Shown here: positions 1 through 64,000 of the stretch, piece after piece
Numbering within the stretch: position 1 is the first letter of the stretch
Layout: each line of letters starts with the position of its first letter
NCBI RefSeq assembly: GCF_002868715.1
Contig: NZ_PKLZ01000001.1
Span: 1-64,000, forward strand
Reading direction: 5' to 3'
DNA from: Kineobactrum sediminis
Lineage (GTDB): Bacteria; Pseudomonadota; Gammaproteobacteria; Pseudomonadales; Halieaceae
Length of the DNA stretch: 64,000 bases
Translations under genes and position numbers: made by a program
The notes under the pieces: generated by a model
What the model saw: the letters and a program-made list of their open reading frames with translations, nothing else
Told to the model about the DNA's origin: nothing
Databases searched by the model: none

Positions 1-2247
1 AGCTGCGAAGCTAAAGCTGCCCGTGGTAGTTTCACTATCGGCGGCAGCATCCGAGCCCGCGGCCAGACCGGCTTCGGAAACGATTGTGCCACTGTCTTCA
101 ACACTGGCCAGGTTAACAGTGACGTCGCTGTTGCCTAGGCTGACTACCAAAGTGGCTGTAGAACTGTCGCCATCGGCATCACGCAGAGGGTAGGTGAAGG
201 TGTCATCTACGCCACCCGGGGTGCCGGGATCACGCACGTAGCTGTAAGTGCCATCGGCGTCGATGGTGAGTACACCATATTGACCCTGGATGTCCGTGCC
301 AACGGTGGCGGCATCGTTCAGTGCAGTGCCAGTATCGCCAAGCGCGACACCGGCTACCGCTGCGCCATCGGCGCCCTGGATGTCGTTATCCAGGACATTG
401 CCGGAAACGGAATCGAAGGAGTCAGCAGGCACCAAAGCCACATCGTCGGCAGCAGTGGGAACATCATCAACAATGTCGATTACCAGGTTACCCTGTGCTG
501 AATCACCATCAACATCAGTGACCTGAACCCCAAAACGTTCCGCAGCAGAATCGCCTGACGTGCTTTGCTCCAGCGTATAGGTATACCCAATATTGTTGGC
601 GCTGATACTGGTAATGGTCAATGAACCAAAGGTGCCGGTAAACGTCTGGCCGACCGCTGTTACTTGCTGCCCTTCGATATTGATTGTGACAGGTGTATCC
701 GGAGCAATATAAGTTATCACACCGTTCATTGTTGCGCCGCCGGGCTCTGGCGCAGAGCCCTCCGCCAGGCCGGACTCGGAAACCTGGCCACCTGCACCTG
801 CTCCCACAAGTACATCCGCATTAGTTGGGGGCTGCTCAACCGTTCCATCAACTATCGTCACGGTACCTTGTCCGTTGGCAATTGTGGCGCCGCTGGCATT
901 AACCAGATCAACGGTGAATTCTTCGCTGCCCTCGGCAAGAGTATCGGTATTGGTTTGTACGAGAATGGTTGCGCTGGTTTGGCCAGGGCCAAAGGCCACC
1001 GTACCGGTTACCGGATCATAGTCACCACCAACCACGGTAGCCGTGCCATCAAACGAGCCAAACTGAACAGTCACCGGACTGTTAACCGCCGCGGACAAAG
1101 AAAGAGTCAGCTCTGCGATGCCGCCTTCGGTTACTGTGGCATCATTGATGGACACAGTGGGTACAAAATCATCGATGATGGTGATATCAATCTGCTCTGC
1201 CTGCAGATCCGCGCCAACGGGGTTTGACAGGTTTACGGAGAACTGCTCGGTGCCTTCCAGTGCGTCATCTTCGTTGACTTGTATGAAAATACTGGCTGTC
1301 GTCTCGCCGGGAGCAAAAGTGACAGTACCGGCCAGAGCATCAAAGTCTCCGTCCGCTCCTGTAGCGGTGCCGTCAACCGTCTCGAAATCGACGGTTATTG
1401 GCGTTGTGGAGGGCTCGGACAATGTGAATACCACTTCCGCAATTCCACCTTCGACCACATCCTGGGTATTGGCACTGATAATTATCGGGGCCACCGCTTC
1501 GCTTGCAACCGTAACCCTGACAACCGCAGCATCCTGGCTGTTGCCATCGGGCGATGTCGCGGTATAGCTAAAGGAATCTTCTCCTGAAAAACCTTCATTC
1601 GGGGTATACGTTATCGTGTTATCGGCATTCACTGTCACCGAGCCATTGGCGGGACCGCTCACTGCTGTGACAGTGACACCATCTGCGAAGATGTCATTGG
1701 CAAGCACATTGATAATAGTGCTTTGGTCTACCTCTATCGTTACCGCGTCATCAACGGCGTCAACAGAGAGAATCGTATCGCCATCTACGACCTGTGTCGT
1801 CTCTGCTGCTGATGTTTCTGCTGTGAGAGTACTAAACTCATCGGTCTCTTCAACAACACGCCCAAGGCGTACGAAAGAAGAGCCCTCGCCGCCACCGCCT
1901 TCTTGTCCGCCGGCGGCGGTAGCATCAAGCACATCACCGATATCACCGTCACCCTCAAGTGCAGCAAGCAGGGCCTCCACGGTTTCGTCTTCCACTGCGC
2001 TTTCTTCACGACCGGCCGCACGCTCCGCGACAATATCGCGGGTTAGCGTCATTTCGGGAACACCGCTGATCTCGAATGGATTACCGTCCGCAAGAGACAA
2101 TTCCACGGAGCCGCCGTTCGGCGTAACCACGGTTTCGCCTTCCAGCAACACATCTCCCGGTTTGATTTGACGCAATTCACCGTTTGCGCTGCGCGCATAG
2201 GCTGTACCGGTTATTGCCACTACTGTTGCTATTGCTGTATCAGCCAT
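1..2247 (-). CDS. LapA-type giant biofilm adhesin, N-terminal part (cut by window edge)
   Basis: This is the first 749 codons of a very large secreted surface adhesin; the frame is open from the ATG at 2247 to the window edge without a stop. There is no Sec signal peptide. Residues 1 to about 95 resemble the retention module that plugs LapA-type adhesins in the outer-membrane TolC-like pore. A TAAG tetrapeptide at residues 110-113 matches the cleavage motif of the periplasmic protease LapG and is followed by a Gly-rich linker. Then come a cadherin/Big-like domain (about 150-245), two Calx-beta domains (about 250-355 and 356-465, each with a VxEGG opening) and VCBS-like extender repeats. The C-terminal RTX secretion signal should lie beyond position 1. 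The exporter genes lie just upstream on the same strand. Identification is by domain order and the TAAG site; substrate and final length cannot be seen. Confidence 0.88.
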
Positions 2248-2319
2248 CTTGTCCGCCCTTGTTATTTAACGCCTGAGACACATTTTCTAAGGCCTCAGCA
2301 CAAAATTTTCAGACGCAAT

Positions 2320-2347
2320 AATACCCTTGCTTCAAAGCAACGGTATT
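2320..2347. promoter_or_regulatory. 13-bp-arm palindrome upstream of the adhesin gene
   Basis: The arms aatacccttgctt and aagcaacggtatt are complementary at 12 of 13 positions around a two-base centre. The site is 73-100 bases upstream of the adhesin ATG and 35 bases past the stop of the LuxR-type gene. No T-run follows on either strand, so an operator or RNA processing hairpin is more likely than a simple terminator. The rest of the 134-base gap shows nothing clear. Confidence 0.4.
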
Positions 2348-2381
2348 GTACTTAAGGACAGGAAAGGTGCAGGACTGTGAG

Positions 2382-3011
2382 TCAGTTCACAGATGTGGCG
2401 GTTGGAACATTATTCATGACCAAAGCCAGCTGTACACGGTCACGCAGATGTAGCTTCTCAAAGATGACCGAAAGATGAGCCTTGACGGTGCGCTCGGTAA
2501 TATCGAGGGTCCCGGCGATTTCACGGTTACTGGCACCCAGGGCCACCTGCTCTGCCACCATTAACTCGCGCGCCGTGAGCGCGTCCAACTCAGGGTGTTC
2601 AGGTGCCAGCCTGGACATTACCCTTAAAGAAACCGACATCAGGCGCTGCACCAGTTCAGGCAACATCCATAGCCCACCATGGGCAACTACCAAGGCAACC
2701 TCGCGTAGCTGTTCAGGCGCAGCTTCCACGTGACAATAACCAACAGCACCTGCATTGAGTGCTTCAAAGGCCTCTGCCTCAGCGGGCGTGGCCGACATCA
2801 CCACGACCCGATAGCCGGATGCCACTACCTCACGCAGACGAGAGAGACGCTGGGCGACATCCAGCCCGGTAATATCAAGCCAAACCACCTGCTGAAGCCG
2901 GGCCGCCTCATCGGGGATGTCCCCAATCAGCGAAAATACCCGTGCGGCTGGAAACGCTTCCCGCCAGCGTGCACGCAGCTTGCCTCCGGACGCTAAAAAC
3001 AGTTGCTCCAT
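2382..3011 (-). CDS. LuxR/NarL-type regulator with degenerate receiver domain
   Basis: A 209-residue DNA-binding regulator. Residues about 1-120 look like a response-regulator receiver fold with an aspartate (D46, in VVWLDI) where the phosphoacceptor would be. The usual N-terminal acidic pair is absent, and the conserved lysine is not seen where it would be expected, near GAVGY. Phosphorylation is therefore doubtful. Residues about 143-200 are a clear GerE/LuxR helix-turn-helix (LTARELMVAEQVALG, then NREIAGTLDITERTVKAHL). Its ATG overlaps the stop of the adaptor gene in an ATGA arrangement, so it is probably translationally coupled to the exporter, and it lies directly before the adhesin gene. 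Control of adhesin expression is the natural inference; target and signal are unknown. Confidence 0.85.
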   Translation of the reverse strand: MEQLFLASGGKLRARWREAFPAARVFSLIGDIPDEAARLQQVVWLDITGLDVAQRLSRLREVVASGYRVVVMSATPAEAEAFEALNAGAVGYCHVEAAPEQLREVALVVAHGGLWMLPELVQRLMSVSLRVMSRLAPEHPELDALTARELMVAEQVALGASNREIAGTLDITERTVKAHLSVIFEKLHLRDRVQLALVMNNVPTATSVN

Positions 3012-4417
3012 CAGCGCTCCGTCAGCGCGTATTGCTTGGCGCGCAATACCGGCTTCATCAGGTAGGCGAGAACGGTTTTTTTGCCGGTAAGAATATCCAC
3101 CTGCACCGTCATGCCGGGAATAATCGGCATATCCTTGCCAAAGCCGACTTCCTTGGTACGCACGTGCACTTCGTAGAAGGGATTACCTTCGTCGTCCATG
3201 ATGGTATCGGCACCGATATGTTCGACTGTGCCCTCCATGCCGCCATAAACCACAAAATCGTAAGCAGTTAGCTTCACCATGGCCTTTTGCCCCGGTATCA
3301 GGAAGGCAATATCCTGGGGACGGATTCGCACCTCTACCAGCAAGGTATCATCCAGCGGCACCACTTCAACGATCTCCTTGCCGGGCAGTACCACGCCACC
3401 AATAGTGTTGTAATACAGGCGTTTGACAGTGCCTTTCACCGGTGAACGCAGTTCGGTTTGCTGGACACGATCACTGAGCCCTATGCCCGCCTCGCGCAAA
3501 CCGTTCATGCGGGCGATGGTATCGGTCAATTCGCCGCGCACTTCGTTCTCGAAATCCACCTCGACTTCGCTGAGCTTCCCACGAGCCTCCTGAATGGCCG
3601 ATTTCAGGCGCTGGATCTGGGCCTGGGTTTGGTCATACTCACCACTGAGTTGATTGACCTCGCGCTCCAGACGCAGAATTTCAACTCTGGAGACTGCGCC
3701 CGAGGAGACCATCGGCCGGGTTACGCCCAGTTCCTGTCGGGTAAGATCCAGGGAGACCGACATCTGCCGCGAGCGCGCATTCATTTCCGCCAGTTCCTGC
3801 TGGCGCTGTTCCAGTTGTTCGCCGGCAATCTGCTGCTGCAACAGGAGCTGGGCCTTGCTCGATTCAAACAGGGCCTTTTCCTGGTCAACAATCTGTCCTA
3901 CCTGCTCCAGCCATTCGGGGGCCGGTATAAATTCAACCCCCGCCAGCATTGCACCCAGGCGCTCGGCGCGAACCGACAGCGCCTGGAATTCAGCCTGGTT
4001 TTCGCGCAAGTTGGATTCCGAACGGGTCTGGTCGAGCCTTACCAGCAATTGTCCGGCTTCCACGATGTCGCCGGCACGGACATTGATTTCCGTTACCACG
4101 CCACCGTCCTGGGACTGCATGATCTGAATCTGCTGCGAGGGAATTACCCTGCCGTCCCCGCGAGTTACCTCGTCAACTGTTGCCAGCGCAGCCCATATCA
4201 GTAGCGCCAGAACTATTACACCGACTATATAAAGCAGCTTTCGGGCCCGCAGGGGCTGTTGTTCCAGATACGCGCTGTGGGCATTGTGCTCCCAGTTGCC
4301 CGGCGTATCCGCCGTGTCCTTGAGCCAGGGCGCAAAGATGAAGTCTGCCAGGTGCCGCTTCCGTGGCTCATTTGCCGGCGCCTCGGGCTCGCTTGCGACC
4401 ACCGGATAGTCGCTCAT
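3011..4417 (-). CDS. lapC: Type I secretion periplasmic adaptor (HlyD/LapC family)
   Basis: A 468-residue membrane-fusion protein that joins the inner-membrane ABC exporter to an outer-membrane TolC-type channel. It has a cytoplasmic N-terminus, one transmembrane segment at about residues 62-80 (LLYIVGVIVLALLIWAALA), a lipoyl/barrel-sandwich half (VVTEINVRAGDIVEAGQLL), a long Gln/Glu-rich coiled coil (about 150-290) and a C-terminal beta-barrel ending with the GMTVQVDILTGKKTVLAYL type motif of HlyD-family adaptors. Its start overlaps the end of the ABC gene by ATGA and its stop overlaps the LuxR-type gene. The outer-membrane partner (LapE/TolC) is not in this window. Confidence 0.93.
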   Translation of the reverse strand: MSDYPVVASEPEAPANEPRKRHLADFIFAPWLKDTADTPGNWEHNAHSAYLEQQPLRARKLLYIVGVIVLALLIWAALATVDEVTRGDGRVIPSQQIQIMQSQDGGVVTEINVRAGDIVEAGQLLVRLDQTRSESNLRENQAEFQALSVRAERLGAMLAGVEFIPAPEWLEQVGQIVDQEKALFESSKAQLLLQQQIAGEQLEQRQQELAEMNARSRQMSVSLDLTRQELGVTRPMVSSGAVSRVEILRLEREVNQLSGEYDQTQAQIQRLKSAIQEARGKLSEVEVDFENEVRGELTDTIARMNGLREAGIGLSDRVQQTELRSPVKGTVKRLYYNTIGGVVLPGKEIVEVVPLDDTLLVEVRIRPQDIAFLIPGQKAMVKLTAYDFVVYGGMEGTVEHIGADTIMDDEGNPFYEVHVRTKEVGFGKDMPIIPGMTVQVDILTGKKTVLAYLMKPVLRAKQYALTER

Positions 4418-6540
4418 TTAACAGCCCCTATCTTGCCCTGTTGCAGCGCCTGGACGACGCTGTCGCGGGGACCGTCGGCAACCAGCTTGCCGTTGTCGAT
4501 AACAATAATGCGATCGACCATCTCCAGAAGTGAGTTACGGTGGGTCACCACCAGCCAGGTACGCCCCTGAACATATTCCTGGAGCTGTTTTTTTACAGCC
4601 ACCTCAGTGGAGTGGTCCATGGAACCGGTGGGTTCATCCATCAATAAAATAGGCGGGTCGCTCACCACCGCCCGGGCCAGGGCCACGCACTTGCGCTGGC
4701 CCCCAGAGAGAGAGTCGCCGCGCTCACCCACCAGCATGTCGAAGCCTTTCGGGTGGCGGTTTATGTAGTCCGACAGGCTGGCGATCTCCGCCGCACGCAC
4801 CAGTGCGGCGTCACTGACATTGGCGTGTGCCAGGGTGATATTGTCGCGCAGGCTGCCGTAGAAGAGGGTCACATCCTGGGGGACGTAGCCGACCCTTGAG
4901 CGAAGTTCGCTGGGATCCAGCTGGCGCAGGTCAATACCATCTATCATGATGGCACCGGAGGTCGGTTGGTAAAGCCCCATAATCAGTTTTTGCAGCGTGG
5001 ACTTGCCAGAGCCTACACGGCCCAGGATTGCCACCTTCTCTCCCGGCTTGATCCGGAAAGAGACATTACTGAGTGACTCCATTTCACTGCCAGGGTAGGC
5101 AAAGGAGACCTGACGGAACTCAATATCCCCCTCGAACATCTCCCGGGACAGCAACTGCGCACCCTCGGGCCGCTCCATGGGCTTTTCCATCACTTCATCC
5201 AGTGATTTGAGGGCAATTTCGGCGTTGTGGTAGGACGTGATAAGACCCGCAACCTGGCCAAACGGTGCCATCGCCCGAGCGCTGAGCATGGTACAGGCGA
5301 TGAGGCCACCCATGCTCAACTCGCCGGCGGTAATCAGGTAGACCCCGGTTATGATCACGAACATGGTCACCATCTGTGCGGCCCACTGGGTGACGTTGAT
5401 AGTGGAGTTGGAGACCAGGCGTAGCTGTACCCCGACATGAGCGAGGAAGGCGGTAGTCTCCTCCCACTTGCGCTGCATTTTTGATTCGGCGCCCATCGCC
5501 TTGATGGTGTCGAGGCCCACCAGGCTTTCGATCAGCGTGGAGTTACGCAGGGCGCTGGCGCGATAGGTACTCTCGGACAAATCGCGCAACTTGCCCTGGG
5601 TGGCGAGGGCATAACCCAGAACAATGCACAGACCCAGCCCGAGTGGAATCAGGATCGGCCACGCTATCCAGCCAATAACCAGAATGAAAATCAGTGCGAA
5701 GGGCACATCAATCAATGTGGTGACCGATGCCGAAGTAATAAAGTCGCGCACGGTTTCAAAGGAGCGCAGGTTCACTGCATAGGAGCCCACCGACAGGGCG
5801 CGATGCTCCAGTCTGGAGCCCAGTACCCGCTCCATGATCTGTCCCGATAGCTGTATATCCACCCGCCGGCTTGCCAGGTCAAGAAAATAGCCGCGCATGG
5901 TCCGCAGGGAAATATCCGCAAGCAGGATAATGATGACGCCGGCCGCCAGCATCCACAGGGTTTCTACCGCATAATTCGGTACCACCCGGTCATACACATT
6001 CATGGTGAACAATGGCAGCGCCAGGGCAAACAGGTTGATAAAAAAGGCAGCAATCAGCACATCCCGGTACACCGGTGTGTTGGCCCGAATGGCGTCCCAG
6101 AACCAGTGGCCGCGTTCGGAGGTGCCGGTGCGCGGGGCGCGCTTATCAAAGCGAAAACGCGGACGGCAGACGATGATGCTGCCGGTTTCCTCTGCCAGCA
6201 ATTGCTCAATGGGTACGTCAACTGCCGCCTCATTGAGCTCGGGATAGATAACGGTGCCGGTTTTGCCATCATCGCTCCACGCCATCAGGAGGCAGGAGCG
6301 ATCGCCCTTGAGCAGCACTACCGCGGGCAACAGGGCCGGCTCGGCCTCGCGTGCACTGCGTGGCAGGATCCGGCTCACCAGTCCGGCGCGACGCGCTGCG
6401 CGCTCAAATAAAGCCGGTGTTAACAGCCCGTTCTCCAGGGGCAACCCACCGGAGAGCGCCTCGGCTGTGGAGGCACTGCCATGGTAGCGGCACAGAGCCA
6501 GCAGACTTTGCAAAAGTGAATCGTTGGTGCTGACACTCAT
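4414..6540 (-). CDS. lapB: Type I secretion ABC transporter, permease/ATPase (LapB family)
   Basis: A 708-residue fused exporter that energises secretion of the adhesin. Residues about 1-130 form a C39-peptidase-like domain without the catalytic Cys motif, as in LapB/HlyB-type proteins that do not cleave a leader. Six transmembrane helices follow (about 160-440), then the ATPase with Walker A GRVGSGKST, signature LSGGQRKCVALARA, Walker B PPILLMDEPTGSMD and the switch histidine in VVTHRNS. It is the first gene of the operon exporter-adaptor-regulator-adhesin, all on the minus strand. The 154-base gap before it (6541-6694) must hold the promoter, but I could not pick out convincing boxes. Confidence 0.93.
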   Translation of the reverse strand: MSVSTNDSLLQSLLALCRYHGSASTAEALSGGLPLENGLLTPALFERAARRAGLVSRILPRSAREAEPALLPAVVLLKGDRSCLLMAWSDDGKTGTVIYPELNEAAVDVPIEQLLAEETGSIIVCRPRFRFDKRAPRTGTSERGHWFWDAIRANTPVYRDVLIAAFFINLFALALPLFTMNVYDRVVPNYAVETLWMLAAGVIIILLADISLRTMRGYFLDLASRRVDIQLSGQIMERVLGSRLEHRALSVGSYAVNLRSFETVRDFITSASVTTLIDVPFALIFILVIGWIAWPILIPLGLGLCIVLGYALATQGKLRDLSESTYRASALRNSTLIESLVGLDTIKAMGAESKMQRKWEETTAFLAHVGVQLRLVSNSTINVTQWAAQMVTMFVIITGVYLITAGELSMGGLIACTMLSARAMAPFGQVAGLITSYHNAEIALKSLDEVMEKPMERPEGAQLLSREMFEGDIEFRQVSFAYPGSEMESLSNVSFRIKPGEKVAILGRVGSGKSTLQKLIMGLYQPTSGAIMIDGIDLRQLDPSELRSRVGYVPQDVTLFYGSLRDNITLAHANVSDAALVRAAEIASLSDYINRHPKGFDMLVGERGDSLSGGQRKCVALARAVVSDPPILLMDEPTGSMDHSTEVAVKKQLQEYVQGRTWLVVTHRNSLLEMVDRIIVIDNGKLVADGPRDSVVQALQQGKIGAVK

Positions 6541-6694
6541 TTCAGGCGATAACCCCTGTGCCTTGTTTCAGGCACGTTATACGTACACAGTGGCTAAGCT
6601 ACTGAATAACGTCACATTTATCTAAGCGAGAGGGTACGCCAGAAGCCCGCAAAATACCATGCAGGGAGTGTGCGCCACGTCACATCATCTCGCT

Positions 6695-7744
6695 TTATGA
6701 CCGCCCCGGAGTGCCCCGCCGCAGCAAAAACACGGCATATAAGGTCACTGCCAGCAGCAGCATCGCGCCCCCCTGATGCGCAGCTCCCAGAATGACGGGC
6801 ACGTGGTGCAACAAGGTATTGATGCCGATAATCACCTGCAGCCAAAGCACTACCAGCAATAATACCGCCGTTACCCGGGCCCGGTTACCAAGGCCGGTAC
6901 GCCACAGTTTTATCGCGAATATGTGTAACAACACAAACAATAAGTACGCGAAAATACGATGATTGAACTGGATGGTAGTAATATCCTCGAAGGCATCAAG
7001 CCAGGCCGGGTCGCCGGAGTAGAGCCCGGGAGGGATAAAGGAGGGTCCCATTAGGGGCCAGGTGCTGTAGGCAAACCCGGCATTGGTGCCAGCGACGAGG
7101 GCGCCCGAGAGGATCATCAGATATACCAGCCCGAGCATGACCAGTCCCCAACGGGCCAATGGGTGCGGCGTCGAGCCCTTGGCGGGACGGCCTGCCAGCA
7201 GCTCAAAAATCAACCAAAGCATGAAGGCAAAGATCAGGGCTGCAAGCCCAAGGTGCGCGGCCAACCGGTACTGACTGACATAGGGAACGTCCACCAGGCC
7301 GCTCTTGACCATGTACCAGCCGAGAAGTCCCTGGCAAGCGCCGAGTAGAAACAACAGCCACAACTTGGGCATGAGGCCACTGCGCACCCGTCCCCGCAGG
7401 CCAAAATAAAGCATGGGGAAAAAGAACAGCACGCCAATAAGACGTCCCAGCACACGGTGCAGGTATTCATACATGAAGATGGTCTTGAACGCATCCAGCG
7501 ACATGCCGCGATTGATCTGCAGGTACTCGGGTGATTGGCGGTATTTCTCGAACACCTCCAGCCAGGCCTCTTCCGTCAGGGGCGGAATGATGCCCATCAG
7601 CGGGCGCCATTCAACCATCGAAAGTCCGGAATCGGTCAGCCGGGTGACCCCGCCCAGGATAATCATCCCAAAAATAACAACGGCGCACAAAATCAGCCAG
7701 GTGGCTACCTGGCGGTCGTAATTGGTCTGTCTGAGAATTGCCAT
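6695..7744 (-). CDS. ctaA: Heme A synthase, COX15/CtaA family
   Basis: An integral membrane enzyme that oxidises the C8 methyl of heme O to make heme A for aa3-type cytochrome oxidases. The sequence has about eight hydrophobic segments, the family motif GGVTRLTDSGLSM near the N-terminus, and conserved histidines in EYLHRVLGR, RLAAHLGLA, FNHRIFAY and LGAAHQGGA that ligate heme. The length of about 349 residues suits the COX15 type. The frame extends upstream to an ATG at 7762 and a TTG at 7780; none of the starts has a strong ribosome-binding site, and 7744 is chosen because the protein then begins close to the first helix. No oxidase subunits lie alongside, so it appears detached from the usual cluster. 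Confidence 0.9.
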   Translation of the reverse strand: MAILRQTNYDRQVATWLILCAVVIFGMIILGGVTRLTDSGLSMVEWRPLMGIIPPLTEEAWLEVFEKYRQSPEYLQINRGMSLDAFKTIFMYEYLHRVLGRLIGVLFFFPMLYFGLRGRVRSGLMPKLWLLFLLGACQGLLGWYMVKSGLVDVPYVSQYRLAAHLGLAALIFAFMLWLIFELLAGRPAKGSTPHPLARWGLVMLGLVYLMILSGALVAGTNAGFAYSTWPLMGPSFIPPGLYSGDPAWLDAFEDITTIQFNHRIFAYLLFVLLHIFAIKLWRTGLGNRARVTAVLLLVVLWLQVIIGINTLLHHVPVILGAAHQGGAMLLLAVTLYAVFLLRRGTPGRS

Positions 7745-7828
7745 ATCGCTACAACGGCCCATGTAAAAAAGAGGGCGCAATGATAACCGAATCCGGGCGC
7801 AATGGTGTGGCTGCGCAAGCGTGTGGGG

Positions 7829-8485
7829 CTAAAAAACCATCTCCGGCACCACTTCGGGCACCACCATCTCACCGGCAGTAAGTCGCACAATCTCGTCGAC
7901 GCTAACGCCGGGGGCGCGCTCCCTGAGCCAGAACCTGCCGTCGGCGATCTCGATGTAGGCGAGATCAGTGACGACCTTGCGGATACAGCCAAAGCCGGTG
8001 AGTGGCAATGTGCACCGGGGTAGAAGTTTTGATTCCCCATGCTTGGAGGCGTGAGTCATGGTCACAATGATGTTATCTGCCCCTGCCACCAGGTCCATGG
8101 CACCACCCATGCCCTTGATCAGCTTTCCCGGAATCATGTAGGAGGCGATGCTGCCCTCCACATCAACCTCGAAGGCACCGAGTACGGTGAGATCCACATG
8201 GCCGCCACGAATCATGGCGAAAGACTCCGCGGAAGAGAAAATCGATGCGCCCTTGATGGCGGTAACAGTCTGCTTGCCGGCATTCACCATATCCGCGTCT
8301 ACCTGCTCTTCGGTGGGAAAGGGCCCCATCCCCAGCAGGCCATTCTCCGATTGCAGCATGACCTCCACACCCTCGGGAATGTAGTTCGCCACCAGGGTCG
8401 GAATGCCAATCCCCAGGTTAACGTAGTAGCCATCCTCAAGCTCGCGCGCAACGCGCTGAGCCAGTTGTTCACGGGATAATGCCAT
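7829..8485 (-). CDS. scoB: 3-oxoacid CoA-transferase, subunit B
   Basis: The beta subunit (218 residues) of a class I CoA-transferase that moves CoA from succinyl-CoA or another donor to a 3-oxoacid such as acetoacetate. The active-site glutamate is E47 in the motif SENGLLGMGP, which is diagnostic for this subunit. A ribosome-binding site GGGAG lies eight bases before the ATG. It follows the A-subunit gene by 14 bases, so the two form an operon. A divergent LysR-type regulator lies next to the pair. The exact acid substrate (acetoacetate, 3-oxoadipate or another) cannot be decided from sequence alone. Confidence 0.93.
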   Translation of the reverse strand: MALSREQLAQRVARELEDGYYVNLGIGIPTLVANYIPEGVEVMLQSENGLLGMGPFPTEEQVDADMVNAGKQTVTAIKGASIFSSAESFAMIRGGHVDLTVLGAFEVDVEGSIASYMIPGKLIKGMGGAMDLVAGADNIIVTMTHASKHGESKLLPRCTLPLTGFGCIRKVVTDLAYIEIADGRFWLRERAPGVSVDEIVRLTAGEMVVPEVVPEMVF

Positions 8486-8499
8486 GGTCTGTGCTCCCT

Positions 8500-9201
8500 T
8501 CAGCCTTCGCGTACGGTGCGTTTTTCAATGCGTTTTTCGAAATGTCCCTGGATCAACCGGTCAATGTAGATCCCGGGGGTATGCACCTGGCTCGGCTCCA
8601 GTTCGCCCGGCTCGACAATCTCCTCAACTTCAGCCACCGTGATTTTGCCGGCGGTTGCCACCATGGGATTGAAGTTTTGTGCCGCATGGCGATATATGAG
8701 ATTACCGAAGCGGTCGCCCTTCCAGGCCTTGACGATGGCGAAGTCACCCACAATCGCCTCTTCCATAATATAGTGGCGGCCATTGAACACCCGGGACTCC
8801 TTGCCCTCACCCACCGGGGTGCCATAACCGGTTGCAGTGAAAAAGGCGGGAATGCCGGCACCACCGGCGCGCATTTTTTCCGCCAGCGTACCCTGCGGAG
8901 TGAGTTCCACCTCGAGGATACCGGCCAGCAGCTGTTCCTCGAACAGCTTGTTCTCGCCAACGTAGGAGGACACCATTTTGCGGATCTGCCGGTCTTCCAG
9001 CAGTACACCCAGGCCAAAACCGTCGACACCACAGTTATTGGATACCACTGTCAGGTCGCGGGTACCCTTGCGCCTGATCTCGTTGATCAGGTTCTCTGGA
9101 ATGCCGCACAGACCAAAGCCCCCCGCAAGCACGGTCATACCGTCCTCAAGGCCCACCATGGCCTCGGCATAATTTGCTACGACCTTGTCAAAACCGGCCA
9201 T
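8500..9201 (-). CDS. scoA: 3-oxoacid CoA-transferase, subunit A
   Basis: The alpha subunit (233 residues) of the same heterodimeric CoA-transferase. Visible family motifs are [13 protein letters not shown] near residue 30 and [11 protein letters not shown] near residue 58, the Gly-rich CoA-binding part. GGAG stands at a good distance before the ATG at 9201. Together with subunit B it would let the cell use ketone bodies or related 3-oxoacids. It is transcribed away from the LysR-type gene that starts at 9322, the usual arrangement for a regulator and its target operon. Confidence 0.93.
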
Positions 9202-9252
9202 TTGTATTCTCCATCATCACGGATGCTGAACCGCCAGCTTCCTACAGTCTGT

Positions 9253-9269
9253 TATATTTAACAAATATA
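9253..9269. promoter_or_regulatory. Candidate LysR-type operator in the divergent scoA/lysR gap
   Basis: The 120-base gap between the divergent scoA and LysR-type genes is very AT-rich compared with its surroundings. It contains a perfect inverted repeat tatattt-aac-aaatata with the T-N11-A spacing typical of LysR boxes (T at 9255, A at 9267). A second AT-rich block continues to about 9300 and could hold the promoters of both transcripts. This is pattern recognition only. Confidence 0.45.
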
Positions 9270-9321
9270 TTTATTTTACGAATTAATCTAAAATATTTAT
9301 CAATTACGCGCAGGAAATGTC

Positions 9322-10227
9322 ATGGATATTACCATCAAACAGCTGCGGGCCTTTGTCGCGGTGGCACGCAGTCGCAGTTTTGCCGAGGCCTGCGGCCTGC
9401 TGAACCTGTCTCAGCCTGCCCTGAGTGTCACGATTCGCAACCTGGAAGAGGCCGTGGGTGGCCGCCTGCTGGCCCGAACTACCCGCACCCTGGCGCTGAC
9501 CCCCGAGGGCAGCCAGTTCCTGCCCGTGGCCCAGCGCCTGCTGGGAGACTGGAGTGCTGCCCTCGAGGACCTTCACGACACTTTTGCCCTGCGGCGGGGC
9601 AGGTTGGCGGTCGCCGCCATGCCCTCCTTCGCCAGTACCGAGCTGCCGGCGCTATTGCAGCAGTTTCGCAAGCTTTACCCGGAGATCAACATCACCGTGC
9701 ACGATGTGATCGCCGAGGATGTGGTCGCCATGGTACGCAGTGGTCGAGTGGAAACCGGCATCGCCTTCGACCCCGGCATGGCCGAAGATCTCCAGTTCAC
9801 CCCGCTGTTCAGCGACCGCTTTGTGGCTGCGCTACCCCCCGGTCATCCATTGCTGGCGCACCGCCAACTCCACTGGAGTGCCCTGGCCGACGAGCCCTTT
9901 ATCGCTCTGCAGCACCCTTCCAGTATCCGCTCATTGCTGGAGCAGTCCCTGGCTGCCAGTAATCTGGCATTGCGGGTCGAAGTGGAGACCAACCACCTCG
10001 TCACCATCGGGCGCATGGTGGCAGCCGGGCTTGGGATCAGCGCGGTACCCACGCTGTGCAAGCAACAGCTGCGCGAACTCGGTGTTCGTTCCCGCCCACT
10101 GACGGCACCGGTCATCGAACGCCGGGTCGGAATAGTCACCCGTCGCCGCTATCCTTTATCCGGACCAGCCAAAGCCCTGGTCACCATCCTTGATGCGCAC
10201 TATCGGGGGTCAGGTCTCGCATTGTAG
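9322..10227 (+). CDS. LysR-type transcriptional regulator of the CoA-transferase operon
   Basis: A 301-residue regulator with an N-terminal winged helix-turn-helix (residues about 1-60; TIKQLRAFVAVARSRSFAEA, then QPALSVTIRNLE) and a periplasmic-binding-protein-like effector domain (about 90-295). It is divergent from scoAB, and autoregulation plus control of scoAB is the natural inference. The last residues (GSGLAL) and the TAG stop are read from a copy of the repeat that covers 10205-10232, so the original C-terminus was probably altered by insertion of that repeat. The core domains are intact and the protein is likely functional. Confidence 0.9.
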   Translation: MDITIKQLRAFVAVARSRSFAEACGLLNLSQPALSVTIRNLEEAVGGRLLARTTRTLALTPEGSQFLPVAQRLLGDWSAALEDLHDTFALRRGRLAVAAMPSFASTELPALLQQFRKLYPEINITVHDVIAEDVVAMVRSGRVETGIAFDPGMAEDLQFTPLFSDRFVAALPPGHPLLAHRQLHWSALADEPFIALQHPSSIRSLLEQSLAASNLALRVEVETNHLVTIGRMVAAGLGISAVPTLCKQQLRELGVRSRPLTAPVIERRVGIVTRRRYPLSGPAKALVTILDAHYRGSGLAL

Positions 10228-10368
10228 CATTTGGTGGTGAGGCTTAAAGGGCTGGGGTCAGGTCTCGCATTGTTGCATGCGCCCCAATGGGCGCATGCAA
10301 CAATGCGAGACCTGACCCCAGCCATCCACCTTGTACGGCCAAATGCTACAATGCGAGACCTGACCCCC
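10205..10368. repeat. Nested palindromic repeat cluster (four related copies)
   Basis: Two nested perfect inverted repeats. The outer pair is 10205-10232 and 10341-10368 (28 bases each, exact reverse complements). The inner pair is 10253-10284 and 10289-10320 (32 bases each, exact, with the four-base loop caat). All four arms share the core ggggtcaggtctcgcattg. A further copy of the core lies at 25784-25808. Such clusters resemble REP elements mobilised by tyrosine (RAYT/Y1) transposases, but no transposase gene is in the window, so that origin is inference. Confidence 0.9.
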
Positions 10369-10415
10369 TACACTGGCGTAGAATACGGCGCCCAACATTT
10401 TACAGCTGAGTTGTT

Positions 10416-12296
10416 ATGCCCTTACTGCGCCTCGAATCCATCCAATTGCACTATGGCACCCAGGTGCTGCTGGACAGTGTGGACCTCACTATCCGCAAAG
10501 GTGAGCGCTGGGGGCTGCTCGGGCGCAATGGTACGGGCAAGACCACCCTGCTGAAAATTCTGGATGGCGAATTGCAGCCGGATGCAGGGGAGCGCTGGTT
10601 GCGCCCGGGCGTGCGCATTGCGCGGTTGCAACAGACCCTGCCGGATGCGGATGACAGCAGCGTTTATGACGTGGTCGCCGAAGGCCTGGCCGAGGCCGGC
10701 AAGCTGCTGGCGGAATACCACCATCTGCTGCAGGACCCCGATCTCGACTTCGACCGCCTGGCGCGCGTGCAGCAGCAACTCGAGGCCGCCGACGGCTGGA
10801 CCCTGCAGCAGCGAGTTGAAACCACCATCACCCAGCTACAGTTACCCCAGGACGCCAGGATGGGCGAGCTCTCGGGTGGCTGGCGCCGCCGCGTCGCGCT
10901 GGCCCAGGCATTGGTGGCAGACCCCGATATACTGTTGCTGGACGAGCCCACCAACCATCTCGATATTCCCGCCATTGTCTGGCTGGAAAGCCAGCTGCAG
11001 CAATTTCGCGGTGCTATCGTGCTCATCACCCACGACCGCCGCTTCCTGCAGAACGTCGCCACCAGTATTGCCGAGCTTGATCGTGGCCACCTCACCACGT
11101 GGGAAGGCAGTTACCAGGGTTTCCTGAACCACCGGGAGCAGGAACTGGTGGCGGAAGAACGCGCCAACGCCCTGTTCGACAAAAAACTGGCCCAGGAAGA
11201 GGTGTGGATTCGCCAGGGCATCAAGGCCCGGCGCACCCGCAACGAAGGTCGGGTGCGCGCGCTGGAGTCCATGCGCAATGACCGCCAGCAGCGCCGGGAA
11301 AAAGTCGGCACCGCCAAATTCAATATCGAGGAGGCCAGTCGCTCCGGTAAAATCGTGGCAGAGCTGGAGCACGTCAGTAAGCATTTTGACGGCAAACAGG
11401 TGATCAACGATTTCTCCACCATCATCCAGCGCGGCGATCGTGTGGGTATTGTCGGCGCCAACGGCGCCGGCAAATCAACCCTGGTTAAACTCATCCTGGG
11501 GCAGCTGGAGCCCGACAGTGGGGTCATAAAACTCGGCACCAAACTGGAAGTGGCCTATTCCGACCAGCTGCGCGGTAAACTCGAGCCCGAGCTGAACCTG
11601 ATCGACAATATATGCGGCGGCCAGGAGTTCATCGAGATCAACGGCAAGCGGCGCCATGCCATTTCCTACCTCGGGGATTTCCTGTTCAGCCCGGAACGAG
11701 TGCGCACCCCGGTCAAGGCGCTGTCGGGCGGGGAACAGAACCGGGCCATTCTGGCGCGCCTGTTCAGCAAGCCGGCCAACCTGCTGGTGCTGGACGAACC
11801 CACCAATGACCTTGATATCGAAACCCTGGAACTACTGGAAGATATTTTGCTGTCCTTTGACGGCACTGTAATCCTGGTCAGTCACGATCGCGACTTCATG
11901 GATCATGTGGTTACCCAAACCCTGATCATGCGCGGCGATGGCACTGTGGAAGAACAGGCCGGCGGTTACACGGACTGGGAAGCCCGGGGTGGCCGGCTGA
12001 CGGATCCAAACAGCCGCGGCCAGCAAATGCCGGCGACAAGCACGACTGCAACCACCGCTGCCGTACCCAAGGCTCCGCGCAAACGCTCCTACAAGGAACA
12101 GCGCGAACTGGATACCCTGCCCGGGCGCATCGAAGCGCTGGAGCTGGCCCAGTCAGAGCTGGAAGCGGCCGCGGCGGACCCGACCTTTTACCAACAGGAT
12201 CGGGACACGATCGACAGGGTACTGGCGGACCTGCTGACCGTACAGGCTGAGCTTGAGGCAGCTATCGAGCGCTGGGCAGAACTGGAAGAGGACTGA
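10416..12296 (+). CDS. uup: ABC-F ATPase Uup
   Basis: A soluble protein of 626 residues with two ABC ATPase domains and no membrane segments. The first has Walker A GRNGTGKTT near residue 37 and signature LSGGWRRRVALAQAL; the second has GANGAGKST near residue 348 and signature LSGGEQNRAILAR. The linker contains the Arg/Lys-rich ABC-F region. The C-terminal 80 residues form a charged coiled coil (from KRSYKEQRELDTLPGRIEAL) typical of Uup, which binds branched DNA and affects precise transposon excision and ribosome function. It starts 48 bases after the palindromic repeat cluster. Confidence 0.93.
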   Translation: MPLLRLESIQLHYGTQVLLDSVDLTIRKGERWGLLGRNGTGKTTLLKILDGELQPDAGERWLRPGVRIARLQQTLPDADDSSVYDVVAEGLAEAGKLLAEYHHLLQDPDLDFDRLARVQQQLEAADGWTLQQRVETTITQLQLPQDARMGELSGGWRRRVALAQALVADPDILLLDEPTNHLDIPAIVWLESQLQQFRGAIVLITHDRRFLQNVATSIAELDRGHLTTWEGSYQGFLNHREQELVAEERANALFDKKLAQEEVWIRQGIKARRTRNEGRVRALESMRNDRQQRREKVGTAKFNIEEASRSGKIVAELEHVSKHFDGKQVINDFSTIIQRGDRVGIVGANGAGKSTLVKLILGQLEPDSGVIKLGTKLEVAYSDQLRGKLEPELNLIDNICGGQEFIEINGKRRHAISYLGDFLFSPERVRTPVKALSGGEQNRAILARLFSKPANLLVLDEPTNDLDIETLELLEDILLSFDGTVILVSHDRDFMDHVVTQTLIMRGDGTVEEQAGGYTDWEARGGRLTDPNSRGQQMPATSTTATTAAVPKAPRKRSYKEQRELDTLPGRIEALELAQSELEAAAADPTFYQQDRDTIDRVLADLLTVQAELEAAIERWAELEED

Positions 12297-12338
12297 CCGC
12301 AGGGCATACCTGACCGCTGCACTCAGTGGCCGCGACAG

Positions 12339-13532
12339 TTAGCCGCGCAGTACCGCACCTACCGCCTCCGCCAGGTAATCGATGTTGGCGCCGTTGACGC
12401 CGGCGACATTGATGCGCGAAGACTCCAGCATGTAAATGCTGTGTTTCTCGCGCAGGGCAATGGCCTCCGCCCTGGTCAGCCCCAGAAACGAAAACATGCC
12501 TTTCTCACGCTCGATAAAGCCAAAGTCGCGATCGGTATTCTGTTCCAGCTTGCTCACCAGGCTGGTGCGCAACCCGTTAATGCGCCAGCACATGGCCTGC
12601 AACTCGTCTTCCCAGTTGGTCTTGAGTTCGGCATCCGCCAACACCCTGCCCGCGAGCAGGGCACCGTGGGCAGGCGGCATCGAATAGATCCGACGCGCCG
12701 CCACCTGGGCCTGGCTCAGCAGCGCGCGAGCATTTTCGGCGCTGGACGAAACAAACAGGGCAGCGCCAGTGCGCTCCCGGTACAAGCCCATATTCTTGGA
12801 ACACGACGCGGCAATAATCACCTCAGGCAGGCGTTCCACCAACAGCCGCAAGCCGGCAACGTCCTGCTCCAGGCCATCGCCCAGCCCCTGGTAGGCAATA
12901 TCCACAAACGGCATAAAACCCTGGCGCTCGGCCATATCCGCTATGACTGACCACTGCTCGAGAGTGAGGTCGGCACCACAGGGATTGTGGCAGCAGCCGT
13001 GCAACAGCACCACATCGCCACGCCCGGCCCGACCCAGGTCCTCCACCATGCCATCAAAATTAACACCATGGCTGACCGGCTCGTAATAGCGGTAGGTTTC
13101 AAACCTGAGACCAACACTGCCCAGTAGCGGAATATGTACCGGCCAGGTGGGGTCGGACACCCACACCCGGGCGCCCGGTGCCGCGGCGTTGATGATCTCG
13201 GCGCCAATGCGCAAGGCACCACAGCCGCCCGGTGTCTGGATGCTGCTCACCCTGGCATCCGCCAGTGCGGCGCTACCGGAACCCAGCACCAGTCGTTGCA
13301 AACCCTGATTGAAAGCGGCGTCACCGGCAGGTGCCATGTAGGCCTTGGTCGTCTCCTCGGCCACCAGCGACTGCTGCGCCAGGCGCACGGCATCAAATAC
13401 GGGGCATACGCCCTCCTCGTTCATGTAAATGCCGACTGTCAGGTCAATCTTGTTGGGGCTGGGGTCTGAGCGACACGCTGAAGACAGGCCGAGTATCGAA
13501 TCTTCAGGCATTTGGGGTAGTACATCGAGCAT
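12339..13532 (-). CDS. Class I aminotransferase (aspartate/aromatic type)
   Basis: A PLP enzyme of about 397 residues, of the AspC/TyrB group that swaps amino groups between aspartate or aromatic amino acids and 2-oxoglutarate. The PLP lysine is in SCSKNMGLYRERTGA; HNPCG and DIAYQG are the other cofactor motifs. The ATG at 13532 is chosen because GAGGA lies eight bases before it and overlaps the stop of the permease gene; an in-frame GTG at 13547 overlaps that stop directly. It is probably co-transcribed with the purine permease. Substrate preference cannot be settled by eye. Confidence 0.9.
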   Translation of the reverse strand: MLDVLPQMPEDSILGLSSACRSDPSPNKIDLTVGIYMNEEGVCPVFDAVRLAQQSLVAEETTKAYMAPAGDAAFNQGLQRLVLGSGSAALADARVSSIQTPGGCGALRIGAEIINAAAPGARVWVSDPTWPVHIPLLGSVGLRFETYRYYEPVSHGVNFDGMVEDLGRAGRGDVVLLHGCCHNPCGADLTLEQWSVIADMAERQGFMPFVDIAYQGLGDGLEQDVAGLRLLVERLPEVIIAASCSKNMGLYRERTGAALFVSSSAENARALLSQAQVAARRIYSMPPAHGALLAGRVLADAELKTNWEDELQAMCWRINGLRTSLVSKLEQNTDRDFGFIEREKGMFSFLGLTRAEAIALREKHSIYMLESSRINVAGVNGANIDYLAEAVGAVLRG

Positions 13533-13543
13533 CAGGAGGGTCC

Positions 13544-14863
13544 TCACATAAAGGCAAATTTGGCAATAAAGATCAGCGCCAGAAACCAGGCGCCGAAAGA
13601 AATATCAGTGTGGCGGCCAACACCCAGCTTGATAGCGACGAAGCTGATAAAGCCGATCGCGATGCCGTTGGCAATGGAAAATGACAGTGGGATCATCACC
13701 ACCGTGACCAGCGCCGGTATGACTTCACTCATGTCGTGCCAGTGCAGCTGCTGCAAATTGGTCAGCATCAGCATGGCCACATAAATGAGTGCCCCGGCGG
13801 TGGCAAAGGCAGGCACCATTCCAGCCAGGGGCGCGAAGAAAATAGCCAGCAGGAACAACGAGCCCACCGTTACCGCGGTAAGGCCGGTGCGCCCCCCCGT
13901 GGCCACGCCCGCGGCACTTTCAACATAGCTGGTAACAGGTGCGCAGCCAAGAAAGGCCCCGAATACGCTGGAGGTGCTGTCCGCCTTCAGCGCGCGGTCC
14001 AGGTTGTGGATTTTGCCGTCGCTATCGACTAGCCCGGCGCGGTTCGCCACGCCGAGCAAGGTGCCGGCCGTATCAAACAGGTTGACGAACAGGAACGCAA
14101 TAATCACGCTGGTCATTGCCACATCCAGGGCACCAACAATGTCCAGTTGCATGAAGGTGGGCGCCATACTCGGCGGGGCCGCCACCAGCCCATTATATTC
14201 CACCAATCCCGACAGCAGGCCCAGGCCGGTAACACTGAGAATCCCGATGATAATGGCACCGGGCACATTGCGAAGGGACAAAATGGCGATCACCAGAAAA
14301 CCCAGCGCCGCCAGGAATGGCTGTGGCTGGGCAATGTTGCCGAGGGTCAGCAGGGTCGCGTCACTGGCAACAATAATACCGCCGCTTTTCAGGCCAATAA
14401 AGCCGATAAAAAGGCCCACCCCCGCCCCCATCGCCAGGCGCAGGTTGAAAGGAATGCTGTCGAGCATCCAGCGCCGGATACGGGTTACGCTCATGATCAC
14501 AAACAGGATACCTGCCAGGAACACGGCGCCCAGCCCGACTTCCCAGCTGTATCCCATATCCCCGACGACGGTATAGGTAAAGAACGCATTGAGCCCCATA
14601 CCCGGCGCCAGCCCCACCGGCCAGTTGGCGTAAAAACCCATCAGGTAACAAGCCAGTGCGGACGCCAGACAGGTGGCCACGAAAGAGGCCTGGTAATCCA
14701 TACCGGCAGCCGCCATCATCTGTGGATTGACAAAGATAATGTAGGCCATGGTGACAAAGGTCGTGGCGCCGGCTATCAGCTCAGTGCGCACATCCGTGTC
14801 GTGGCGGGATAATTTGAAAAGACGCTCCAGGGGACCCGTAACGGATTGCTCAGTTTGCTCCAC
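13544..14863 (-). CDS. NCS2 (AzgA-type) purine permease
   Basis: A proton-coupled inner-membrane permease for adenine, guanine or hypoxanthine, with about 12-14 hydrophobic segments. Visible family features are ATTFVTMAYIIFVNPQ in the first helix, the segment GLAPGMGLNAFFTY, the segment ESAAGVATGGRTGL, and LFDTAGTLLGVANRAG, which point to the AzgA/PbuG branch rather than uracil/xanthine carriers. The likely start is the GTG at 14863 (AAGGA upstream), giving 439 residues; the frame continues to an ATG at 14938 but that extension is unlike the family. It is divergent from a purine phosphoribosyltransferase gene, which supports a salvage role. Confidence 0.9.
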   Translation of the reverse strand: MEQTEQSVTGPLERLFKLSRHDTDVRTELIAGATTFVTMAYIIFVNPQMMAAAGMDYQASFVATCLASALACYLMGFYANWPVGLAPGMGLNAFFTYTVVGDMGYSWEVGLGAVFLAGILFVIMSVTRIRRWMLDSIPFNLRLAMGAGVGLFIGFIGLKSGGIIVASDATLLTLGNIAQPQPFLAALGFLVIAILSLRNVPGAIIIGILSVTGLGLLSGLVEYNGLVAAPPSMAPTFMQLDIVGALDVAMTSVIIAFLFVNLFDTAGTLLGVANRAGLVDSDGKIHNLDRALKADSTSSVFGAFLGCAPVTSYVESAAGVATGGRTGLTAVTVGSLFLLAIFFAPLAGMVPAFATAGALIYVAMLMLTNLQQLHWHDMSEVIPALVTVVMIPLSFSIANGIAIGFISFVAIKLGVGRHTDISFGAWFLALIFIAKFAFM

Positions 14864-15008
14864 GTGCGCTGATGTCCTTCTGCAGGCTTTGTCATTAATT
14901 CGCCAGTTTACGCAATCAGCGCGAGCGGCACCATACACCCGTCAACTGCAAGCTGTGCTAATCTGCGCGACCTATCGGCAAACAGTACCTATCAAGGACC
15001 CGCGGCAC

Positions 15009-15584
15009 ATGCACAAGCACTACATCAGCGCCCAGCAGTTACTGGAAGACTCCTTCAAACTGGCCTGGAAAGTCTATGAAAGCGGCTACCGCCCCGATTA
15101 TATCGTCGGGGTCTGGCGCGGCGGCGCGCCGGTAGGCATCGCAGTACAGGAATTGCTGGAGGTACTGGGCGTGGAAGCAGACCATATCGCCATCCGCACC
15201 TCATCCTACACCGGCATAGGCCAACGCAGCCGTCATGTGAAAGTGCACGGCCTGACCTACCTGATCAAGCGACTGGAGGCGGAGGACGCACTGCTGATCG
15301 TGGACGACGTACACGACTCCGGACTATCGATCGACCAGACCATTCGCGACCTGAAGGATGCCTGCAAGAAGAATACGCCGGAGATCCGCATTGCCACACC
15401 CTATTACAAGCCGGGCAATAACCGGACAGAGCGGGTGCCGGACTACTACGTTCACGAAACCGCTGACTGGCTGGTGTTTCCCCATGAATTGCAGGGCCTT
15501 ACCGCCGAAGAAATTCGTGACTACAAGCCTGAGCTTGCCAGTTTTGTAGATCGGCTCACCGAACACCTCAAAGCCGGTACCTGA
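15009..15584 (+). CDS. Hypoxanthine/guanine phosphoribosyltransferase
   Basis: A cytoplasmic purine salvage enzyme of 191 residues that converts a free purine base plus PRPP to the nucleotide. The PRPP-binding motif LLIVDDVHDSG is intact, and GVWRGGAPVG matches the N-terminal PRTase loop. The ATG at 15009 follows AAGGA at 14994-14998. The gene is divergent from the purine permease, so uptake and trapping of bases are probably controlled together in the 145-base gap between them. Base preference between hypoxanthine, guanine and xanthine is not certain. Confidence 0.88.
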   Translation: MHKHYISAQQLLEDSFKLAWKVYESGYRPDYIVGVWRGGAPVGIAVQELLEVLGVEADHIAIRTSSYTGIGQRSRHVKVHGLTYLIKRLEAEDALLIVDDVHDSGLSIDQTIRDLKDACKKNTPEIRIATPYYKPGNNRTERVPDYYVHETADWLVFPHELQGLTAEEIRDYKPELASFVDRLTEHLKAGT

Positions 15585-15607
15585 ACCACCCTGCCCCGCC
15601 CACGAAT

Positions 15608-16192
15608 TCAGTGGTCGCGGGTGAAGGCCTTGATTTCTGCCGCATGTTCGGGAAATTCGGCGAGCAGATCGTCGCGCTCGCCCAGTGCCATATCCGCATA
15701 ATCAAACCCTGGCGCCACCGCCTCGCTGATCAGGCCGTAACTGCCGGCGGGAAGATGCGATGCCTTCCAGACACCACCGCGCACCGTCAGCTGCAACCGC
15801 TGCCCCGCCGCCAGGTCCGGGCCCAGCACGGCAGTTTCCAGGCGACCGTCGGGATGCAGCAGGTAGTAGTGAACCGGGGCACCCAGGTGATAAAAGTGAA
15901 CAATGTCCGACTGGTTACGGTGCCAGTGGCCAACAGGAGAATCATCGGTCAGCAGATAGTGGATGGAAGTCATCGTGTAGCGTTCACCTGCCGGCGTTGC
16001 CACTTTCGGCCTGTGGTCAGGCTGAAAGGTCCGCGCAAAATAACCACCTTCCACATGAGCCTCCAGCCCCAGCGTTGCAATGATCTCGGTTTTATCGGGC
16101 ACTGCCATATTAACCGTCTCCCCTGCCTGCAACGGGTTGCCGGCTATCACCGCAAGCCCGCTCGCCATGGCAATAATTGATTGCCTCATCAT
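15608..16192 (-). CDS. Secreted cupin, DUF985 (Cupin_5) family
   Basis: A 194-residue protein with an N-terminal signal peptide (cleavage plausible after NPLQA, about residue 23) followed by a single cupin domain. Metal-type histidines are seen in GHWHRNQSDIVHFYHLG, and the family start EGGYFARTF is present. DUF985 members are small beta-barrel proteins of uncertain function. The ATG overlaps the stop of the amidohydrolase gene (ATGA), so the two are probably translationally coupled and act in the same compartment. A signal peptide on this family is worth noting, since many members are predicted cytoplasmic. Confidence 0.8.
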   Translation of the reverse strand: MMRQSIIAMASGLAVIAGNPLQAGETVNMAVPDKTEIIATLGLEAHVEGGYFARTFQPDHRPKVATPAGERYTMTSIHYLLTDDSPVGHWHRNQSDIVHFYHLGAPVHYYLLHPDGRLETAVLGPDLAAGQRLQLTVRGGVWKASHLPAGSYGLISEAVAPGFDYADMALGERDDLLAEFPEHAAEIKAFTRDH

Positions 16193-17604
16193 TCATTCTC
16201 CTGTTGCTCGTCGAGGGCACGACGAATAGCGTTACTGGCCTTGTGCACCGACGCTCTCAGGGCCGACTCATCCAGGGTCAGCACTTCACGATCCTGCATC
16301 AGCACCTGCCCCGCCACAATTGTCGTCTGCACGTTCTCGCTTCCCAGTACATACACCAGATGGGAACTCACATCGTATAACGGCAGCTGATGAGTGCGGG
16401 TCACGTCAAGCTGGATCATGTCCGCCTGCATTCCCACCTGAAGACGACCGATCCGGTCCCCCATATGAATGGCGGCGGCACCCAGCCGGGTGGCCATCGC
16501 CAGGGCTTGCCCGGCAGGCAGCGCGGTCGGATCGCCACTGGCCATCTTGTGCAGTAACGCCGCCATGCGGATTTCATCCCACATGTCGAGATCATTGTTG
16601 GAGGCTGCACCGTCCGTTCCCAGGCCGACATTCACGCCAGCCGCCAACATCGCCGGCACCGGAGAAACACCGGCCCCCAACTTCATGTTCGATGTGGGGT
16701 TGTGCACTGCGCCCACCCTCGCGGCGGCCGTAAGGGCGATATCTTCGGCGTCCAGCTGCACCATGTGGGCGGCGATCAGACGCGTATCATACAAACCCAG
16801 CCCGGCCACATGACGTACCGGGGTGGTGGCAAAATTCTCTTCAATATAAGCACTTTCCGCTGGCGCCTCCGCCAGGTGCATTGATATCACTGCGTCCATC
16901 GCCAGGGCTTTTTCCACGGTGGCCTGCAAGTGGGCAGGAGCCACCGTGTACGGCGCGTGCGGGGCAAATGCCGGGGTGATGCGCGGATGCCTGTCCTGCC
17001 AGCGACTGACAAAATCCGTCGCCGCGGCAAAGGAGTCCTCCCAACCGGCAAAGCCGGGGCTGGGATAATCAATATGGGGTGACGCCACTACTGCACGCAG
17101 ACCGCAACGATCAACTACCCCCGCAATTTCATCAGGATAGAAATACATGTCGACAAAAGTGGTGGTACCACCGCGAATCATTTCCCAGCAGGCGAGCTCA
17201 GTGCCGGTGCGCACGAATTCCGGCGTTACGAATCGTGCCTCCATGGGGAATACATAGTGATTCAGCCAGGTCATCAGGTCCAGGTCATCAACCATGCCGC
17301 GGAACAGGGTCATGGCGGTATGGGTATGGCCGTTGATCAGTCCCGGCAGCAGCACGCGGCCATCGCCCGGGATGGTGCGAGCCGCGTTGTACTGGCGGTC
17401 AATATCGGCCCTCGGTCCCAGCGCCACAATGCGGTCACCGCGCACTACAACAGCAGCATCGCGCAGTTCCGGCTGCTCCGGATTCATGGTTAGCACATAG
17501 TCTGCATACACGATCAAATCTGCAGAGGACCCGGCGCTGGCCGCAACCACCCCGGACCAGAAAACCCAGAGGGCAAAAAATCCTCCCGTCACTATTTTTA
17601 TCAC
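16189..17604 (-). CDS. Secreted amidohydrolase, SAH/MTA/adenosine deaminase-like
   Basis: A 471-residue metal-dependent hydrolase of the TrzA/MtaD group, which deaminates S-adenosylhomocysteine, methylthioadenosine or adenosine. Metal and substrate motifs are GLINGHTHTAMTLFRGM (HxH), MHLAEAP, AHMVQLD, HNPTSNMKLGAG and GLGTDGAASNN. The start is the GTG at 17604 with a strong GGAGGGGAG site; the frame stays open to 17823 but that extension lacks a site. From the GTG the protein opens with a convincing signal peptide (about residues 1-25, ending near VAASAG), so it should be periplasmic, unusual for this family. It is divergent from a TonB receptor operon carrying nucleoside genes. Confidence 0.85.
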   Translation of the reverse strand: MIKIVTGGFFALWVFWSGVVAASAGSSADLIVYADYVLTMNPEQPELRDAAVVVRGDRIVALGPRADIDRQYNAARTIPGDGRVLLPGLINGHTHTAMTLFRGMVDDLDLMTWLNHYVFPMEARFVTPEFVRTGTELACWEMIRGGTTTFVDMYFYPDEIAGVVDRCGLRAVVASPHIDYPSPGFAGWEDSFAAATDFVSRWQDRHPRITPAFAPHAPYTVAPAHLQATVEKALAMDAVISMHLAEAPAESAYIEENFATTPVRHVAGLGLYDTRLIAAHMVQLDAEDIALTAAARVGAVHNPTSNMKLGAGVSPVPAMLAAGVNVGLGTDGAASNNDLDMWDEIRMAALLHKMASGDPTALPAGQALAMATRLGAAAIHMGDRIGRLQVGMQADMIQLDVTRTHQLPLYDVSSHLVYVLGSENVQTTIVAGQVLMQDREVLTLDESALRASVHKASNAIRRALDEQQENE

Positions 17605-17853
17605 AAGCAATCTCCCCTCCTGGGTTAACCGGGCGCAATTATAACCACAGCTCGAGCGCGATGGGCGACGAGATGCCAGGGAATCCTGTGGCCGAATTCT
17701 GGTACTTTTGCCGCACGGGGCTGCGACATCCTCGAAACCCGTGTAAATTCTGCGCCCTTGAGCCGTCAAAGGCCAGCTGCAGGCAGAGTACCTGCTACGC
17801 GCATCGCAAGATTCCGTGACCATTAGGCTAGCAATTCACCAGGAGATACATCC

Positions 17854-20010
17854 ATGAAGAGGATAACCGTACCCCGGTTGGCCCTGACCACCGCCATTGT
17901 CGCAACACTTGGCACTGCAGCACCTGCGATCGCACAGTTGGAAGAAGTCATCGTGACCGCGCAAAAGCGCGAACAGAGCTTGCTGGACGTTCCTCTTTCC
18001 GTCGCCACACTTTCCGGCGAGCGCTTGTCCGCCATTTTTGAAGGCGGCGCCGACATCCGCGGCCTGTCCGCACGTGTACCCGGCTTGTATGTAGAATCAT
18101 CCAACGGCCGCGTGGCACCGCGTTTTTATATCCGCGGCCTGGGCAATATTGATTTTGACCTGGCAGCTTCCCAGCCCGTGTCCATCATCATGGACGAAGT
18201 GGTCAAGGAAAATGTCGTACTCAAGAGCTTCCCCCTGTTTGATATTGAACAGGTAGAAGTACTGCGCGGCCCACAGGGCTCACTGTTTGGCCGCAACACC
18301 ACGGCGGGAATCATCAAGTTTGATTCCCGCAAACCGACACAGGAGTTTGAGGGTCGGGCCAAGGTTGATATTGGCGAGCTGGACACCTTCAACTTCGAGG
18401 GTGCCGTGGGCGGCGGCCTCACCGACACACTGGCCGGCCGTATTGCCGTGCTCCACCAAAACCGGGGTGACTGGATCGACAACGACTTCACCGGCGAGAA
18501 CGACGCGCTGGGCGGTTTTACTGAAAAAGCAGTGAAAGGCTTCCTGCTGTACGAGCCCAACGACCGCTTCAGCGCCCTGCTTGGTGCCCATCACCGGGAC
18601 CTGGACGGCACCGCCGCCGTATTCCGGGCAAACATTTTCACCCCCGGCACCAATAATCTTAACGAAAACTACGATCGCGAGACGGTGTTCTTTGACGAGG
18701 GCGACAACAACCCACAGAAATATCGCAATACCGGGGTTAACCTGAAGCTGCAGTATGACTTTGACGCTGTAACACTAACCTCCATCACCGCGTGGGAGGA
18801 TGCCGAGGGCAGCAGCCTGGGCGATATCGACGGCGGTTTTGGCGCCTCCTTCCTGCCTTTCATGGGCCCCGGCTTCATCCCCTTCCCGTCCCAGACCCAG
18901 GACTCGGCCGATGTACGCCAGATAACCCAGGAGTTTCGTTTGTCCACCAATGCCGGCGAGCGCCTGAACTGGCAGGTGGGTATGTTCTTTTTCGATGGCA
19001 CGCTGGATGTGGAGACCAATCCGTTCTTTATCCCGCCCACCACGGTAGAACATGAGAACACTTCCTTTGCGTTATTCGGCCAGGCTGATTACGCCCTCAC
19101 CGATGCCTGGACGGTAACCGCCGGCCTGCGCTGGACCGATGACGACAAGGATTTTGCTGCACCCAACGGTATCAGCGAATCGGTCTCCGATGACCAGATG
19201 AGCGGCGACCTTGCAGTCTCCTATGCCGCCAACGACACCTCAACATACTGGGCCAAGGTAGGTACCGGCTTCCGCGCACCCTCCATCCAGGGCCGCGATG
19301 TCGCCTTCGGTGCGGCGCCGTCCATTGCCGATTCCGAAACCATCAATTCCATCGAGGTGGGCTACAAGGCCGAATACATGAATAACCGCGTACGCCTGAA
19401 CGCGGCACTGTTCTACTACGAAGTCGACGACATCCAGTTTACTGCTGTCGGTGGTGCGGCTAACTTTATCCAGCTGGTCAATGCCAACCAGGGTACCGGC
19501 CAGGGCCTGGAACTGGACCTTGAATGGATGATCTCGGACAACCTGACCGTCACCCTGGGTGGCGCCTATGCGGATACCGAAATCAACGACCGCGAACTGC
19601 GCGTCGGCGCCTGCGCCGCCTGCACCATCAACAATCCGGTAGATGCGGACAACCGGGTGCTGGTCGACGGCAACCCATTCCCGAATGCGCCGGAAACCAC
19701 TTTCAACTTCACCGCGTCCTACAGTATTCCCGTAGGTCGTGAATCTGAACTCTTCGCCTTCACTGACTGGGCCTACCAGGGTGACACCCAGTTCTTCCTC
19801 TACGATGCAGCGGAGTTCAAGACCGACGGCCAGTTTGAAGGCGGCTTGCGGGTGGGCTGGCGCCTGCGTGACGGCAGCATGGAAGCGGCACTGTTCGGTC
19901 GCAATATTACCGATGAGGAAAACGTGCAGGGTGCCATCGATTTCAACAACCTGACCGGGTTCACCAACGAACCGCGGGTTTTCGGCCTGTCGCTGTCCCG
20001 CCTGTTCTAG
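17854..20010 (+). CDS. TonB-dependent outer-membrane receptor
   Basis: A 718-residue outer-membrane gated channel with a signal peptide (cleavage near IAQ, about residue 27). A TonB box-like stretch (EEVIVTAQKR) follows, then a plug domain (VEVLRGPQGSLFGRNTTAGI) and a 22-strand-type barrel ending in a terminal Phe (LSLSRLF). AGGAG precedes the ATG. It is first in an apparent operon with ribokinase and a NUP-family nucleoside protein, so nucleosides or nucleic acid fragments are the likely cargo rather than iron complexes; that is inference from context. The 249-base gap to the divergent amidohydrolase should hold both promoters. Confidence 0.9.
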   Translation: MKRITVPRLALTTAIVATLGTAAPAIAQLEEVIVTAQKREQSLLDVPLSVATLSGERLSAIFEGGADIRGLSARVPGLYVESSNGRVAPRFYIRGLGNIDFDLAASQPVSIIMDEVVKENVVLKSFPLFDIEQVEVLRGPQGSLFGRNTTAGIIKFDSRKPTQEFEGRAKVDIGELDTFNFEGAVGGGLTDTLAGRIAVLHQNRGDWIDNDFTGENDALGGFTEKAVKGFLLYEPNDRFSALLGAHHRDLDGTAAVFRANIFTPGTNNLNENYDRETVFFDEGDNNPQKYRNTGVNLKLQYDFDAVTLTSITAWEDAEGSSLGDIDGGFGASFLPFMGPGFIPFPSQTQDSADVRQITQEFRLSTNAGERLNWQVGMFFFDGTLDVETNPFFIPPTTVEHENTSFALFGQADYALTDAWTVTAGLRWTDDDKDFAAPNGISESVSDDQMSGDLAVSYAANDTSTYWAKVGTGFRAPSIQGRDVAFGAAPSIADSETINSIEVGYKAEYMNNRVRLNAALFYYEVDDIQFTAVGGAANFIQLVNANQGTGQGLELDLEWMISDNLTVTLGGAYADTEINDRELRVGACAACTINNPVDADNRVLVDGNPFPNAPETTFNFTASYSIPVGRESELFAFTDWAYQGDTQFFLYDAAEFKTDGQFEGGLRVGWRLRDGSMEAALFGRNITDEENVQGAIDFNNLTGFTNEPRVFGLSLSRLF

Positions 20011-20020
20011 AGCCGGTATT

Positions 20021-20968
20021 GTGAGCAGGCTGGTAGTCGTCGGTTCCAGCAACACCGACATGGTTATCCAGGTGCCGCACTTGCCGGGGCCAGGTGAAAC
20101 TGTGCTGGGTGGCCGTTTTACCACCGCGCAAGGGGGTAAGGGTGGCAACCAGGCGGTAGCTGCCGCGCGCGCCGGTGGCGATGTCAGCCTGGTGGCCTGC
20201 GTTGGCAATGATACCTTTGGCGAGCAGGCCCTGGCCGGGTTCGCAGCCAGCGGTATCAATACGGGGTACTGTGTTGTCGACCCACAGGCACCTTCCGGTG
20301 TGGCCCAGATTGTGGTGGATGCGCATGGGGAGAACAGTATCGCTGTAGCCCCCGGCGCTAATGCCTGCCTGCTGTCACGCCATATTGACGCGGCCGGCCG
20401 TTTGCTGGAAAAGGCGACCGTCGTGCTCCTGCAACTGGAAACACCTGTTACCACGGTACTGGCCGCCGCGCGCCTGGCGGCCGGGGCAGATGCCGTGGTA
20501 ATCCTCAACCCGGCACCGGCGCAATTACTGCCCGACGAACTCTATCCGCTGATTAACGTCATTACGCCCAACGAAACTGAAACGAGATTACTGACTGGCA
20601 TTCAGGTATGCGATGATGCCTCGGCTGCTACCGCTGCGGACTGGCTGCACCTGCGCGGTGTCGACACCGTACTGATCACCCGGGGTGCCCTGGGGGTCTT
20701 TTCATCCCAGCATTCGAGCTCAGCCGAACCTGTGCGCAGCGCCCGGGCGGGGTTTAAGGTTGAAGCCGTAGATACCACTGCAGCCGGGGATGTTTTCAAC
20801 GGCTGCCTGGCGGCAGCCCTGACCGAAGGCCAGGACCTGCAGCAGGCAATCCGCTTTGCCCAGGCGGCCGCCGCACTTTCAGTAACGACACCCGGGGCAC
20901 AAGCCAGTGCACCTTCCCGGACTGCGATAGACGATTTCCTTGCCCAACGAACCGTGGATACCCATTGA
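20021..20968 (+). CDS. rbsK: Ribokinase
   Basis: A PfkB-family sugar kinase of 315 residues that phosphorylates ribose at O5. The N-terminal motif GGKGGNQAVAAARAGG and the C-terminal motif DTTAAGDVFNGCLAAAL, with the catalytic Asp, are intact. The start is the GTG at 20021, ten bases after the TonB receptor gene. The stop overlaps the ATG of the NUP gene (TGATG). Since no ribose ABC transporter is nearby, its ribose may come from cleavage of nucleosides by the neighbouring proteins. A related deoxyribose or nucleoside kinase activity is possible. Confidence 0.9.
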   Translation: MSRLVVVGSSNTDMVIQVPHLPGPGETVLGGRFTTAQGGKGGNQAVAAARAGGDVSLVACVGNDTFGEQALAGFAASGINTGYCVVDPQAPSGVAQIVVDAHGENSIAVAPGANACLLSRHIDAAGRLLEKATVVLLQLETPVTTVLAAARLAAGADAVVILNPAPAQLLPDELYPLINVITPNETETRLLTGIQVCDDASAATAADWLHLRGVDTVLITRGALGVFSSQHSSSAEPVRSARAGFKVEAVDTTAAGDVFNGCLAAALTEGQDLQQAIRFAQAAAALSVTTPGAQASAPSRTAIDDFLAQRTVDTH

Positions 20969-22053
20969 TGAAACTTATGAACTCTGCCCTGCTCACCCTG
21001 CTATGCACGCTGCTGACATTGCCCGCGCTTGCCGCCGGCGAAAATGATTCCGTGGCGGGCATCATTAGCCCCATACCAGTCAAGGTCGTCATAGTCACCA
21101 TGTTCGAAACCGGCGAGGACAGCGGCGACGACGCCGGTGAATTCCAGCGCTGGTACGAGCGGATACCACTGGACACCCCTTTTCCCGCACCACACATGCA
21201 TCACGACCTGCATATGAATCTGGAATCCGGCGTACTGGGCGTTGTTACCGGGATGGGCACCGCCAATGCCGCGGCCAGCATTATGGCCCTTGGCCTTGAT
21301 CCGCGCTTCGACCTGACCAAAGCCTACTGGCTGGTCGCAGGCATTTCCGGGTTCGACCCGGCGGATGCCTCGCTGGGCTCTGTTGCCTGGGCCGAGTATC
21401 TGGTGGATGGCGATCTCGCGCACGAAATTGATAGTCGCGAAATCCCCGATGACTGGGACACAGGCTATTTCCCCCTGTTCAGCCAGGGGCCGGGCGACCC
21501 CGCGCGCAAGAGTTACAACCTGGGCGAGGTATTCCAGCTAGACAGCAAACTGGTAAACTGGGCCTTTGAGCTGACCAAAGGCATGGAACTGCCGGATCAC
21601 CCAACCCTGGAGGACACCCGCAAGCTCTATGTTAATTATCCGGTTGCGCAGCGTACCCCCTTTGTACTCAAGGGCGACCAGCTGGCCGCGATGACCTTCT
21701 GGCACGGCACTTTGCTGAATGACTGGGCCAATGACTGGGTGGACTACTGGACCGACGGCAAGGGCGAGTTTGTCAGTTCGGCAATGGAGGACACCGGCAC
21801 GTTCCAGTCCCTGAGCTATCTGCACGCCGGCGGCAAGGTTGACAAAAACCGCGTGCTGGTACTGCGGACCGCCTCCAACTTCACTCTGCCGCCACCCGGC
21901 AAGGGTGCTGCTGAATACCTGCAGGAGGAGCAGCACGACAGCTATGCTGGCCTGGACGCCGCACTGGAGAACGCTTACCTGGTTGGCAGCAAGGTCATTG
22001 AGGCCCTGCTCAAGAACTGGGACCAGTACGAGAACACACCTCCCGCGCGGTAA
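20968..22053 (+). CDS. Secreted NUP-family purine nucleoside protein
   Basis: A 361-residue protein of the family named for the Candida purine nucleoside permease, whose fold is related to nucleoside phosphorylases. A signal peptide (about residues 1-22, ending in LPALA) is followed by one globular domain with no further membrane helices, so it is a soluble periplasmic protein, not a classical permease. Family-type stretches include PVKVVIVTMFETGEDSGD, VTGMGTANAAASIMALG and VLRTASNF. The partner ribokinase suggests that it releases ribose (nucleosidase activity) rather than ribose 1-phosphate; that is inference. Its ATG overlaps the ribokinase stop. Confidence 0.85.
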   Translation: MKLMNSALLTLLCTLLTLPALAAGENDSVAGIISPIPVKVVIVTMFETGEDSGDDAGEFQRWYERIPLDTPFPAPHMHHDLHMNLESGVLGVVTGMGTANAAASIMALGLDPRFDLTKAYWLVAGISGFDPADASLGSVAWAEYLVDGDLAHEIDSREIPDDWDTGYFPLFSQGPGDPARKSYNLGEVFQLDSKLVNWAFELTKGMELPDHPTLEDTRKLYVNYPVAQRTPFVLKGDQLAAMTFWHGTLLNDWANDWVDYWTDGKGEFVSSAMEDTGTFQSLSYLHAGGKVDKNRVLVLRTASNFTLPPPGKGAAEYLQEEQHDSYAGLDAALENAYLVGSKVIEALLKNWDQYENTPPAR

Positions 22054-22096
22054 CAACGCGCGCGATCTGTGAGGGCGCAAGGCTTATTGTACGCGC

Positions 22097-23086
22097 TCAA
22101 GCGGATCTGCGGTCCGGGACCCGGGCAGTGACCAGGGCCCGCCGCGGGGCGGGGTAGCCTTCAAACGTGCGGGTGCTGTCTTCAGGGTCCAGAAAGTCCG
22201 CCAGCGAGTGAAACCGCATCCAATCCGTGGTGCGCTGTTCCTCTGTCGTGGTTACCGCAACATCTGCCAGCACCACATCGACAAAACCCAGTTTACGCAG
22301 CCAGGACAGCAGGGTTGCACTGGCGGGTAAAAACCAGACATTACCCATCCGCGCATAGCGCCCTTCCGGCACCAGGGTGGCGCCACAATCGCCCTCTATA
22401 ACCAGGGTTTCCAGCACCAGCTGGCCGCCGGGGCGCAAGCAATCTTTCAGTTCCTGCAGGTGATCAAAGGGCGAGCGGCGGTGATAGAGCACGCCCATGG
22501 AAAACGCGCTGTCAAAGGCGTGCAGTTTCCCCGGCATGTGCTGGATTCCCAGCGGCAGCACCCAGACATCAGGGTTACGGAGATATTTTTGCAGTGCCCA
22601 GAACTGGGTCACAAACAGTGGCGTGGGGTCGATACCGATCACTTCCGAGGCACCTTCCCCGGCCATGCGCCAGCAGTGATAGCCACTGCCACAGCCCACG
22701 TCCAGCACCCGGCGACCGGCCAGGGAATCAATGTGTGGTTGCAGGCGCTGCCACTTCCAGTCCGAACGCCACTCGGTATCAATGTGTATACCGAACAGCT
22801 CAAACGGCCCTTTGCGCCAGGGATGGAATTGCTGGAGGGTTTCGCGCAGGGCAGCACTGGCGGCAGCATCCAGGGGCGGGTCGCAGTCGGCCCCTACGCG
22901 GTCACGGTCCAGATGACACTGGCTGGGCATTATTTCGGGAAGCTCGGCGAGAGCCGCCAACCACCGCGGCAAGTCACCATAGCGCCGCACGGACATACCC
23001 TCGGCAATCTGCTCGGCCAGCAGCTGTCCCCAGGGCGCGAGCTCAGTGTCCTGCCAGCGTTGGATCAGTGGTTCATAATCAATCAT
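22097..23086 (-). CDS. cmoB: tRNA U34 carboxymethyltransferase CmoB
   Basis: A 329-residue enzyme that transfers the carboxymethyl group of carboxy-SAM to 5-hydroxyuridine at position 34 of tRNA, giving cmo5U and wider codon reading. The SAM-type motif VLDVGCGSGYHCWRMAGEGA and the CmoB stretch VIGIDPTPLFVTQFWALQKY are clear. The N-terminal 110 residues match the family-specific extension (WRKGPFELFGIHIDTEWRSD). It lies ten bases after cmoA, which makes its cofactor. Confidence 0.95.
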   Translation of the reverse strand: MIDYEPLIQRWQDTELAPWGQLLAEQIAEGMSVRRYGDLPRWLAALAELPEIMPSQCHLDRDRVGADCDPPLDAAASAALRETLQQFHPWRKGPFELFGIHIDTEWRSDWKWQRLQPHIDSLAGRRVLDVGCGSGYHCWRMAGEGASEVIGIDPTPLFVTQFWALQKYLRNPDVWVLPLGIQHMPGKLHAFDSAFSMGVLYHRRSPFDHLQELKDCLRPGGQLVLETLVIEGDCGATLVPEGRYARMGNVWFLPASATLLSWLRKLGFVDVVLADVAVTTTEEQRTTDWMRFHSLADFLDPEDSTRTFEGYPAPRRALVTARVPDRRSA

Positions 23087-23096
23087 TTGAGGGCTG

Positions 23097-23828
23097 TCAT
23101 TTCAAAGCGATCAGCGATGCAAAATTGAAACACTGGAACCACACATCACAACTGCCGAAGCCGGCCCCGGCGATACGCTGTTTATGCTGTCCCAGGGTTT
23201 CTCTCAACAGCACGTTATCGATGGCGTTGCGCTTCTGGGCGATCTCCAGGTCACTATAGCCGTTGGCGCGCTTGAATTGATGATGCAGATCGATGTTGAG
23301 CGCATCCAAACGCGGATCTTCAAAGGTCACTTTCTCCGACAGTACCATGATGCCGCCAGGGCGCAGACCCGCGTAAACATGGTTGATTACGGCCTCGCGC
23401 TCCTCCCTGGCGATAAACTGCAGGGTGAAGTTGAGTACTACTACCGAGGCATCAACAATGGGGATGTCCTGGAGATTCGCACACACCAGGCTCACCGGCA
23501 CCTCGTGGCTGTCGGTGTCGATCACCGTCTGGCAACGCTTGAGCATCGCGGTGGAGTTATCCACGCCGATAATCAGGCAATCGCGATGCTGTACATTCTG
23601 GCGCATCGCCAGGGTGGATGCACCCAGCGAACAGCCCAGGTCATAAAGATGGCTGCCGGGACTGGCATAGCGCCCGGCGAGCAGGCCGGTCATGGCGATG
23701 ATGGTGGTATAGCCGGGCACCGAGCGCTTGATCATATCCGGAAAAACCCGGGCCACACTGTCATCAAAGCGGAAGGCGCTGGGTTCCGGCACCGGATTTG
23801 CGTATATTGTGTCGCGGTTGTCGGTCAC
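23097..23828 (-). CDS. cmoA: Carboxy-S-adenosylmethionine synthase CmoA
   Basis: A 243-residue enzyme that makes carboxy-SAM from SAM and prephenate for CmoB. Family hallmarks are FPDMIKRSVPGYTTII, LYDLGCSLGASTLAMRQN and VVLNFTLQFI, with the end ELW-type motif present as DVWFQCFNFASLIALK. The frame is open upstream to 24197, but that part runs over the divergent aminotransferase gene. The GTG at 23828 (VTDNRDTIYANP) matches the usual N-terminus and is chosen, although no clear ribosome-binding site precedes it. It is the first gene of a cmoA-cmoB pair. Confidence 0.93.
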   Translation of the reverse strand: MTDNRDTIYANPVPEPSAFRFDDSVARVFPDMIKRSVPGYTTIIAMTGLLAGRYASPGSHLYDLGCSLGASTLAMRQNVQHRDCLIIGVDNSTAMLKRCQTVIDTDSHEVPVSLVCANLQDIPIVDASVVVLNFTLQFIAREEREAVINHVYAGLRPGGIMVLSEKVTFEDPRLDALNIDLHHQFKRANGYSDLEIAQKRNAIDNVLLRETLGQHKQRIAGAGFGSCDVWFQCFNFASLIALK

Positions 23829-23889
23829 GGGTGGGTCACGGTGGTTACAACGGCAGGCGAGTTTATCACGGTTTTCAGCGGAGTTTGGC

Positions 23890-24828
23890 ATGAAAGGCAC
23901 ACACGAGTATGCGGGTGATTCCCGCAATGAGCACATTCTTATCGAGATCAACGGCGAACATGTGCCTCGCGCTGAAGCGCGGATTTCAGTGTTTGATTCA
24001 GGCTTTATTCTGGGGGACGGGGTCTGGGAAGGACTGCGGGTGGAGGGCAATACCGTGCTGTTCCTGGAGCGACATCTCGAACGCCTGTTTGAAGGCATGA
24101 AGACACTGGATTTCCAGCCCGACTTCAGCAAAGAGCAAGTGGCGGCACGTCTGTATGCCCTGCTGGCAGCCAACAACATGAACGATGGCGTACACATCCG
24201 GATGATGGTGTCCCGCGGAGTGAAGTCTACACCCTACCAGGATCCGCGAATGACGGTTACCCCGCCCACCGTGGTGATCATACCCGAATACAAGGAAGCG
24301 CTGCCGAGCACCGTCGAACAGGGTGTCCGGTTGTATACCGTCTACGTACGCCGGGGTTATAGCGATGTCCAGGACCCGGCCCTGAACACGCATTCCAAGC
24401 TCAACTGCATCGGCGCCTGCATCCAGGCCAGCAAAGCCGGTGCCGATGAAGCCCTGATGCTGGACCCCCACGGATTCGTAGCCACCTGCAACTCAACCCA
24501 CTTTTTCATCGTTCGCCGCGGTGAGTTGTGGACCTCTACCGGAGACTATTGCCTGGACGGTATCACCCGCGGCAAAGTACTTGAAATGGGTCGGGAACTG
24601 GGCCTTGTAGTGCGCGAGAAAAACTTCACCCTGACCGATGTCTACAACGCAGAAGAAGCCTTCGTTACCGGCACCTTCGCCGGCCTGGTACCGGTGACCG
24701 AAGTCGACGGGCGCAGCATTGGCGAGCCCGGAGCCGATCGCACCCTAATTAAACGCCTGCAAGCCCAATACCGCGATACCGTAACGCGCTACATCAACGG
24801 CCCCGGGGCCACTCACCCGCGGGGCTGA
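23890..24828 (+). CDS. Class IV aminotransferase (branched-chain/D-amino-acid type)
   Basis: A fold-type IV PLP enzyme of 312 residues, related to branched-chain aminotransferases, D-amino-acid aminotransferases and aminodeoxychorismate lyase. Motifs are FDSGFILGDGVWEGLRV, the PLP lysine in THSKLNCIGA and the phosphate-binding end YNAEEAFVTGTFAGLVPV. The ATG at 23890 is 61 bases from the divergent cmoA start. The next gene, a sulfotransferase-like P-loop protein, follows after only four bases, so both are probably translated together. The true amino donor is unknown, and the pairing argues against routine leucine/valine biosynthesis. Confidence 0.88.
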   Translation: MKGTHEYAGDSRNEHILIEINGEHVPRAEARISVFDSGFILGDGVWEGLRVEGNTVLFLERHLERLFEGMKTLDFQPDFSKEQVAARLYALLAANNMNDGVHIRMMVSRGVKSTPYQDPRMTVTPPTVVIIPEYKEALPSTVEQGVRLYTVYVRRGYSDVQDPALNTHSKLNCIGACIQASKAGADEALMLDPHGFVATCNSTHFFIVRRGELWTSTGDYCLDGITRGKVLEMGRELGLVVREKNFTLTDVYNAEEAFVTGTFAGLVPVTEVDGRSIGEPGADRTLIKRLQAQYRDTVTRYINGPGATHPRG

Positions 24829-24832
24829 AACG

Positions 24833-25588
24833 ATGAGCATTGTGCGTATTGCAATGTGGTCCGGACCTCGCAACATCAGCACCGCGCTGATGCGGGCTTT
24901 TGAGAACCGTGCAGATTGCGCGGTAGTGGACGAACCTTTCTACGGCTACTACCTGCAAGCAACCGGCCTGGAACACCCGGCCGGCGACGCCGTCATGGCG
25001 AGCATGAGTTGCGACTGGCGCACCGTGGCCCGGCAATTGTGCGAGGAACTACCCGCCACCGCGAACCCCGCAAGCTGCCGGGTGTTCTACCAGAAACACA
25101 TGACCCAGCATATTCTGCCGGACATGACGATGAACTGGACCGATGCCCTCAGTAACTGCTTTTTGATTCGCGAACCACGGCGGATTATCGCCTCCTACGC
25201 CCGGGTGCGGCCGCAGTTCGCCATCGAAGAACTGGGTTTTCCCCAACAATGGGATCTGTTCCAGAGAGTGGCGGACCGGCTCGGACAAGCACCGCCGGTG
25301 ATCGACTCGGCACAGGCACTGCGCGCGCCGGAACAAATCCTGCGCGCACTGTGCGCACGCCTGGAAATCCCCTTCAGCGAGCGCATGCTGCACTGGCCGG
25401 CCGGCCCCCGCGACAGCGACGGTGTCTGGGCACCCCACTGGTACGCAGCAGTAGAAAGCTCCACCGGCTTCCAGCCAGTCAACGAAGCACCCCTGGCCGA
25501 CATTGCCGTACCTCCCGAGTACGAAGCAATGTGCGCCCGGGCCGAAGACATCTACGCCCGCCTCCACCAGTACGCCATAAGCGCCTGA
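24833..25588 (+). CDS. Sulfotransferase-like P-loop protein
   Basis: A 251-residue protein with an N-terminal PAPS-type phosphate loop (AMWSGPRNISTALMRAFENR) and the strand-loop VVDEPFYGYYL, as in cytosolic sulfotransferase-like domains. A second loop, NCFLIREPRRIIASYARV, corresponds to the 3'-phosphate binding motif. No signal peptide or membrane segment. It is tightly linked to the preceding class IV aminotransferase. The substrate and even the group transferred are unknown; an aminated product of the partner enzyme is a reasonable guess. Confidence 0.78.
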   Translation: MSIVRIAMWSGPRNISTALMRAFENRADCAVVDEPFYGYYLQATGLEHPAGDAVMASMSCDWRTVARQLCEELPATANPASCRVFYQKHMTQHILPDMTMNWTDALSNCFLIREPRRIIASYARVRPQFAIEELGFPQQWDLFQRVADRLGQAPPVIDSAQALRAPEQILRALCARLEIPFSERMLHWPAGPRDSDGVWAPHWYAAVESSTGFQPVNEAPLADIAVPPEYEAMCARAEDIYARLHQYAISA

Positions 25589-25639
25589 TTACGACCCCAC
25601 CAGCACGCAGCGGCGAGCCACTTTTCGTCAACGCGCACG

Positions 25640-25743
25640 GGTTCGCCTGTTGCCTGTGCGGGACCGTCGGCGGCCATGGAAGGCCGCCGCCGAGCCTACA
25701 CGGATGTACTCGTGGCGTGTCCCGCACAGGCAACAGGTGAACC
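25640..25743. repeat. Imperfect palindromic intergenic element
   Basis: The arms 25640-25664 and 25719-25743 are reverse complements at 24 of 25 positions (core ttgcctgtgcgggac). The 54-base interior contains a second hairpin around catggaa, with arms ggcggcc and ggccgcc. It occupies the gap between the convergent sulfotransferase-like and lon genes and looks like a dispersed REP/BIME-type element that could also end transcription. Copy number elsewhere cannot be seen here. Confidence 0.75.
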
Positions 25744-25783
25744 TGCCGGACCTGCCAAAACTAACAGACCTCGCGAGTCACCA

Positions 25784-25833
25784 ATGCAACAATGCGAGAC
25801 CTGACCCCGTCAGTGCATGACCCCGTCAGTGCA
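25784..25833. repeat. Second-site copy of the 10.2-kb repeat, plus a 16-base tandem duplication
   Basis: Positions 25784-25808 carry the same core (in reverse orientation to 10253-10277) as the nested palindromes near 10.2 kb. They run into two back-to-back copies of tgaccccgtcagtgca (25802-25817 and 25818-25833). The lon stop codon lies inside the second copy, so the duplication includes the very end of lon. Confidence 0.85.
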
Positions 25834-28249
25834 GGGACTTGTCGTTGCGGTGCTCGTGGAAGGCGAACTCGAATACCTCGCGGTAGCTGCGGGCGAAATG
25901 CACGGTCAGGCCCTCACGCAGATAGTCCGGCAGCTCCTCGAAGTCACGCCGGTTCGCAAACGGCAGGATCAGCTCAGGAATCTTGATGCGCCGCGCCGCA
26001 ATGACCTTCTCCCGAATACCCCCCACCGGTAGCACCTGGCCGGTCAGGGTAAGCTCCCCCGTCATCGCCAGGGGGCGCTTGATGCGCTCATTGCGGGCCA
26101 GGGAAATGAGCGCGGTCGCCATGGTGACACCGGCACTGGGGCCATCCTTGGGCGTGGCGCCCTCGGGCACATGCAAATGCACCATGCTGGTATCAAAGAA
26201 GTCCAGGTCACAGCCATAATCCTTCAAATGCGCGACAACATAGCTGTAGGCGATATCCGCCGACTCCTTCATCGTCTCGCCAAGACGGCCGGTGAGCTTG
26301 AAACCACGGTTCAGGGTGTGCACCTGGGACGACTCGATAGCCAGGGTGGCGCCACCCATGGCAGTCCAGGCGAGGCCGGTGGCAACCCCTGCGCCACGCA
26401 GGAGTTTCTCGGGATGAAAAATCGGCTTCCCCAGCAGTGTTTCGATGTCCTTTTTGCCGACCCTGATTTTTTTCGCGTCGCTCTCAACCAATTCCAGAAC
26501 GGCCTTGCGCATGATCCGCGCCAGCTGTTTTTCCAGGTCACGCACACCCGCTTCACGACAATAGCTTTCAATCACATACCTGAGAGCGGCTTCGTTGATC
26601 TTGAGCTGGTCATCACGCAGACCGTGGCGCTCGAGCATTTTCGGCCACAGGTGGTTCCTGGCAATCACCAGTTTCTCCTGTGCCACATAGCCCGACAGGC
26701 GCAGTACCTCCATGCGGTCCAGCAGTGGACCCGGAATGGTATCCAACTGGTTCGCGGTACAGACAAACAATACCTTGGACAGGTCCAGGCGCAAATCCAG
26801 GTAGTGGTCCAGGAACTCGCTATTCTGTTCCGGGTCCAGCACCTCCAGTAGTGCCGAAGCGGGGTCGCCCTGGAACGAGGCGCCGATCTTGTCGATCTCA
26901 TCGAGCATGATGACCGGATTGGAAACGCCCACATCCTTGAGGGCCTGGACAAACTTACCGGGCATGGCCCCGATATAAGTGCGCCGATGGCCCTTTATTT
27001 CCGCCTCATCGCGCATACCGCCCAGGCTGAAACGATAGAACTTCCGCCCCAGGGCATCCGCCACCGAACGCCCGATACTGGTTTTACCGACCCCCGGGGG
27101 GCCTACCAGCAACAATATGGAACCGGAGATTTCACCCTTGAACGCGCCGACGGCAAGAAACTCGAGAATGCGTTTCTTCACATCATCAAGACCGTCGTGA
27201 TGCTCATTGAGCACCGTACGGGCGTGCTTCAGATCCAGGTGATCGGTCGAGGTAATACCCCACGGCACCTGTGTCGCCCAATCGAGATAATTGCGGGTAA
27301 CACCGTATTCCGGGGACCCGGTCTCAAGCACCGACAGCTTTTGCAGCTCATCATCAATGCGTTTGGTCACTGCCTCCGTGGGTTCCAGGGCGTCGAGACG
27401 CTCCTCAAACAACTCGACATCCGTGCTGCGATCATCCTTGGAGATTCCCAGCTCCTTCTGGATCACCTTGAGCTGCTCGCGCAGGAAAAACGTGCGTTGT
27501 TGCGCGGACACCTTTTCGTTCACCTGGCTGGTGATCTGGCCCTGCAACTCCGCCAGTTCGCGCTCGCGTCGCAACAGCACCAGCACCTTGTCCATCCGTG
27601 CCACCAGCGGCAGGGTAGAGAGCACTTCCTGCAACTTGTCACCACCGGCAGTGGTCAGGGCAGCGGAAAAATCCGCCAGCTTACCGGGTTCACTGATACT
27701 GAAATTGGCCAGGTATTGCTTGAGCTCTTCGCTGTACAGCGGACTCAAAGGCAGCAGTTCCTTGATTTCCTTGATCACGGCCATGGCGTAGGCCTTGACC
27801 TCATCGCTGTCGCGGTCACCGCGGCTGCGGGGATATTCTACCTGCGCCCGATAGGGAGGCGCGTCGCTGAGCCAGCGCACGATACGAAACCGCTTGATGC
27901 CCTGGGCCAGGAAATGTCCGGCACCGTCCTGGGATGAGGACGGCCGATGCAGGCGAACCACGCAACCGATTTCCGGAAACTCCCCAATAGCCGTACTGTC
28001 GGGCTCGTGGGGTTCGACGTAAATCAACCCGACCAAACCATGACCGGCTTTGGCCACTGCCTTCAGCGTGGCTCCCCACTCCTGCGGGTTAATGGCCACC
28101 GGCTGCACCTGGCCAGGAAAAAAAGGTCGATGGGGGATTGGTACCAGGTGTAATGTTTCCGGTAATACATCGTCCGCAAGTGCGGGCGAGTGCTGCTCGT
28201 AGTCTTCCGGCATCAGATCTGGCTCCTGTTGGTAATCGGCATCATTCAT
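25826..28249 (-). CDS. lon: ATP-dependent protease Lon
   Basis: An 807-residue cytoplasmic AAA+ serine protease that degrades damaged and regulatory proteins. It has the N-terminal LON substrate domain (about 35-235), a coiled-coil linker (QGQITSQVNEKVSAQQRTFF), Walker A GPPGVGKTS near residue 383, Walker B VIMLDEIDKIG, and the C-terminal protease domain with catalytic Ser in PKDGPSAGVTMATAL (about 706) and Lys in GGIREKVIAARR (about 749). It stands alone rather than in the common clpX-lon-hupB cluster, so it may be an additional Lon paralogue. The gap to the divergent aminotransferase gene is 173 bases. Confidence 0.96.
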   Translation of the reverse strand: MNDADYQQEPDLMPEDYEQHSPALADDVLPETLHLVPIPHRPFFPGQVQPVAINPQEWGATLKAVAKAGHGLVGLIYVEPHEPDSTAIGEFPEIGCVVRLHRPSSSQDGAGHFLAQGIKRFRIVRWLSDAPPYRAQVEYPRSRGDRDSDEVKAYAMAVIKEIKELLPLSPLYSEELKQYLANFSISEPGKLADFSAALTTAGGDKLQEVLSTLPLVARMDKVLVLLRRERELAELQGQITSQVNEKVSAQQRTFFLREQLKVIQKELGISKDDRSTDVELFEERLDALEPTEAVTKRIDDELQKLSVLETGSPEYGVTRNYLDWATQVPWGITSTDHLDLKHARTVLNEHHDGLDDVKKRILEFLAVGAFKGEISGSILLLVGPPGVGKTSIGRSVADALGRKFYRFSLGGMRDEAEIKGHRRTYIGAMPGKFVQALKDVGVSNPVIMLDEIDKIGASFQGDPASALLEVLDPEQNSEFLDHYLDLRLDLSKVLFVCTANQLDTIPGPLLDRMEVLRLSGYVAQEKLVIARNHLWPKMLERHGLRDDQLKINEAALRYVIESYCREAGVRDLEKQLARIMRKAVLELVESDAKKIRVGKKDIETLLGKPIFHPEKLLRGAGVATGLAWTAMGGATLAIESSQVHTLNRGFKLTGRLGETMKESADIAYSYVVAHLKDYGCDLDFFDTSMVHLHVPEGATPKDGPSAGVTMATALISLARNERIKRPLAMTGELTLTGQVLPVGGIREKVIAARRIKIPELILPFANRRDFEELPDYLREGLTVHFARSYREVFEFAFHEHRNDKSLH

Positions 28250-28422
28250 GGCTGTACATACCTGTCTCGGGTAATTACCTCGATCTCACCGATATGGGCC
28301 CGGCAAGCGGTATTTCAAGCGACCACAGCCGCCGGGCATTTCTACTGTCGCGGCCCAGGGGCTATACTTCCGTACCTACTACCATAGCAAAGCGTTCACC
28401 CATGGACGCCGAAGAGGACTAA

Positions 28423-29703
28423 ATGGTGCACATAGAGCAGGCCTCCGAGCCTCAACTACGCGAGCAGCTGGCAGATTTGCTGGATCGCTACGATCAACTC
28501 GCGGCCGGCAAACTGGCGCTGGATCTTACCCGGGGCAAGCCGGGCGCGGCCCAGGTGGCACTCTCGGATGCTCTCGATGGCATTCTGGAGGGCGACTATC
28601 GCGCCGCCGACGGTACTGACGTACGCAACTATGGCGGTCTCGACGGGCTCGCGGAGGCCAGGATCCTGTTCGGCAATGTTCTGGGTACTCTGCCAGAGGA
28701 AACGCTGGTGGGTGGCAATAGCAGCCTCACATTGATGTACCAGGTGATCGATTTTGCCCTCACCGAGGGCCTGCGTGGCCCGGAATCCGCATGGGCCCGC
28801 CGCGAGCCGGTGAAGTTCCTGTGCCCGGTACCCGGTTATGACCGCCACTTCTCCATCTGTGAATACCTGGGCATTGAAATGCTGCCGGTGCGGATGCTTG
28901 AGACAGGACCGGACATGGACCAGGTCGAGGGCCTGGTGGCGGCGGATCCGGCGATCAAGGGTATCTGGTGTGTACCGCGGTTCTCCAACCCCAGCGGCTG
29001 TGTCTACAGTGACAACACCGTGGAGCGGATGGCCAGGCTGCCAAAACTGGCGTCGCCTGAATTTGTGGTTATGTGGGATAACGCCTACGCCATACACAGC
29101 CTCTATGACGACGCACCCGAACTCGCCTCCATCGGCAAATGGGCGCGCCAGTTCGACACCATGGACGGTATTTTCCAGTTCGGCTCTACCTCAAAGGTCA
29201 CCTTTGCCGGTGCCGGGGTGGCATTCATGGGCAGCAGTGAGCGCAACCTGTCCACCTTCAAGGCGCACCTGGCCTTCCAGACCATCGGCCCTGACAAGGT
29301 GAACCAGCTGCGTCACGTTCGCTTTCTCAGGGACGCGGAAACCCTGGCCGCGCATATGGCCAAGCACGCGGCACACATACGTCCGCGCTTCGATTGCGTA
29401 CTGGATATCCTTGACCGGGAACTGGAAGGTACCGGCATGGCCAGCTGGACCCAACCTCGCGGCGGCTATTTCATCTCCGTCGATGCACTGCCGGGGCTTG
29501 CCAGCGAGATTATCAGCCTGGCCGACAAAATCGGCGTCAAGCTCACCCCAGCCGGCGCGACCTTTCCCTACGGCAAGGATCCGGAGGATCGCAATATAAG
29601 GCTGTCACCCACTTTCCCGTCGCTGGAAGACCTGCAGACCAGCATCGACGCCTTCGCGCTGTGTGTGAAGATTGCCAGCATTCGCCAGCGACTGGGCCGG
29701 TAA
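28423..29703 (+). CDS. Aspartate aminotransferase-like PLP enzyme (PF12897-type)
   Basis: A 426-residue fold-type I aminotransferase of the divergent subgroup typified by actinobacterial aspartate aminotransferases rather than AspC. Motifs include LDLTRGKPG at the N-terminus, FSNPSGCVYSD, MWDNAYAIHSLYDD and the PLP lysine in FGSTSKVTFAGAGVAFMG. The protein has no signal peptide. It is transcribed away from lon and converges on a DUF1820 gene. Aspartate/2-oxoglutarate transamination is likely from the subgroup, but not proven by sequence. Confidence 0.85.
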   Translation: MVHIEQASEPQLREQLADLLDRYDQLAAGKLALDLTRGKPGAAQVALSDALDGILEGDYRAADGTDVRNYGGLDGLAEARILFGNVLGTLPEETLVGGNSSLTLMYQVIDFALTEGLRGPESAWARREPVKFLCPVPGYDRHFSICEYLGIEMLPVRMLETGPDMDQVEGLVAADPAIKGIWCVPRFSNPSGCVYSDNTVERMARLPKLASPEFVVMWDNAYAIHSLYDDAPELASIGKWARQFDTMDGIFQFGSTSKVTFAGAGVAFMGSSERNLSTFKAHLAFQTIGPDKVNQLRHVRFLRDAETLAAHMAKHAAHIRPRFDCVLDILDRELEGTGMASWTQPRGGYFISVDALPGLASEIISLADKIGVKLTPAGATFPYGKDPEDRNIRLSPTFPSLEDLQTSIDAFALCVKIASIRQRLGR

Positions 29704-29727
29704 GCCGAAAGAAAGGGCGCGACGACG

Positions 29728-30072
29728 TCAGTCGTCGTTGCCCTGCTGGGGATGCATTCCGGGCATGGGAAAATTGGCGACGTTGCTGCGGGAGCCGGGG
29801 GTCACTTCGGAAATCTTGCCGGCACCTTCCTTATCCACTTCGTCAATGCGGATAATGGACTGCAGGGGAATGTAGCTGCGCTTGACACCACTGAACTCGT
29901 TTTTCAGCTTTTCTTCGGCCGGATCCACCAGGATTTGCGAGCGCTCACCGAAAATCAGTTCCTCGATCTCGATAAAGCCCCACATGTCGCTCTGGTATAT
30001 CTGGCGCGCAAAGACCTCGAACACCTGGTTCGCGTTGTGGAAAATCACCTTGTAGACAGGTTGGCTGGCCAT
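29728..30072 (-). CDS. DUF1820 family protein
   Basis: A small cytoplasmic protein of 114 residues with the DUF1820 signature (YKVIFHNANQVFEVFARQIY, then FGERSQILVDPAEEKLKNEF). The family is widespread in gammaproteobacteria and has no known function. The start at 30072 is preceded by GAGGAG; an in-frame ATG at 30090 lacks one. It converges with the aminotransferase gene and is divergent from miaB. Confidence 0.85.
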   Translation of the reverse strand: MASQPVYKVIFHNANQVFEVFARQIYQSDMWGFIEIEELIFGERSQILVDPAEEKLKNEFSGVKRSYIPLQSIIRIDEVDKEGAGKISEVTPGSRSNVANFPMPGMHPQQGNDD

Positions 30073-30175
30073 TGACTCCTCATGTGGCATGCCGGGCGCC
30101 CGGGGGCTATGGCATCAGTAGACTGCTTGGGGCGGCAATGGTACCACCCTGCGGCCAGAATTCCAGCGCGATACC

Positions 30176-30228
30176 AGGAGTCTGTCAGACTTAAGCGGTC
30201 GCAGCGAGGGAAAGTCCCGCAGACTCCT
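30176..30228. repeat. Inverted repeat upstream of miaB
   Basis: Nine-base arms aggagtctg (30176-30184) and cagactcct (30220-30228) enclose a 35-base Gly-codon-like purine/pyrimidine spacer with tcagacttaagcgg. It sits in the 243-base gap between the divergent DUF1820 and miaB genes and may be a small dispersed palindrome or a regulatory stem. Confidence 0.5.
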
Positions 30229-30250
30229 AGGTTTCAGCGAGCCAAATCTG

Positions 30251-30256
30251 TATAAT
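30251..30256 (+). promoter_or_regulatory. Candidate -10 box for the miaB operon
   Basis: A perfect TATAAT in the gap before miaB, 60 bases upstream of the GTG. No good -35 hexamer is visible at 17 bases, so the call rests on the -10 element and its position. Confidence 0.4.
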
Positions 30257-30315
30257 CTGCAGCCCTTTGCCAGTAACCCCGCTAAACGGTGCGTGTAACG
30301 CATCAATGAGGACCG

Positions 30316-31668
30316 GTGAGCAAGAAGCTTTACATCAAGACCCACGGTTGCCAGATGAACGAGTACGATTCCGCGCGCATGCGGGATCTGTTGCAGGAAA
30401 GCCATGGCCTGGTGGCCACTGACAATCCCGAGGACGCCGATGTCCTGCTGCTGAACACCTGTTCCATACGGGAAAAAGCCCAGGAGAAAGTCTTTCACCA
30501 ACTGGGTCGCTGGAAACAGCTCAAGCAGAAGAACCCTAACCTCGTCATTGGGGTCGGCGGCTGCGTGGCCAGCCAGGAAGGCGCTGAAATCGGCAAGCGG
30601 GCATCCTATGTCGACCTGGTCTTCGGGCCCCAGACCCTGCACCGGTTACCGGAAATGATCAATCAGCGGGGAGCCGGCGGTACCCTGGTGGTGGATATCA
30701 GTTTTCCCGAAATCGAAAAATTCGATCGCCTGCCGGAGCCCAGTGTTGACGGCCCCAGCGCCTTCGTCTCCGTCATGGAGGGCTGCAGCAAATACTGCAC
30801 CTTCTGCGTGGTGCCCTACACCCGCGGCGAGGAAGTATCACGCCCGGTGGATGATGTAGTCGCCGAGGTGGCCCACCTTGCCGCCGCGGGCGTGCGCGAA
30901 GTAAACCTGCTGGGACAAAACGTTAACGCCTATCGCGGTGAAAACCACCTCGGCGACATCATTGATTTTGCGGAACTGCTGCATCTGGTGGCGCGGGTGC
31001 CCGGTATTGACCGCATCCGCTATACCACGTCCCACCCGGTGGAATTCAGCGATGCGCTGATACAGGCCTATGCCGACATCCCCGAACTGGTCGATCACCT
31101 GCACTTGCCGGTACAGAGTGGCTCGGACCGAATCCTGATGGCGATGAAGCGCGGTCACACTGCGCTGGAATATAAATCCAGGATTCGCCAGCTGCGCAAG
31201 ATACGCCCCGACATCAGCATTTCCTCGGATTTCATTATTGGCTTCCCGGGTGAAACCGACAATGACTTTGCTGCCACCATGAAGCTGATAGACGATATCG
31301 GCTTTGATACCTCGTTCAGCTTTATTTACAGCGCCCGCCCCGGGACGCCAGCGGCCGAACTGCCGGACACTACCGACGAAGACACCAAAAAGCAGCGCCT
31401 GCAGATACTGCAGGGACGCATTCTGCAGCAGGCACAGGCGATCAGCCGACGTATGGTCGGCAGCACCCAAACCGTACTGGTAACCGGTGTTTCCAAAAAA
31501 GATCCGGGCGAGTTACAGGGCCGTACTGAGAATAACCGGGTGGTCAATTTCAGCTGCGGCGATAACAGCCTGATCGGCCAGTTCCTGGATGTGGACATCC
31601 TGGACGCCCTGCCAAACTCGCTGCGCGGGGTGATTAGCTCCGCTCGCGCCGCCGGCGCGGTTGACTAG
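30316..31668 (+). CDS. miaB: tRNA-2-methylthio-N6-dimethylallyladenosine synthase MiaB
   Basis: A 450-residue radical-SAM enzyme that adds the 2-methylthio group to i6A37 of tRNAs. The N-terminal UPF0004 domain has its three cluster cysteines ([33 protein letters not shown]). The radical SAM motif is [16 protein letters not shown], and the C-terminus is a TRAM domain ([19 protein letters not shown]). The start is the GTG at 30316 with GAGGA at 30308. It opens the core operon that runs through phoH, ybeY, corC and lnt. Confidence 0.97.
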
Positions 31669-31699
31669 ACCAGAATCCGGTATATCCTTTAACCATGAC

Positions 31700-32746
31700 A
31701 TGCCCCTGCGGACAGAGAGCGATTTGAACATCGAACCTGCGACCCAACCATCAGTACAGACAAGCTTCACCCTGGAACCGAATGACGCGCGCCATCTGGC
31801 CATGCTTTGTGGCCAGCTGGACAGTCATTTGCGGCAGATAGAGAGCCGGCTTGGCATTACCATCAACGCCCGTGGCAACCAGTTCCTGTTAACCGGCCCC
31901 ACCGTTAACGTGACCGCCGGTCGCGAGCTGCTGACCCACCTCTATGCGGAGATTTGCCAGGGGGTGGGCCTGAGCCCCGAATCCCTGCATCTGCAGTTAC
32001 AGCATGCAGGGCTGGAAAACCTGGCAGAGACGGCGGCTGCGCCACCAACGGTGGAGCCCATCCAGGTGATTCGCACCAAGCGGGTCTCCATCAAGCCCCG
32101 GGGCAAGAACCAGCAGAGTTATGTGCGCACGATCAAGCACTGCGACATCAACTTTGGGATCGGCCCTGCCGGTACCGGCAAGACCTTTCTGGCGGTTGCC
32201 TGTGCCGTTGAGGCACTGCTGGAAGAACGGGTGAAACGTATACTGCTGGTGCGCCCTGCGGTGGAAGCCGGAGAAAAACTGGGCTTCCTGCCCGGCGACC
32301 TGAGCCAGAAGATTGACCCTTACCTGCGGCCCCTCTACGACGCCCTGTATGAAATGCTGGGCTTTGAAACGGTCAATAAATACATAGAGCGCAATATTAT
32401 CGAGGTAGCTCCGCTGGCCTTCATGCGCGGACGCACCCTGAACAACTCCTTCATCATTCTTGATGAAGCGCAGAACACCACCCGCGAACAGATGAAAATG
32501 TTCCTGACCCGTATAGGGTTCGGTTCCACTGCGGTGGTCACCGGTGACGCCACCCAGGTCGACCTGCCCCGGGGCACACCCTCGGGACTCGCCCATGCCG
32601 GCAATATCCTCGCCGACGTCGAGGGCATCGGCTTTACCTGGTTCGGCAGCAAGGATGTGGTTCGCCACCCGATAGTGCAGCGCATCGTCGAGGCCTATGA
32701 TGCCTATGAAGAAAAAACGGTTCCCCTCGACAAGAGCAAGCCATGA
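31700..32746 (+). CDS. ybeZ: PhoH-family ATPase (YbeZ)
   Basis: A cytoplasmic P-loop ATPase of about 348 residues, linked to RNA metabolism as the partner of YbeY. Walker A is GPAGTGKTFLAVA and Walker B is FIILDEAQNTT; the PhoH stretch VRPAVEAGEKLGFLPGDLSQ is intact. The start is uncertain: the ATG at 31700 is listed, but the TTG at 31724 (LNIEPATQ) would fit the usual N-terminus, and neither has a strong ribosome-binding site. It starts 31 bases after miaB, and its stop overlaps ybeY by ATGA. Confidence 0.92.
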   Translation: MPLRTESDLNIEPATQPSVQTSFTLEPNDARHLAMLCGQLDSHLRQIESRLGITINARGNQFLLTGPTVNVTAGRELLTHLYAEICQGVGLSPESLHLQLQHAGLENLAETAAAPPTVEPIQVIRTKRVSIKPRGKNQQSYVRTIKHCDINFGIGPAGTGKTFLAVACAVEALLEERVKRILLVRPAVEAGEKLGFLPGDLSQKIDPYLRPLYDALYEMLGFETVNKYIERNIIEVAPLAFMRGRTLNNSFIILDEAQNTTREQMKMFLTRIGFGSTAVVTGDATQVDLPRGTPSGLAHAGNILADVEGIGFTWFGSKDVVRHPIVQRIVEAYDAYEEKTVPLDKSKP

Positions 32747-33234
32747 ATGCCCACGTGGACATCCAGAACGCGAGCAGTGAACCCGTTCCCGAGGAACCCG
32801 ACTTATGTCGCTGGATAAACGCGGCCCTCGCCCACAGCCAGGTCAGTGATACGGCCGAGCTGTGCCTGCGACTGGTTGATGAAGAAGAAATGACCGCACT
32901 CAATTCCGGTTATCGTGGCAAAGCCGGTGCCACCAATGTGCTGTCATTCCCGGCGGACCTGCCTCCGGAACTGGATCTGCCCCTGCTTGGCGACATTGTC
33001 ATATGCGCCCCGGTGGTGGCCCGGGAAGCAATCGCCCAGGGCAAGCCCCCGGCCGCGCACTGGGCCCATATGGTGGTGCACGGCTGCCTGCATTTGCTTG
33101 GCTACGACCACATCGACGAAGACGATGCCGCCGTGATGGAAGTCCTCGAGACCACCATCCTGGCACAGCTCGGCCTGCCCTGCCCCTATACCGACTACAA
33201 TCACCACCCCGACAAGGAGCCTGTCGCGCAATGA
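32743..33234 (+). CDS. ybeY: Endoribonuclease YbeY (16S rRNA 3'-end maturation)
   Basis: A 163-residue zinc-dependent RNase acting on 16S rRNA maturation and ribosome quality control. The zinc motif H-x3-H-x5-H is seen in VHGCLHLLGYDH, and TNVLSFP is the second family signature. It overlaps both neighbours by ATGA, so translation of ybeZ, ybeY and corC is probably coupled. Confidence 0.96.
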   Translation: MNAHVDIQNASSEPVPEEPDLCRWINAALAHSQVSDTAELCLRLVDEEEMTALNSGYRGKAGATNVLSFPADLPPELDLPLLGDIVICAPVVAREAIAQGKPPAAHWAHMVVHGCLHLLGYDHIDEDDAAVMEVLETTILAQLGLPCPYTDYNHHPDKEPVAQ

Positions 33235-34076
33235 GCGAAGACCGATATGGCAGTGAGCCGGGAGACCGTTCCTGGCTCGCGAAAATTGCCCTGATGTTCT
33301 CTTCCGAACCCCACAGCCGCACAGATCTTGAAGACGTGCTCGCCATTGCTGCCGAAAATGAAGTGATCGACCAGGATGCCAGAAGTATCATGGAAGGCGC
33401 CATGAAGGTCAGCGACATGCAGGCCCGCGATATCATGATCCCGCGGGCACAGATGGTGGTTATCAAGGCGGAGGCCACGCTGGAGGAAATTCTTCCACAG
33501 ATTATCCGCTCCGCCCACTCCCGCTACCCGGTGGTAGGTGAAAGTCCCGATAATATCCAGGGTATCCTGCTGGCCAAGGACCTGCTGCCGGAGATCCTCA
33601 ACAAGGATCACAGTGACTTCAGCATGCAGAGCCTGCTGCGGCCAACCGTGGTGGTACCCGAGAGCAAGCGACTCAACGTGCTGTTGCGGGAATTTCGCGA
33701 AAACCGCAATCATATGGCCATTGTTATCGACGAGTACGGCGGCGTGGCCGGACTGGTCACCATTGAAGACGTACTGGAAGAGATTGTCGGGGATATCGAA
33801 GACGAAACCGATGTCGACGAAGATCACTTTATCCGCAAGATCAGCGATGAAGATTACTTCGTCAAGGCGCTGACACCGATTGAAGATTTCAATGATTATT
33901 TCAAAACCGGTTTTAGCGACGAAGAATTCGACACCATTGGTGGGCTCGTCATCCAGGCCTTCGGGCACATGCCGGCACGCAATGATACTACAACTATCGA
34001 CGCCTTCGAGTTCAAGATAATCAATGCCGACCAGCGCAAGATCCACAGCTTGCGCGTACGCCCGCTGGGGCGCTGA
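33231..34076 (+). CDS. corC: CorC/HlyC-type CBS domain protein
   Basis: A soluble protein of 281 residues with two CBS domains (about 65-185; ARDIMIPRAQMVVI and IDEYGGVAGLVTIEDVLEEI) and a C-terminal CorC_HlyC domain (about 200-278). It is linked to magnesium and cobalt efflux in enterobacteria, but lacks the DUF21 membrane domain and so acts as a regulator or partner. The ATG lies within the ybeY stop (ATGA). It comes directly before lnt, as in many gammaproteobacteria. Confidence 0.93.
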   Translation: MSEDRYGSEPGDRSWLAKIALMFSSEPHSRTDLEDVLAIAAENEVIDQDARSIMEGAMKVSDMQARDIMIPRAQMVVIKAEATLEEILPQIIRSAHSRYPVVGESPDNIQGILLAKDLLPEILNKDHSDFSMQSLLRPTVVVPESKRLNVLLREFRENRNHMAIVIDEYGGVAGLVTIEDVLEEIVGDIEDETDVDEDHFIRKISDEDYFVKALTPIEDFNDYFKTGFSDEEFDTIGGLVIQAFGHMPARNDTTTIDAFEFKIINADQRKIHSLRVRPLGR

Positions 34077-34081
34077 TACCC

Positions 34082-35599
34082 GTGACTGAACGCTTGGGCC
34101 TGCACCCGCTTTGGGTGCTGCTGCTGATGCCGTTGGCCGGGGCCCTGGTCACCCTGTCGCTGGCACCCTTTGATTTCTGGCCTGCCGGCATACTCAGCTG
34201 CGCACTCTACTGTTATTTGCTGAGCACCTGTGATTCCGGCCAGGCTCTGCGCCGCGGCTGGCTGTTCGGTCTCGGGCTGTTTGGCTCCGGAGCGTCGTGG
34301 GTCTATGTCAGCATCCACGTTTACGGCTATGCCAGTGTGCCGCTGGCCGCGTTGCTTACGGTGCTGTTTTGCGCCGGGCTGGCCCTGCTCCACGCCCTGT
34401 TCGCCTGGTGTTATGTGCGCTTTGTACGGCCTCTACCGGGAGGGATGTTGCTGGGTTTCGCCGCCCTCTGGGTGTTGTTTGAATGGTTGCGCAGCTCGCT
34501 GTTGACCGGCTTTCCCTGGCTCTACCTCGGCTACGCCCACCTCGATACCTGGCTGGCCGGCTGGGCGCCGGTCCTGGGTGTTTACGGCCTGTCGTTCATT
34601 ACTGCACTGACCGGCAGCTGCCTGTTTCTGGCCTGGCGTCGCCGTCAGTGGGCGGCCCTGGCGGTCTATACCAGCCTGGTGCTCACCCTGTGGGTCGGGG
34701 GCGCTGCGCTGCGACAGGTGGAATGGGTGGTTCCCGCCGCGCAACAACCACTGACAGTCGCCCTTTACCAGCCCAACATACCCCAGCAGCTGAAATGGCA
34801 GCGTGCTTATTATCCCGCCATTCTGGGCCAGTTTGACCAGGCTCTGGACGACATGTACGGCTATGACATTGTGCTGTGGCCGGAATCGGCGTTACCGCGC
34901 TTTTACCAGCAGGCCAGGGATTATCTCGACCCGGTGGCCACGCGTATGCAGCAGGAGGGGTCGACCCTGATCACCGGCATACCGTTTCGTGAACCGGGTA
35001 ATGGCTCTGACTATTTCAACAGTATTATCGCCCTCGGCACCGGTGAGGGTGTCTACCACAAGCAGCACCTGGTGCCTTTTGGTGAATATGTGCCCCTGGA
35101 AGACTGGCTGCGGGGCCTGATCGACTTTTTTGACCTGCCCATGTCCGGCTTTACCGCCGGGCCCGAAGGCCAGGCCATGCTGCGCGCCGGTGATTTCCGG
35201 GTGGCGCCATTCATCTGTTATGAAGTGGTGTACCCCGAACTGGTTGCCCGAGCCGCACAGCGTGCCGACCTGCTGGTCACCATCAGCAATGACAGCTGGT
35301 TCGGGGCCTCCATCGGCCCGCTGCAACACTTGCAGATGGCGCAGATGCGGGCACTGGAAACCGGCCGCTACATGCTTCGCGGCACCAATAACGGCGTTTC
35401 CGCCATTATCGACCACCGCGGTCGCATCCTGGTTCGCAGCGCTCAGTTCGAGGAGGCCATCATTACCGGCGAGGCAGAGGTGATGCTCGGCAGTACTCCT
35501 GCCGCCGGTTTTGGGACCAAGCCGGTATTCGCCGGCTGTATCCTGCTGCTGCTGTTGATGCTGGTGATGCGCCATACGCTCTGGCGCGAACAGAAGTAA
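34082..35599 (+). CDS. lnt: Apolipoprotein N-acyltransferase Lnt
   Basis: An inner-membrane enzyme of 505 residues that adds the third acyl chain to lipoproteins. Residues 1-210 form about six transmembrane helices; the rest is a periplasmic nitrilase-like domain. The catalytic triad is visible: Glu in LWPESALPR, Lys in HKQHLVPFGEYVPL and Cys in FICYEVVYPE. A last helix (FAGCILLLLLMLVM) is at the C-terminus. The start is a GTG five bases after corC. The window encodes several lipoproteins that would be its substrates. Confidence 0.95.
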   Translation: MTERLGLHPLWVLLLMPLAGALVTLSLAPFDFWPAGILSCALYCYLLSTCDSGQALRRGWLFGLGLFGSGASWVYVSIHVYGYASVPLAALLTVLFCAGLALLHALFAWCYVRFVRPLPGGMLLGFAALWVLFEWLRSSLLTGFPWLYLGYAHLDTWLAGWAPVLGVYGLSFITALTGSCLFLAWRRRQWAALAVYTSLVLTLWVGGAALRQVEWVVPAAQQPLTVALYQPNIPQQLKWQRAYYPAILGQFDQALDDMYGYDIVLWPESALPRFYQQARDYLDPVATRMQQEGSTLITGIPFREPGNGSDYFNSIIALGTGEGVYHKQHLVPFGEYVPLEDWLRGLIDFFDLPMSGFTAGPEGQAMLRAGDFRVAPFICYEVVYPELVARAAQRADLLVTISNDSWFGASIGPLQHLQMAQMRALETGRYMLRGTNNGVSAIIDHRGRILVRSAQFEEAIITGEAEVMLGSTPAAGFGTKPVFAGCILLLLLMLVMRHTLWREQK

Positions 35600-38326
<2,727 letters not shown>

Positions 38327-38343
38327 TGATCTGGAGAGACCGG

Positions 38344-38856
38344 ATGTTACGCTCTGTTACCACCCTGCTGCTGGCGCTGGCCTTGCCGGCCATGCTGAGC
38401 GCCTGTGGCTTCCACCTGCGGGGCGCCGCCAGTGCCACCGGCCTGCCGGAAGGCTGGCGCCAGTTGTACCTGGCAACCGGCAACCCCAACAGCGAATTCA
38501 GCCGCGACCTGCAATCACGATTTTCCGCCAATGGCATTGAGTGGGTCGAGCGAAGCGAGGCCGCATACATCCTCGTACTGGGTCCGGAGCGCTTTAGCCA
38601 GCGCAACCTGTCCATCAACAGCCAGGCGCGGGCGGCTGAATTCGAGCTGACCATGCAGGCGCAGTTTGCGGTACGCGACAAGGAGGGCAACTATGTGATT
38701 GAACCCGCGGACGCCGTGGTGGTCAAGCAAATGGAAAACGACCCTCGCAACGTGGTGGGCAAGGCGGAGGAAATCCGCCTTATCCAGAACGAAATGCGCG
38801 AGGAACTGTCCCGGCAAATTCTGCGCCGGATCGGTTTTCACGCCGCGGCACAGTAA
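38344..38856 (+). CDS. lptE: LPS-assembly lipoprotein LptE
   Basis: A 170-residue outer-membrane lipoprotein that plugs LptD and helps insert lipopolysaccharide. The signal sequence ends in the lipobox LSAC (Cys near residue 21), followed by GFHLRGA, the typical start of mature LptE. The ATG at 38344 has GGAGAG before it; an in-frame ATG at 38326 overlaps the leuS stop. Its position between leuS and holA is the conserved gammaproteobacterial one. Confidence 0.94.
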   Translation: MLRSVTTLLLALALPAMLSACGFHLRGAASATGLPEGWRQLYLATGNPNSEFSRDLQSRFSANGIEWVERSEAAYILVLGPERFSQRNLSINSQARAAEFELTMQAQFAVRDKEGNYVIEPADAVVVKQMENDPRNVVGKAEEIRLIQNEMREELSRQILRRIGFHAAAQ

Positions 38857-39860
38857 TGCAACTCAAGCCCGAGCAACTGCGCCAGCATTTGCAACAGCAG
38901 TGCCTGCCAGTCTATCTTTTGCACGGCGAGGAAACCCTGCTGGTGCAGGAGTGTGCCGACCAGATCCGCGCCGCGGCCCGGCGTACGGGCTGTAGCGAGC
39001 GGGAAATCATCGACACCTCACCCAAGGATTTCAGCTGGCAGGCATTGCTCAACTGCGCGGCGGAGATGTCCCTGTTTGGCGACCGCAGGTTGATTGAATT
39101 GCATCTGCCTGGCGGCAAGCCCGGTGCCGAGGGTAGCAAGGCGCTGTGTGAGTATGTGGCGCGGGCCAGCGGTGATGATGTGCTGCTGGTAATCAGCGGC
39201 AAGATCGATAAACAATCCCAGTCCAGCAAATGGTACAAAACCCTGGATCAGGCGGGTGCCACCCTGCAGATCTGGCCGGTCAAGGCACAGGAGTTGCCCC
39301 GCTGGTTGCGTCGGCGGCTGGAAGCTGCCGGGCTGGGCATTGACGACGATGCCCTGGAGTTGCTCTCCGAGCGTCTGGAAGGCAACTTGCTGGCCGCCGT
39401 ACAGGAAGTCGAAAAGCTCAAGCTGCTGGCCAGTGACCAGCGAGTCACTATTGATACTGTCACCATGGCCGTGCTGGACAACGCCCGCTATAACCTGTTT
39501 GATATGGTCGATACCGCACTACGTGGCGATGCCGCCACCAGTCTGCGCATGGTGCACGGCCTGCGCGCCGAGGGTACCGAGCTGATTCCGCTGCTATGGG
39601 GGGTTACCCGCGAGCTGCGCAGCCTGTACGCCATGCAAGTGGACTGCGAGGCCGGGCAGCCCGCGGCAAGAGTGCTCAGTGCGCACCGCGTGTGGTCCAG
39701 CAGAACGGCGCTGGTACAGGCGGCGCTGAAGCGCCACAGCAGTCAGTCCCTGGGCGAGCTGCTGCAACTTGCGCTGGAGGTGGATGGCTGCCTCAAGGGC
39801 TATGCCCGGGGAGACCCCTGGGACAGGCTGGATCGGCTGCTGTTTAGTCTGGCGGCCTGA
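38856..39860 (+). CDS. holA: DNA polymerase III subunit delta
   Basis: The clamp-loader wrench subunit, 334 residues. The N-terminal motif CLPVYLLHGEETLLVQE and SLFGDRRLIELHLPGGKPG are typical, and the C-terminal helical collar domain contains ALEVDGCLKGY. The ATG overlaps the lptE stop (taATG). It is the last gene of the tightly packed core operon. Confidence 0.95.
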   Translation: MQLKPEQLRQHLQQQCLPVYLLHGEETLLVQECADQIRAAARRTGCSEREIIDTSPKDFSWQALLNCAAEMSLFGDRRLIELHLPGGKPGAEGSKALCEYVARASGDDVLLVISGKIDKQSQSSKWYKTLDQAGATLQIWPVKAQELPRWLRRRLEAAGLGIDDDALELLSERLEGNLLAAVQEVEKLKLLASDQRVTIDTVTMAVLDNARYNLFDMVDTALRGDAATSLRMVHGLRAEGTELIPLLWGVTRELRSLYAMQVDCEAGQPAARVLSAHRVWSSRTALVQAALKRHSSQSLGELLQLALEVDGCLKGYARGDPWDRLDRLLFSLAA

Positions 39861-39877
39861 ACAGGGAGTACGACCTC

Positions 39878-42637
39878 ATGCACCTATGTCGCTACGCACT
39901 GGCTGCTCTGATTTTAACTCATATCGTGGCTTGTGGCGGCGCTGGTGGCGATACCGCGGACGGCTTTCCGGAGGTGCCACAGCAACCCCAGGAAGAAGAG
40001 CCCGAGCTGGGCATCCCGCAGGAGCCGCCGCTGGAGGAGCCGGAATCACCCCAGGAAGAACCATCACCCGCCGGGGCAGGCCCCTACACCCTGTTTGAAA
40101 GCGGGCAGGTACGGCCAATCGCGCGTTCACCGGATGGCCAGCGCCTGTTTGTGGTCAACACCACGGACAATCACCTGGAGCTGTTTGATATCAGCGACGG
40201 GGGCCTCACCCCCACGGGCAGTGTTGCCGTAGGCCTCGAGCCGGTGGCGGTTGCTGCGCTGTCCAATGAGGAAGTATGGGTTGTCAATCACCTCTCCGAC
40301 AGTGTCAGTATCGTGCGCCTGGAGGGAGCGGCGCCAAGGGTCGTGCGCACCCTGCTGACCGGTGACGAGCCCAGGGATATCGTATTCGCCGGCGACTCCC
40401 GTGGCCGGGCCTTTATCAGCGCCGCGTTCCGCGGCCAGAACCATCCGCGCTTTAAACCGGCAGACCTGAAAACACCGGGACTGGGCCGGGCCGATGTCTG
40501 GGTATTTGATGTCGCTGATACCGGCGCGGCAGCGGGAGGCGAACCCATCACCATTATCAACCTGTTTGCCGACAGTGCCCGCGGGCTGGCGGCCAGCGCT
40601 GACGGCAGCCGGGTGTATGCAGCGGCATTCATGTCAGGCAACCAGACTACCACCTTGCTCAATGAGTCCGCTGTTGCCGATGCCAAGCCACTTCCCACCA
40701 GCAATCACGAGGGTGTCCGGCAGCCGGACACGGGCCTGATTGTCGGCTACGATGGGGAACATTGGGTGGATGAAACCGGCCGCGACTGGTCGGCAAAAGT
40801 ACACTTCAACCTGCCGGACCGGGACCTGTTTGAGATTGACGCAACCGCGAGCCCGCCACAACTGGTGCGCAGCCACAGCGGCCTTGGCACCATCCTGTTC
40901 AATGCCGTCGTCAATCCGGTGACCGGTGCCGTGTATGTCAGCAACACCGATGCGCGCAACCGGGTGCGCTTTGAGGGCCCGGGGGAAAATGCCAGCACGG
41001 TACGCGGCCATATCGCCGAAAATCGTATCAGCGTTTTGCTGGGCGATGCTGTCATCGGTAACCACCTGAACCCCCACGTGGACTTTTCGCTACCCGAGGG
41101 CGCCGCCATTGCATCCGCAGATAAAGCAAAGAGCCTCGCGCAACCACAGGATATGGTGGTCAGTGCCAACGGTGACACACTCTACGTAGCCGCCTTCGGT
41201 TCCAATCGTATTGCGGCCACAGCCACCGCCGCGCTGGAAGCCGGTCAGTATGACCCAGCCGCCACGGTGCATATCCCTGTGCCGGGCGGTGGCCCCAGTG
41301 GACTGGTCCTCAGTGCCGATGGAGACACGCTCTACACCGTGTCCCGCTATGCCAATTCGGTCAGCGCCATTGATCTCGTCAACGGCGAAACCCGGATTAC
41401 CCGTACCCTGTTCAACCCGGAGCCAGCCGCGCTGCAGCGCGGACGACGACTGCTCTATGACGCCGATCTCACCTCCGCCAATGGCACCGCCAGCTGTGGT
41501 TCCTGCCACATCTTCGGCGATCTCGACGGCCTGGCCTGGGACCTGGGTAACCCCGATGGCAACAGTATTGCGAATCGTAATGAATTTGTCCCCCTGCGCA
41601 GCCCGACCCAGGGTGTATTCCACCCCATGAAAGGCCCCATGACCACCCAGACCCTGCGTGGCATTGCCGACAGCGGCCCCATGCACTGGCGCGGAGATCG
41701 CGGCGGCCAGGACCGCGCCCTGGTAAACGGCGAACGGGAAACCCTTGAGGCCGCTGCATTCAAAGAGTTCAACCCTGCGTTCGTGGAACTACTGGGCCGG
41801 GAGAGTGAGCTACCGGCCGCCATGTTGCAGGACTTTACCGATTTTTCCCTGGCCATGACGCCGCCTCCCAACGCCATTCGTGCCCTGGACAATAGCCTGA
41901 GCGCGGACCAGGCCGAGGGTCGACGGGTTTTTTTCGAGGACAACACCACCGGCGGCGCGCTCACCTGCAACCACTGCCATGTGCTGGATGTGGAGGCGCG
42001 CCACTTCGGCACCGCCGGTCTGATGACCAATGAAGGCCCCGGGATTACCGAGGACTTCAAAGTGGTACACCTGCGTAATCTCTACACCAAGGTCGGCATG
42101 TTCGGAGCGAGCGTTCCGCGACCGGGCCAGCAAGCGCAATTCATGGGCGACCAGGTGCGCGGCTTCGGTGTGCTTCACGACGGTGGCATCGACACCATCA
42201 GTAACTTCCTGGGCAGTAGCGTGTTCGGCTTCACCAGTGACGCCCAGCGCGAGCAAGTGGTGGATTTCATGTTTGCCTTCGATGGTAATCTGGCACCGAT
42301 TGTAGGCCAGCAGCTCACCGTTGGCGCCGAGCCCTCTGCCGCTGCACTGGCACGCCTGGACTTGCTGGTGACACGTGCCGCAGTCACCAGTCCACGTGAG
42401 GAATGCGACCTTATCGCCAAAGGGGTGCTGGATGGCAACGCACGCGGTGCCCTGCGCCTGGCCGACGGCCGCTTCCGGACTGATCGCACGGCAGAAGACA
42501 GCGTGAGTCTGGAGCAATTGTTGACTCTCGCCGGCCAGCCAGGACAGGAACTGACTTTCACCTGTGTGCCCCCGGGCGCAGGCCTGCGCATGGCTATTGA
42601 CCGCAATAACGACGGCATACTGGATGGCGATAACTGA
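39878..42637 (+). CDS. Di-heme c-type lipoprotein with beta-propeller domain
   Basis: A 919-residue lipoprotein: the signal sequence ends in a lipobox with Cys near residue 19 (THIVAC). A Pro/Glu-rich linker of about 45 residues follows, then a YVTN/WD-like beta-propeller (about 70-520; VRPIARSPDGQRLFVVNTTD, LVLSADGDTLYTVSRYANS), and a C-terminal cytochrome c peroxidase/MauG-like region with two CxxCH heme sites (Cys540 in CGSCH and Cys697 in CNHCH). It probably sits on the periplasmic or outer face and oxidises or binds a substrate with its propeller. No electron partner is adjacent; the substrate is unknown. GGGAG precedes the ATG. Confidence 0.82.
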   Translation: MHLCRYALAALILTHIVACGGAGGDTADGFPEVPQQPQEEEPELGIPQEPPLEEPESPQEEPSPAGAGPYTLFESGQVRPIARSPDGQRLFVVNTTDNHLELFDISDGGLTPTGSVAVGLEPVAVAALSNEEVWVVNHLSDSVSIVRLEGAAPRVVRTLLTGDEPRDIVFAGDSRGRAFISAAFRGQNHPRFKPADLKTPGLGRADVWVFDVADTGAAAGGEPITIINLFADSARGLAASADGSRVYAAAFMSGNQTTTLLNESAVADAKPLPTSNHEGVRQPDTGLIVGYDGEHWVDETGRDWSAKVHFNLPDRDLFEIDATASPPQLVRSHSGLGTILFNAVVNPVTGAVYVSNTDARNRVRFEGPGENASTVRGHIAENRISVLLGDAVIGNHLNPHVDFSLPEGAAIASADKAKSLAQPQDMVVSANGDTLYVAAFGSNRIAATATAALEAGQYDPAATVHIPVPGGGPSGLVLSADGDTLYTVSRYANSVSAIDLVNGETRITRTLFNPEPAALQRGRRLLYDADLTSANGTASCGSCHIFGDLDGLAWDLGNPDGNSIANRNEFVPLRSPTQGVFHPMKGPMTTQTLRGIADSGPMHWRGDRGGQDRALVNGERETLEAAAFKEFNPAFVELLGRESELPAAMLQDFTDFSLAMTPPPNAIRALDNSLSADQAEGRRVFFEDNTTGGALTCNHCHVLDVEARHFGTAGLMTNEGPGITEDFKVVHLRNLYTKVGMFGASVPRPGQQAQFMGDQVRGFGVLHDGGIDTISNFLGSSVFGFTSDAQREQVVDFMFAFDGNLAPIVGQQLTVGAEPSAAALARLDLLVTRAAVTSPREECDLIAKGVLDGNARGALRLADGRFRTDRTAEDSVSLEQLLTLAGQPGQELTFTCVPPGAGLRMAIDRNNDGILDGDN

Positions 42638-42737
42638 GCTGCAATAGCTCGATTGCGCCAGATCAACGCAACCTGCTTTGTACTGTGGTTGTATAGGGGC
42701 AGGATGAAATCAGCAGGGCGATACAGTAGGGGATAAC

Positions 42738-44888
42738 ATGACGTTGAGATTCGAATTCGCCGAGGCGTGTGTTGACCACGCTATCGCCACCCTCGGCAAA
42801 CAGATCAAACTCGGGGCTCCCCTCGGGCTGGGCAAACCGGTGCAGCTGATGAACGCGTTTTTCCAGCGAGCGGTGGATGACCCCTCTCTGGAACTTCACA
42901 TTTATACCGCCCTGTCATTGGAGAAACCCGCTCCGGCCAGCGACCTTGAGGCGGAGCTTGCCGGCCCGATCATCGCCCGGCTGTTCGGTGATTACGAACC
43001 ATTGCGCTACCTGGAAGCCCTGCGGGCAGGCACCTTGCCGCGCAACGTACAGGTCAGCGAACTGTATTTCAAGGCTGGCTCAATGAAGGGCGTGGCATCG
43101 GCCCAACAAAATTATATCTCCAGCAATTACACCCATATCGGGCGCGACCTGTGCGCGCTCGGCGTAAATGTATTGGTACAGATGGTCGCGGCCAGGGAAT
43201 CCGGCGAGGGCCAGTCCCTGAGCCTGTCCTGTAATCCGGATGTGGCACTGGATGTGGTTCGGGAGATGCGCGAGACCCGGCCAGGAAGCTTCCTGTGTTT
43301 CGCCCAGATACACGATGACCTGCCTTTCATGGAACACGATGCCGAAGTGCCGGTTACGATGTTTGATGGGGTACTGCAAAACCCCGACTATAACCGCTCA
43401 CTGTTTGCGGTGCCCAATGCGGCCGTGCCGCTAACCGACTACGCCACCGCCCTGCATGTCAGCAGCCTCGTGGTCGACGGCGGCACCCTGCAGATTGGCA
43501 TCGGTTCGCTGGGCGATGCCGTGGCCCACGCCTGCATCCTGCGTCACCGACACTACGATGCCTGGTGCAGCATGCTGCAGAAACTCACCCGCGGGGACAG
43601 CGACTGCGCTGCTGAACCCGGTGTGTTTGAGCAGGGCCTTTACGCATCCACCGAGATGTTTGTGAACGGCATGATGCAGTTGATGGAAGCGGGTGTCATC
43701 AAGCGGCAGGTATTCGATAACCTGATGCTGCAACAGGGGCTCAACAGCGGCGCCATTACCACCGCCATTGATGAAACCATGTTCCGCCATCTGCGCAGCT
43801 GCGGCCTGCTACCGGCGGCGCTGGACGCCGCTGCAATCAGCGAACTGCGCTATTGGGGTCTACTGCCCGCGGAACTTGAGCTGGCGGGTGAATCCGTGCG
43901 AATCGATGGCGAGCTATTGCCCAACGATATGGACGACAGTGCTACCCGGGCCGCACTGGTCAGCGCCACCGCCGGCACCCACCTGCGCAATGGCCGCATA
44001 CTGCATGGCGGTTTTTTCCTGGGCCCGCGGGATTTCTACCAGAAGCTGCGAGACCTGGATGCCGCCGGCCAGGAAAAAATCTGCATGACCAGCGTGTTGC
44101 GCACCAACCAGCTGCTGCAGGATTACCCCCTGTATTGCGCCCAACGCCAACACGCCCGTTTCATCAACACGGGAATGATCGTCAGCCTCAGTGGTGCCGT
44201 AGCGTCCGATGCCCTGGAGAATGGCACCGTCATCAGCGGTGTGGGCGGACAGTACAACTTTGTCGCCATGGCCCACGATTTGCCCGGTGCGCGCTCCATA
44301 CTCTGTATTCGCAGCACCCGGGGCAGCGGCAAGCAACTCAAATCCAATATTGTGCCCTTTTACGGGCACACCACCATTCCCCGCCACCTGCGCGACATTA
44401 TTGTTACCGAGTACGGCGTTGCGGACCTGCGCGGTCGCAGTGATGCCGAGGTCATCAAACGGTTGATCGCCATTGCGGACAGCCGCTTCCAGGAGGAGCT
44501 GGTCACTTTTGCCAAGGACAACGGCAAGCTGCCGGCAGACTACGAAGTTCCGGCCGAGGCGCGGGACAATACGCCCTACCGTATTGCCTCCACGCTCGGC
44601 AGGCATATTGCCGACGGCCTGTTACCGAGCTACCCCTTTGGTACGGACCTGACCGCGGAAGAACAGGCCCTGGCCGCCAGCCTGCGCAAGATCAAGGCGC
44701 TGAGCAAGGAACCGGCCCAGTTCCTGCGCCAGGCTGTCCGGGCCCTGTTTCATCACGGCGACAAGGAAGCCGCGCGCCCCTATCTTGAGCGCATCCACCT
44801 GGTGCACCCGGACAGCAGCAAGGATTTTATTATCCAGCAACTGCTACTTCTGGACCTGGAGGAGCGCGGCCTGCTGAAAGTGGGGTAA
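42738..44888 (+). CDS. Acetyl-CoA hydrolase/transferase family protein
   Basis: A 716-residue class I CoA-transferase-like enzyme. The C-terminal half has the family signatures SGVGGQYNFVAMAHDLPGARS and TEYGVADLRGRSDAEVIKRL, with the catalytic Glu expected in the region before SGVGG. The protein is longer than the usual 430-550 residues, with an N-terminal extension to the canonical domain and a C-terminal tail of about 100 residues after the GVADLRG motif. It could hydrolyse acyl-CoA or exchange CoA between acids. It stands alone between a cytochrome lipoprotein and an antiporter. Confidence 0.85.
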   Translation: MTLRFEFAEACVDHAIATLGKQIKLGAPLGLGKPVQLMNAFFQRAVDDPSLELHIYTALSLEKPAPASDLEAELAGPIIARLFGDYEPLRYLEALRAGTLPRNVQVSELYFKAGSMKGVASAQQNYISSNYTHIGRDLCALGVNVLVQMVAARESGEGQSLSLSCNPDVALDVVREMRETRPGSFLCFAQIHDDLPFMEHDAEVPVTMFDGVLQNPDYNRSLFAVPNAAVPLTDYATALHVSSLVVDGGTLQIGIGSLGDAVAHACILRHRHYDAWCSMLQKLTRGDSDCAAEPGVFEQGLYASTEMFVNGMMQLMEAGVIKRQVFDNLMLQQGLNSGAITTAIDETMFRHLRSCGLLPAALDAAAISELRYWGLLPAELELAGESVRIDGELLPNDMDDSATRAALVSATAGTHLRNGRILHGGFFLGPRDFYQKLRDLDAAGQEKICMTSVLRTNQLLQDYPLYCAQRQHARFINTGMIVSLSGAVASDALENGTVISGVGGQYNFVAMAHDLPGARSILCIRSTRGSGKQLKSNIVPFYGHTTIPRHLRDIIVTEYGVADLRGRSDAEVIKRLIAIADSRFQEELVTFAKDNGKLPADYEVPAEARDNTPYRIASTLGRHIADGLLPSYPFGTDLTAEEQALAASLRKIKALSKEPAQFLRQAVRALFHHGDKEAARPYLERIHLVHPDSSKDFIIQQLLLLDLEERGLLKVG

Positions 44889-44934
44889 GATCACGTCCTG
44901 CGTTCCTGTAACCCCCGTTCAACAAGGCTGCTGC

Positions 44935-46500
44935 GTGTTCGAAGTTATCTCCATTACCTTTGCGTTCTTTTTTGGCCTCGCGGTACGTCAGGTAGGATTG
45001 CCACCACTGGTCGGCTTTCTCGCCGCCGGATTTGCCATCAATATCTTTGGCGCGCAACTGGGTCTCCCCACGGAAAGTGGCGAAATCCTGCACCATATCG
45101 CCCATCTCGGGGTGTTGATCCTGCTGTTCACGGTGGGACTGAAGCTCAAGCTGAAGCAGCTGGCCCAGCCCCAGGTAGTGGGTGGCGCGCTGCTCCATTT
45201 CGCCATCAGTGTGTCCGTCTTTGCGCCGGGCATACGCTATTTTGCCGAGCTTGACTGGAATACCGCATTACTGGTGGCTATCGCGCTGTCCTTTTCCTCC
45301 ACCGTCCTGGCGGCAAAGTTACTGGAAGCCAAACGCGAGCTTGGAGCTTTTCACGGTCGCACCGCCATCGGCATCCTGATTGTGCAGGACGTTATCGCAC
45401 TGGTGGTATTGGCCATCTGGAGCGGGCAGACACCCAATATCTGGGCTCTTGCGGTATTCACACTGCCACTGCTGCGCCCGGCAATCTACTGGCTGCTGGA
45501 CTTTGCCGGCCACGATGAACTGCTGGTGTTGATGGGCATGATGCTGGCGCTGGTGGTTGGCGGCATGGGCTTCGAGGCCATGGGCCTGAGTTCTGAAATC
45601 GGCGCCCTGCTGATGGGCGTGCTGCTATCCAACCACCGGCGAGCAGTGGAATTGGCAGAGTCACTGTGGTCACTGCGGGAGATTTTCCTGGTCGGGTTTT
45701 TCCTGCAAATCGGCATGTCCGGCCTGCCGGATATGAACGCCCTGGTGTTTGCGCTGGTTGCCGGGGCAATGCTGCCATTGAAGGGCCTGCTGTTTTTCTT
45801 CCTGTTAACCGCATTCCACCTGCGGGCACGCACCTCATTCCTGGCCGCGTTAAGCCTTACCGCCTACAGTGAGTTCGGTCTTATCGTCGCCGCCATAGTG
45901 CTGCCTGAGTGGCTGGTACCGCTGGCGATCGCGCTATCCGTATCGTTTGTTATCGCCGCCCCGCTCAATCGATTGGCACACCCGCTTTTTGCACGGTGGG
46001 AAAACTATTTGCAGCGCTTTGAGCGCAGCACCGTGCACCCGGACGAGCAGCCGCAGAGCCTGGGCGATGCCCGGATCCTGATTTTTGGCATGGGCCGCAC
46101 CGGCACCGCCGCTTATGAGCATCTGCGCCCCCTGGGCAAGGTTATTGCGGGCCTGGATTCCGATACCTATAAGGCGAGTGCCCATCAGCAGGCCGGGCGC
46201 AACGTATTTTTTGCCGACGCCGAGGATTCCAATTTCTGGCGCGGTGTCGACCTGTCAAAAATAGAGGCAGCCATTCTGGCGATGGATGACATTGAGGCAA
46301 AGGTGATTGCGGCACGCGGTTTGCGCGCCAGGGGCTTTACCGGTCCCATTGTCTCCCATGCCCTGCACGAGGACCATATTGCCCGCATTACCGAGGCCGG
46401 CGCCACCCACACCTACCTCACTATGTACCAGGCGGGAATGGGGCTGGCGGACCGCACCGCCGGTGCGCTGGCGGCTACGCCGCTGCCTGACCCACCGTGA
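44935..46500 (+). CDS. Kef-type cation:proton antiporter with TrkA-N domain
   Basis: A 521-residue inner-membrane antiporter: residues about 1-365 form 11-13 helices of the Na+/H+ exchanger family (SFSSTVLAAKLLEAKRELGA, TAIGILIVQDVIALVVL), and residues about 380-500 form a Rossmann TrkA-N domain (ILIFGMGRTGTAAYEHL) that would sense nucleotides. Potassium efflux in the KefB/YbaL group is the likely role. The start is the GTG at 44935 with AAGG upstream. No KefG/F-type ancillary gene is adjacent. Confidence 0.88.
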   Translation: MFEVISITFAFFFGLAVRQVGLPPLVGFLAAGFAINIFGAQLGLPTESGEILHHIAHLGVLILLFTVGLKLKLKQLAQPQVVGGALLHFAISVSVFAPGIRYFAELDWNTALLVAIALSFSSTVLAAKLLEAKRELGAFHGRTAIGILIVQDVIALVVLAIWSGQTPNIWALAVFTLPLLRPAIYWLLDFAGHDELLVLMGMMLALVVGGMGFEAMGLSSEIGALLMGVLLSNHRRAVELAESLWSLREIFLVGFFLQIGMSGLPDMNALVFALVAGAMLPLKGLLFFFLLTAFHLRARTSFLAALSLTAYSEFGLIVAAIVLPEWLVPLAIALSVSFVIAAPLNRLAHPLFARWENYLQRFERSTVHPDEQPQSLGDARILIFGMGRTGTAAYEHLRPLGKVIAGLDSDTYKASAHQQAGRNVFFADAEDSNFWRGVDLSKIEAAILAMDDIEAKVIAARGLRARGFTGPIVSHALHEDHIARITEAGATHTYLTMYQAGMGLADRTAGALAATPLPDPP

Positions 46501-46583
46501 CGTCACGGTAAATAAAAACGTCACACCCGGGCATTATCCTGCTTTCGACCAGCATCACACCACCTGCCCGGCAGTGAGACCTC

Positions 46584-48461
46584 ATGCGTTACCTGACCAG
46601 ATCATTCACCTGTTCCGCCCTCCTGCTTTTTCTTCTGGGAGGCTGTACCGCCAATACACCTGCAATAGCAGCAGACCATTTCGAACTTACCCTCCTGCAT
46701 ATCAACGACCACCACTCTCACCTTGAGCCGACTCGCCTGGCAATCAACATCGGCAGCGCGGATCTCGACGTTGACCAGGTCGCAATAGAGTATGGCGGCT
46801 TTGCCCTGCTGGCCGCGGCCTTCAGGCAACTCACTGCAGAGGCACCCAATGTACTCAAGCTGCATGCCGGGGATGCCGTCAGCGGCACGGCCTATTACAG
46901 CCTGCTAAAGGGCGTTGCCGATGCAGCCCTGATGAACACCATCTGCTTTGATGCCTTTACTACGGGTAACCACGAGTTCGACAATGGCGATGCCGGCCTC
47001 GCACACTTTATTGACGCCCTCATGGCCAGCGATTGCGCAACGCCGGTGCTGGCCGCCAATGTGATACCAGGGCCAGTATCGCCCTTGCGTAACGGCTATC
47101 TGCAGCCCTACACCATTGTCGAGCGCAGCGGGGAACGGATCGGCATTGTAGGTATCAACATAGCCGGCAAAACCCGCAACTCGTCCCGGCCTGACCCCCA
47201 GACCCGGTTACTGGACGAACAGGCATCAGCGCAGCGCTATATTGATGAGATTTCCCGGCAGGGAGTAAACAAGATCGTACTGCTGACCCATCTCGGCTAT
47301 CGCAACGATATGGCCCTGGCCGGGGCACTGCGTAATGTTGATGTGATTGTGGGCGGCGACTCCCACACCCTGCTGGGTCCCCAAAGTCTCACCCGGCTGG
47401 GGTTGAAGCCAGTGGCAGACTACCCGGCGCGCACCACCGATGCCCTGGGACAACCGGTGTGCGTGGTCCAGGCATGGGAGTATGGCCGTCTGCTGGGCAA
47501 GCTCAGTATCGGGTTTGATGAACAGGGTGTGGTGACCGGATGCACTGGCGGCCCGGTACTACCCTTCACCGGCGACTATTACTATCGCGATACAGGCGGA
47601 CAGGAACGCACGCTGGACGCTGCGACGGCGGCACAAGTCACCGCTGCGCTGAAATCCGAACCGGCATTGGCAGTAGCACCAGACCCCGCCGCTGGCGCAC
47701 TTGTCGGTGGCTTTCAGGCCCAGCTGGGCCTACTGGGTGAGCAGCTTATCGGCCACACCCGGGATCACCTGTGTCGGGAATACCTTCCAGGGCAGGGCCG
47801 CTCATTATTGTGCGCCACTGCAGACACATGGCTTCACGGCAGCGACATGGCACAACTGGTCGCTCGCAGCTTTCTCGCCGCCACCCCCACCGCAGATATT
47901 GCGCTGCAGAATGCGGGTGGCGTACGCAGTGACCTCGCTGCTGGTGCCATCAGCGTGGCCGACGTATTCAGTGTACTGCCCTTTAACAATACGCTGGTTA
48001 CTCTCGAGCTGACCGGCGCCGAAGTTGCCGCGGTTATCGAGGAAGCGGTAGCGCAGTCACTCGACAATCCCGCCACCAGTGGCGCCTACCCCTATGCGTC
48101 TGGCCTGCGCTTCCATGTCGATGCTTCAAGAACTGCCGGCAACCGGGTATCAGGGCTGGAAGTGAATGCGGGGCTGAATCGGCAGTGGCTGCCACTTGAG
48201 GCAACGCAGCGTTACCGTGTGGTGACCAATGATTTTATTGCCTCGGGTAAGGATGGCTACCATACACTTGGTCAAAAGTACGACAACAATCAGTACACGG
48301 ATACCTTCACTGAATACGCACAGGCTTTTATCACTTACACAAGCGCGCTTTATGAGATCGGTAAATCACTGTCAAAGCCTGTCTATAGCGAATATTCCAC
48401 CCAGTCCTTCATCAATCGAGCAGGGTGCGAGCATCGTTACACCCAAAACTGTAGCGATTGA
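46584..48461 (+). CDS. Lipoprotein 5'-nucleotidase (metallophosphatase)
   Basis: A 625-residue secreted phosphatase of the UshA/NadN group that dephosphorylates extracellular nucleotides. The signal sequence has a lipobox (LLGGC), so it is a lipoprotein. The metallophosphatase domain carries HINDHHSHLEP, GDAVSG, TTGNHEFDNG, LLTHLGYRND and VGGDSHTLLG; the C-terminal nucleotide-binding domain carries NAGGVRSDLAAGAIS and VLPFNNTLVTLELTG. It lies before an Oar-like TonB receptor and a secreted endonuclease/phosphatase, which suggests joint use of nucleic-acid phosphate. Confidence 0.93.
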   Translation: MRYLTRSFTCSALLLFLLGGCTANTPAIAADHFELTLLHINDHHSHLEPTRLAINIGSADLDVDQVAIEYGGFALLAAAFRQLTAEAPNVLKLHAGDAVSGTAYYSLLKGVADAALMNTICFDAFTTGNHEFDNGDAGLAHFIDALMASDCATPVLAANVIPGPVSPLRNGYLQPYTIVERSGERIGIVGINIAGKTRNSSRPDPQTRLLDEQASAQRYIDEISRQGVNKIVLLTHLGYRNDMALAGALRNVDVIVGGDSHTLLGPQSLTRLGLKPVADYPARTTDALGQPVCVVQAWEYGRLLGKLSIGFDEQGVVTGCTGGPVLPFTGDYYYRDTGGQERTLDAATAAQVTAALKSEPALAVAPDPAAGALVGGFQAQLGLLGEQLIGHTRDHLCREYLPGQGRSLLCATADTWLHGSDMAQLVARSFLAATPTADIALQNAGGVRSDLAAGAISVADVFSVLPFNNTLVTLELTGAEVAAVIEEAVAQSLDNPATSGAYPYASGLRFHVDASRTAGNRVSGLEVNAGLNRQWLPLEATQRYRVVTNDFIASGKDGYHTLGQKYDNNQYTDTFTEYAQAFITYTSALYEIGKSLSKPVYSEYSTQSFINRAGCEHRYTQNCSD

Positions 48462-48471
48462 TTGACCGCAA

Positions 48472-48490
48472 CGGTCATAAATCTTACTCA
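48472..48490 (+). promoter_or_regulatory. Candidate Pho box before the Oar-like receptor
   Basis: The stretch cggtcataaatcttactca in the 100-base gap resembles the PhoB consensus (CTGTCATAAA then a second CTGTCA-like half), with a good first half and a poor second half. Neighbouring genes act on phosphate compounds, which raises the prior. The match is by eye only. Confidence 0.3.
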
Positions 48491-48561
48491 CGGTCGCAAC
48501 ATACCTGTAACACATCAGCTCTAGCCTCACCCCCGGTTTTTAATTCTCTGGGGAAATAATC

Positions 48562-51500
48562 ATGGCTTTATTGTCTACACGCAAACAACTGGCACTGGCA
48601 GTTGCAATGACCATAGGTCTGTCGGCATCTGCACTGGCGCAAGAAACGTCATCGGCAATCAGGGGCAGCGTTACCACCGCAGCCGGAGAGCTGGTTCCCG
48701 GAGCAAAAGTGACAGTGCTGGATAACCGTACCGGCGCCACCCGGGAACTTACCGCGGGCACAACGGGCAGCTTTTCCCTGCGCGGGCTGCAGGTGGGCGG
48801 CCCCTACACAATTACCGTACGCGATACTACAGGTACAAGCACACTCGAGGATGTGTACCTGAACCTGGGTGAGACGGCCAACATCACCATCAGCCTTGAT
48901 GGACAACGCGCGATGGAATCAGTGCTGGTAACCGCCAGCCGGGATGCCGCCGGTACCTATGGCGCCATGGGCCCAACCGCCAATTTCAACCTCAATGACC
49001 TTGAATCAGCGCCCGCGGTCAACCGCGACATCAAGGATCTGATCCGCATTGATCCGCGCGTCTACATTGACGAAGCCTTTGCCGACTCCATTCAATGTGC
49101 CGGCGCCAACTCGCGCTTTAACAGTCTCACCGTGGATGGGATTCGTACCAACGACAACTTCGGTCTCAACAGCAATGGCTACCCTACCGTACGCATGCCG
49201 TTTTCCTATGATGCGATATCCCAGGTATCCGTTGAACTGGCGCCCTTCGATGTGCAGTACGGCGGCTTTACTGCCTGTAACATCAACGCAGTAACCAAGT
49301 CCGGCGACAATGAGTTCAGTGGTAGCGTCTTCTACGATTACACTGATGACTCGCTGCGCGGTGACACCCTCGAAGGCGACGACATCCTGGTCGGTGAATT
49401 TGAAGAAAAGCGGTACGGTTTCAACGTCGGCGGTCCGCTGATTGCCGATAAACTGTTCTTCTTCACAGCCTACGAAAAACTCGAAGGCGCCTCGCTGTTT
49501 GATCGCGGCCCCTCGGACTCCAATGCGGCAGTACCGGTACTGGGTTTCTCCCAGGCCCAGTCCGATGAAATCATCGACATCGCGCGTAACCTGTACAACT
49601 ATGAGCCGGGTGAACTGGTAAGCAGCTTGCCGGTGGAAGACGAAAAAATTCTCGCGCGCCTGGACTGGCAGATCAATGATTACCACCGCGCGTCCTTTAT
49701 CTATAATTACAACGATGGCAATGTTATTCGCCAATCGGACGGTGATGCCGACGAATTTGAATTCTCCAACCACTACTATGACCAAAGTGGTGAGCTCGAG
49801 TCTTACGTAGCTTCAGTATTTTCTGACTGGAGTGACACCTTCTCGACCGAGCTGCGCATCGGCACTTCAGATTTCGAAGCCAGCGTTGATCCGCTGGGTG
49901 GCACCGAGTTTGGCGAGGTCCAGATTACCACCGAAAATAACGGGTCCGAGGCAACCGTATACCTGGGTGCTGATGATTCTCGCCATGCCAACAAGCTGAA
50001 GTACACCACCGACACTTTCAAGCTGGCGGGTACCTGGGTTGCCGGTGATCACGTGATTACCGGCGGCTTTGAATTTGAAGAACTGGATGTTTTCAACTTG
50101 TTCGTGCAGGAAGCCGAAGGTGAATACCGCTTCGACTCCATTGATGATTTCCGCGCCGGTACGCCGTCGCGGATCATTTATGAAAACGCCAGCGGCAGCA
50201 ACAATCCCAATGATGGCGCGGCCGAGTTTTCCTACCGCACCAACACCGCGTACCTGCAAGATGAGTACTACCATGCGGGCTTGAACGCGAGTCTTACCTT
50301 TGGTGTACGTTATGACTGGTATACCAGCAGTGACAAGCCAGTGGAAAACCCATTGATTGAAGAGCTCTACGGGTTTTCCAATCAGCAGAACCTGGACGGC
50401 AAGGACCTGTTGCAACCGCGGGTCGGCTTTAACTGGGGCGTAAACGACGATCTGGAAGTACGCGGCGGCTTTGGCCTGTACTCCGGTGGCAACCCCAATG
50501 TCTGGATCGGCAATAATTACCAGAACAACGGCATCATTCTCCAGGAAGTGCAGGACCGCTCCGGCACCTCGGTTTTTGATATGCCGTTCACCGGCGAAGG
50601 CAGGCCGGTCTACGATGTGCCCCAGGACCTGTTTGACGCGGTTGCACGTGGCGAAGGCAGGCTCGGGGGCATTAACGTCCTGGATCCGGACTTCGATATC
50701 CCCTCGGAGTGGAAGTATGCACTGGGGTTCACCTATACCCTGCCCATGGACTACATAGTCATGGGCGACCTGCTGCACTCGGAGAAAAAAGATGCAGCCA
50801 TTATTCGTGACCTGACGCGTGTGCCCAGTGGCGCTACCGCACCGGATGGTCGCCCCATTTACACCAGCGCCAATGGACGTTCGCAGGACTTCATGCTCAC
50901 CAATGTCAGCGGGGATTCCGGCCAGTCCACTACCCTGTCCATGGCATTGAGTAAATCGCATGACTTCGGGCTCGACTGGACCCTGGCCTATGCTTACACC
51001 CAGGCGGAAGATGTCAACCCGATGACCAGTTCGGTAGCCTTCTCGAATTATGCCAACGCCGCAGTGGCCGACTCCGAGAATCCCGGTGCCGCAACATCCA
51101 ACTACGAAGTTCCGCACCGTTTCACACTACGCATGTCCTATGCCCGTGATTTTGTGCCCGGCTACAGCACGCGCTTTACCCTGTTCGGTAGCGCCAATGA
51201 AGGCCGCCCATACAGCTATGTCTTCAACGGTGACCTCGGTGGCGCCCTGGGTAGTTCAATAGGCTTTATCGACCAGAACCTGGTCTACATCCCCACTGCA
51301 AATGACCCGCTGGTGGTCTATGCCGATGGTTTCGACAAGGCGGCCTTTGATGCACTGGTCAGTAGCGAGGAGCTTTCACGCGGCTCCATCATGGACCGCA
51401 ACAGTATCAACAGCGACTGGTGGGTCAAGTTTGACCTCAAGGTTGAGCAGGAAGTGCCCGGGTTTATGGCCGAACATCGCGGCAAGGCGTTTGTTGTCGT

Positions 51501-51702
51501 AGAGAACCTGGGCAACCTGCTCAACGACGACTGGGGCGTGATGAACGAGGCCAGCTTTCCCCGCTCGCAACAGTTGGTGGACGCGTCTATCAATGACCAG
51601 GGGCAGTATGTGTTTGAGCGTTTCTTCGAGCCGGCACAGCAAAGTCGGGTTGCCAGCGCTTCCCTGTGGCAGGTGCGTATCGGCGTAAGCTACGACTTCT
51701 AA
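48562..51702 (+). CDS. Oar-like TonB-dependent receptor with carboxypeptidase-regulatory N-domain
   Basis: A 1046-residue outer-membrane receptor. After a signal peptide (to about residue 29, ALAQ) there is a CarboxypepD-regulatory-like domain (about 30-110; SAIRGSVTTAAGELVPGAKV), then a plug (about 120-250) and a large barrel ending in Phe (VRIGVSYDF). This architecture is that of Oar/SusC-like receptors for large ligands. No SusD partner is present. The preceding 5'-nucleotidase and following endonuclease/phosphatase point to nucleic-acid fragments or organophosphates as ligand, by context only. A rho-independent terminator follows the gene. Confidence 0.9.
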   Translation: MALLSTRKQLALAVAMTIGLSASALAQETSSAIRGSVTTAAGELVPGAKVTVLDNRTGATRELTAGTTGSFSLRGLQVGGPYTITVRDTTGTSTLEDVYLNLGETANITISLDGQRAMESVLVTASRDAAGTYGAMGPTANFNLNDLESAPAVNRDIKDLIRIDPRVYIDEAFADSIQCAGANSRFNSLTVDGIRTNDNFGLNSNGYPTVRMPFSYDAISQVSVELAPFDVQYGGFTACNINAVTKSGDNEFSGSVFYDYTDDSLRGDTLEGDDILVGEFEEKRYGFNVGGPLIADKLFFFTAYEKLEGASLFDRGPSDSNAAVPVLGFSQAQSDEIIDIARNLYNYEPGELVSSLPVEDEKILARLDWQINDYHRASFIYNYNDGNVIRQSDGDADEFEFSNHYYDQSGELESYVASVFSDWSDTFSTELRIGTSDFEASVDPLGGTEFGEVQITTENNGSEATVYLGADDSRHANKLKYTTDTFKLAGTWVAGDHVITGGFEFEELDVFNLFVQEAEGEYRFDSIDDFRAGTPSRIIYENASGSNNPNDGAAEFSYRTNTAYLQDEYYHAGLNASLTFGVRYDWYTSSDKPVENPLIEELYGFSNQQNLDGKDLLQPRVGFNWGVNDDLEVRGGFGLYSGGNPNVWIGNNYQNNGIILQEVQDRSGTSVFDMPFTGEGRPVYDVPQDLFDAVARGEGRLGGINVLDPDFDIPSEWKYALGFTYTLPMDYIVMGDLLHSEKKDAAIIRDLTRVPSGATAPDGRPIYTSANGRSQDFMLTNVSGDSGQSTTLSMALSKSHDFGLDWTLAYAYTQAEDVNPMTSSVAFSNYANAAVADSENPGAATSNYEVPHRFTLRMSYARDFVPGYSTRFTLFGSANEGRPYSYVFNGDLGGALGSSIGFIDQNLVYIPTANDPLVVYADGFDKAAFDALVSSEELSRGSIMDRNSINSDWWVKFDLKVEQEVPGFMAEHRGKAFVVVENLGNLLNDDWGVMNEASFPRSQQLVDASINDQGQYVFERFFEPAQQSRVASASLWQVRIGVSYDF

Positions 51703-51724
51703 ACCGTAGCGCATGGAACAGTTG

Positions 51725-51749
51725 AAGCCGGCCATGTGCCGGCTTTTTT
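51725..51749 (+). terminator. Rho-independent terminator after the Oar-like receptor
   Basis: A perfect 8-bp stem aagccggc / gccggctt with a five-base loop (catgt), running into six T residues. It lies 22 bases past the receptor stop and 19 bases before the next gene. Confidence 0.85.
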
Positions 51750-51767
51750 ATCGAGGATAAATTCACG

Positions 51768-53033
51768 ATGCGCAACACTGTAAACCGGTTATTGTTCATA
51801 CTGGTATTAAGTACCTCCAATACCGTGTGGAGCAATACCGAAATGTCTTTGCGTGTGGCCACGTTTAACGTCAGCATGACCGGCGACAACTATACTGCAC
51901 CCGGCGAGGCCGTCACCGGTAATGAACTGTTTGAACAACTGGCGACCGGCACACACCAGCAGATTCGAACCATCGCGGAGACCATCCAGCGGGTGCGACC
52001 GGATATCCTCCTGCTCAATGAATTCGACTTCAGCGCCGATCCCGCGCGGGGCGTTGATGCCTTCCGCCGGCGCTTTCTGCTGCAATCCCGGCAGGGCGCT
52101 GATGCGATTGATTACCCTTATTATTACTTGGCCCCGGTTAATGCCGGTATTGATTCAGGGTTTGACCTGGACGGTGACGGCATTGCCTCGGGCCGCGGCC
52201 AGGATGCGCTTGGCTATGGCCTGTATCCCGGCCAATACGGCATGCTCCTGCTAAGCCGCTACCCGATAGAGCACGGCGCCGCGCGCACATTCCAGCAGCT
52301 CCTGTGGCGGGATATGCCAGGCAACCTGCTGGTGGATATCAGGGACAGCGAGGGCTCGCCCTGGTACACCGAGGCCATGCAGCAGGTACTCAGGCTGTCC
52401 TCAAAATCCCACTGGGACATTCCGGTGCGCGTTAACGGGCAGCTGCTGCGCATTCTTGCCAGCCACCCCACACCGCCGGTGTTCGACGGGCCGGAGAACC
52501 GTAACGGCAAGCGTAACCACGATGAAATCCGTTTCTGGGTGGACTACCTGGACGGCGGCGTCAGTGCCAATTACATCCGCGACGACGCGGGTGGGGCTGG
52601 CGGCCTGCGCGGGAATCGCTTTATCATCCTGGGTGACCTCAATGCGTCACCGGTGGAGGGGGATGCCTGGCCTGCCGCCATCGACAGTTTGCTGAATCAC
52701 CCACAAGTTAATGCCACAGTGGTACCAACCAGCGCAGGCGGTCGGGAAAACCAGCCGGATAATCCGCATGCCGCCAGCCATACGGCCGACTTCAAGTTGC
52801 GGGTAGACTACGTACTGCCGTCTGTCACCGGCCTGCGGGCAACGGCTGCCGGGGTCTTCTGGCCCGCCGCCGGCGATCCCCTGGCGCGATTGGCCAAAGA
52901 CCGGCACAGTTCATCGGATCACCGCCTGGTATGGATGGACCTGGTACTGGAAAAAATACCGGTGACAGCTCGTGATACTGGTGATACCGGCGACTCCCCG
53001 GAAGATATGTCGCCTGGACAGACAGGTTATTGA
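51768..53033 (+). CDS. Secreted endonuclease/exonuclease/phosphatase family protein
   Basis: A 421-residue Mg-dependent phosphodiesterase-fold protein with an N-terminal signal peptide (to about residue 24, TVWS). The family residues are in VATFNVSM, LLNEFDFSA (catalytic Glu), ILGDLNASP (Asp/Asn) and HSSSDHRLVWMDL (terminal Asp-His). It could cleave nucleic acids, phospholipids or other phosphodiesters outside the cytoplasm. The start lies just after the terminator of the receptor gene, so it needs its own promoter or partial read-through. Confidence 0.87.
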   Translation: MRNTVNRLLFILVLSTSNTVWSNTEMSLRVATFNVSMTGDNYTAPGEAVTGNELFEQLATGTHQQIRTIAETIQRVRPDILLLNEFDFSADPARGVDAFRRRFLLQSRQGADAIDYPYYYLAPVNAGIDSGFDLDGDGIASGRGQDALGYGLYPGQYGMLLLSRYPIEHGAARTFQQLLWRDMPGNLLVDIRDSEGSPWYTEAMQQVLRLSSKSHWDIPVRVNGQLLRILASHPTPPVFDGPENRNGKRNHDEIRFWVDYLDGGVSANYIRDDAGGAGGLRGNRFIILGDLNASPVEGDAWPAAIDSLLNHPQVNATVVPTSAGGRENQPDNPHAASHTADFKLRVDYVLPSVTGLRATAAGVFWPAAGDPLARLAKDRHSSSDHRLVWMDLVLEKIPVTARDTGDTGDSPEDMSPGQTGY

Positions 53034-53088
53034 CGACTCCGCTTTGCCCATGCCTATATCCACTTGCATTCCGCCACCGACGCGAATA

Positions 53089-53104
53089 CTGTATATACAT
53101 ACAG
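53089..53104 (+). promoter_or_regulatory. LexA box upstream of imuA
   Basis: A perfect CTGT-N8-ACAG operator (ctgtatatacatacag), flanked by TA, 36 bases before the imuA ATG. This matches the gammaproteobacterial SOS box, so imuA should be DNA-damage inducible. Confidence 0.9.
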
Positions 53105-53139
53105 CAAAAAGCACAGGCAATATCCGGAGGCACAGCATC

Positions 53140-53868
53140 ATGAACAAGGCACTGGAACAGGTTATTCTTCGTCACGACACCTGGCGCGGCACATCACGGC
53201 ACTTCAATGGCTCACATTCGTCAGCCAACAGCGACTCTCACAAGGGTGGCCTGGGCACCGGTTATCGGCCGCTGGATGCTGCACTGCAGCAGGGTGGCTG
53301 GCCCGAAGCCACCACTATTGAGGTGTTGAGCGACAGTTGCGGTATGGGCGCCATGGGGCTGTTTTTACCGGCCATGGAAAAACTGAGCGCCCAGGGCCGC
53401 TGGCAGGCTTTCATTGCACCACCCAATACGCCCTATGCGCCGCTACTGGCCGCTCGTGGCATCGACACCGGGCAGGTCCTGCTGGTACACCCGCAAAACC
53501 GTGAAGACCTGCTCTGGAGTATTGAGCAGGCCCTGCGCAGCACCACCTGCAGCGCCGTATTCAGTTGGCTGGGGGCGGGCAATTACAGTTACGGTGAATT
53601 GCGTAAGTTGCAACTGGCGGCGGCAGGCAGCGATACCCTGGCGGTATTGTTTCGCTCCAGCGAGGCCGCCGCTACCAGCGCGCCTGCGGGCTTGCGCCTG
53701 CACATGCGGGAATACCGCAAGGTACACATTCTCAAGCAGCGCGGCGGCAGGCAACAGGTGGATATCAACCTGTCCCCGGATGAAGAATTGTCACACCAAC
53801 CGCAATTGTGGGAACTGCCTGCATGGCCACCGGCTACAGTCGCAACCAGCGCACTGGGGCTTCATTGA
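53140..53868 (+). CDS. imuA: SOS mutagenesis protein ImuA
   Basis: A 242-residue RecA-related accessory factor of damage-induced mutagenesis, which normally works with ImuB and DnaE2. It has the family core GYRPLDAALQQGGWPEATTI followed by a degenerate nucleotide loop (SDSCGMGAMGLFLPAM, no Walker lysine) and AVFSWLGAGNYSYGELRKLQ. The ATG at 53140 has the strong site CCGGAGG and lies under a LexA box. Unusually, imuB is not next to it but 2.9 kb downstream, beyond three unrelated genes. Confidence 0.9.
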   Translation: MNKALEQVILRHDTWRGTSRHFNGSHSSANSDSHKGGLGTGYRPLDAALQQGGWPEATTIEVLSDSCGMGAMGLFLPAMEKLSAQGRWQAFIAPPNTPYAPLLAARGIDTGQVLLVHPQNREDLLWSIEQALRSTTCSAVFSWLGAGNYSYGELRKLQLAAAGSDTLAVLFRSSEAAATSAPAGLRLHMREYRKVHILKQRGGRQQVDINLSPDEELSHQPQLWELPAWPPATVATSALGLH

Positions 53869-53965
53869 GCAGGATCAATTACCAGCACCACTAAAGGGAT
53901 AGCATTCTGGCTACCGCTTGGGCTAACGTACAGCACCAGGATCATTGTCACTACGGAGCACAGAT

Positions 53966-54403
53966 ATGCAGGAGTTACCCCACCACTACCAGGTGTCGGC
54001 AACAGCGGGTGCCGAGGGCACCGTCACTTTGGAAGGTCATAGCCTGCCGCCACTGGAAACGGCGCCACCCATCGAATTTGGCGGGCCCGGGGGCTACTGG
54101 TCACCGGAGGCCATGCTGGTGGGTGCGGTTACCGACTGTTTTATCCTGAGCTTTCGCGCCGTTGCGCGAGCCTCGAAACTGGACTGGATAAACATTGAAT
54201 GCAGCACTGAAGGCACACTTGAGCGTGTTGAGCGGGTTAACCGCTTTACCGAGCTGACGGTTACCGCACACCTTAGTGTAGCGGCGGGCACAGATACGAA
54301 AAAAGCACAGCAACTGCTGGAGAAGGCGGAATCCGTTTGCCTCATCAGCAACTCGCTCAGTAGTACTGTCCACCTGAAAGCCACCGTCGGTGAGATCAGC
54401 TGA
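53966..54403 (+). CDS. OsmC-family peroxidase-like protein
   Basis: A 145-residue protein of the OsmC/Ohr family, which reduces organic peroxides with a cysteine pair. The two cysteines are in AVTDCFILSF and ESVCLISNSL, at the family positions. The ATG at 53966 has GGAG eight bases before it. It lies between imuA and a small membrane protein; possible read-through from the SOS-controlled imuA promoter would tie it to stress response, but that is inference. Confidence 0.88.
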   Translation: MQELPHHYQVSATAGAEGTVTLEGHSLPPLETAPPIEFGGPGGYWSPEAMLVGAVTDCFILSFRAVARASKLDWINIECSTEGTLERVERVNRFTELTVTAHLSVAAGTDTKKAQQLLEKAESVCLISNSLSSTVHLKATVGEIS

Positions 54404-54466
54404 GCCGGAATAGCTATTGGCATGATGAGCCGATATAACGCAATGAAGAGCGTAACAGGCTAGATA

Positions 54467-54673
54467 ATGGATCAATGGTTAAGTGACTACGGTGTCACCC
54501 TTGGCGTGGGCGCGCTTATCGTGTTCATGATCTTTATCGTCTGGGATCTGGCCAAACGCAGCAATGCCGGCAGGTTCGGCACCCTGATTCTCTATATCGG
54601 CCTGGCGATGGGCATCCTCGGCTTCCTGATCAAGGTCATTATCACCTATTTGCTGGAAAACACCGGCGTCTGA
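54467..54673 (+). CDS. DUF2788 small membrane protein
   Basis: A 68-residue protein with two transmembrane helices (about 14-29 and 40-63) separated by a short basic loop (DLAKRSNAGRFG). It fits DUF2788, a family of unknown function common in gammaproteobacteria. An 8-bp hairpin overlaps its stop codon at 54663-54683 and may help separate it from the convergent DUF885 gene, though it lacks a T-run. Confidence 0.8.
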   Translation: MDQWLSDYGVTLGVGALIVFMIFIVWDLAKRSNAGRFGTLILYIGLAMGILGFLIKVIITYLLENTGV

Positions 54674-54718
54674 ACGACGCCGGCAGAGAGAAAGCAATCA
54701 ACGCCGGAGCATAGATCC

Positions 54719-56602
54719 TTACGCGTTTGCCGCCAGGGTTTCCGCAATCAGGCGGTCGATATTGGCTTCCAGCAATGACAGTGGTACCCGGCCATAGCCC
54801 AGTATTTCGTCGTGGAAAGCGCGTATATCAAACTGCTCGCCCAGTGCGGTCTGTGCACGCTCGCGCAGCTCCATGATCTTCAGCTTGCCGATCAGGTAAG
54901 CTGTCGCCTGGCCGGGCATGGCAATATAACGCTCAATAGCCTTGGTGGAATCCGCTGCGGAATTGGGCGTGTTCTCTATCAGGTAGGCAATTGCCTCTTC
55001 CCGGGTCCAGCGCTTGCTGTGCAGGCCGGTATCAACCACCAGGCGGCAGGCCCGCCACAGTTCCATCGCCAGGCGACCAAAGTCTGAATAGGGATCTTCA
55101 TAAAATCCCATGTCCGCGGCGACTTCCTCGGTGTACAGGGCCCAGCCTTCACTGTAAGCGGTAAAGGTAGTGTGCCGCTGGAATTCGGGAATTGCCTCCA
55201 GCTCCACCGCGATCGCCACTTGCATATGGTGCCCGGGCACGCCCTCATGATAAGCCAGTGCCTCCAACTGATAGCGCGGCATGCTGTTCATGTCATACAG
55301 GTTGGCGTAGTAGATACCGGGGCGGGAAGCATCCGCGGGCGGCCCTTGGTAGAAGGCTTTACCGGCGGATTTTTCACGGAACGCCTCAACCCGCTTCACG
55401 ATCATTTCTGCCTCGGGCAAAACACCAAACTGTTCACCCAGCCGGGCACGCATGCTGTCAATCGCCGCATTGGCTTCAGCCAGGTAGGCAGCGCGGCCTT
55501 CGTCGGTATTCGGGTAGTAAAACTGCGGATCGTTGCGCATGAATTCAAAGAATTCCGCCAGGCTGCCGTCAAAACCCACTTCTTCCATGATGGTGCGCAT
55601 GGCGTCGTGAATACGATCCACTTCCTGCAAACCAATATTGTGTACTTCGTCGGCAGTCAAGTCTGTGGTGGTAAACCAGCGCAGGCGCTCGGCATAAAAC
55701 TTGTCGCCGTCAGTAAACTTCCAGACACCATCTGCATCGGGAGCCTGCTCCGCCTGTGCGGACAGGGCTGCAATCAATCTTTCATAAGCGGGCTCCACCA
55801 CTTCAACCAGGGCTGTGCGGGCATCGGCCAGCAAGCGTTCGCGAGTGGCATCCTCTATCTCCAGCGCAGCCACCTTGGCCTGGAAGTCCTGCCACAGCGT
55901 AGAGTCTTCACCTTCCGCATCGAAGGGTACGCCCATGATGATATTCCGTGAGGCTTCAATCATCTGCGGATACTGCCAGTCCGCCAGTAACAAGCCCTTT
56001 TCGGTGCGAATGGCCAGCTGTTCAATCACCCCCTCAAACCAGGTACCGACATTATCGAGGCGGCCAATATAAGCCTCTGCATCCGCGACGTCCGCAATTC
56101 CGTGAACGTTGATCAGGTTACTGGCCACCTGGGTGTGTGGCCCACGAAACTGGTGTGCAACAAACTTGTGATGGCGGAACTCGTCGCTGGCGATCAGGCG
56201 CTGTAATTCAGCCTGGTACAAGTCATAGGACAGACGATCACTGCTGGACAGGGACTCGCGGTCAAACTGTGCCAGCTGCTGCAGCCTGGCTTCGTTAATC
56301 GCACGGGTTTCATCCTGGAATTCCTCGGTTACCGAATTCCACTGATCATGGTTGGTTTTAATGCCGCGATAACTTGCTGTGTAAGGGAAACGGGCCATAT
56401 CGACCGCGTAGTTTTCCTTGAGAAAAGTGCGAAACGCAACGGTTACCGCCTCATCAGTGGATGCCTGCCCCGAGTCTGTCACTGAGCCTGAAACAGAGGG
56501 TGCGGCACTGGTATCTGTGGGGGTTTGCTCATTGGAGCAGGCGGTGAGCAAGCCCGTAGCCAGTCCCGAAATGGCAATTATCTTTACTAGGTTCAACAAC
56601 AT
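54719..56602 (-). CDS. DUF885 lipoprotein, putative metallopeptidase
   Basis: A 627-residue protein with a lipoprotein signal (lipobox LLTAC, Cys near 22), a Ser/Thr/Ala-rich linker and a DUF885 domain (about 55-620). DUF885 proteins resemble M3/M32-like metallopeptidases: the motif EALAYHEGVPGHHMQVAIA contains a HExxxGHH-type zinc site and a Glu follows in AYSEGWALYTEEVA. Peptide cleavage in the periplasm or on the outer membrane is likely; no substrate is known. It is transcribed opposite to imuA and imuB and stands between them. Confidence 0.88.
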   Translation of the reverse strand: MLLNLVKIIAISGLATGLLTACSNEQTPTDTSAAPSVSGSVTDSGQASTDEAVTVAFRTFLKENYAVDMARFPYTASYRGIKTNHDQWNSVTEEFQDETRAINEARLQQLAQFDRESLSSSDRLSYDLYQAELQRLIASDEFRHHKFVAHQFRGPHTQVASNLINVHGIADVADAEAYIGRLDNVGTWFEGVIEQLAIRTEKGLLLADWQYPQMIEASRNIIMGVPFDAEGEDSTLWQDFQAKVAALEIEDATRERLLADARTALVEVVEPAYERLIAALSAQAEQAPDADGVWKFTDGDKFYAERLRWFTTTDLTADEVHNIGLQEVDRIHDAMRTIMEEVGFDGSLAEFFEFMRNDPQFYYPNTDEGRAAYLAEANAAIDSMRARLGEQFGVLPEAEMIVKRVEAFREKSAGKAFYQGPPADASRPGIYYANLYDMNSMPRYQLEALAYHEGVPGHHMQVAIAVELEAIPEFQRHTTFTAYSEGWALYTEEVAADMGFYEDPYSDFGRLAMELWRACRLVVDTGLHSKRWTREEAIAYLIENTPNSAADSTKAIERYIAMPGQATAYLIGKLKIMELRERAQTALGEQFDIRAFHDEILGYGRVPLSLLEANIDRLIAETLAANA

Positions 56603-56739
56603 TCAGTCCTCTTTACTATTAAATGGGGATATTACGATACGCAATGGCACCGAAAACCGGCGGCATTGTGTCGTAATTGGGTGGCAGGGTCCACTTTCAG
56701 ACACTCTCAGGCTGGACAGGTTCAAACGGCTTCGCGATA

Positions 56740-56755
56740 CTGTATGTATGTACAG
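56740..56755 (+). promoter_or_regulatory. LexA box upstream of imuB
   Basis: A perfect CTGT-N8-ACAG operator (ctgtatgtatgtacag) 58 bases before the imuB start. Together with the box before imuA it gives each separated gene its own SOS control. Confidence 0.9.
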
Positions 56756-56812
56756 TTTATCTGCCAGTAAAAAAGCATCCGTCGCCGATGTCCCCTGCCG
56801 GGAGGCCTGGCG

Positions 56813-58240
56813 GTGAGCTTGTGGCTATGCCTGCGTTTCAGCCAATTGCCGCTGCAATGCCAGACCCTGGTTGAAGAGCAGCCGGTGGTCGTGCTGGCAA
56901 AACAACGGGTGCTGCGCGGCAACGACTGCGCAGCCAGCCTGGGGGTCCGGGAAGGCATGTCGGCTGCAACCGTACGCGCCCTGGCAGGCTCGGGCCCCCT
57001 GCAATTACTGCAGCGCGACCAGGCTGCCGAGCAACGCTGCCTGCAGCAATTGTGCTGCTGGGCCTATGGCATTACCCCCACGCTGCATCCCTGGCGGGAG
57101 GACTGCCTGCAGCTGGAAATCGGCGGCTCCCTGGCCTTGTTCCGGGGCCTGGATGCCTTGCTGGAAGAGGTACACCATGGCCTGAACTACCGTGGCTATC
57201 GGGTGCAAACAGGCCTGGCGGCCACTCCCAGGGGAGCGTGGCTACTGTCTTTTGCCGAACAGGAACATGCAACCCTGGTGGAAGGAGACCTGGCCGAACG
57301 GCTGGCGCAGCTGCCGCTAACCCTGCTGGACGAATTCCCACAGGAGATCGCAAACCTCAACAGTGCCGGCCTGCATACATTCAGCGATATTCTGGCGCTG
57401 CCGGAAGCCGCCCTGGGCAGGCGCTGTGGCAAGAACTTTGTCCGCTGCCTGCGACAGATCCTTGGCCGGGAGGCCGACCTGCAGCCGAACTATAAGCCGC
57501 CGACTCGTTTCAGTGACCAGTACTGGTTTGGTTACGAAGTTAAAGCCAATACGGAACTGTTGCCCGCGGTACAGTACCTTCTACAGTCCCTGTGCCAGTT
57601 TCTGCGCCATACACAGCTACAAACGGGGGAGATTGAATGGCAGTTGGTCGGGGTTGACCGTCAGCAACACCGGTTACAGGTGCGTAGCAGTACCCGGCAC
57701 AGTGACTGGAGTAACTGGTATCGACTGGCCAGACTGCAGTTTGAACGGCTGCAACTGCGCACGGGTGTCGAAAGCATCATTCTGGAATGTAACCAACTGG
57801 CTAGCGGGCACGGCGCCAGCATCGACCTGTTCAGCCCGCACAACCAGCGTGAGCCCCTGCAGGCTTTGCTTGATCGCCTGCGTGGCCGCCTGGGATTGCA
57901 GGCCATCAGGAAAATTGGCTGCCGGGACGAACACCTGCCGGAATTCGCACTTCATGTCGGCAGCGATGACTTGCCGCAGCCTACCGCCGCCCATTCAGAT
58001 TGCGGTCAGCGACCTTTCTGGCTGATGCCCGAGCCACGACACCTTGAGCAGCGCAGCGGCCGACTGTACTGGAACGGTGCCCTGCAACTGGTGCGCGGCC
58101 CGGAACGGATAGAGGATAACTGGTGGCAGACGCCGGTCAGCCGGGATTATTACGTGGCCCAGGGCCCGGCTGGGCAACACTATTGGGTATTTCACGATCG
58201 CCTGAACAGGCAGTGGTATATCCATGGCCTGTTTGCCTGA
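56813..58240 (+). CDS. imuB: Y-family polymerase-like protein ImuB
   Basis: A 475-residue Y-family polymerase homologue that acts as a non-catalytic hub of the ImuA-ImuB-DnaE2 mutasome. The N-terminus (SLWLCLRFSQLPLQ) lacks the catalytic Asp of active Y polymerases, as expected for ImuB. The palm/HhH region (EFPQEIANLNSAGLHTFSDI) is recognisable, and the C-terminal tail is the long ImuB type ending in YIHGLFA. I cannot identify the beta-clamp motif with confidence. The start is the GTG at 56813 with GGAGG at 56801. No dnaE2 follows; the next gene is a small unknown secreted protein. Confidence 0.9.
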   Translation: MSLWLCLRFSQLPLQCQTLVEEQPVVVLAKQRVLRGNDCAASLGVREGMSAATVRALAGSGPLQLLQRDQAAEQRCLQQLCCWAYGITPTLHPWREDCLQLEIGGSLALFRGLDALLEEVHHGLNYRGYRVQTGLAATPRGAWLLSFAEQEHATLVEGDLAERLAQLPLTLLDEFPQEIANLNSAGLHTFSDILALPEAALGRRCGKNFVRCLRQILGREADLQPNYKPPTRFSDQYWFGYEVKANTELLPAVQYLLQSLCQFLRHTQLQTGEIEWQLVGVDRQQHRLQVRSSTRHSDWSNWYRLARLQFERLQLRTGVESIILECNQLASGHGASIDLFSPHNQREPLQALLDRLRGRLGLQAIRKIGCRDEHLPEFALHVGSDDLPQPTAAHSDCGQRPFWLMPEPRHLEQRSGRLYWNGALQLVRGPERIEDNWWQTPVSRDYYVAQGPAGQHYWVFHDRLNRQWYIHGLFA

Positions 58241-58279
58241 AGGCCAAAAGGCGTATACACCATAATTGTGAACTTATTA

Positions 58280-58295
58280 TGACATTTACATGTCA
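58280..58295. promoter_or_regulatory. Small palindrome upstream of the secreted orphan protein
   Basis: A perfect six-base inverted repeat tgacat-ttac-atgtca in the 169-base AT-richer gap between imuB and the next gene. Its size and place suit an operator, but no regulator is suggested by context. Confidence 0.3.
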
Positions 58296-58409
58296 GCGAT
58301 GGACGCGCCTGCACCCAGGTTCTAAGATTACCCCATGTTGGAGTAAATACCTGCAGAATACCGACCTGATAAAAGCAACGTCGAGAGACGCTCACACCGG
58401 AGGTGTACC

Positions 58410-58757
58410 ATGAAAACATTGGCCAGGGCTTTATTAGTAGCCGCGATGCCCCTGATAGCTGGCGGCGCTTGGGCGGAAGTCACCCAGGACTGCATCCTTG
58501 AAGGTACTGTGGACAAGGAAAAAGCGGAGCAGATGGGCCGCGATGTCTATGTTGCCTTTCACTCTGCCGGTCGCGCAGAGCGCAACAGCGAGTGTAACCT
58601 CAATCGCCGCAACCGGGTTCAGTTCAAGGAACCCAAAAATGCGACGATTGAAAGCGCCCCTCACGGCGCCAAGGTAAAATATCGCTACACTGAAGAAGAC
58701 AACCAGCAGGGCAAGTGGAAACTGCTTGGCGTGTCAGCACCCAACAAGGGCGCCTGA
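58410..58757 (+). CDS. Small secreted protein of unknown function
   Basis: A 115-residue protein with a clear signal peptide (about 1-22, GGAWA cleavage). The mature part has two cysteines (QDCILEGTVD and NSECNLNRRN) that could form one disulphide, and is rich in charged residues (about 12 Lys plus Arg). I do not recognise a family. ACCGGAGG precedes the ATG, so it is a real gene. It stands alone between imuB and a convergent lipocalin gene. Confidence 0.75.
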   Translation: MKTLARALLVAAMPLIAGGAWAEVTQDCILEGTVDKEKAEQMGRDVYVAFHSAGRAERNSECNLNRRNRVQFKEPKNATIESAPHGAKVKYRYTEEDNQQGKWKLLGVSAPNKGA

Positions 58758-58783
58758 AGTCTTCAATAACGGCAGGTGGCGCC

Positions 58784-59329
58784 TCAGGGTTGCACCTGCC
58801 GGTCATGCTCGACAAATATCAGCTTATCCACATCAAACCCCAGGCGATCGGCACTCTCAACAAAGTGCGCTTGCAGATCGTCGCTGACTTCAGGGCTTCG
58901 GGCCAGTAACCACAGATAGTTGGTATTGAAGCCAGATACAAAGGCATATTGATAGCCCTCATGGTCCAGCTCGAAGACCACATAGGATGAGTAGAACGGC
59001 CCGAAGAAGGATACTTTCAAGTGGCCGGTACTGTCGTCGCCGACGAACTTTGCCAGCCCTTCCGCCTCTTTCCACTCTCCCTCTTCGGCATCATAGCCCT
59101 TATTGAGCACACGAATATTGCCGTCATTGTTGAGGCTGTAGTGAGCGGTAACATTGCTCAGCCCCCGCTCAAAGCTGTGATCAAGCCGGGCAATTTCATA
59201 CCAGGTACCCAGGTAGCGCTGCACCTCGAAGTCTTTTACCGGCTTCACACCCGCCGGCTTGCCCAGGCAGCCGGTCAGTAACAGCATCGCGGCAATCGCG
59301 GCGACTCGCAGGGTAACAAGGCTACTCAT
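58784..59329 (-). CDS. blc: Outer-membrane lipocalin Blc
   Basis: A 181-residue bacterial lipocalin lipoprotein (lipobox LLTGC, Cys near 21). The hallmark GTWYEIARLDHSFERGLSNV is followed by the barrel strands and the third conserved region (NYLWLLARSPEVSDD). Blc binds fatty acids or lysophospholipids at the outer membrane. Its ATG overlaps the stop of the ferritin-like gene by eight bases (ATGAGTAG), so it is probably translated by coupling from that gene. Confidence 0.93.
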   Translation of the reverse strand: MSSLVTLRVAAIAAMLLLTGCLGKPAGVKPVKDFEVQRYLGTWYEIARLDHSFERGLSNVTAHYSLNNDGNIRVLNKGYDAEEGEWKEAEGLAKFVGDDSTGHLKVSFFGPFYSSYVVFELDHEGYQYAFVSGFNTNYLWLLARSPEVSDDLQAHFVESADRLGFDVDKLIFVEHDRQVQP

Positions 59330-59609
59330 GTGCTATTGGTTTATCGGTAAACAGGTAGTCTTTCATTTCCTCATCAAGCACCGGGTCACGGCGTCGGATC
59401 CACTCCAGCACCATGGCGGCATGCTCTTTTTCCTCATCGCGGTTATGGCGGAGGATGGCCTTGAGCTCAGGGTCTTTGCAGGCATCCATACGCTGGTTAT
59501 ACCAATCCACAGCTTCAAGTTCCTCCATCAATGACACGATGGCACGATGCATATCCCGTGTTTCATCACTGAGTTCAGCCACTGGCTCGTGATAACCTTC
59601 ATTCGACAT
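59322..59609 (-). CDS. Encapsulin-type ferritin (EncFtn-like), no targeting tail
   Basis: A 95-residue two-helix ferritin-like protein closely resembling encapsulated ferritins of the Rhodospirillum type, which oxidise iron at a dimer interface. The ferroxidase residues are in place: E30 and E32 in MEELEAVDWY, E60 and H63 in HNRDEEKEHAAM. The chain ends at KPIAHE right after the LFTDKPI segment, so the C-terminal encapsulin-loading peptide normally attached there is missing, and no shell gene is in the window. It overlaps the lipocalin gene. Free, non-encapsulated function or a shell elsewhere are both possible. Confidence 0.88.
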   Translation of the reverse strand: MSNEGYHEPVAELSDETRDMHRAIVSLMEELEAVDWYNQRMDACKDPELKAILRHNRDEEKEHAAMVLEWIRRRDPVLDEEMKDYLFTDKPIAHE

Positions 59610-59649
59610 GTTTCATGTTCCTCTGATAATTTATCGGACCCACTGCTTA

Positions 59650-60471
59650 TCAGGGCAGCGGCTTTGTCGCCAGCCGCTGCAGCCGGTAGGCCAGGGTGGC
59701 ACTGGATAATTCACCGAGATGGGTGTCTACCATCCGGCCGTCAGCAGTATAAAACAAAGTGACCGGCAAGCTTCTATGCCCGGTCTCCCGGCCCAGGATC
59801 GTATGTGGATCCAGTAATACATTTTCAAGCTCCAGCTGCTGCCGCTCCAGGAATTCCATTATCGTCGCTGCCTGCTCACCCTGATTAACAAACAGGAACA
59901 TGATCTCAGGGTGCCGTTGCTGCGCCTCCAGAAGTACCGGCATTTCACGTATGCAGGGCGGGCACCATGTAGCCCATAGATTTATCGCCACAGGCTTGCT
60001 GCCGACAATCTCTGACAGTAATACCGGGGTATCGTCCAGTTGCCGCAGCGCGAGCGCCGGCAAGCCGAGCGACTGCGCTTCCAGGACCCGGAACAATCCC
60101 ATACCGCCAAGCCATACCACCAAGCCGACCGCCAGGGCACCCCCCAATACCCGCCTGTCCCGGGGGTAGCGTCTGAGCTTCCAGGCACACACCAGACCAA
60201 AACCGAAGATGCCCGACACAAGGTGAAAGCCGCCGTCACGAATATTAATAATATCAAAAAGATTATCGCGATAGTGATCAAAATAAATCAGGACAAAGCC
60301 CAGGCGGGCACTGAAGACGGTTATCACCAGGATATCGATCAGCTTGCCGACTACCGGCACTCCACTCACCCGTCCCATCAGGCCGCCCACCAGGACGGCG
60401 GCCAGGAATGCCAATGCCAATAAAATATATGTTGGGCTAAAGCTCAGTGGTCCGACGATGACAGCGGACAT
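59650..60471 (-). CDS. Lgt-like membrane domain fused to TlpA thioredoxin domain
   Basis: A 273-residue fusion. Residues about 10-130 contain several hydrophobic helices with similarity to prolipoprotein diacylglyceryl transferase (SARLGFVLIYFDHYRD, GGFHLVSGIFGFG), but the real Lgt catalytic loop is incomplete. Residues about 140-273 are a TlpA/ResA thioredoxin fold with the redox motif C170-P-P-C173 (NLWATWCPPCIREMP) and the cis-Pro loop SLPVTLFYTADGR. The thioredoxin part should face the periplasm and reduce or exchange disulphides. It lies 40 bases upstream of the ferritin-like gene on the same strand. Confidence 0.85.
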   Translation of the reverse strand: MSAVIVGPLSFSPTYILLALAFLAAVLVGGLMGRVSGVPVVGKLIDILVITVFSARLGFVLIYFDHYRDNLFDIINIRDGGFHLVSGIFGFGLVCAWKLRRYPRDRRVLGGALAVGLVVWLGGMGLFRVLEAQSLGLPALALRQLDDTPVLLSEIVGSKPVAINLWATWCPPCIREMPVLLEAQQRHPEIMFLFVNQGEQAATIMEFLERQQLELENVLLDPHTILGRETGHRSLPVTLFYTADGRMVDTHLGELSSATLAYRLQRLATKPLP

Positions 60472-60523
60472 CAGAGTGTCTCTCGCGGCGCCATAAGATC
60501 ATTCATTTTCACCCGGCTACCCG

Positions 60524-60922
60524 CTACTGGCGCCGGGTAATCGCGAAGTTGCCGTTGGCCTGGGCCACTAGCTTGTCGCCGCAGTACACGCGGGCCTCCA
60601 GATTTGCCACCGAGCGCCCCCGGTTCAACAGGCTGGTTTCACAGGTAACGGTGCCTGCAAACACCGGCCGGAAATAGTTCATCTTGATTTCAATGGTGGC
60701 GCAGGACTCGCCCTTATCTAGGGTCGGATACAAGGCCGCGCCCATACCGGTGTCCGCCAGGGCGTATAATACTGCACCGTGCACCACCTCGTGGGGATTG
60801 TGGTGCAGGTCTGCCTCTACCTCAATCCGGCAGGTGCTGGAGCCGGGCTCCTGACTGACAATCTCGAGCTTTACGTGGTCGGCAAAGGGATGGTGTAAAG
60901 GAATGGGTAACGATTGTGTCAT
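60524..60922 (-). CDS. PaaI-type hotdog thioesterase
   Basis: A 132-residue single-hotdog protein. The motif VVHGAVLYALADTGMGAALY matches the PaaI/YdiI active-site helix (HGG-type, here HGA), and MNYFRPVFAGTVTCET is the second conserved strand. It probably hydrolyses acyl-CoA esters in the cytoplasm. The ATG overlaps the stop of the DUF1622 gene (ATGA). Confidence 0.88.
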   Translation of the reverse strand: MTQSLPIPLHHPFADHVKLEIVSQEPGSSTCRIEVEADLHHNPHEVVHGAVLYALADTGMGAALYPTLDKGESCATIEIKMNYFRPVFAGTVTCETSLLNRGRSVANLEARVYCGDKLVAQANGNFAITRRQ

Positions 60923-61278
60923 TTATTATGCTCTCCAAATGCTTTTTTTTGCCAGGGCCAGTGACCCTCAACCTCAAGCTGCAATGTCATGCTCAAAAAG
61001 GTGCGAATAATAACAATCAGGCCCAGGATAAGAACATTTTCCATGCTTGCCGTCACAATAATGGTCTGGACGATATCGCCTGCAATCAAAAATTCCAGCC
61101 CCAGGATTATGGCGCGCCCGAATTGTCGCCGAAATACCTGGTACGCAAAGCCCTCCGTCATCCGCCTGAAGTTGCGCACAAAAGATAGTGTGGCGTACAT
61201 CGCGCCAATTATCACCACTGCCACACCTGCGCCTTCAATGGCGTAGACCACCAGCGATATTGCATCGGTAAATTGCAT
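60919..61278 (-). CDS. DUF1622 membrane protein
   Basis: A 119-residue protein with three hydrophobic helices (about 6-29, 55-70 and 78-95) matching DUF1622, a family of unknown function often seen near redox or transport genes. The ATG at 61278 is eight bases after GGAGG; the ATG at 61284 is too close to it. Coupled by ATGA to the thioesterase gene, a pairing with no obvious functional reason. Confidence 0.85.
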   Translation of the reverse strand: MQFTDAISLVVYAIEGAGVAVVIIGAMYATLSFVRNFRRMTEGFAYQVFRRQFGRAIILGLEFLIAGDIVQTIIVTASMENVLILGLIVIIRTFLSMTLQLEVEGHWPWQKKAFGEHNK

Positions 61279-61400
61279 GATCATTTCCTCCCTGTCCAGT
61301 CCCGGAGACGTTGATAGCCCCTGAGGATAGCACGCCCGGCAAATATGCCGGGCGAGACGTATTGGGCACCGGATCGAACGTGGGAAGCGGAAAGAACTAT

Positions 61401-62498
61401 TTACGGACTCATGATGGGGAAATCGATATACCCCGCATCCCCGCCACCGTAAACGGCGGCGGGATCACCTGGCGCGTTCAGTGGCGCGTCCACCACAAAG
61501 CGCTCTACCAGATCCGGTGTGCTGAGGTAGGGGCGACCAAAGGATATGGCACTGGCAGTGCCACTGGCCACCACTGTGTCAGCTCTGGCCATGTCATAGC
61601 CTCCGTTCAACACCAGCGGACCATTATAGACACGGCCTATATCGTCGGTATCAAAGCCGGCCTGCAGCTCCGCCCCACTGCCACTGACAGAGGATTCATT
61701 GATCTTCTCCACAATTTCCAGGAAAGCCAGCTCGCGGCGATCAAGCTCGCTCACGGCATGCCGGAACAGCGGCGCCGGCTGGCTGTCGTGGCAGTCCCAG
61801 GTGCTCGAAAAAGGTGACAGGCGCACGGCGGTGACATCGGCCCCTATGGCATCAATCACTGCGTCGGTGACTTCCAGCAGGAACCGGCAGCGGTTCTCGA
61901 CACTACCACCGTAGGCATCCGTACGCCGGTTAACCCCATCGCGCAAAAACTGGTCAATCAGGTAGCCGTTGGCCGCATGGATCTGGACACCGTCAAAGCC
62001 CGCTTCCATGGCGTTGGAGGCGGCCCGGGCATACTGAGCGACCACTCCGGGGATCTCCTCCAGTTCCAGCGCTCGCGGCTCTGAGGTGGGCACGAAGCCC
62101 TGCTCGGTAAAGGTGCGGATTTTACCCTGGACGGCCGAGGGAGCAACGGGCGGCTCTTCATTGTGCTGGAAAACCCGGTGCGATACTCGTCCCGAGTGCC
62201 AGATCTGGCACACAATACGACCGCCCGCCTGGTGAACGGCCGAGGTCACCTGCTGCCAGCACCGGATTTGCTCGGGCGTGTGAATACCCGGGGTAGCAAG
62301 GGTTCCGGTACCCTGTTGCGATATCTGGGTGGCCTCAGTGATGATCAAACCGGCACTGGCACGCTGGCGGTAATACTCTGCCATTGAGGCGGTGGCCAGG
62401 CGAAAAGGGGCACGAGCCCGGGTCATTGGCGCCATCACCACCCGGTTTTTCAGCGCTATGGCGCCCAGTTGGGTGGGGCTCAGCAGGGCCTTTGGCAC
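61401..62498 (-). CDS. Old yellow enzyme family alkene reductase
   Basis: A 365-residue FMN flavoprotein that reduces activated double bonds or nitroesters with NAD(P)H. The barrel motifs KNRVVMAPMTRARAP, IWHSGRVSH, HAANGYLIDQFLRDGVNRR, DAYGGSVENRCRFLLEV and AISFGRPYLSTPDLVERF are those of the NemA/OYE class. The start is a GTG at 62498 with AGAGGAG seven bases upstream. The 178-base gap before it holds an AT-rich stretch (attttgtaaaatg) that may contain its promoter. No TetR-type NemR regulator is adjacent. Confidence 0.93.
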   Translation of the reverse strand: MPKALLSPTQLGAIALKNRVVMAPMTRARAPFRLATASMAEYYRQRASAGLIITEATQISQQGTGTLATPGIHTPEQIRCWQQVTSAVHQAGGRIVCQIWHSGRVSHRVFQHNEEPPVAPSAVQGKIRTFTEQGFVPTSEPRALELEEIPGVVAQYARAASNAMEAGFDGVQIHAANGYLIDQFLRDGVNRRTDAYGGSVENRCRFLLEVTDAVIDAIGADVTAVRLSPFSSTWDCHDSQPAPLFRHAVSELDRRELAFLEIVEKINESSVSGSGAELQAGFDTDDIGRVYNGPLVLNGGYDMARADTVVASGTASAISFGRPYLSTPDLVERFVVDAPLNAPGDPAAVYGGGDAGYIDFPIMSP

Positions 62499-62676
62499 GG
62501 CAATCTCCTCTTATGATTTTGTAAAATGTGGATTTACCGGCCATGGTATACGGACCCCTGTCGAGTTTCTGCAAGGTCGCGCCGATAGCCAGTGGCTGGT
62601 TTAATAGATTGAAGGGGGTTGGGCGAAAGAGGTTGGGCGAGGGGTTAACGACTCACGCTGGTCGGGGACGGCCGCT

Positions 62677-63144
62677 TCAGAACCAGGGTTTCCGGCCGAC
62701 GACGTAGGTTTGTTCAAAATCCTCGTCGGTCTTGGTCAGGTAAATGATGCCCTCTATCAACGCAATCACCCCAAGGATCATATTGGGGACTCCCAACAGG
62801 AAGATGGTGATCACCCAGCCTATTGTGTTGGTCAAAAGATATACCAGGCCCGGGCCGGTATAACCCAGATAGAACTTGTGGATCCCCAGGCCACCCAGGA
62901 AAATAGCCAACAGGCCCGCAGCGATCTTGTTTTTGGATCCGGGGATAATCGACCCACCCGCGCCCACGGCCCGGTAAATGGCCAATGCCCTCTCACCCTC
63001 GACTTCAAAATCCACACTCATGCCCCGTAGTGGCGCGACATCGTCTCTCCACTCTGCCCCTGTAAAGGTATAGCGATTGCCGTCAGCTCCCGAAATGAGG
63101 CCGTTGTTGGCCTGCACTGAATAATCTAGCACCTGTCCTTTCAT
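62677..63144 (-). CDS. TM2-domain protein with N-terminal cold-shock-like domain
   Basis: A 155-residue protein. Residues about 1-60 resemble a small OB/cold-shock-like strand region (MKGQVLDYSVQANNGLISGA, DGNRYTFTGAEW). A linker follows, then a TM2 domain with two helices (LLAIFLGGLGIHKFYLGYTG and a second near 105-135, ending in GIIYLTKTDEDFEQTY). TM2 proteins are inner-membrane proteins of unknown role. No Sec signal; the N-terminal part should be cytoplasmic. Confidence 0.82.
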   Translation of the reverse strand: MKGQVLDYSVQANNGLISGADGNRYTFTGAEWRDDVAPLRGMSVDFEVEGERALAIYRAVGAGGSIIPGSKNKIAAGLLAIFLGGLGIHKFYLGYTGPGLVYLLTNTIGWVITIFLLGVPNMILGVIALIEGIIYLTKTDEDFEQTYVVGRKPWF

Positions 63145-63255
63145 TATTGTCTCCGTATTATTACCGCTTGCGGCCCGCCCGGGCAGACAGAGCTTCGCAG
63201 ACTTTTATGGCCGGCAAAAGGCCTGCGGGTAAATATTGCAGCCCTGGCGCGGACT

Positions 63256-63510
63256 TTATCGCGTATAGGTAGTGGGCTTTTCAAGTTCGAGAATTGAATC
63301 CGCAAGGTCCTCCAGCTTCGATGCCAGAATTGTCTGGGAATCATAGAGGCCCCTGTTGTAAAAATAGGCACCCAGCTCCCGGGTAAAAAAATCGATCAGG
63401 AACTCCGCGTCAAAACTGCCAATATCCTGATCCAGCTCCTCGCGAAAGTATAGTTTAACCTTGCTGACGATCTGTTCCTTTTCACCGTCGCTGAAGTTCA
63501 CTTCGGACAT
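63256..63510 (-). CDS. DUF2164 family protein
   Basis: An 84-residue small cytoplasmic protein with the DUF2164 pattern (LYFREELDQDIGSFDAEFLI, then FFTRELGAYFYNRGLYD). The function of the family is unknown. The gaps on both sides (63145-63255 and 63511-63569) show nothing I can name. Confidence 0.83.
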   Translation of the reverse strand: MSEVNFSDGEKEQIVSKVKLYFREELDQDIGSFDAEFLIDFFTRELGAYFYNRGLYDSQTILASKLEDLADSILELEKPTTYTR

Positions 63511-63569
63511 GGAGATATTCCTGTTTTATAAGAGATTGAAAGGGGCTTAACCTGCAGCCGCGGGTGTCG

Positions 63570-64000
63570 CTATTGTCGGCCAAATCGCAGCAGCCGCACA
63601 TCCACAGTAACCGCAAGCGTCTTTAGCGCAGCAGCTTTTGCCAGGCCGACGGCTCCTGCGCGGTATAGATGTGGTGTCATTGCCAGCAAATCTGTGACCT
63701 GCTCGACTGCGACGAGGTCCAGAGTGTAACGCACCGTGTCAGTTCCCAGATGGAAGAAACCTTCGGGAGCCGCTTTGCTCGGTGCGCGTCCCGGCTTGAG
63801 ACTGGGGTAAATGATCTCCCGCAGCTCACGCAAATGATCCGCTCCGGCTTCGGCCAGTAGTAATTCGCCACCGGGCTTCAATACTCGGGCAAATTCCGCA
63901 TATACCGGGAACCCGAACAGGCACAGGAGCCGGTCAATAGTCTGTGGAAGCACCGGCAGCCCGGCATTGCTGGCCACGACCCAGTTCGGCCGTAAATCCT
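63570..64000 (-). CDS. RlmA-like 23S rRNA methyltransferase, C-terminal part (cut by window edge)
   Basis: The frame is open to the window edge and ends at the TAG at 63570; about 142 residues are visible. The stretch EFARVLKPGGELLLAEAG, then ADHLRELREIIYPSLKPG, matches the SAM-dependent methyltransferase end of RlmA, which methylates G745 of 23S rRNA. The N-terminal zinc and SAM-binding parts would lie beyond position 64000. The GTG at 63977 is an internal codon (NWVVASNAGLP reads through it). Another SAM-dependent methyltransferase is possible. Confidence 0.7.
   Translation of the reverse strand, partial: DLRPNWVVASNAGLPVLPQTIDRLLCLFGFPVYAEFARVLKPGGELLLAEAGADHLRELREIIYPSLKPGRAPSKAAPEGFFHLGTDTVRYTLDLVAVEQVTDLLAMTPHLYRAGAVGLAKAAALKTLAVTVDVRLLRFGRQ

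Follow-up and report, generated by a model that had tools for sequence, protein, structure and literature searches.

A proposed locus for purine-nucleoside breakdown outside the cytoplasm in Kineobactrum sediminis

The window analysed here, a 64,000-nt stretch of Kineobactrum sediminis (GCF_002868715.1, contig NZ_PKLZ01000001.1), carries at positions 12,339-22,053 a locus that is probably a purine-nucleoside utilisation system in which breakdown occurs outside the cytoplasm. In the pathway we propose from sequence and a predicted structure, nucleosides would cross the outer membrane through a TonB-dependent receptor. An exported amidohydrolase, judging by its family, motifs and context, would convert adenosine to inosine, and an exported nucleosidase of the PF06516 (NUP) family, to go by its fold, active-site residues, fusions and context, would split inosine, and probably guanosine, into base and free ribose. 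The freed base would then pass through an NCS2 permease to a cytoplasmic phosphoribosyltransferase and become a nucleotide, ribose would reach a cytoplasmic ribokinase through a separate transporter, and an exported Cupin_5 protein would act alongside as an accessory. The computed basis for this consists of gene content, order and conservation, export signals, a predicted fold, and the lack of any match in this genome to three alternative nucleoside families. A preliminary description of this DNA had outlined the same sequence of TonB entry, deamination and cleavage outside the cytoplasm, and recovery of base and ribose, and comparative evidence now favours it.

All of the genes named in that description were recovered by profile matches. 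The features are:

12339-13547, minus strand: aromatic-amino-acid transaminase, overlapping the permease gene
13544-14938, minus strand: NCS2/AzgA-like purine base permease (PF00860)
15009-15584, plus strand: purine phosphoribosyltransferase (PF00156)
15608-16192, minus strand: exported Cupin_5 (DUF985) protein (PF06172)
16189-17604, minus strand: exported amidohydrolase (PF01979), GTG start
17605-17853: divergent intergenic region (249-bp gap), presumed promoters for both operons
17854-20010, plus strand: TonB-dependent outer-membrane receptor (PF07715 plug, PF00593 barrel)
20021-20968, plus strand: ribokinase (NF008353, TIGR02152)
20965-22053, plus strand: exported PF06516 (NUP) protein, TTG start at 20965
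46584-48461, plus strand: lipoprotein-like 5'-nucleotidase (PF02872, PF00149)

As previously described, the receptor, ribokinase and NUP genes form one plus-strand operon (a 10-bp gap between the first two, a 4-bp overlap between the last two). The exported MTA/SAH-deaminase-like amidohydrolase and the exported Cupin_5 are likewise a pair, overlapping by 4 bp on the minus strand and diverging from the receptor across 249 bp, and the NCS2 permease and purine phosphoribosyltransferase genes adjoin them. The transaminase is a bystander outside the pathway: another gene separates it from the permease gene in all five inspected relatives that have both (L033, L034, L035, L040 and L048). In L034, the sole one scanned, that gene encodes an M20-family peptidase (Pfam). 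The 5'-nucleotidase could yield nucleosides from nucleotides, and its link to the locus in this genome is one of proximity only; it is 49% identical to a 5'-nucleotidase that comes next after NUP in Mangrovimicrobium sediminis (L050).

Clustering in relatives, which the preliminary description had put forward as a check, is borne out: relatives keep the identical order of genes at 22 loci, which places the gene set beyond chance. Counts here and below are of genomes or loci, uncorrected for descent unless given by genus. The exported amidohydrolase was found in 26 of 145 genomes, 24 of which also have NUP, and the receptor (at least 62% identity) in 25 of 145, again 24 with NUP; counted by genus, amidohydrolase and NUP occur together in 9/11 vs. 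7/65. G038 and G041 have orthologues of the receptor and the amidohydrolase and no NUP; in these two genomes the receptor neighbours CNT genes together with a gene of PF01048 or PF01156. The same-genus genome G001 is without NUP, the receptor or a close exported amidohydrolase. Amidohydrolase, receptor and NUP share a contig at 22 relatives' loci, and 16 of these also carry the NCS2 permease; none was found in the fetched stretch at L038, L039, L041, L050 and L066, and at L044 the region is cut by a contig end. Neither permease nor phosphoribosyltransferase lies in the fetched stretch at 5 of the 22. At L037, NUP, a ribokinase-like kinase and an NCS2 permease share one strand and are followed by xanthine-dehydrogenase-type domains, allantoicase and HIUase.

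From 338 relatives the wider survey retained the best 80, and so it leans towards close ones. It gave 60 loci, at least three of them (L127, L134, L151) from the window's own family; 48 are well flanked (5 kb on both sides), and the other 12 were left out. Since a TonB receptor is found close to NUP in 45 of these 48 loci and an exported-type deaminase in 38 (34 of the 38 being PF00962, ADGF-like), the layout is a recurrent one. The earlier expectation that export of both deaminase and cleaving enzyme would be uncommon is thus contradicted, as exported deaminase and exported NUP recur across Gammaproteobacteria and Sphingomonadales.

This recurrence bears on the reading that the genes are together by chance of place, the receptor serving some other nutrient with no joint pathway. 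Receptor orthologues at L081-L083 (56-61% identity), whose neighbours include no evident nucleoside genes, fit that reading, but the combination of TonB receptor, exported deaminase and NUP returns across lineages with differing receptor and deaminase families, and we consider it very improbable. Because the L081-L083 orthologues sit in other contexts, the receptor's substrate is not fixed; its role as a nucleoside importer is proposed from sequence.

Export was judged by a home-made sequence rule; because it picks the most favourable start codon, it leans towards calling a signal. By this rule, signals are predicted in 25/25 NUP, 25/25 amidohydrolase and 21/21 Cupin_5 orthologues, in line with the earlier view that amidohydrolase and NUP are both secreted. 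Among controls, signals were called in 0/17 RbsK, in the single cytoplasmic MtaD not at all (0/1), and in 1 of the 14 PRT sequences that could be scored, a further 5 having yielded no candidate start. In the wider loci, 60/63 NUP proteins, 30/30 ADGF-like deaminases and 4/5 amidohydrolases carry a predicted signal, as do 0/59 control proteins.

Membership of NUP in PF06516 is clear (394 bits, gathering cut-off 27). Its predicted model (pLDDT 91.4) is a soluble alpha/beta protein with the fold of the nucleoside phosphorylase/nucleosidase family. Of 637 fold matches that pass E <= 0.001, the best 50 are all MTA/SAH nucleosidases or futalosine hydrolases (Z 20.4 to 24.6), among them 4wkb (Z 24.6, rmsd 2.4, 230 residues) and the periplasmic Aeromonas enzyme 5b7q (Z 24.3, rmsd 3.0, 234 residues). 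Sequence comparison reaches less far: phmmer gave no match to solved structures at E <= 1, hhalign no usable alignment to a single E. coli MTAN or DeoD sequence, and PF01048 is unlisted for NUP at E <= 0.001. The NCBIfam futalosine hydrolase model matches weakly (E 8e-4, far under its cut-off), and a ten-sequence MTA/SAH nucleosidase profile, built from nine of ten surveyed loci plus E. coli, aligns colinearly at a statistically weak E of 0.047. Among relatives, NUP occurs fused to an inosine-uridine nucleoside hydrolase, and in Paraglaciecola arctica (L155) it is fused to Cupin_5.

Given the soluble, nucleosidase-like predicted fold and these fusions, it is very unlikely that NUP acts as a permease. 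The contrary reading is that it is a true permease or binding protein and that nucleosides are imported whole. The family name is in its favour, Candida albicans CaNUP being the namesake of PF06516; the likeness of the window protein to CaNUP is one of family name. Toyocamycin and its analogues are 7-deaza nucleosides. In the accessible text of PMC9431476, CaNUP is described as a transporter, and expression of the Candida protein in adenine-requiring yeast allows growth on adenosine without sensitivity to toyocamycin and its analogues. That growth is equally compatible with external cleavage, and an N7-dependent nucleosidase should not cleave 7-deaza nucleosides. With hydrophobic 19-residue stretches in the window protein confined to residues 1-47, short of the several membrane spans of a permease, we regard whole import through NUP as highly improbable.

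Residue conservation was read from 94 NUP stretches, reduced to 54 by a redundancy filter; 49 entered alignment A2, and 48 plus the window protein entered A3, a misframed minus-strand NUP (L121) having been removed in between. Numbered from TTG 20965, E275 aligns on nucleosidase Glu174 and N305, an Asn, stands where the nucleosidase has Asp197, both in a weak alignment and both invariant (49/49). E59, also invariant in 49/49, falls on Glu12 in a forced global alignment only. These features bear on a variant of the exported pathway in which NUP is a phosphorylase, which would call for periplasmic phosphate and for a phosphatase acting on ribose-1-phosphate before import. Nucleoside phosphorylases belong to the same wider fold family, and the fold matches considered are the best 50 of 637 at E <= 0.001. 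Against it, those 50 include no phosphorylase and are all hydrolases with either aligner, NUP occurs fused to a hydrolase, E59, which the forced alignment puts on Glu12, is invariant, and the pairing of ribokinase with a PF07168-like permease gene (see below) suits free ribose. We judge a phosphorylase unlikely, and continue with NUP as a putative nucleosidase.

The exported amidohydrolase (PF01979) is nearest to MTA/SAH deaminases. The start that fits is GTG 17604, behind AGGAGGGG, vs. the longest-ORF ATG at 17823. Counted from this GTG, H93, H95, E122, H243, E246, H280 and D331, which we take to be metal and catalytic residues, are invariant in 25 exported sequences and also present in the cytoplasmic paralogue MtaD. 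The cytoplasmic MTA/SAH deaminase (PRK09045, MtaD) and the window enzyme share an amidohydrolase subfamily and these residues, but the window enzyme is exported, is 40% identical to the genome's MtaD copy and scores 474.7 against NF006549, under the equivalog cut-off of 540 that the paralogue (647) exceeds. We propose from sequence that it is a deaminase of adenosine, or more broadly of adenine nucleosides.

The kinship with MTA/SAH deaminases, together with NUP fold matches that are best to MTA/SAH nucleosidases including the periplasmic Aeromonas one, could instead mean that the locus serves to scavenge, in place of ordinary purine nucleosides, external ones with a 5' substitution (methylthioadenosine, adenosylhomocysteine, 5'-deoxyadenosine). 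Methylthioadenosine already has a separate cytoplasmic route in this genome, namely MtaD (647/540) and methylthioinosine phosphorylase (321 vs. cut-off 223), the latter its only PF01048 protein. The exported enzyme's score under the MtaD cut-off, the adenosine-deaminase-family enzymes that stand in for it at other loci, and a ribokinase suited to unmodified ribose also speak against this alternative, which we find improbable. Existence of a periplasmic Aeromonas MTA/SAH nucleosidase is noted in the accessible text of PMC6302742. The fold of these MTA/SAH nucleosidases and futalosine hydrolases (among them the Aeromonas enzyme, 5b7p/5b7q) is common to the NUP model, but NUP is ~100 residues longer, has Asn for Asp, and sits in a context that points to plain purine nucleosides.

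For the ribose leg, the ribokinase scores above both curated cut-offs (NF008353, 354.9 vs. 341; TIGR02152, 327.7 vs. 299.65). Among Halieaceae loci, a ribokinase accompanies a PF07168-like permease at 12 of 12, vs. 2 of 8 loci without that permease, and it is present at 3/3 PF07168-like loci outside the family (L139, L141, L142). That the two genes travel together suits free ribose as the product. No ribokinase match was found at 9 of the 22 relatives' loci. The preliminary description sent freed ribose to the ribokinase; the ribokinase is indeed in the operon, but a ribose importer is absent at the locus, and no match to the PF07168-like permease was found in the window genome. The separate transporter would be PF07168-like in relatives and possibly RbsBAC-like ABC here. 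An RbsBAC-like ABC cassette lies elsewhere in the window genome.

The base leg would run through a permease that matches PF00860 at 143 bits, above cut-off, and has ten hydrophobic segments; it matches no NCBIfam model, so the assignment is to PF00860 (NCS2) and the AzgA subfamily is by name. Its true start is probably inside the longest ORF. The phosphoribosyltransferase (PF00156 above cut-off, ATG at 15009) has as best solved relative 1vdm, named a purine phosphoribosyltransferase. Cupin_5 matches PF06172 (153.7 bits, cut-off 25) and the folds of 1yud (Z 24.4, rmsd 1.4, 158 residues) and BbDUF985, for which the entry title mentions both an apo form and a GDP-bound one. Sugar isomerases and a cupin titled "with uridine" also match its fold, but distantly (Z 11.8 to 13.3) and too weakly for choosing. 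We know of no activity assigned to Cupin_5 (DUF985); here it is an exported accessory and a probable partner in nucleoside or ribose handling.

Three families of alternative nucleoside use, CNT, PF00962 and PF01156, gave no match in the window genome. The CNT route (NupC with a cytoplasmic phosphorylase or nucleoside hydrolase) imports nucleosides whole, whereas the window locus is proposed to split them outside. A replacement of CNT by NUP was considered and dropped: CNT occurs in 1/24 genomes with amidohydrolase and NUP vs. 47/121 others (p 6e-4; one of the 47, G067, is a fragment that scores under the curated cut-off), but by genus the figures are 1/9 vs. 23/67 (p 0.26), which is suggestive only. 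Among the closest known parallels is the Rus system of Bacteroides thetaiotaomicron (BT2803-2809), a ribose-scavenging locus with a SusC-type receptor, ribokinases and a secreted nucleoside hydrolase. The window receptor is not SusC-type (TIGR04056, 46.8 vs. cut-off 368), no SusD was found among nine window proteins scanned, cleavage is assigned to a putative PF06516 enzyme, the locus additionally has an exported deaminase and genes for base salvage, and the lineage is unrelated.

On balance, we favour the view that PF06516/COG5042, the "purine nucleoside permease," is misnamed, and that in Proteobacteria it would be an exported, TonB-fed purine nucleosidase, tuned by its Asn to 6-oxopurine nucleosides and working with an exported Cupin_5 and with an exported deaminase for which different families have been drawn on at least twice. 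Within the literature searched, in its accessible text and with most subscription papers outside it, neither NUP nor this gene set is tied to nucleoside breakdown. COG5042 is counted among dissolved organic carbon transporters in at least one survey (accessible text of PMC2847192); if NUP cleaves outside the cytoplasm, such counts measure another process. A misnamed family would also explain how yeast can use adenosine without sensitivity to 7-deaza nucleosides. The proposed pathway, if true, would give Cupin_5 (DUF985) its first functional setting. With cleavage outside the cytoplasm, neighbouring cells could pick up escaping free bases and ribose, and toxic analogues of nucleosides would not have to be taken in whole.

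All genes that the preliminary description had assigned to a purine nucleoside locus are present in the window, as a TonB receptor/ribokinase/NUP unit, a divergent amidohydrolase/Cupin_5 pair, and an adjoining permease and phosphoribosyltransferase.

Genes at 12339-22053 of the window (coordinates, strand, product)
12339-13547, minus, aromatic transaminase
13544-14938, minus, NCS2/AzgA-like permease
15009-15584, plus, purine phosphoribosyltransferase
15608-16192, minus, Cupin_5
16189-17604, minus, amidohydrolase
17854-20010, plus, TonB receptor
20021-20968, plus, ribokinase
20965-22053, plus, PF06516 NUP protein

Receptor and ribokinase are separated by 10 bp, ribokinase and NUP overlap by 4 bp, as do amidohydrolase and Cupin_5, and 249 bp lie between the two divergent units; cmoB follows NUP on the opposite strand. 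The best-fitting amidohydrolase start is the GTG at 17604, behind AGGAGGGG. Transaminase and permease also overlap by 4 bp in the window, while all five relatives inspected have an intervening gene, an M20 peptidase in the one scanned.

Export was predicted by a rule combining charge, hydrophobic core and an AxA motif or lipobox, with the best start codon chosen. Signals were found in 25/25 NUPs (six flagged as lipoprotein-like), 25/25 amidohydrolases and 21/21 Cupin_5 proteins, in line with the periplasmic location proposed for the first two. Among the controls, none of 17 ribokinases and not the single cytoplasmic MTA/SAH deaminase (MtaD) had a signal; one of 14 scored phosphoribosyltransferases did, the window copy, from reading upstream of its start, with five others left outside the 14 as having no candidate start. 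The 60 wider NUP loci gave signals for 60/63 NUPs, 30/30 deaminases resembling adenosine-deaminase growth factor (ADGF) and 0/59 cytoplasmic controls, excluding copies near a contig end (2 NUP, 10 ADGF-like). Amidohydrolases of at least 50% identity occur in five of these loci and carry a signal in four, the exception being L142; a 51% identical relative in genome G020 has a lipoprotein-like signal.

The cluster recurs among relatives, including Haliea, Parahaliea, Halioglobus, Seongchinamella and Mangrovimicrobium: as the preliminary description had expected, amidohydrolase, receptor and NUP share a single contig at 22 relatives' loci. These also contain Cupin_5 (20/22), phosphoribosyltransferase (17/22) and permease (16/22), the last count being affected by L044, which is cut by a contig end; permease and phosphoribosyltransferase are both absent from the fetched stretches of L038, L039, L041, L050 and L066. 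Ribokinase is the least constant component, with a close copy (at least 63%) at 8/22 loci, a second type (38-39%) beside NUP at 5/22 and no match at 9/22. Across genomes, the exported amidohydrolase (at least 66% identity) occurs in 26 of 145, the window genome included, and NUP accompanies it in 24/26 vs. 11/119 of the others; counted per genus, the association is 9/11 vs. 7/65 (p 4e-6). The receptor (at least 62%) is found in 25 of the 145 genomes, 24 of them with NUP. NUP-positive genomes include G070, whose match (L066, about 9496-10444) falls in three pieces and may be a broken gene. The locus is patchy, since G001, the second genome from this genus, lacks NUP, receptor and a close amidohydrolase.

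The layout had been described as uncommon, which the wider loci do not bear out: in the 48 where NUP is flanked by 5 kb in each direction, a TonB receptor lies nearby at 45 and an exported-type deaminase at 38, with 35 combining the two. In 34/48 there is a PF00962 deaminase of ADGF type, whose best NCBIfam match, TIGR01431, scores under its cut-off, and the receptor is often of a different type. Because either deaminase family accompanies NUP and a TonB receptor, the two take the same place. Receptor orthologues at three other loci (L081, L082, L083; 56-61%) have no evident nucleoside genes nearby, and the window genome has a second receptor of this type (L088, G000:C39:173681-175810; 43% identical).

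Several NUP genes are fused to other genes or run together with them. At L054:11878-14013, NUP and an inosine-uridine nucleoside hydrolase (by Pfam) form one exported protein, whose neighbours are a stand-alone NUP and an exported enzyme resembling adenosine deaminase; lengths and matches at L127, L134 and L151 resemble it. At L037:1007-14201, NUP heads a one-strand run of ribokinase-like kinase, NCS2 permease and purine-degradation genes (xanthine-dehydrogenase-type domains, amidohydrolase, allantoicase, HIUase/transthyretin protein). In Paraglaciecola arctica (L155:9139-10698), NUP is fused to Cupin_5 behind a lipobox-like start, and gene order together with this fusion marks Cupin_5 as a predicted partner. 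The Cupin_5 model (pLDDT 92.7) matches solved Cupin_5 proteins, among them 3loi (Z 22.4), whose title names apo and GDP-bound forms; in a histidine-rich motif, the glutamate of SO0799 is isoleucine in the exported set, including the window copy. The 25 exported amidohydrolases keep the seven metal/catalytic residues inspected in common with MtaD, while 83 of their 193 invariant positions differ in that cytoplasmic copy, which scores above the MtaD cut-off, the exported enzyme scoring below.

Searches of the window genome gave no match to CNT, PF00962 adenosine deaminase or PF01156 hydrolase, and no second NUP. Its sole PF01048 protein is a methylthioinosine phosphorylase, and the MtaD gene adjoins a methyltransferase gene that reads as ubiG-like; phosphorylase and MtaD constitute the ordinary methylthioadenosine route, separate from the NUP locus. 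A one-strand row at 46584-53033, consisting of a lipoprotein-like 5'-nucleotidase (46584-48461), a TonB-plug outer-membrane protein and a signal-bearing Exo_endo_phos protein, could supply nucleosides to the locus.

For ribose, a PF07168-like gene, with weak likeness to sugar transporters too, directly precedes ribokinase or NUP at 12/20 named Halieaceae loci. Ribokinase of either kind occurs at 12/12 loci with this gene vs. 2/8 without it, and the two are also paired outside this set (L139, L141, L142). PF07168 has no match in the window genome, whose RbsBAC-like ABC cassette lies on a different contig (L186, 7365-10890; NCBIfam scores below every cut-off shown); orthologues of the cassette (61-79%) adjoin the NUP cluster of Chromatocurvus halotolerans (L060/L127).

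The AlphaFold model (337 residues, pLDDT 91.4, pTM 0.91, 49 sequences) depicts NUP as soluble, with an alpha/beta structure. Among the matches listed, all 50 from Foldseek and all 50 from VIA-align are MTA/SAH nucleosidases or futalosine hydrolases; among them, a periplasmic Aeromonas enzyme aligns over 234 residues (Z 24.3, rmsd 3.0). When profiles are aligned, the match is weak though colinear (E 0.047) and puts Glu174 of the nucleosidases at E275 and their Asp197 at N305 of the window NUP; in a forced global version, Glu12 falls at E59. E59, E275 and N305 are invariant in 49/49 NUPs; L062, the most divergent of the NUPs aligned, lacks the Asn. Titles of crystal structures among the fold matches name mutants of Glu12 and Asp197. 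These residues have catalytic roles in MTA/SAH nucleosidases. Among purine nucleoside phosphorylases, those that use 6-oxopurines (inosine, guanosine) have Asn at the corresponding site of the pocket, and its change to Asp admits adenosine (PMC5074518; PMC2799393, a double mutant). Insofar as the weak alignment holds, the NUP Asn fits a pathway with prior deamination of adenosine.

Toyocamycin and its analogues, which are 7-deaza nucleosides, should resist an enzyme working through N7. In PMC9431476, Candida CaNUP let adenine-requiring yeast grow on adenosine, the CaNUP strain gained no sensitivity to these compounds, and the authors read this as transport of narrow specificity. In our reinterpretation, adenine released by cleavage outside the cell would support growth equally well, and the expected resistance would account for the missing sensitivity. 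The new point is the likely nature of NUP, and the proposed pathway, with TonB-dependent entry followed by exported deamination and cleavage, stands as a well-supported hypothesis.
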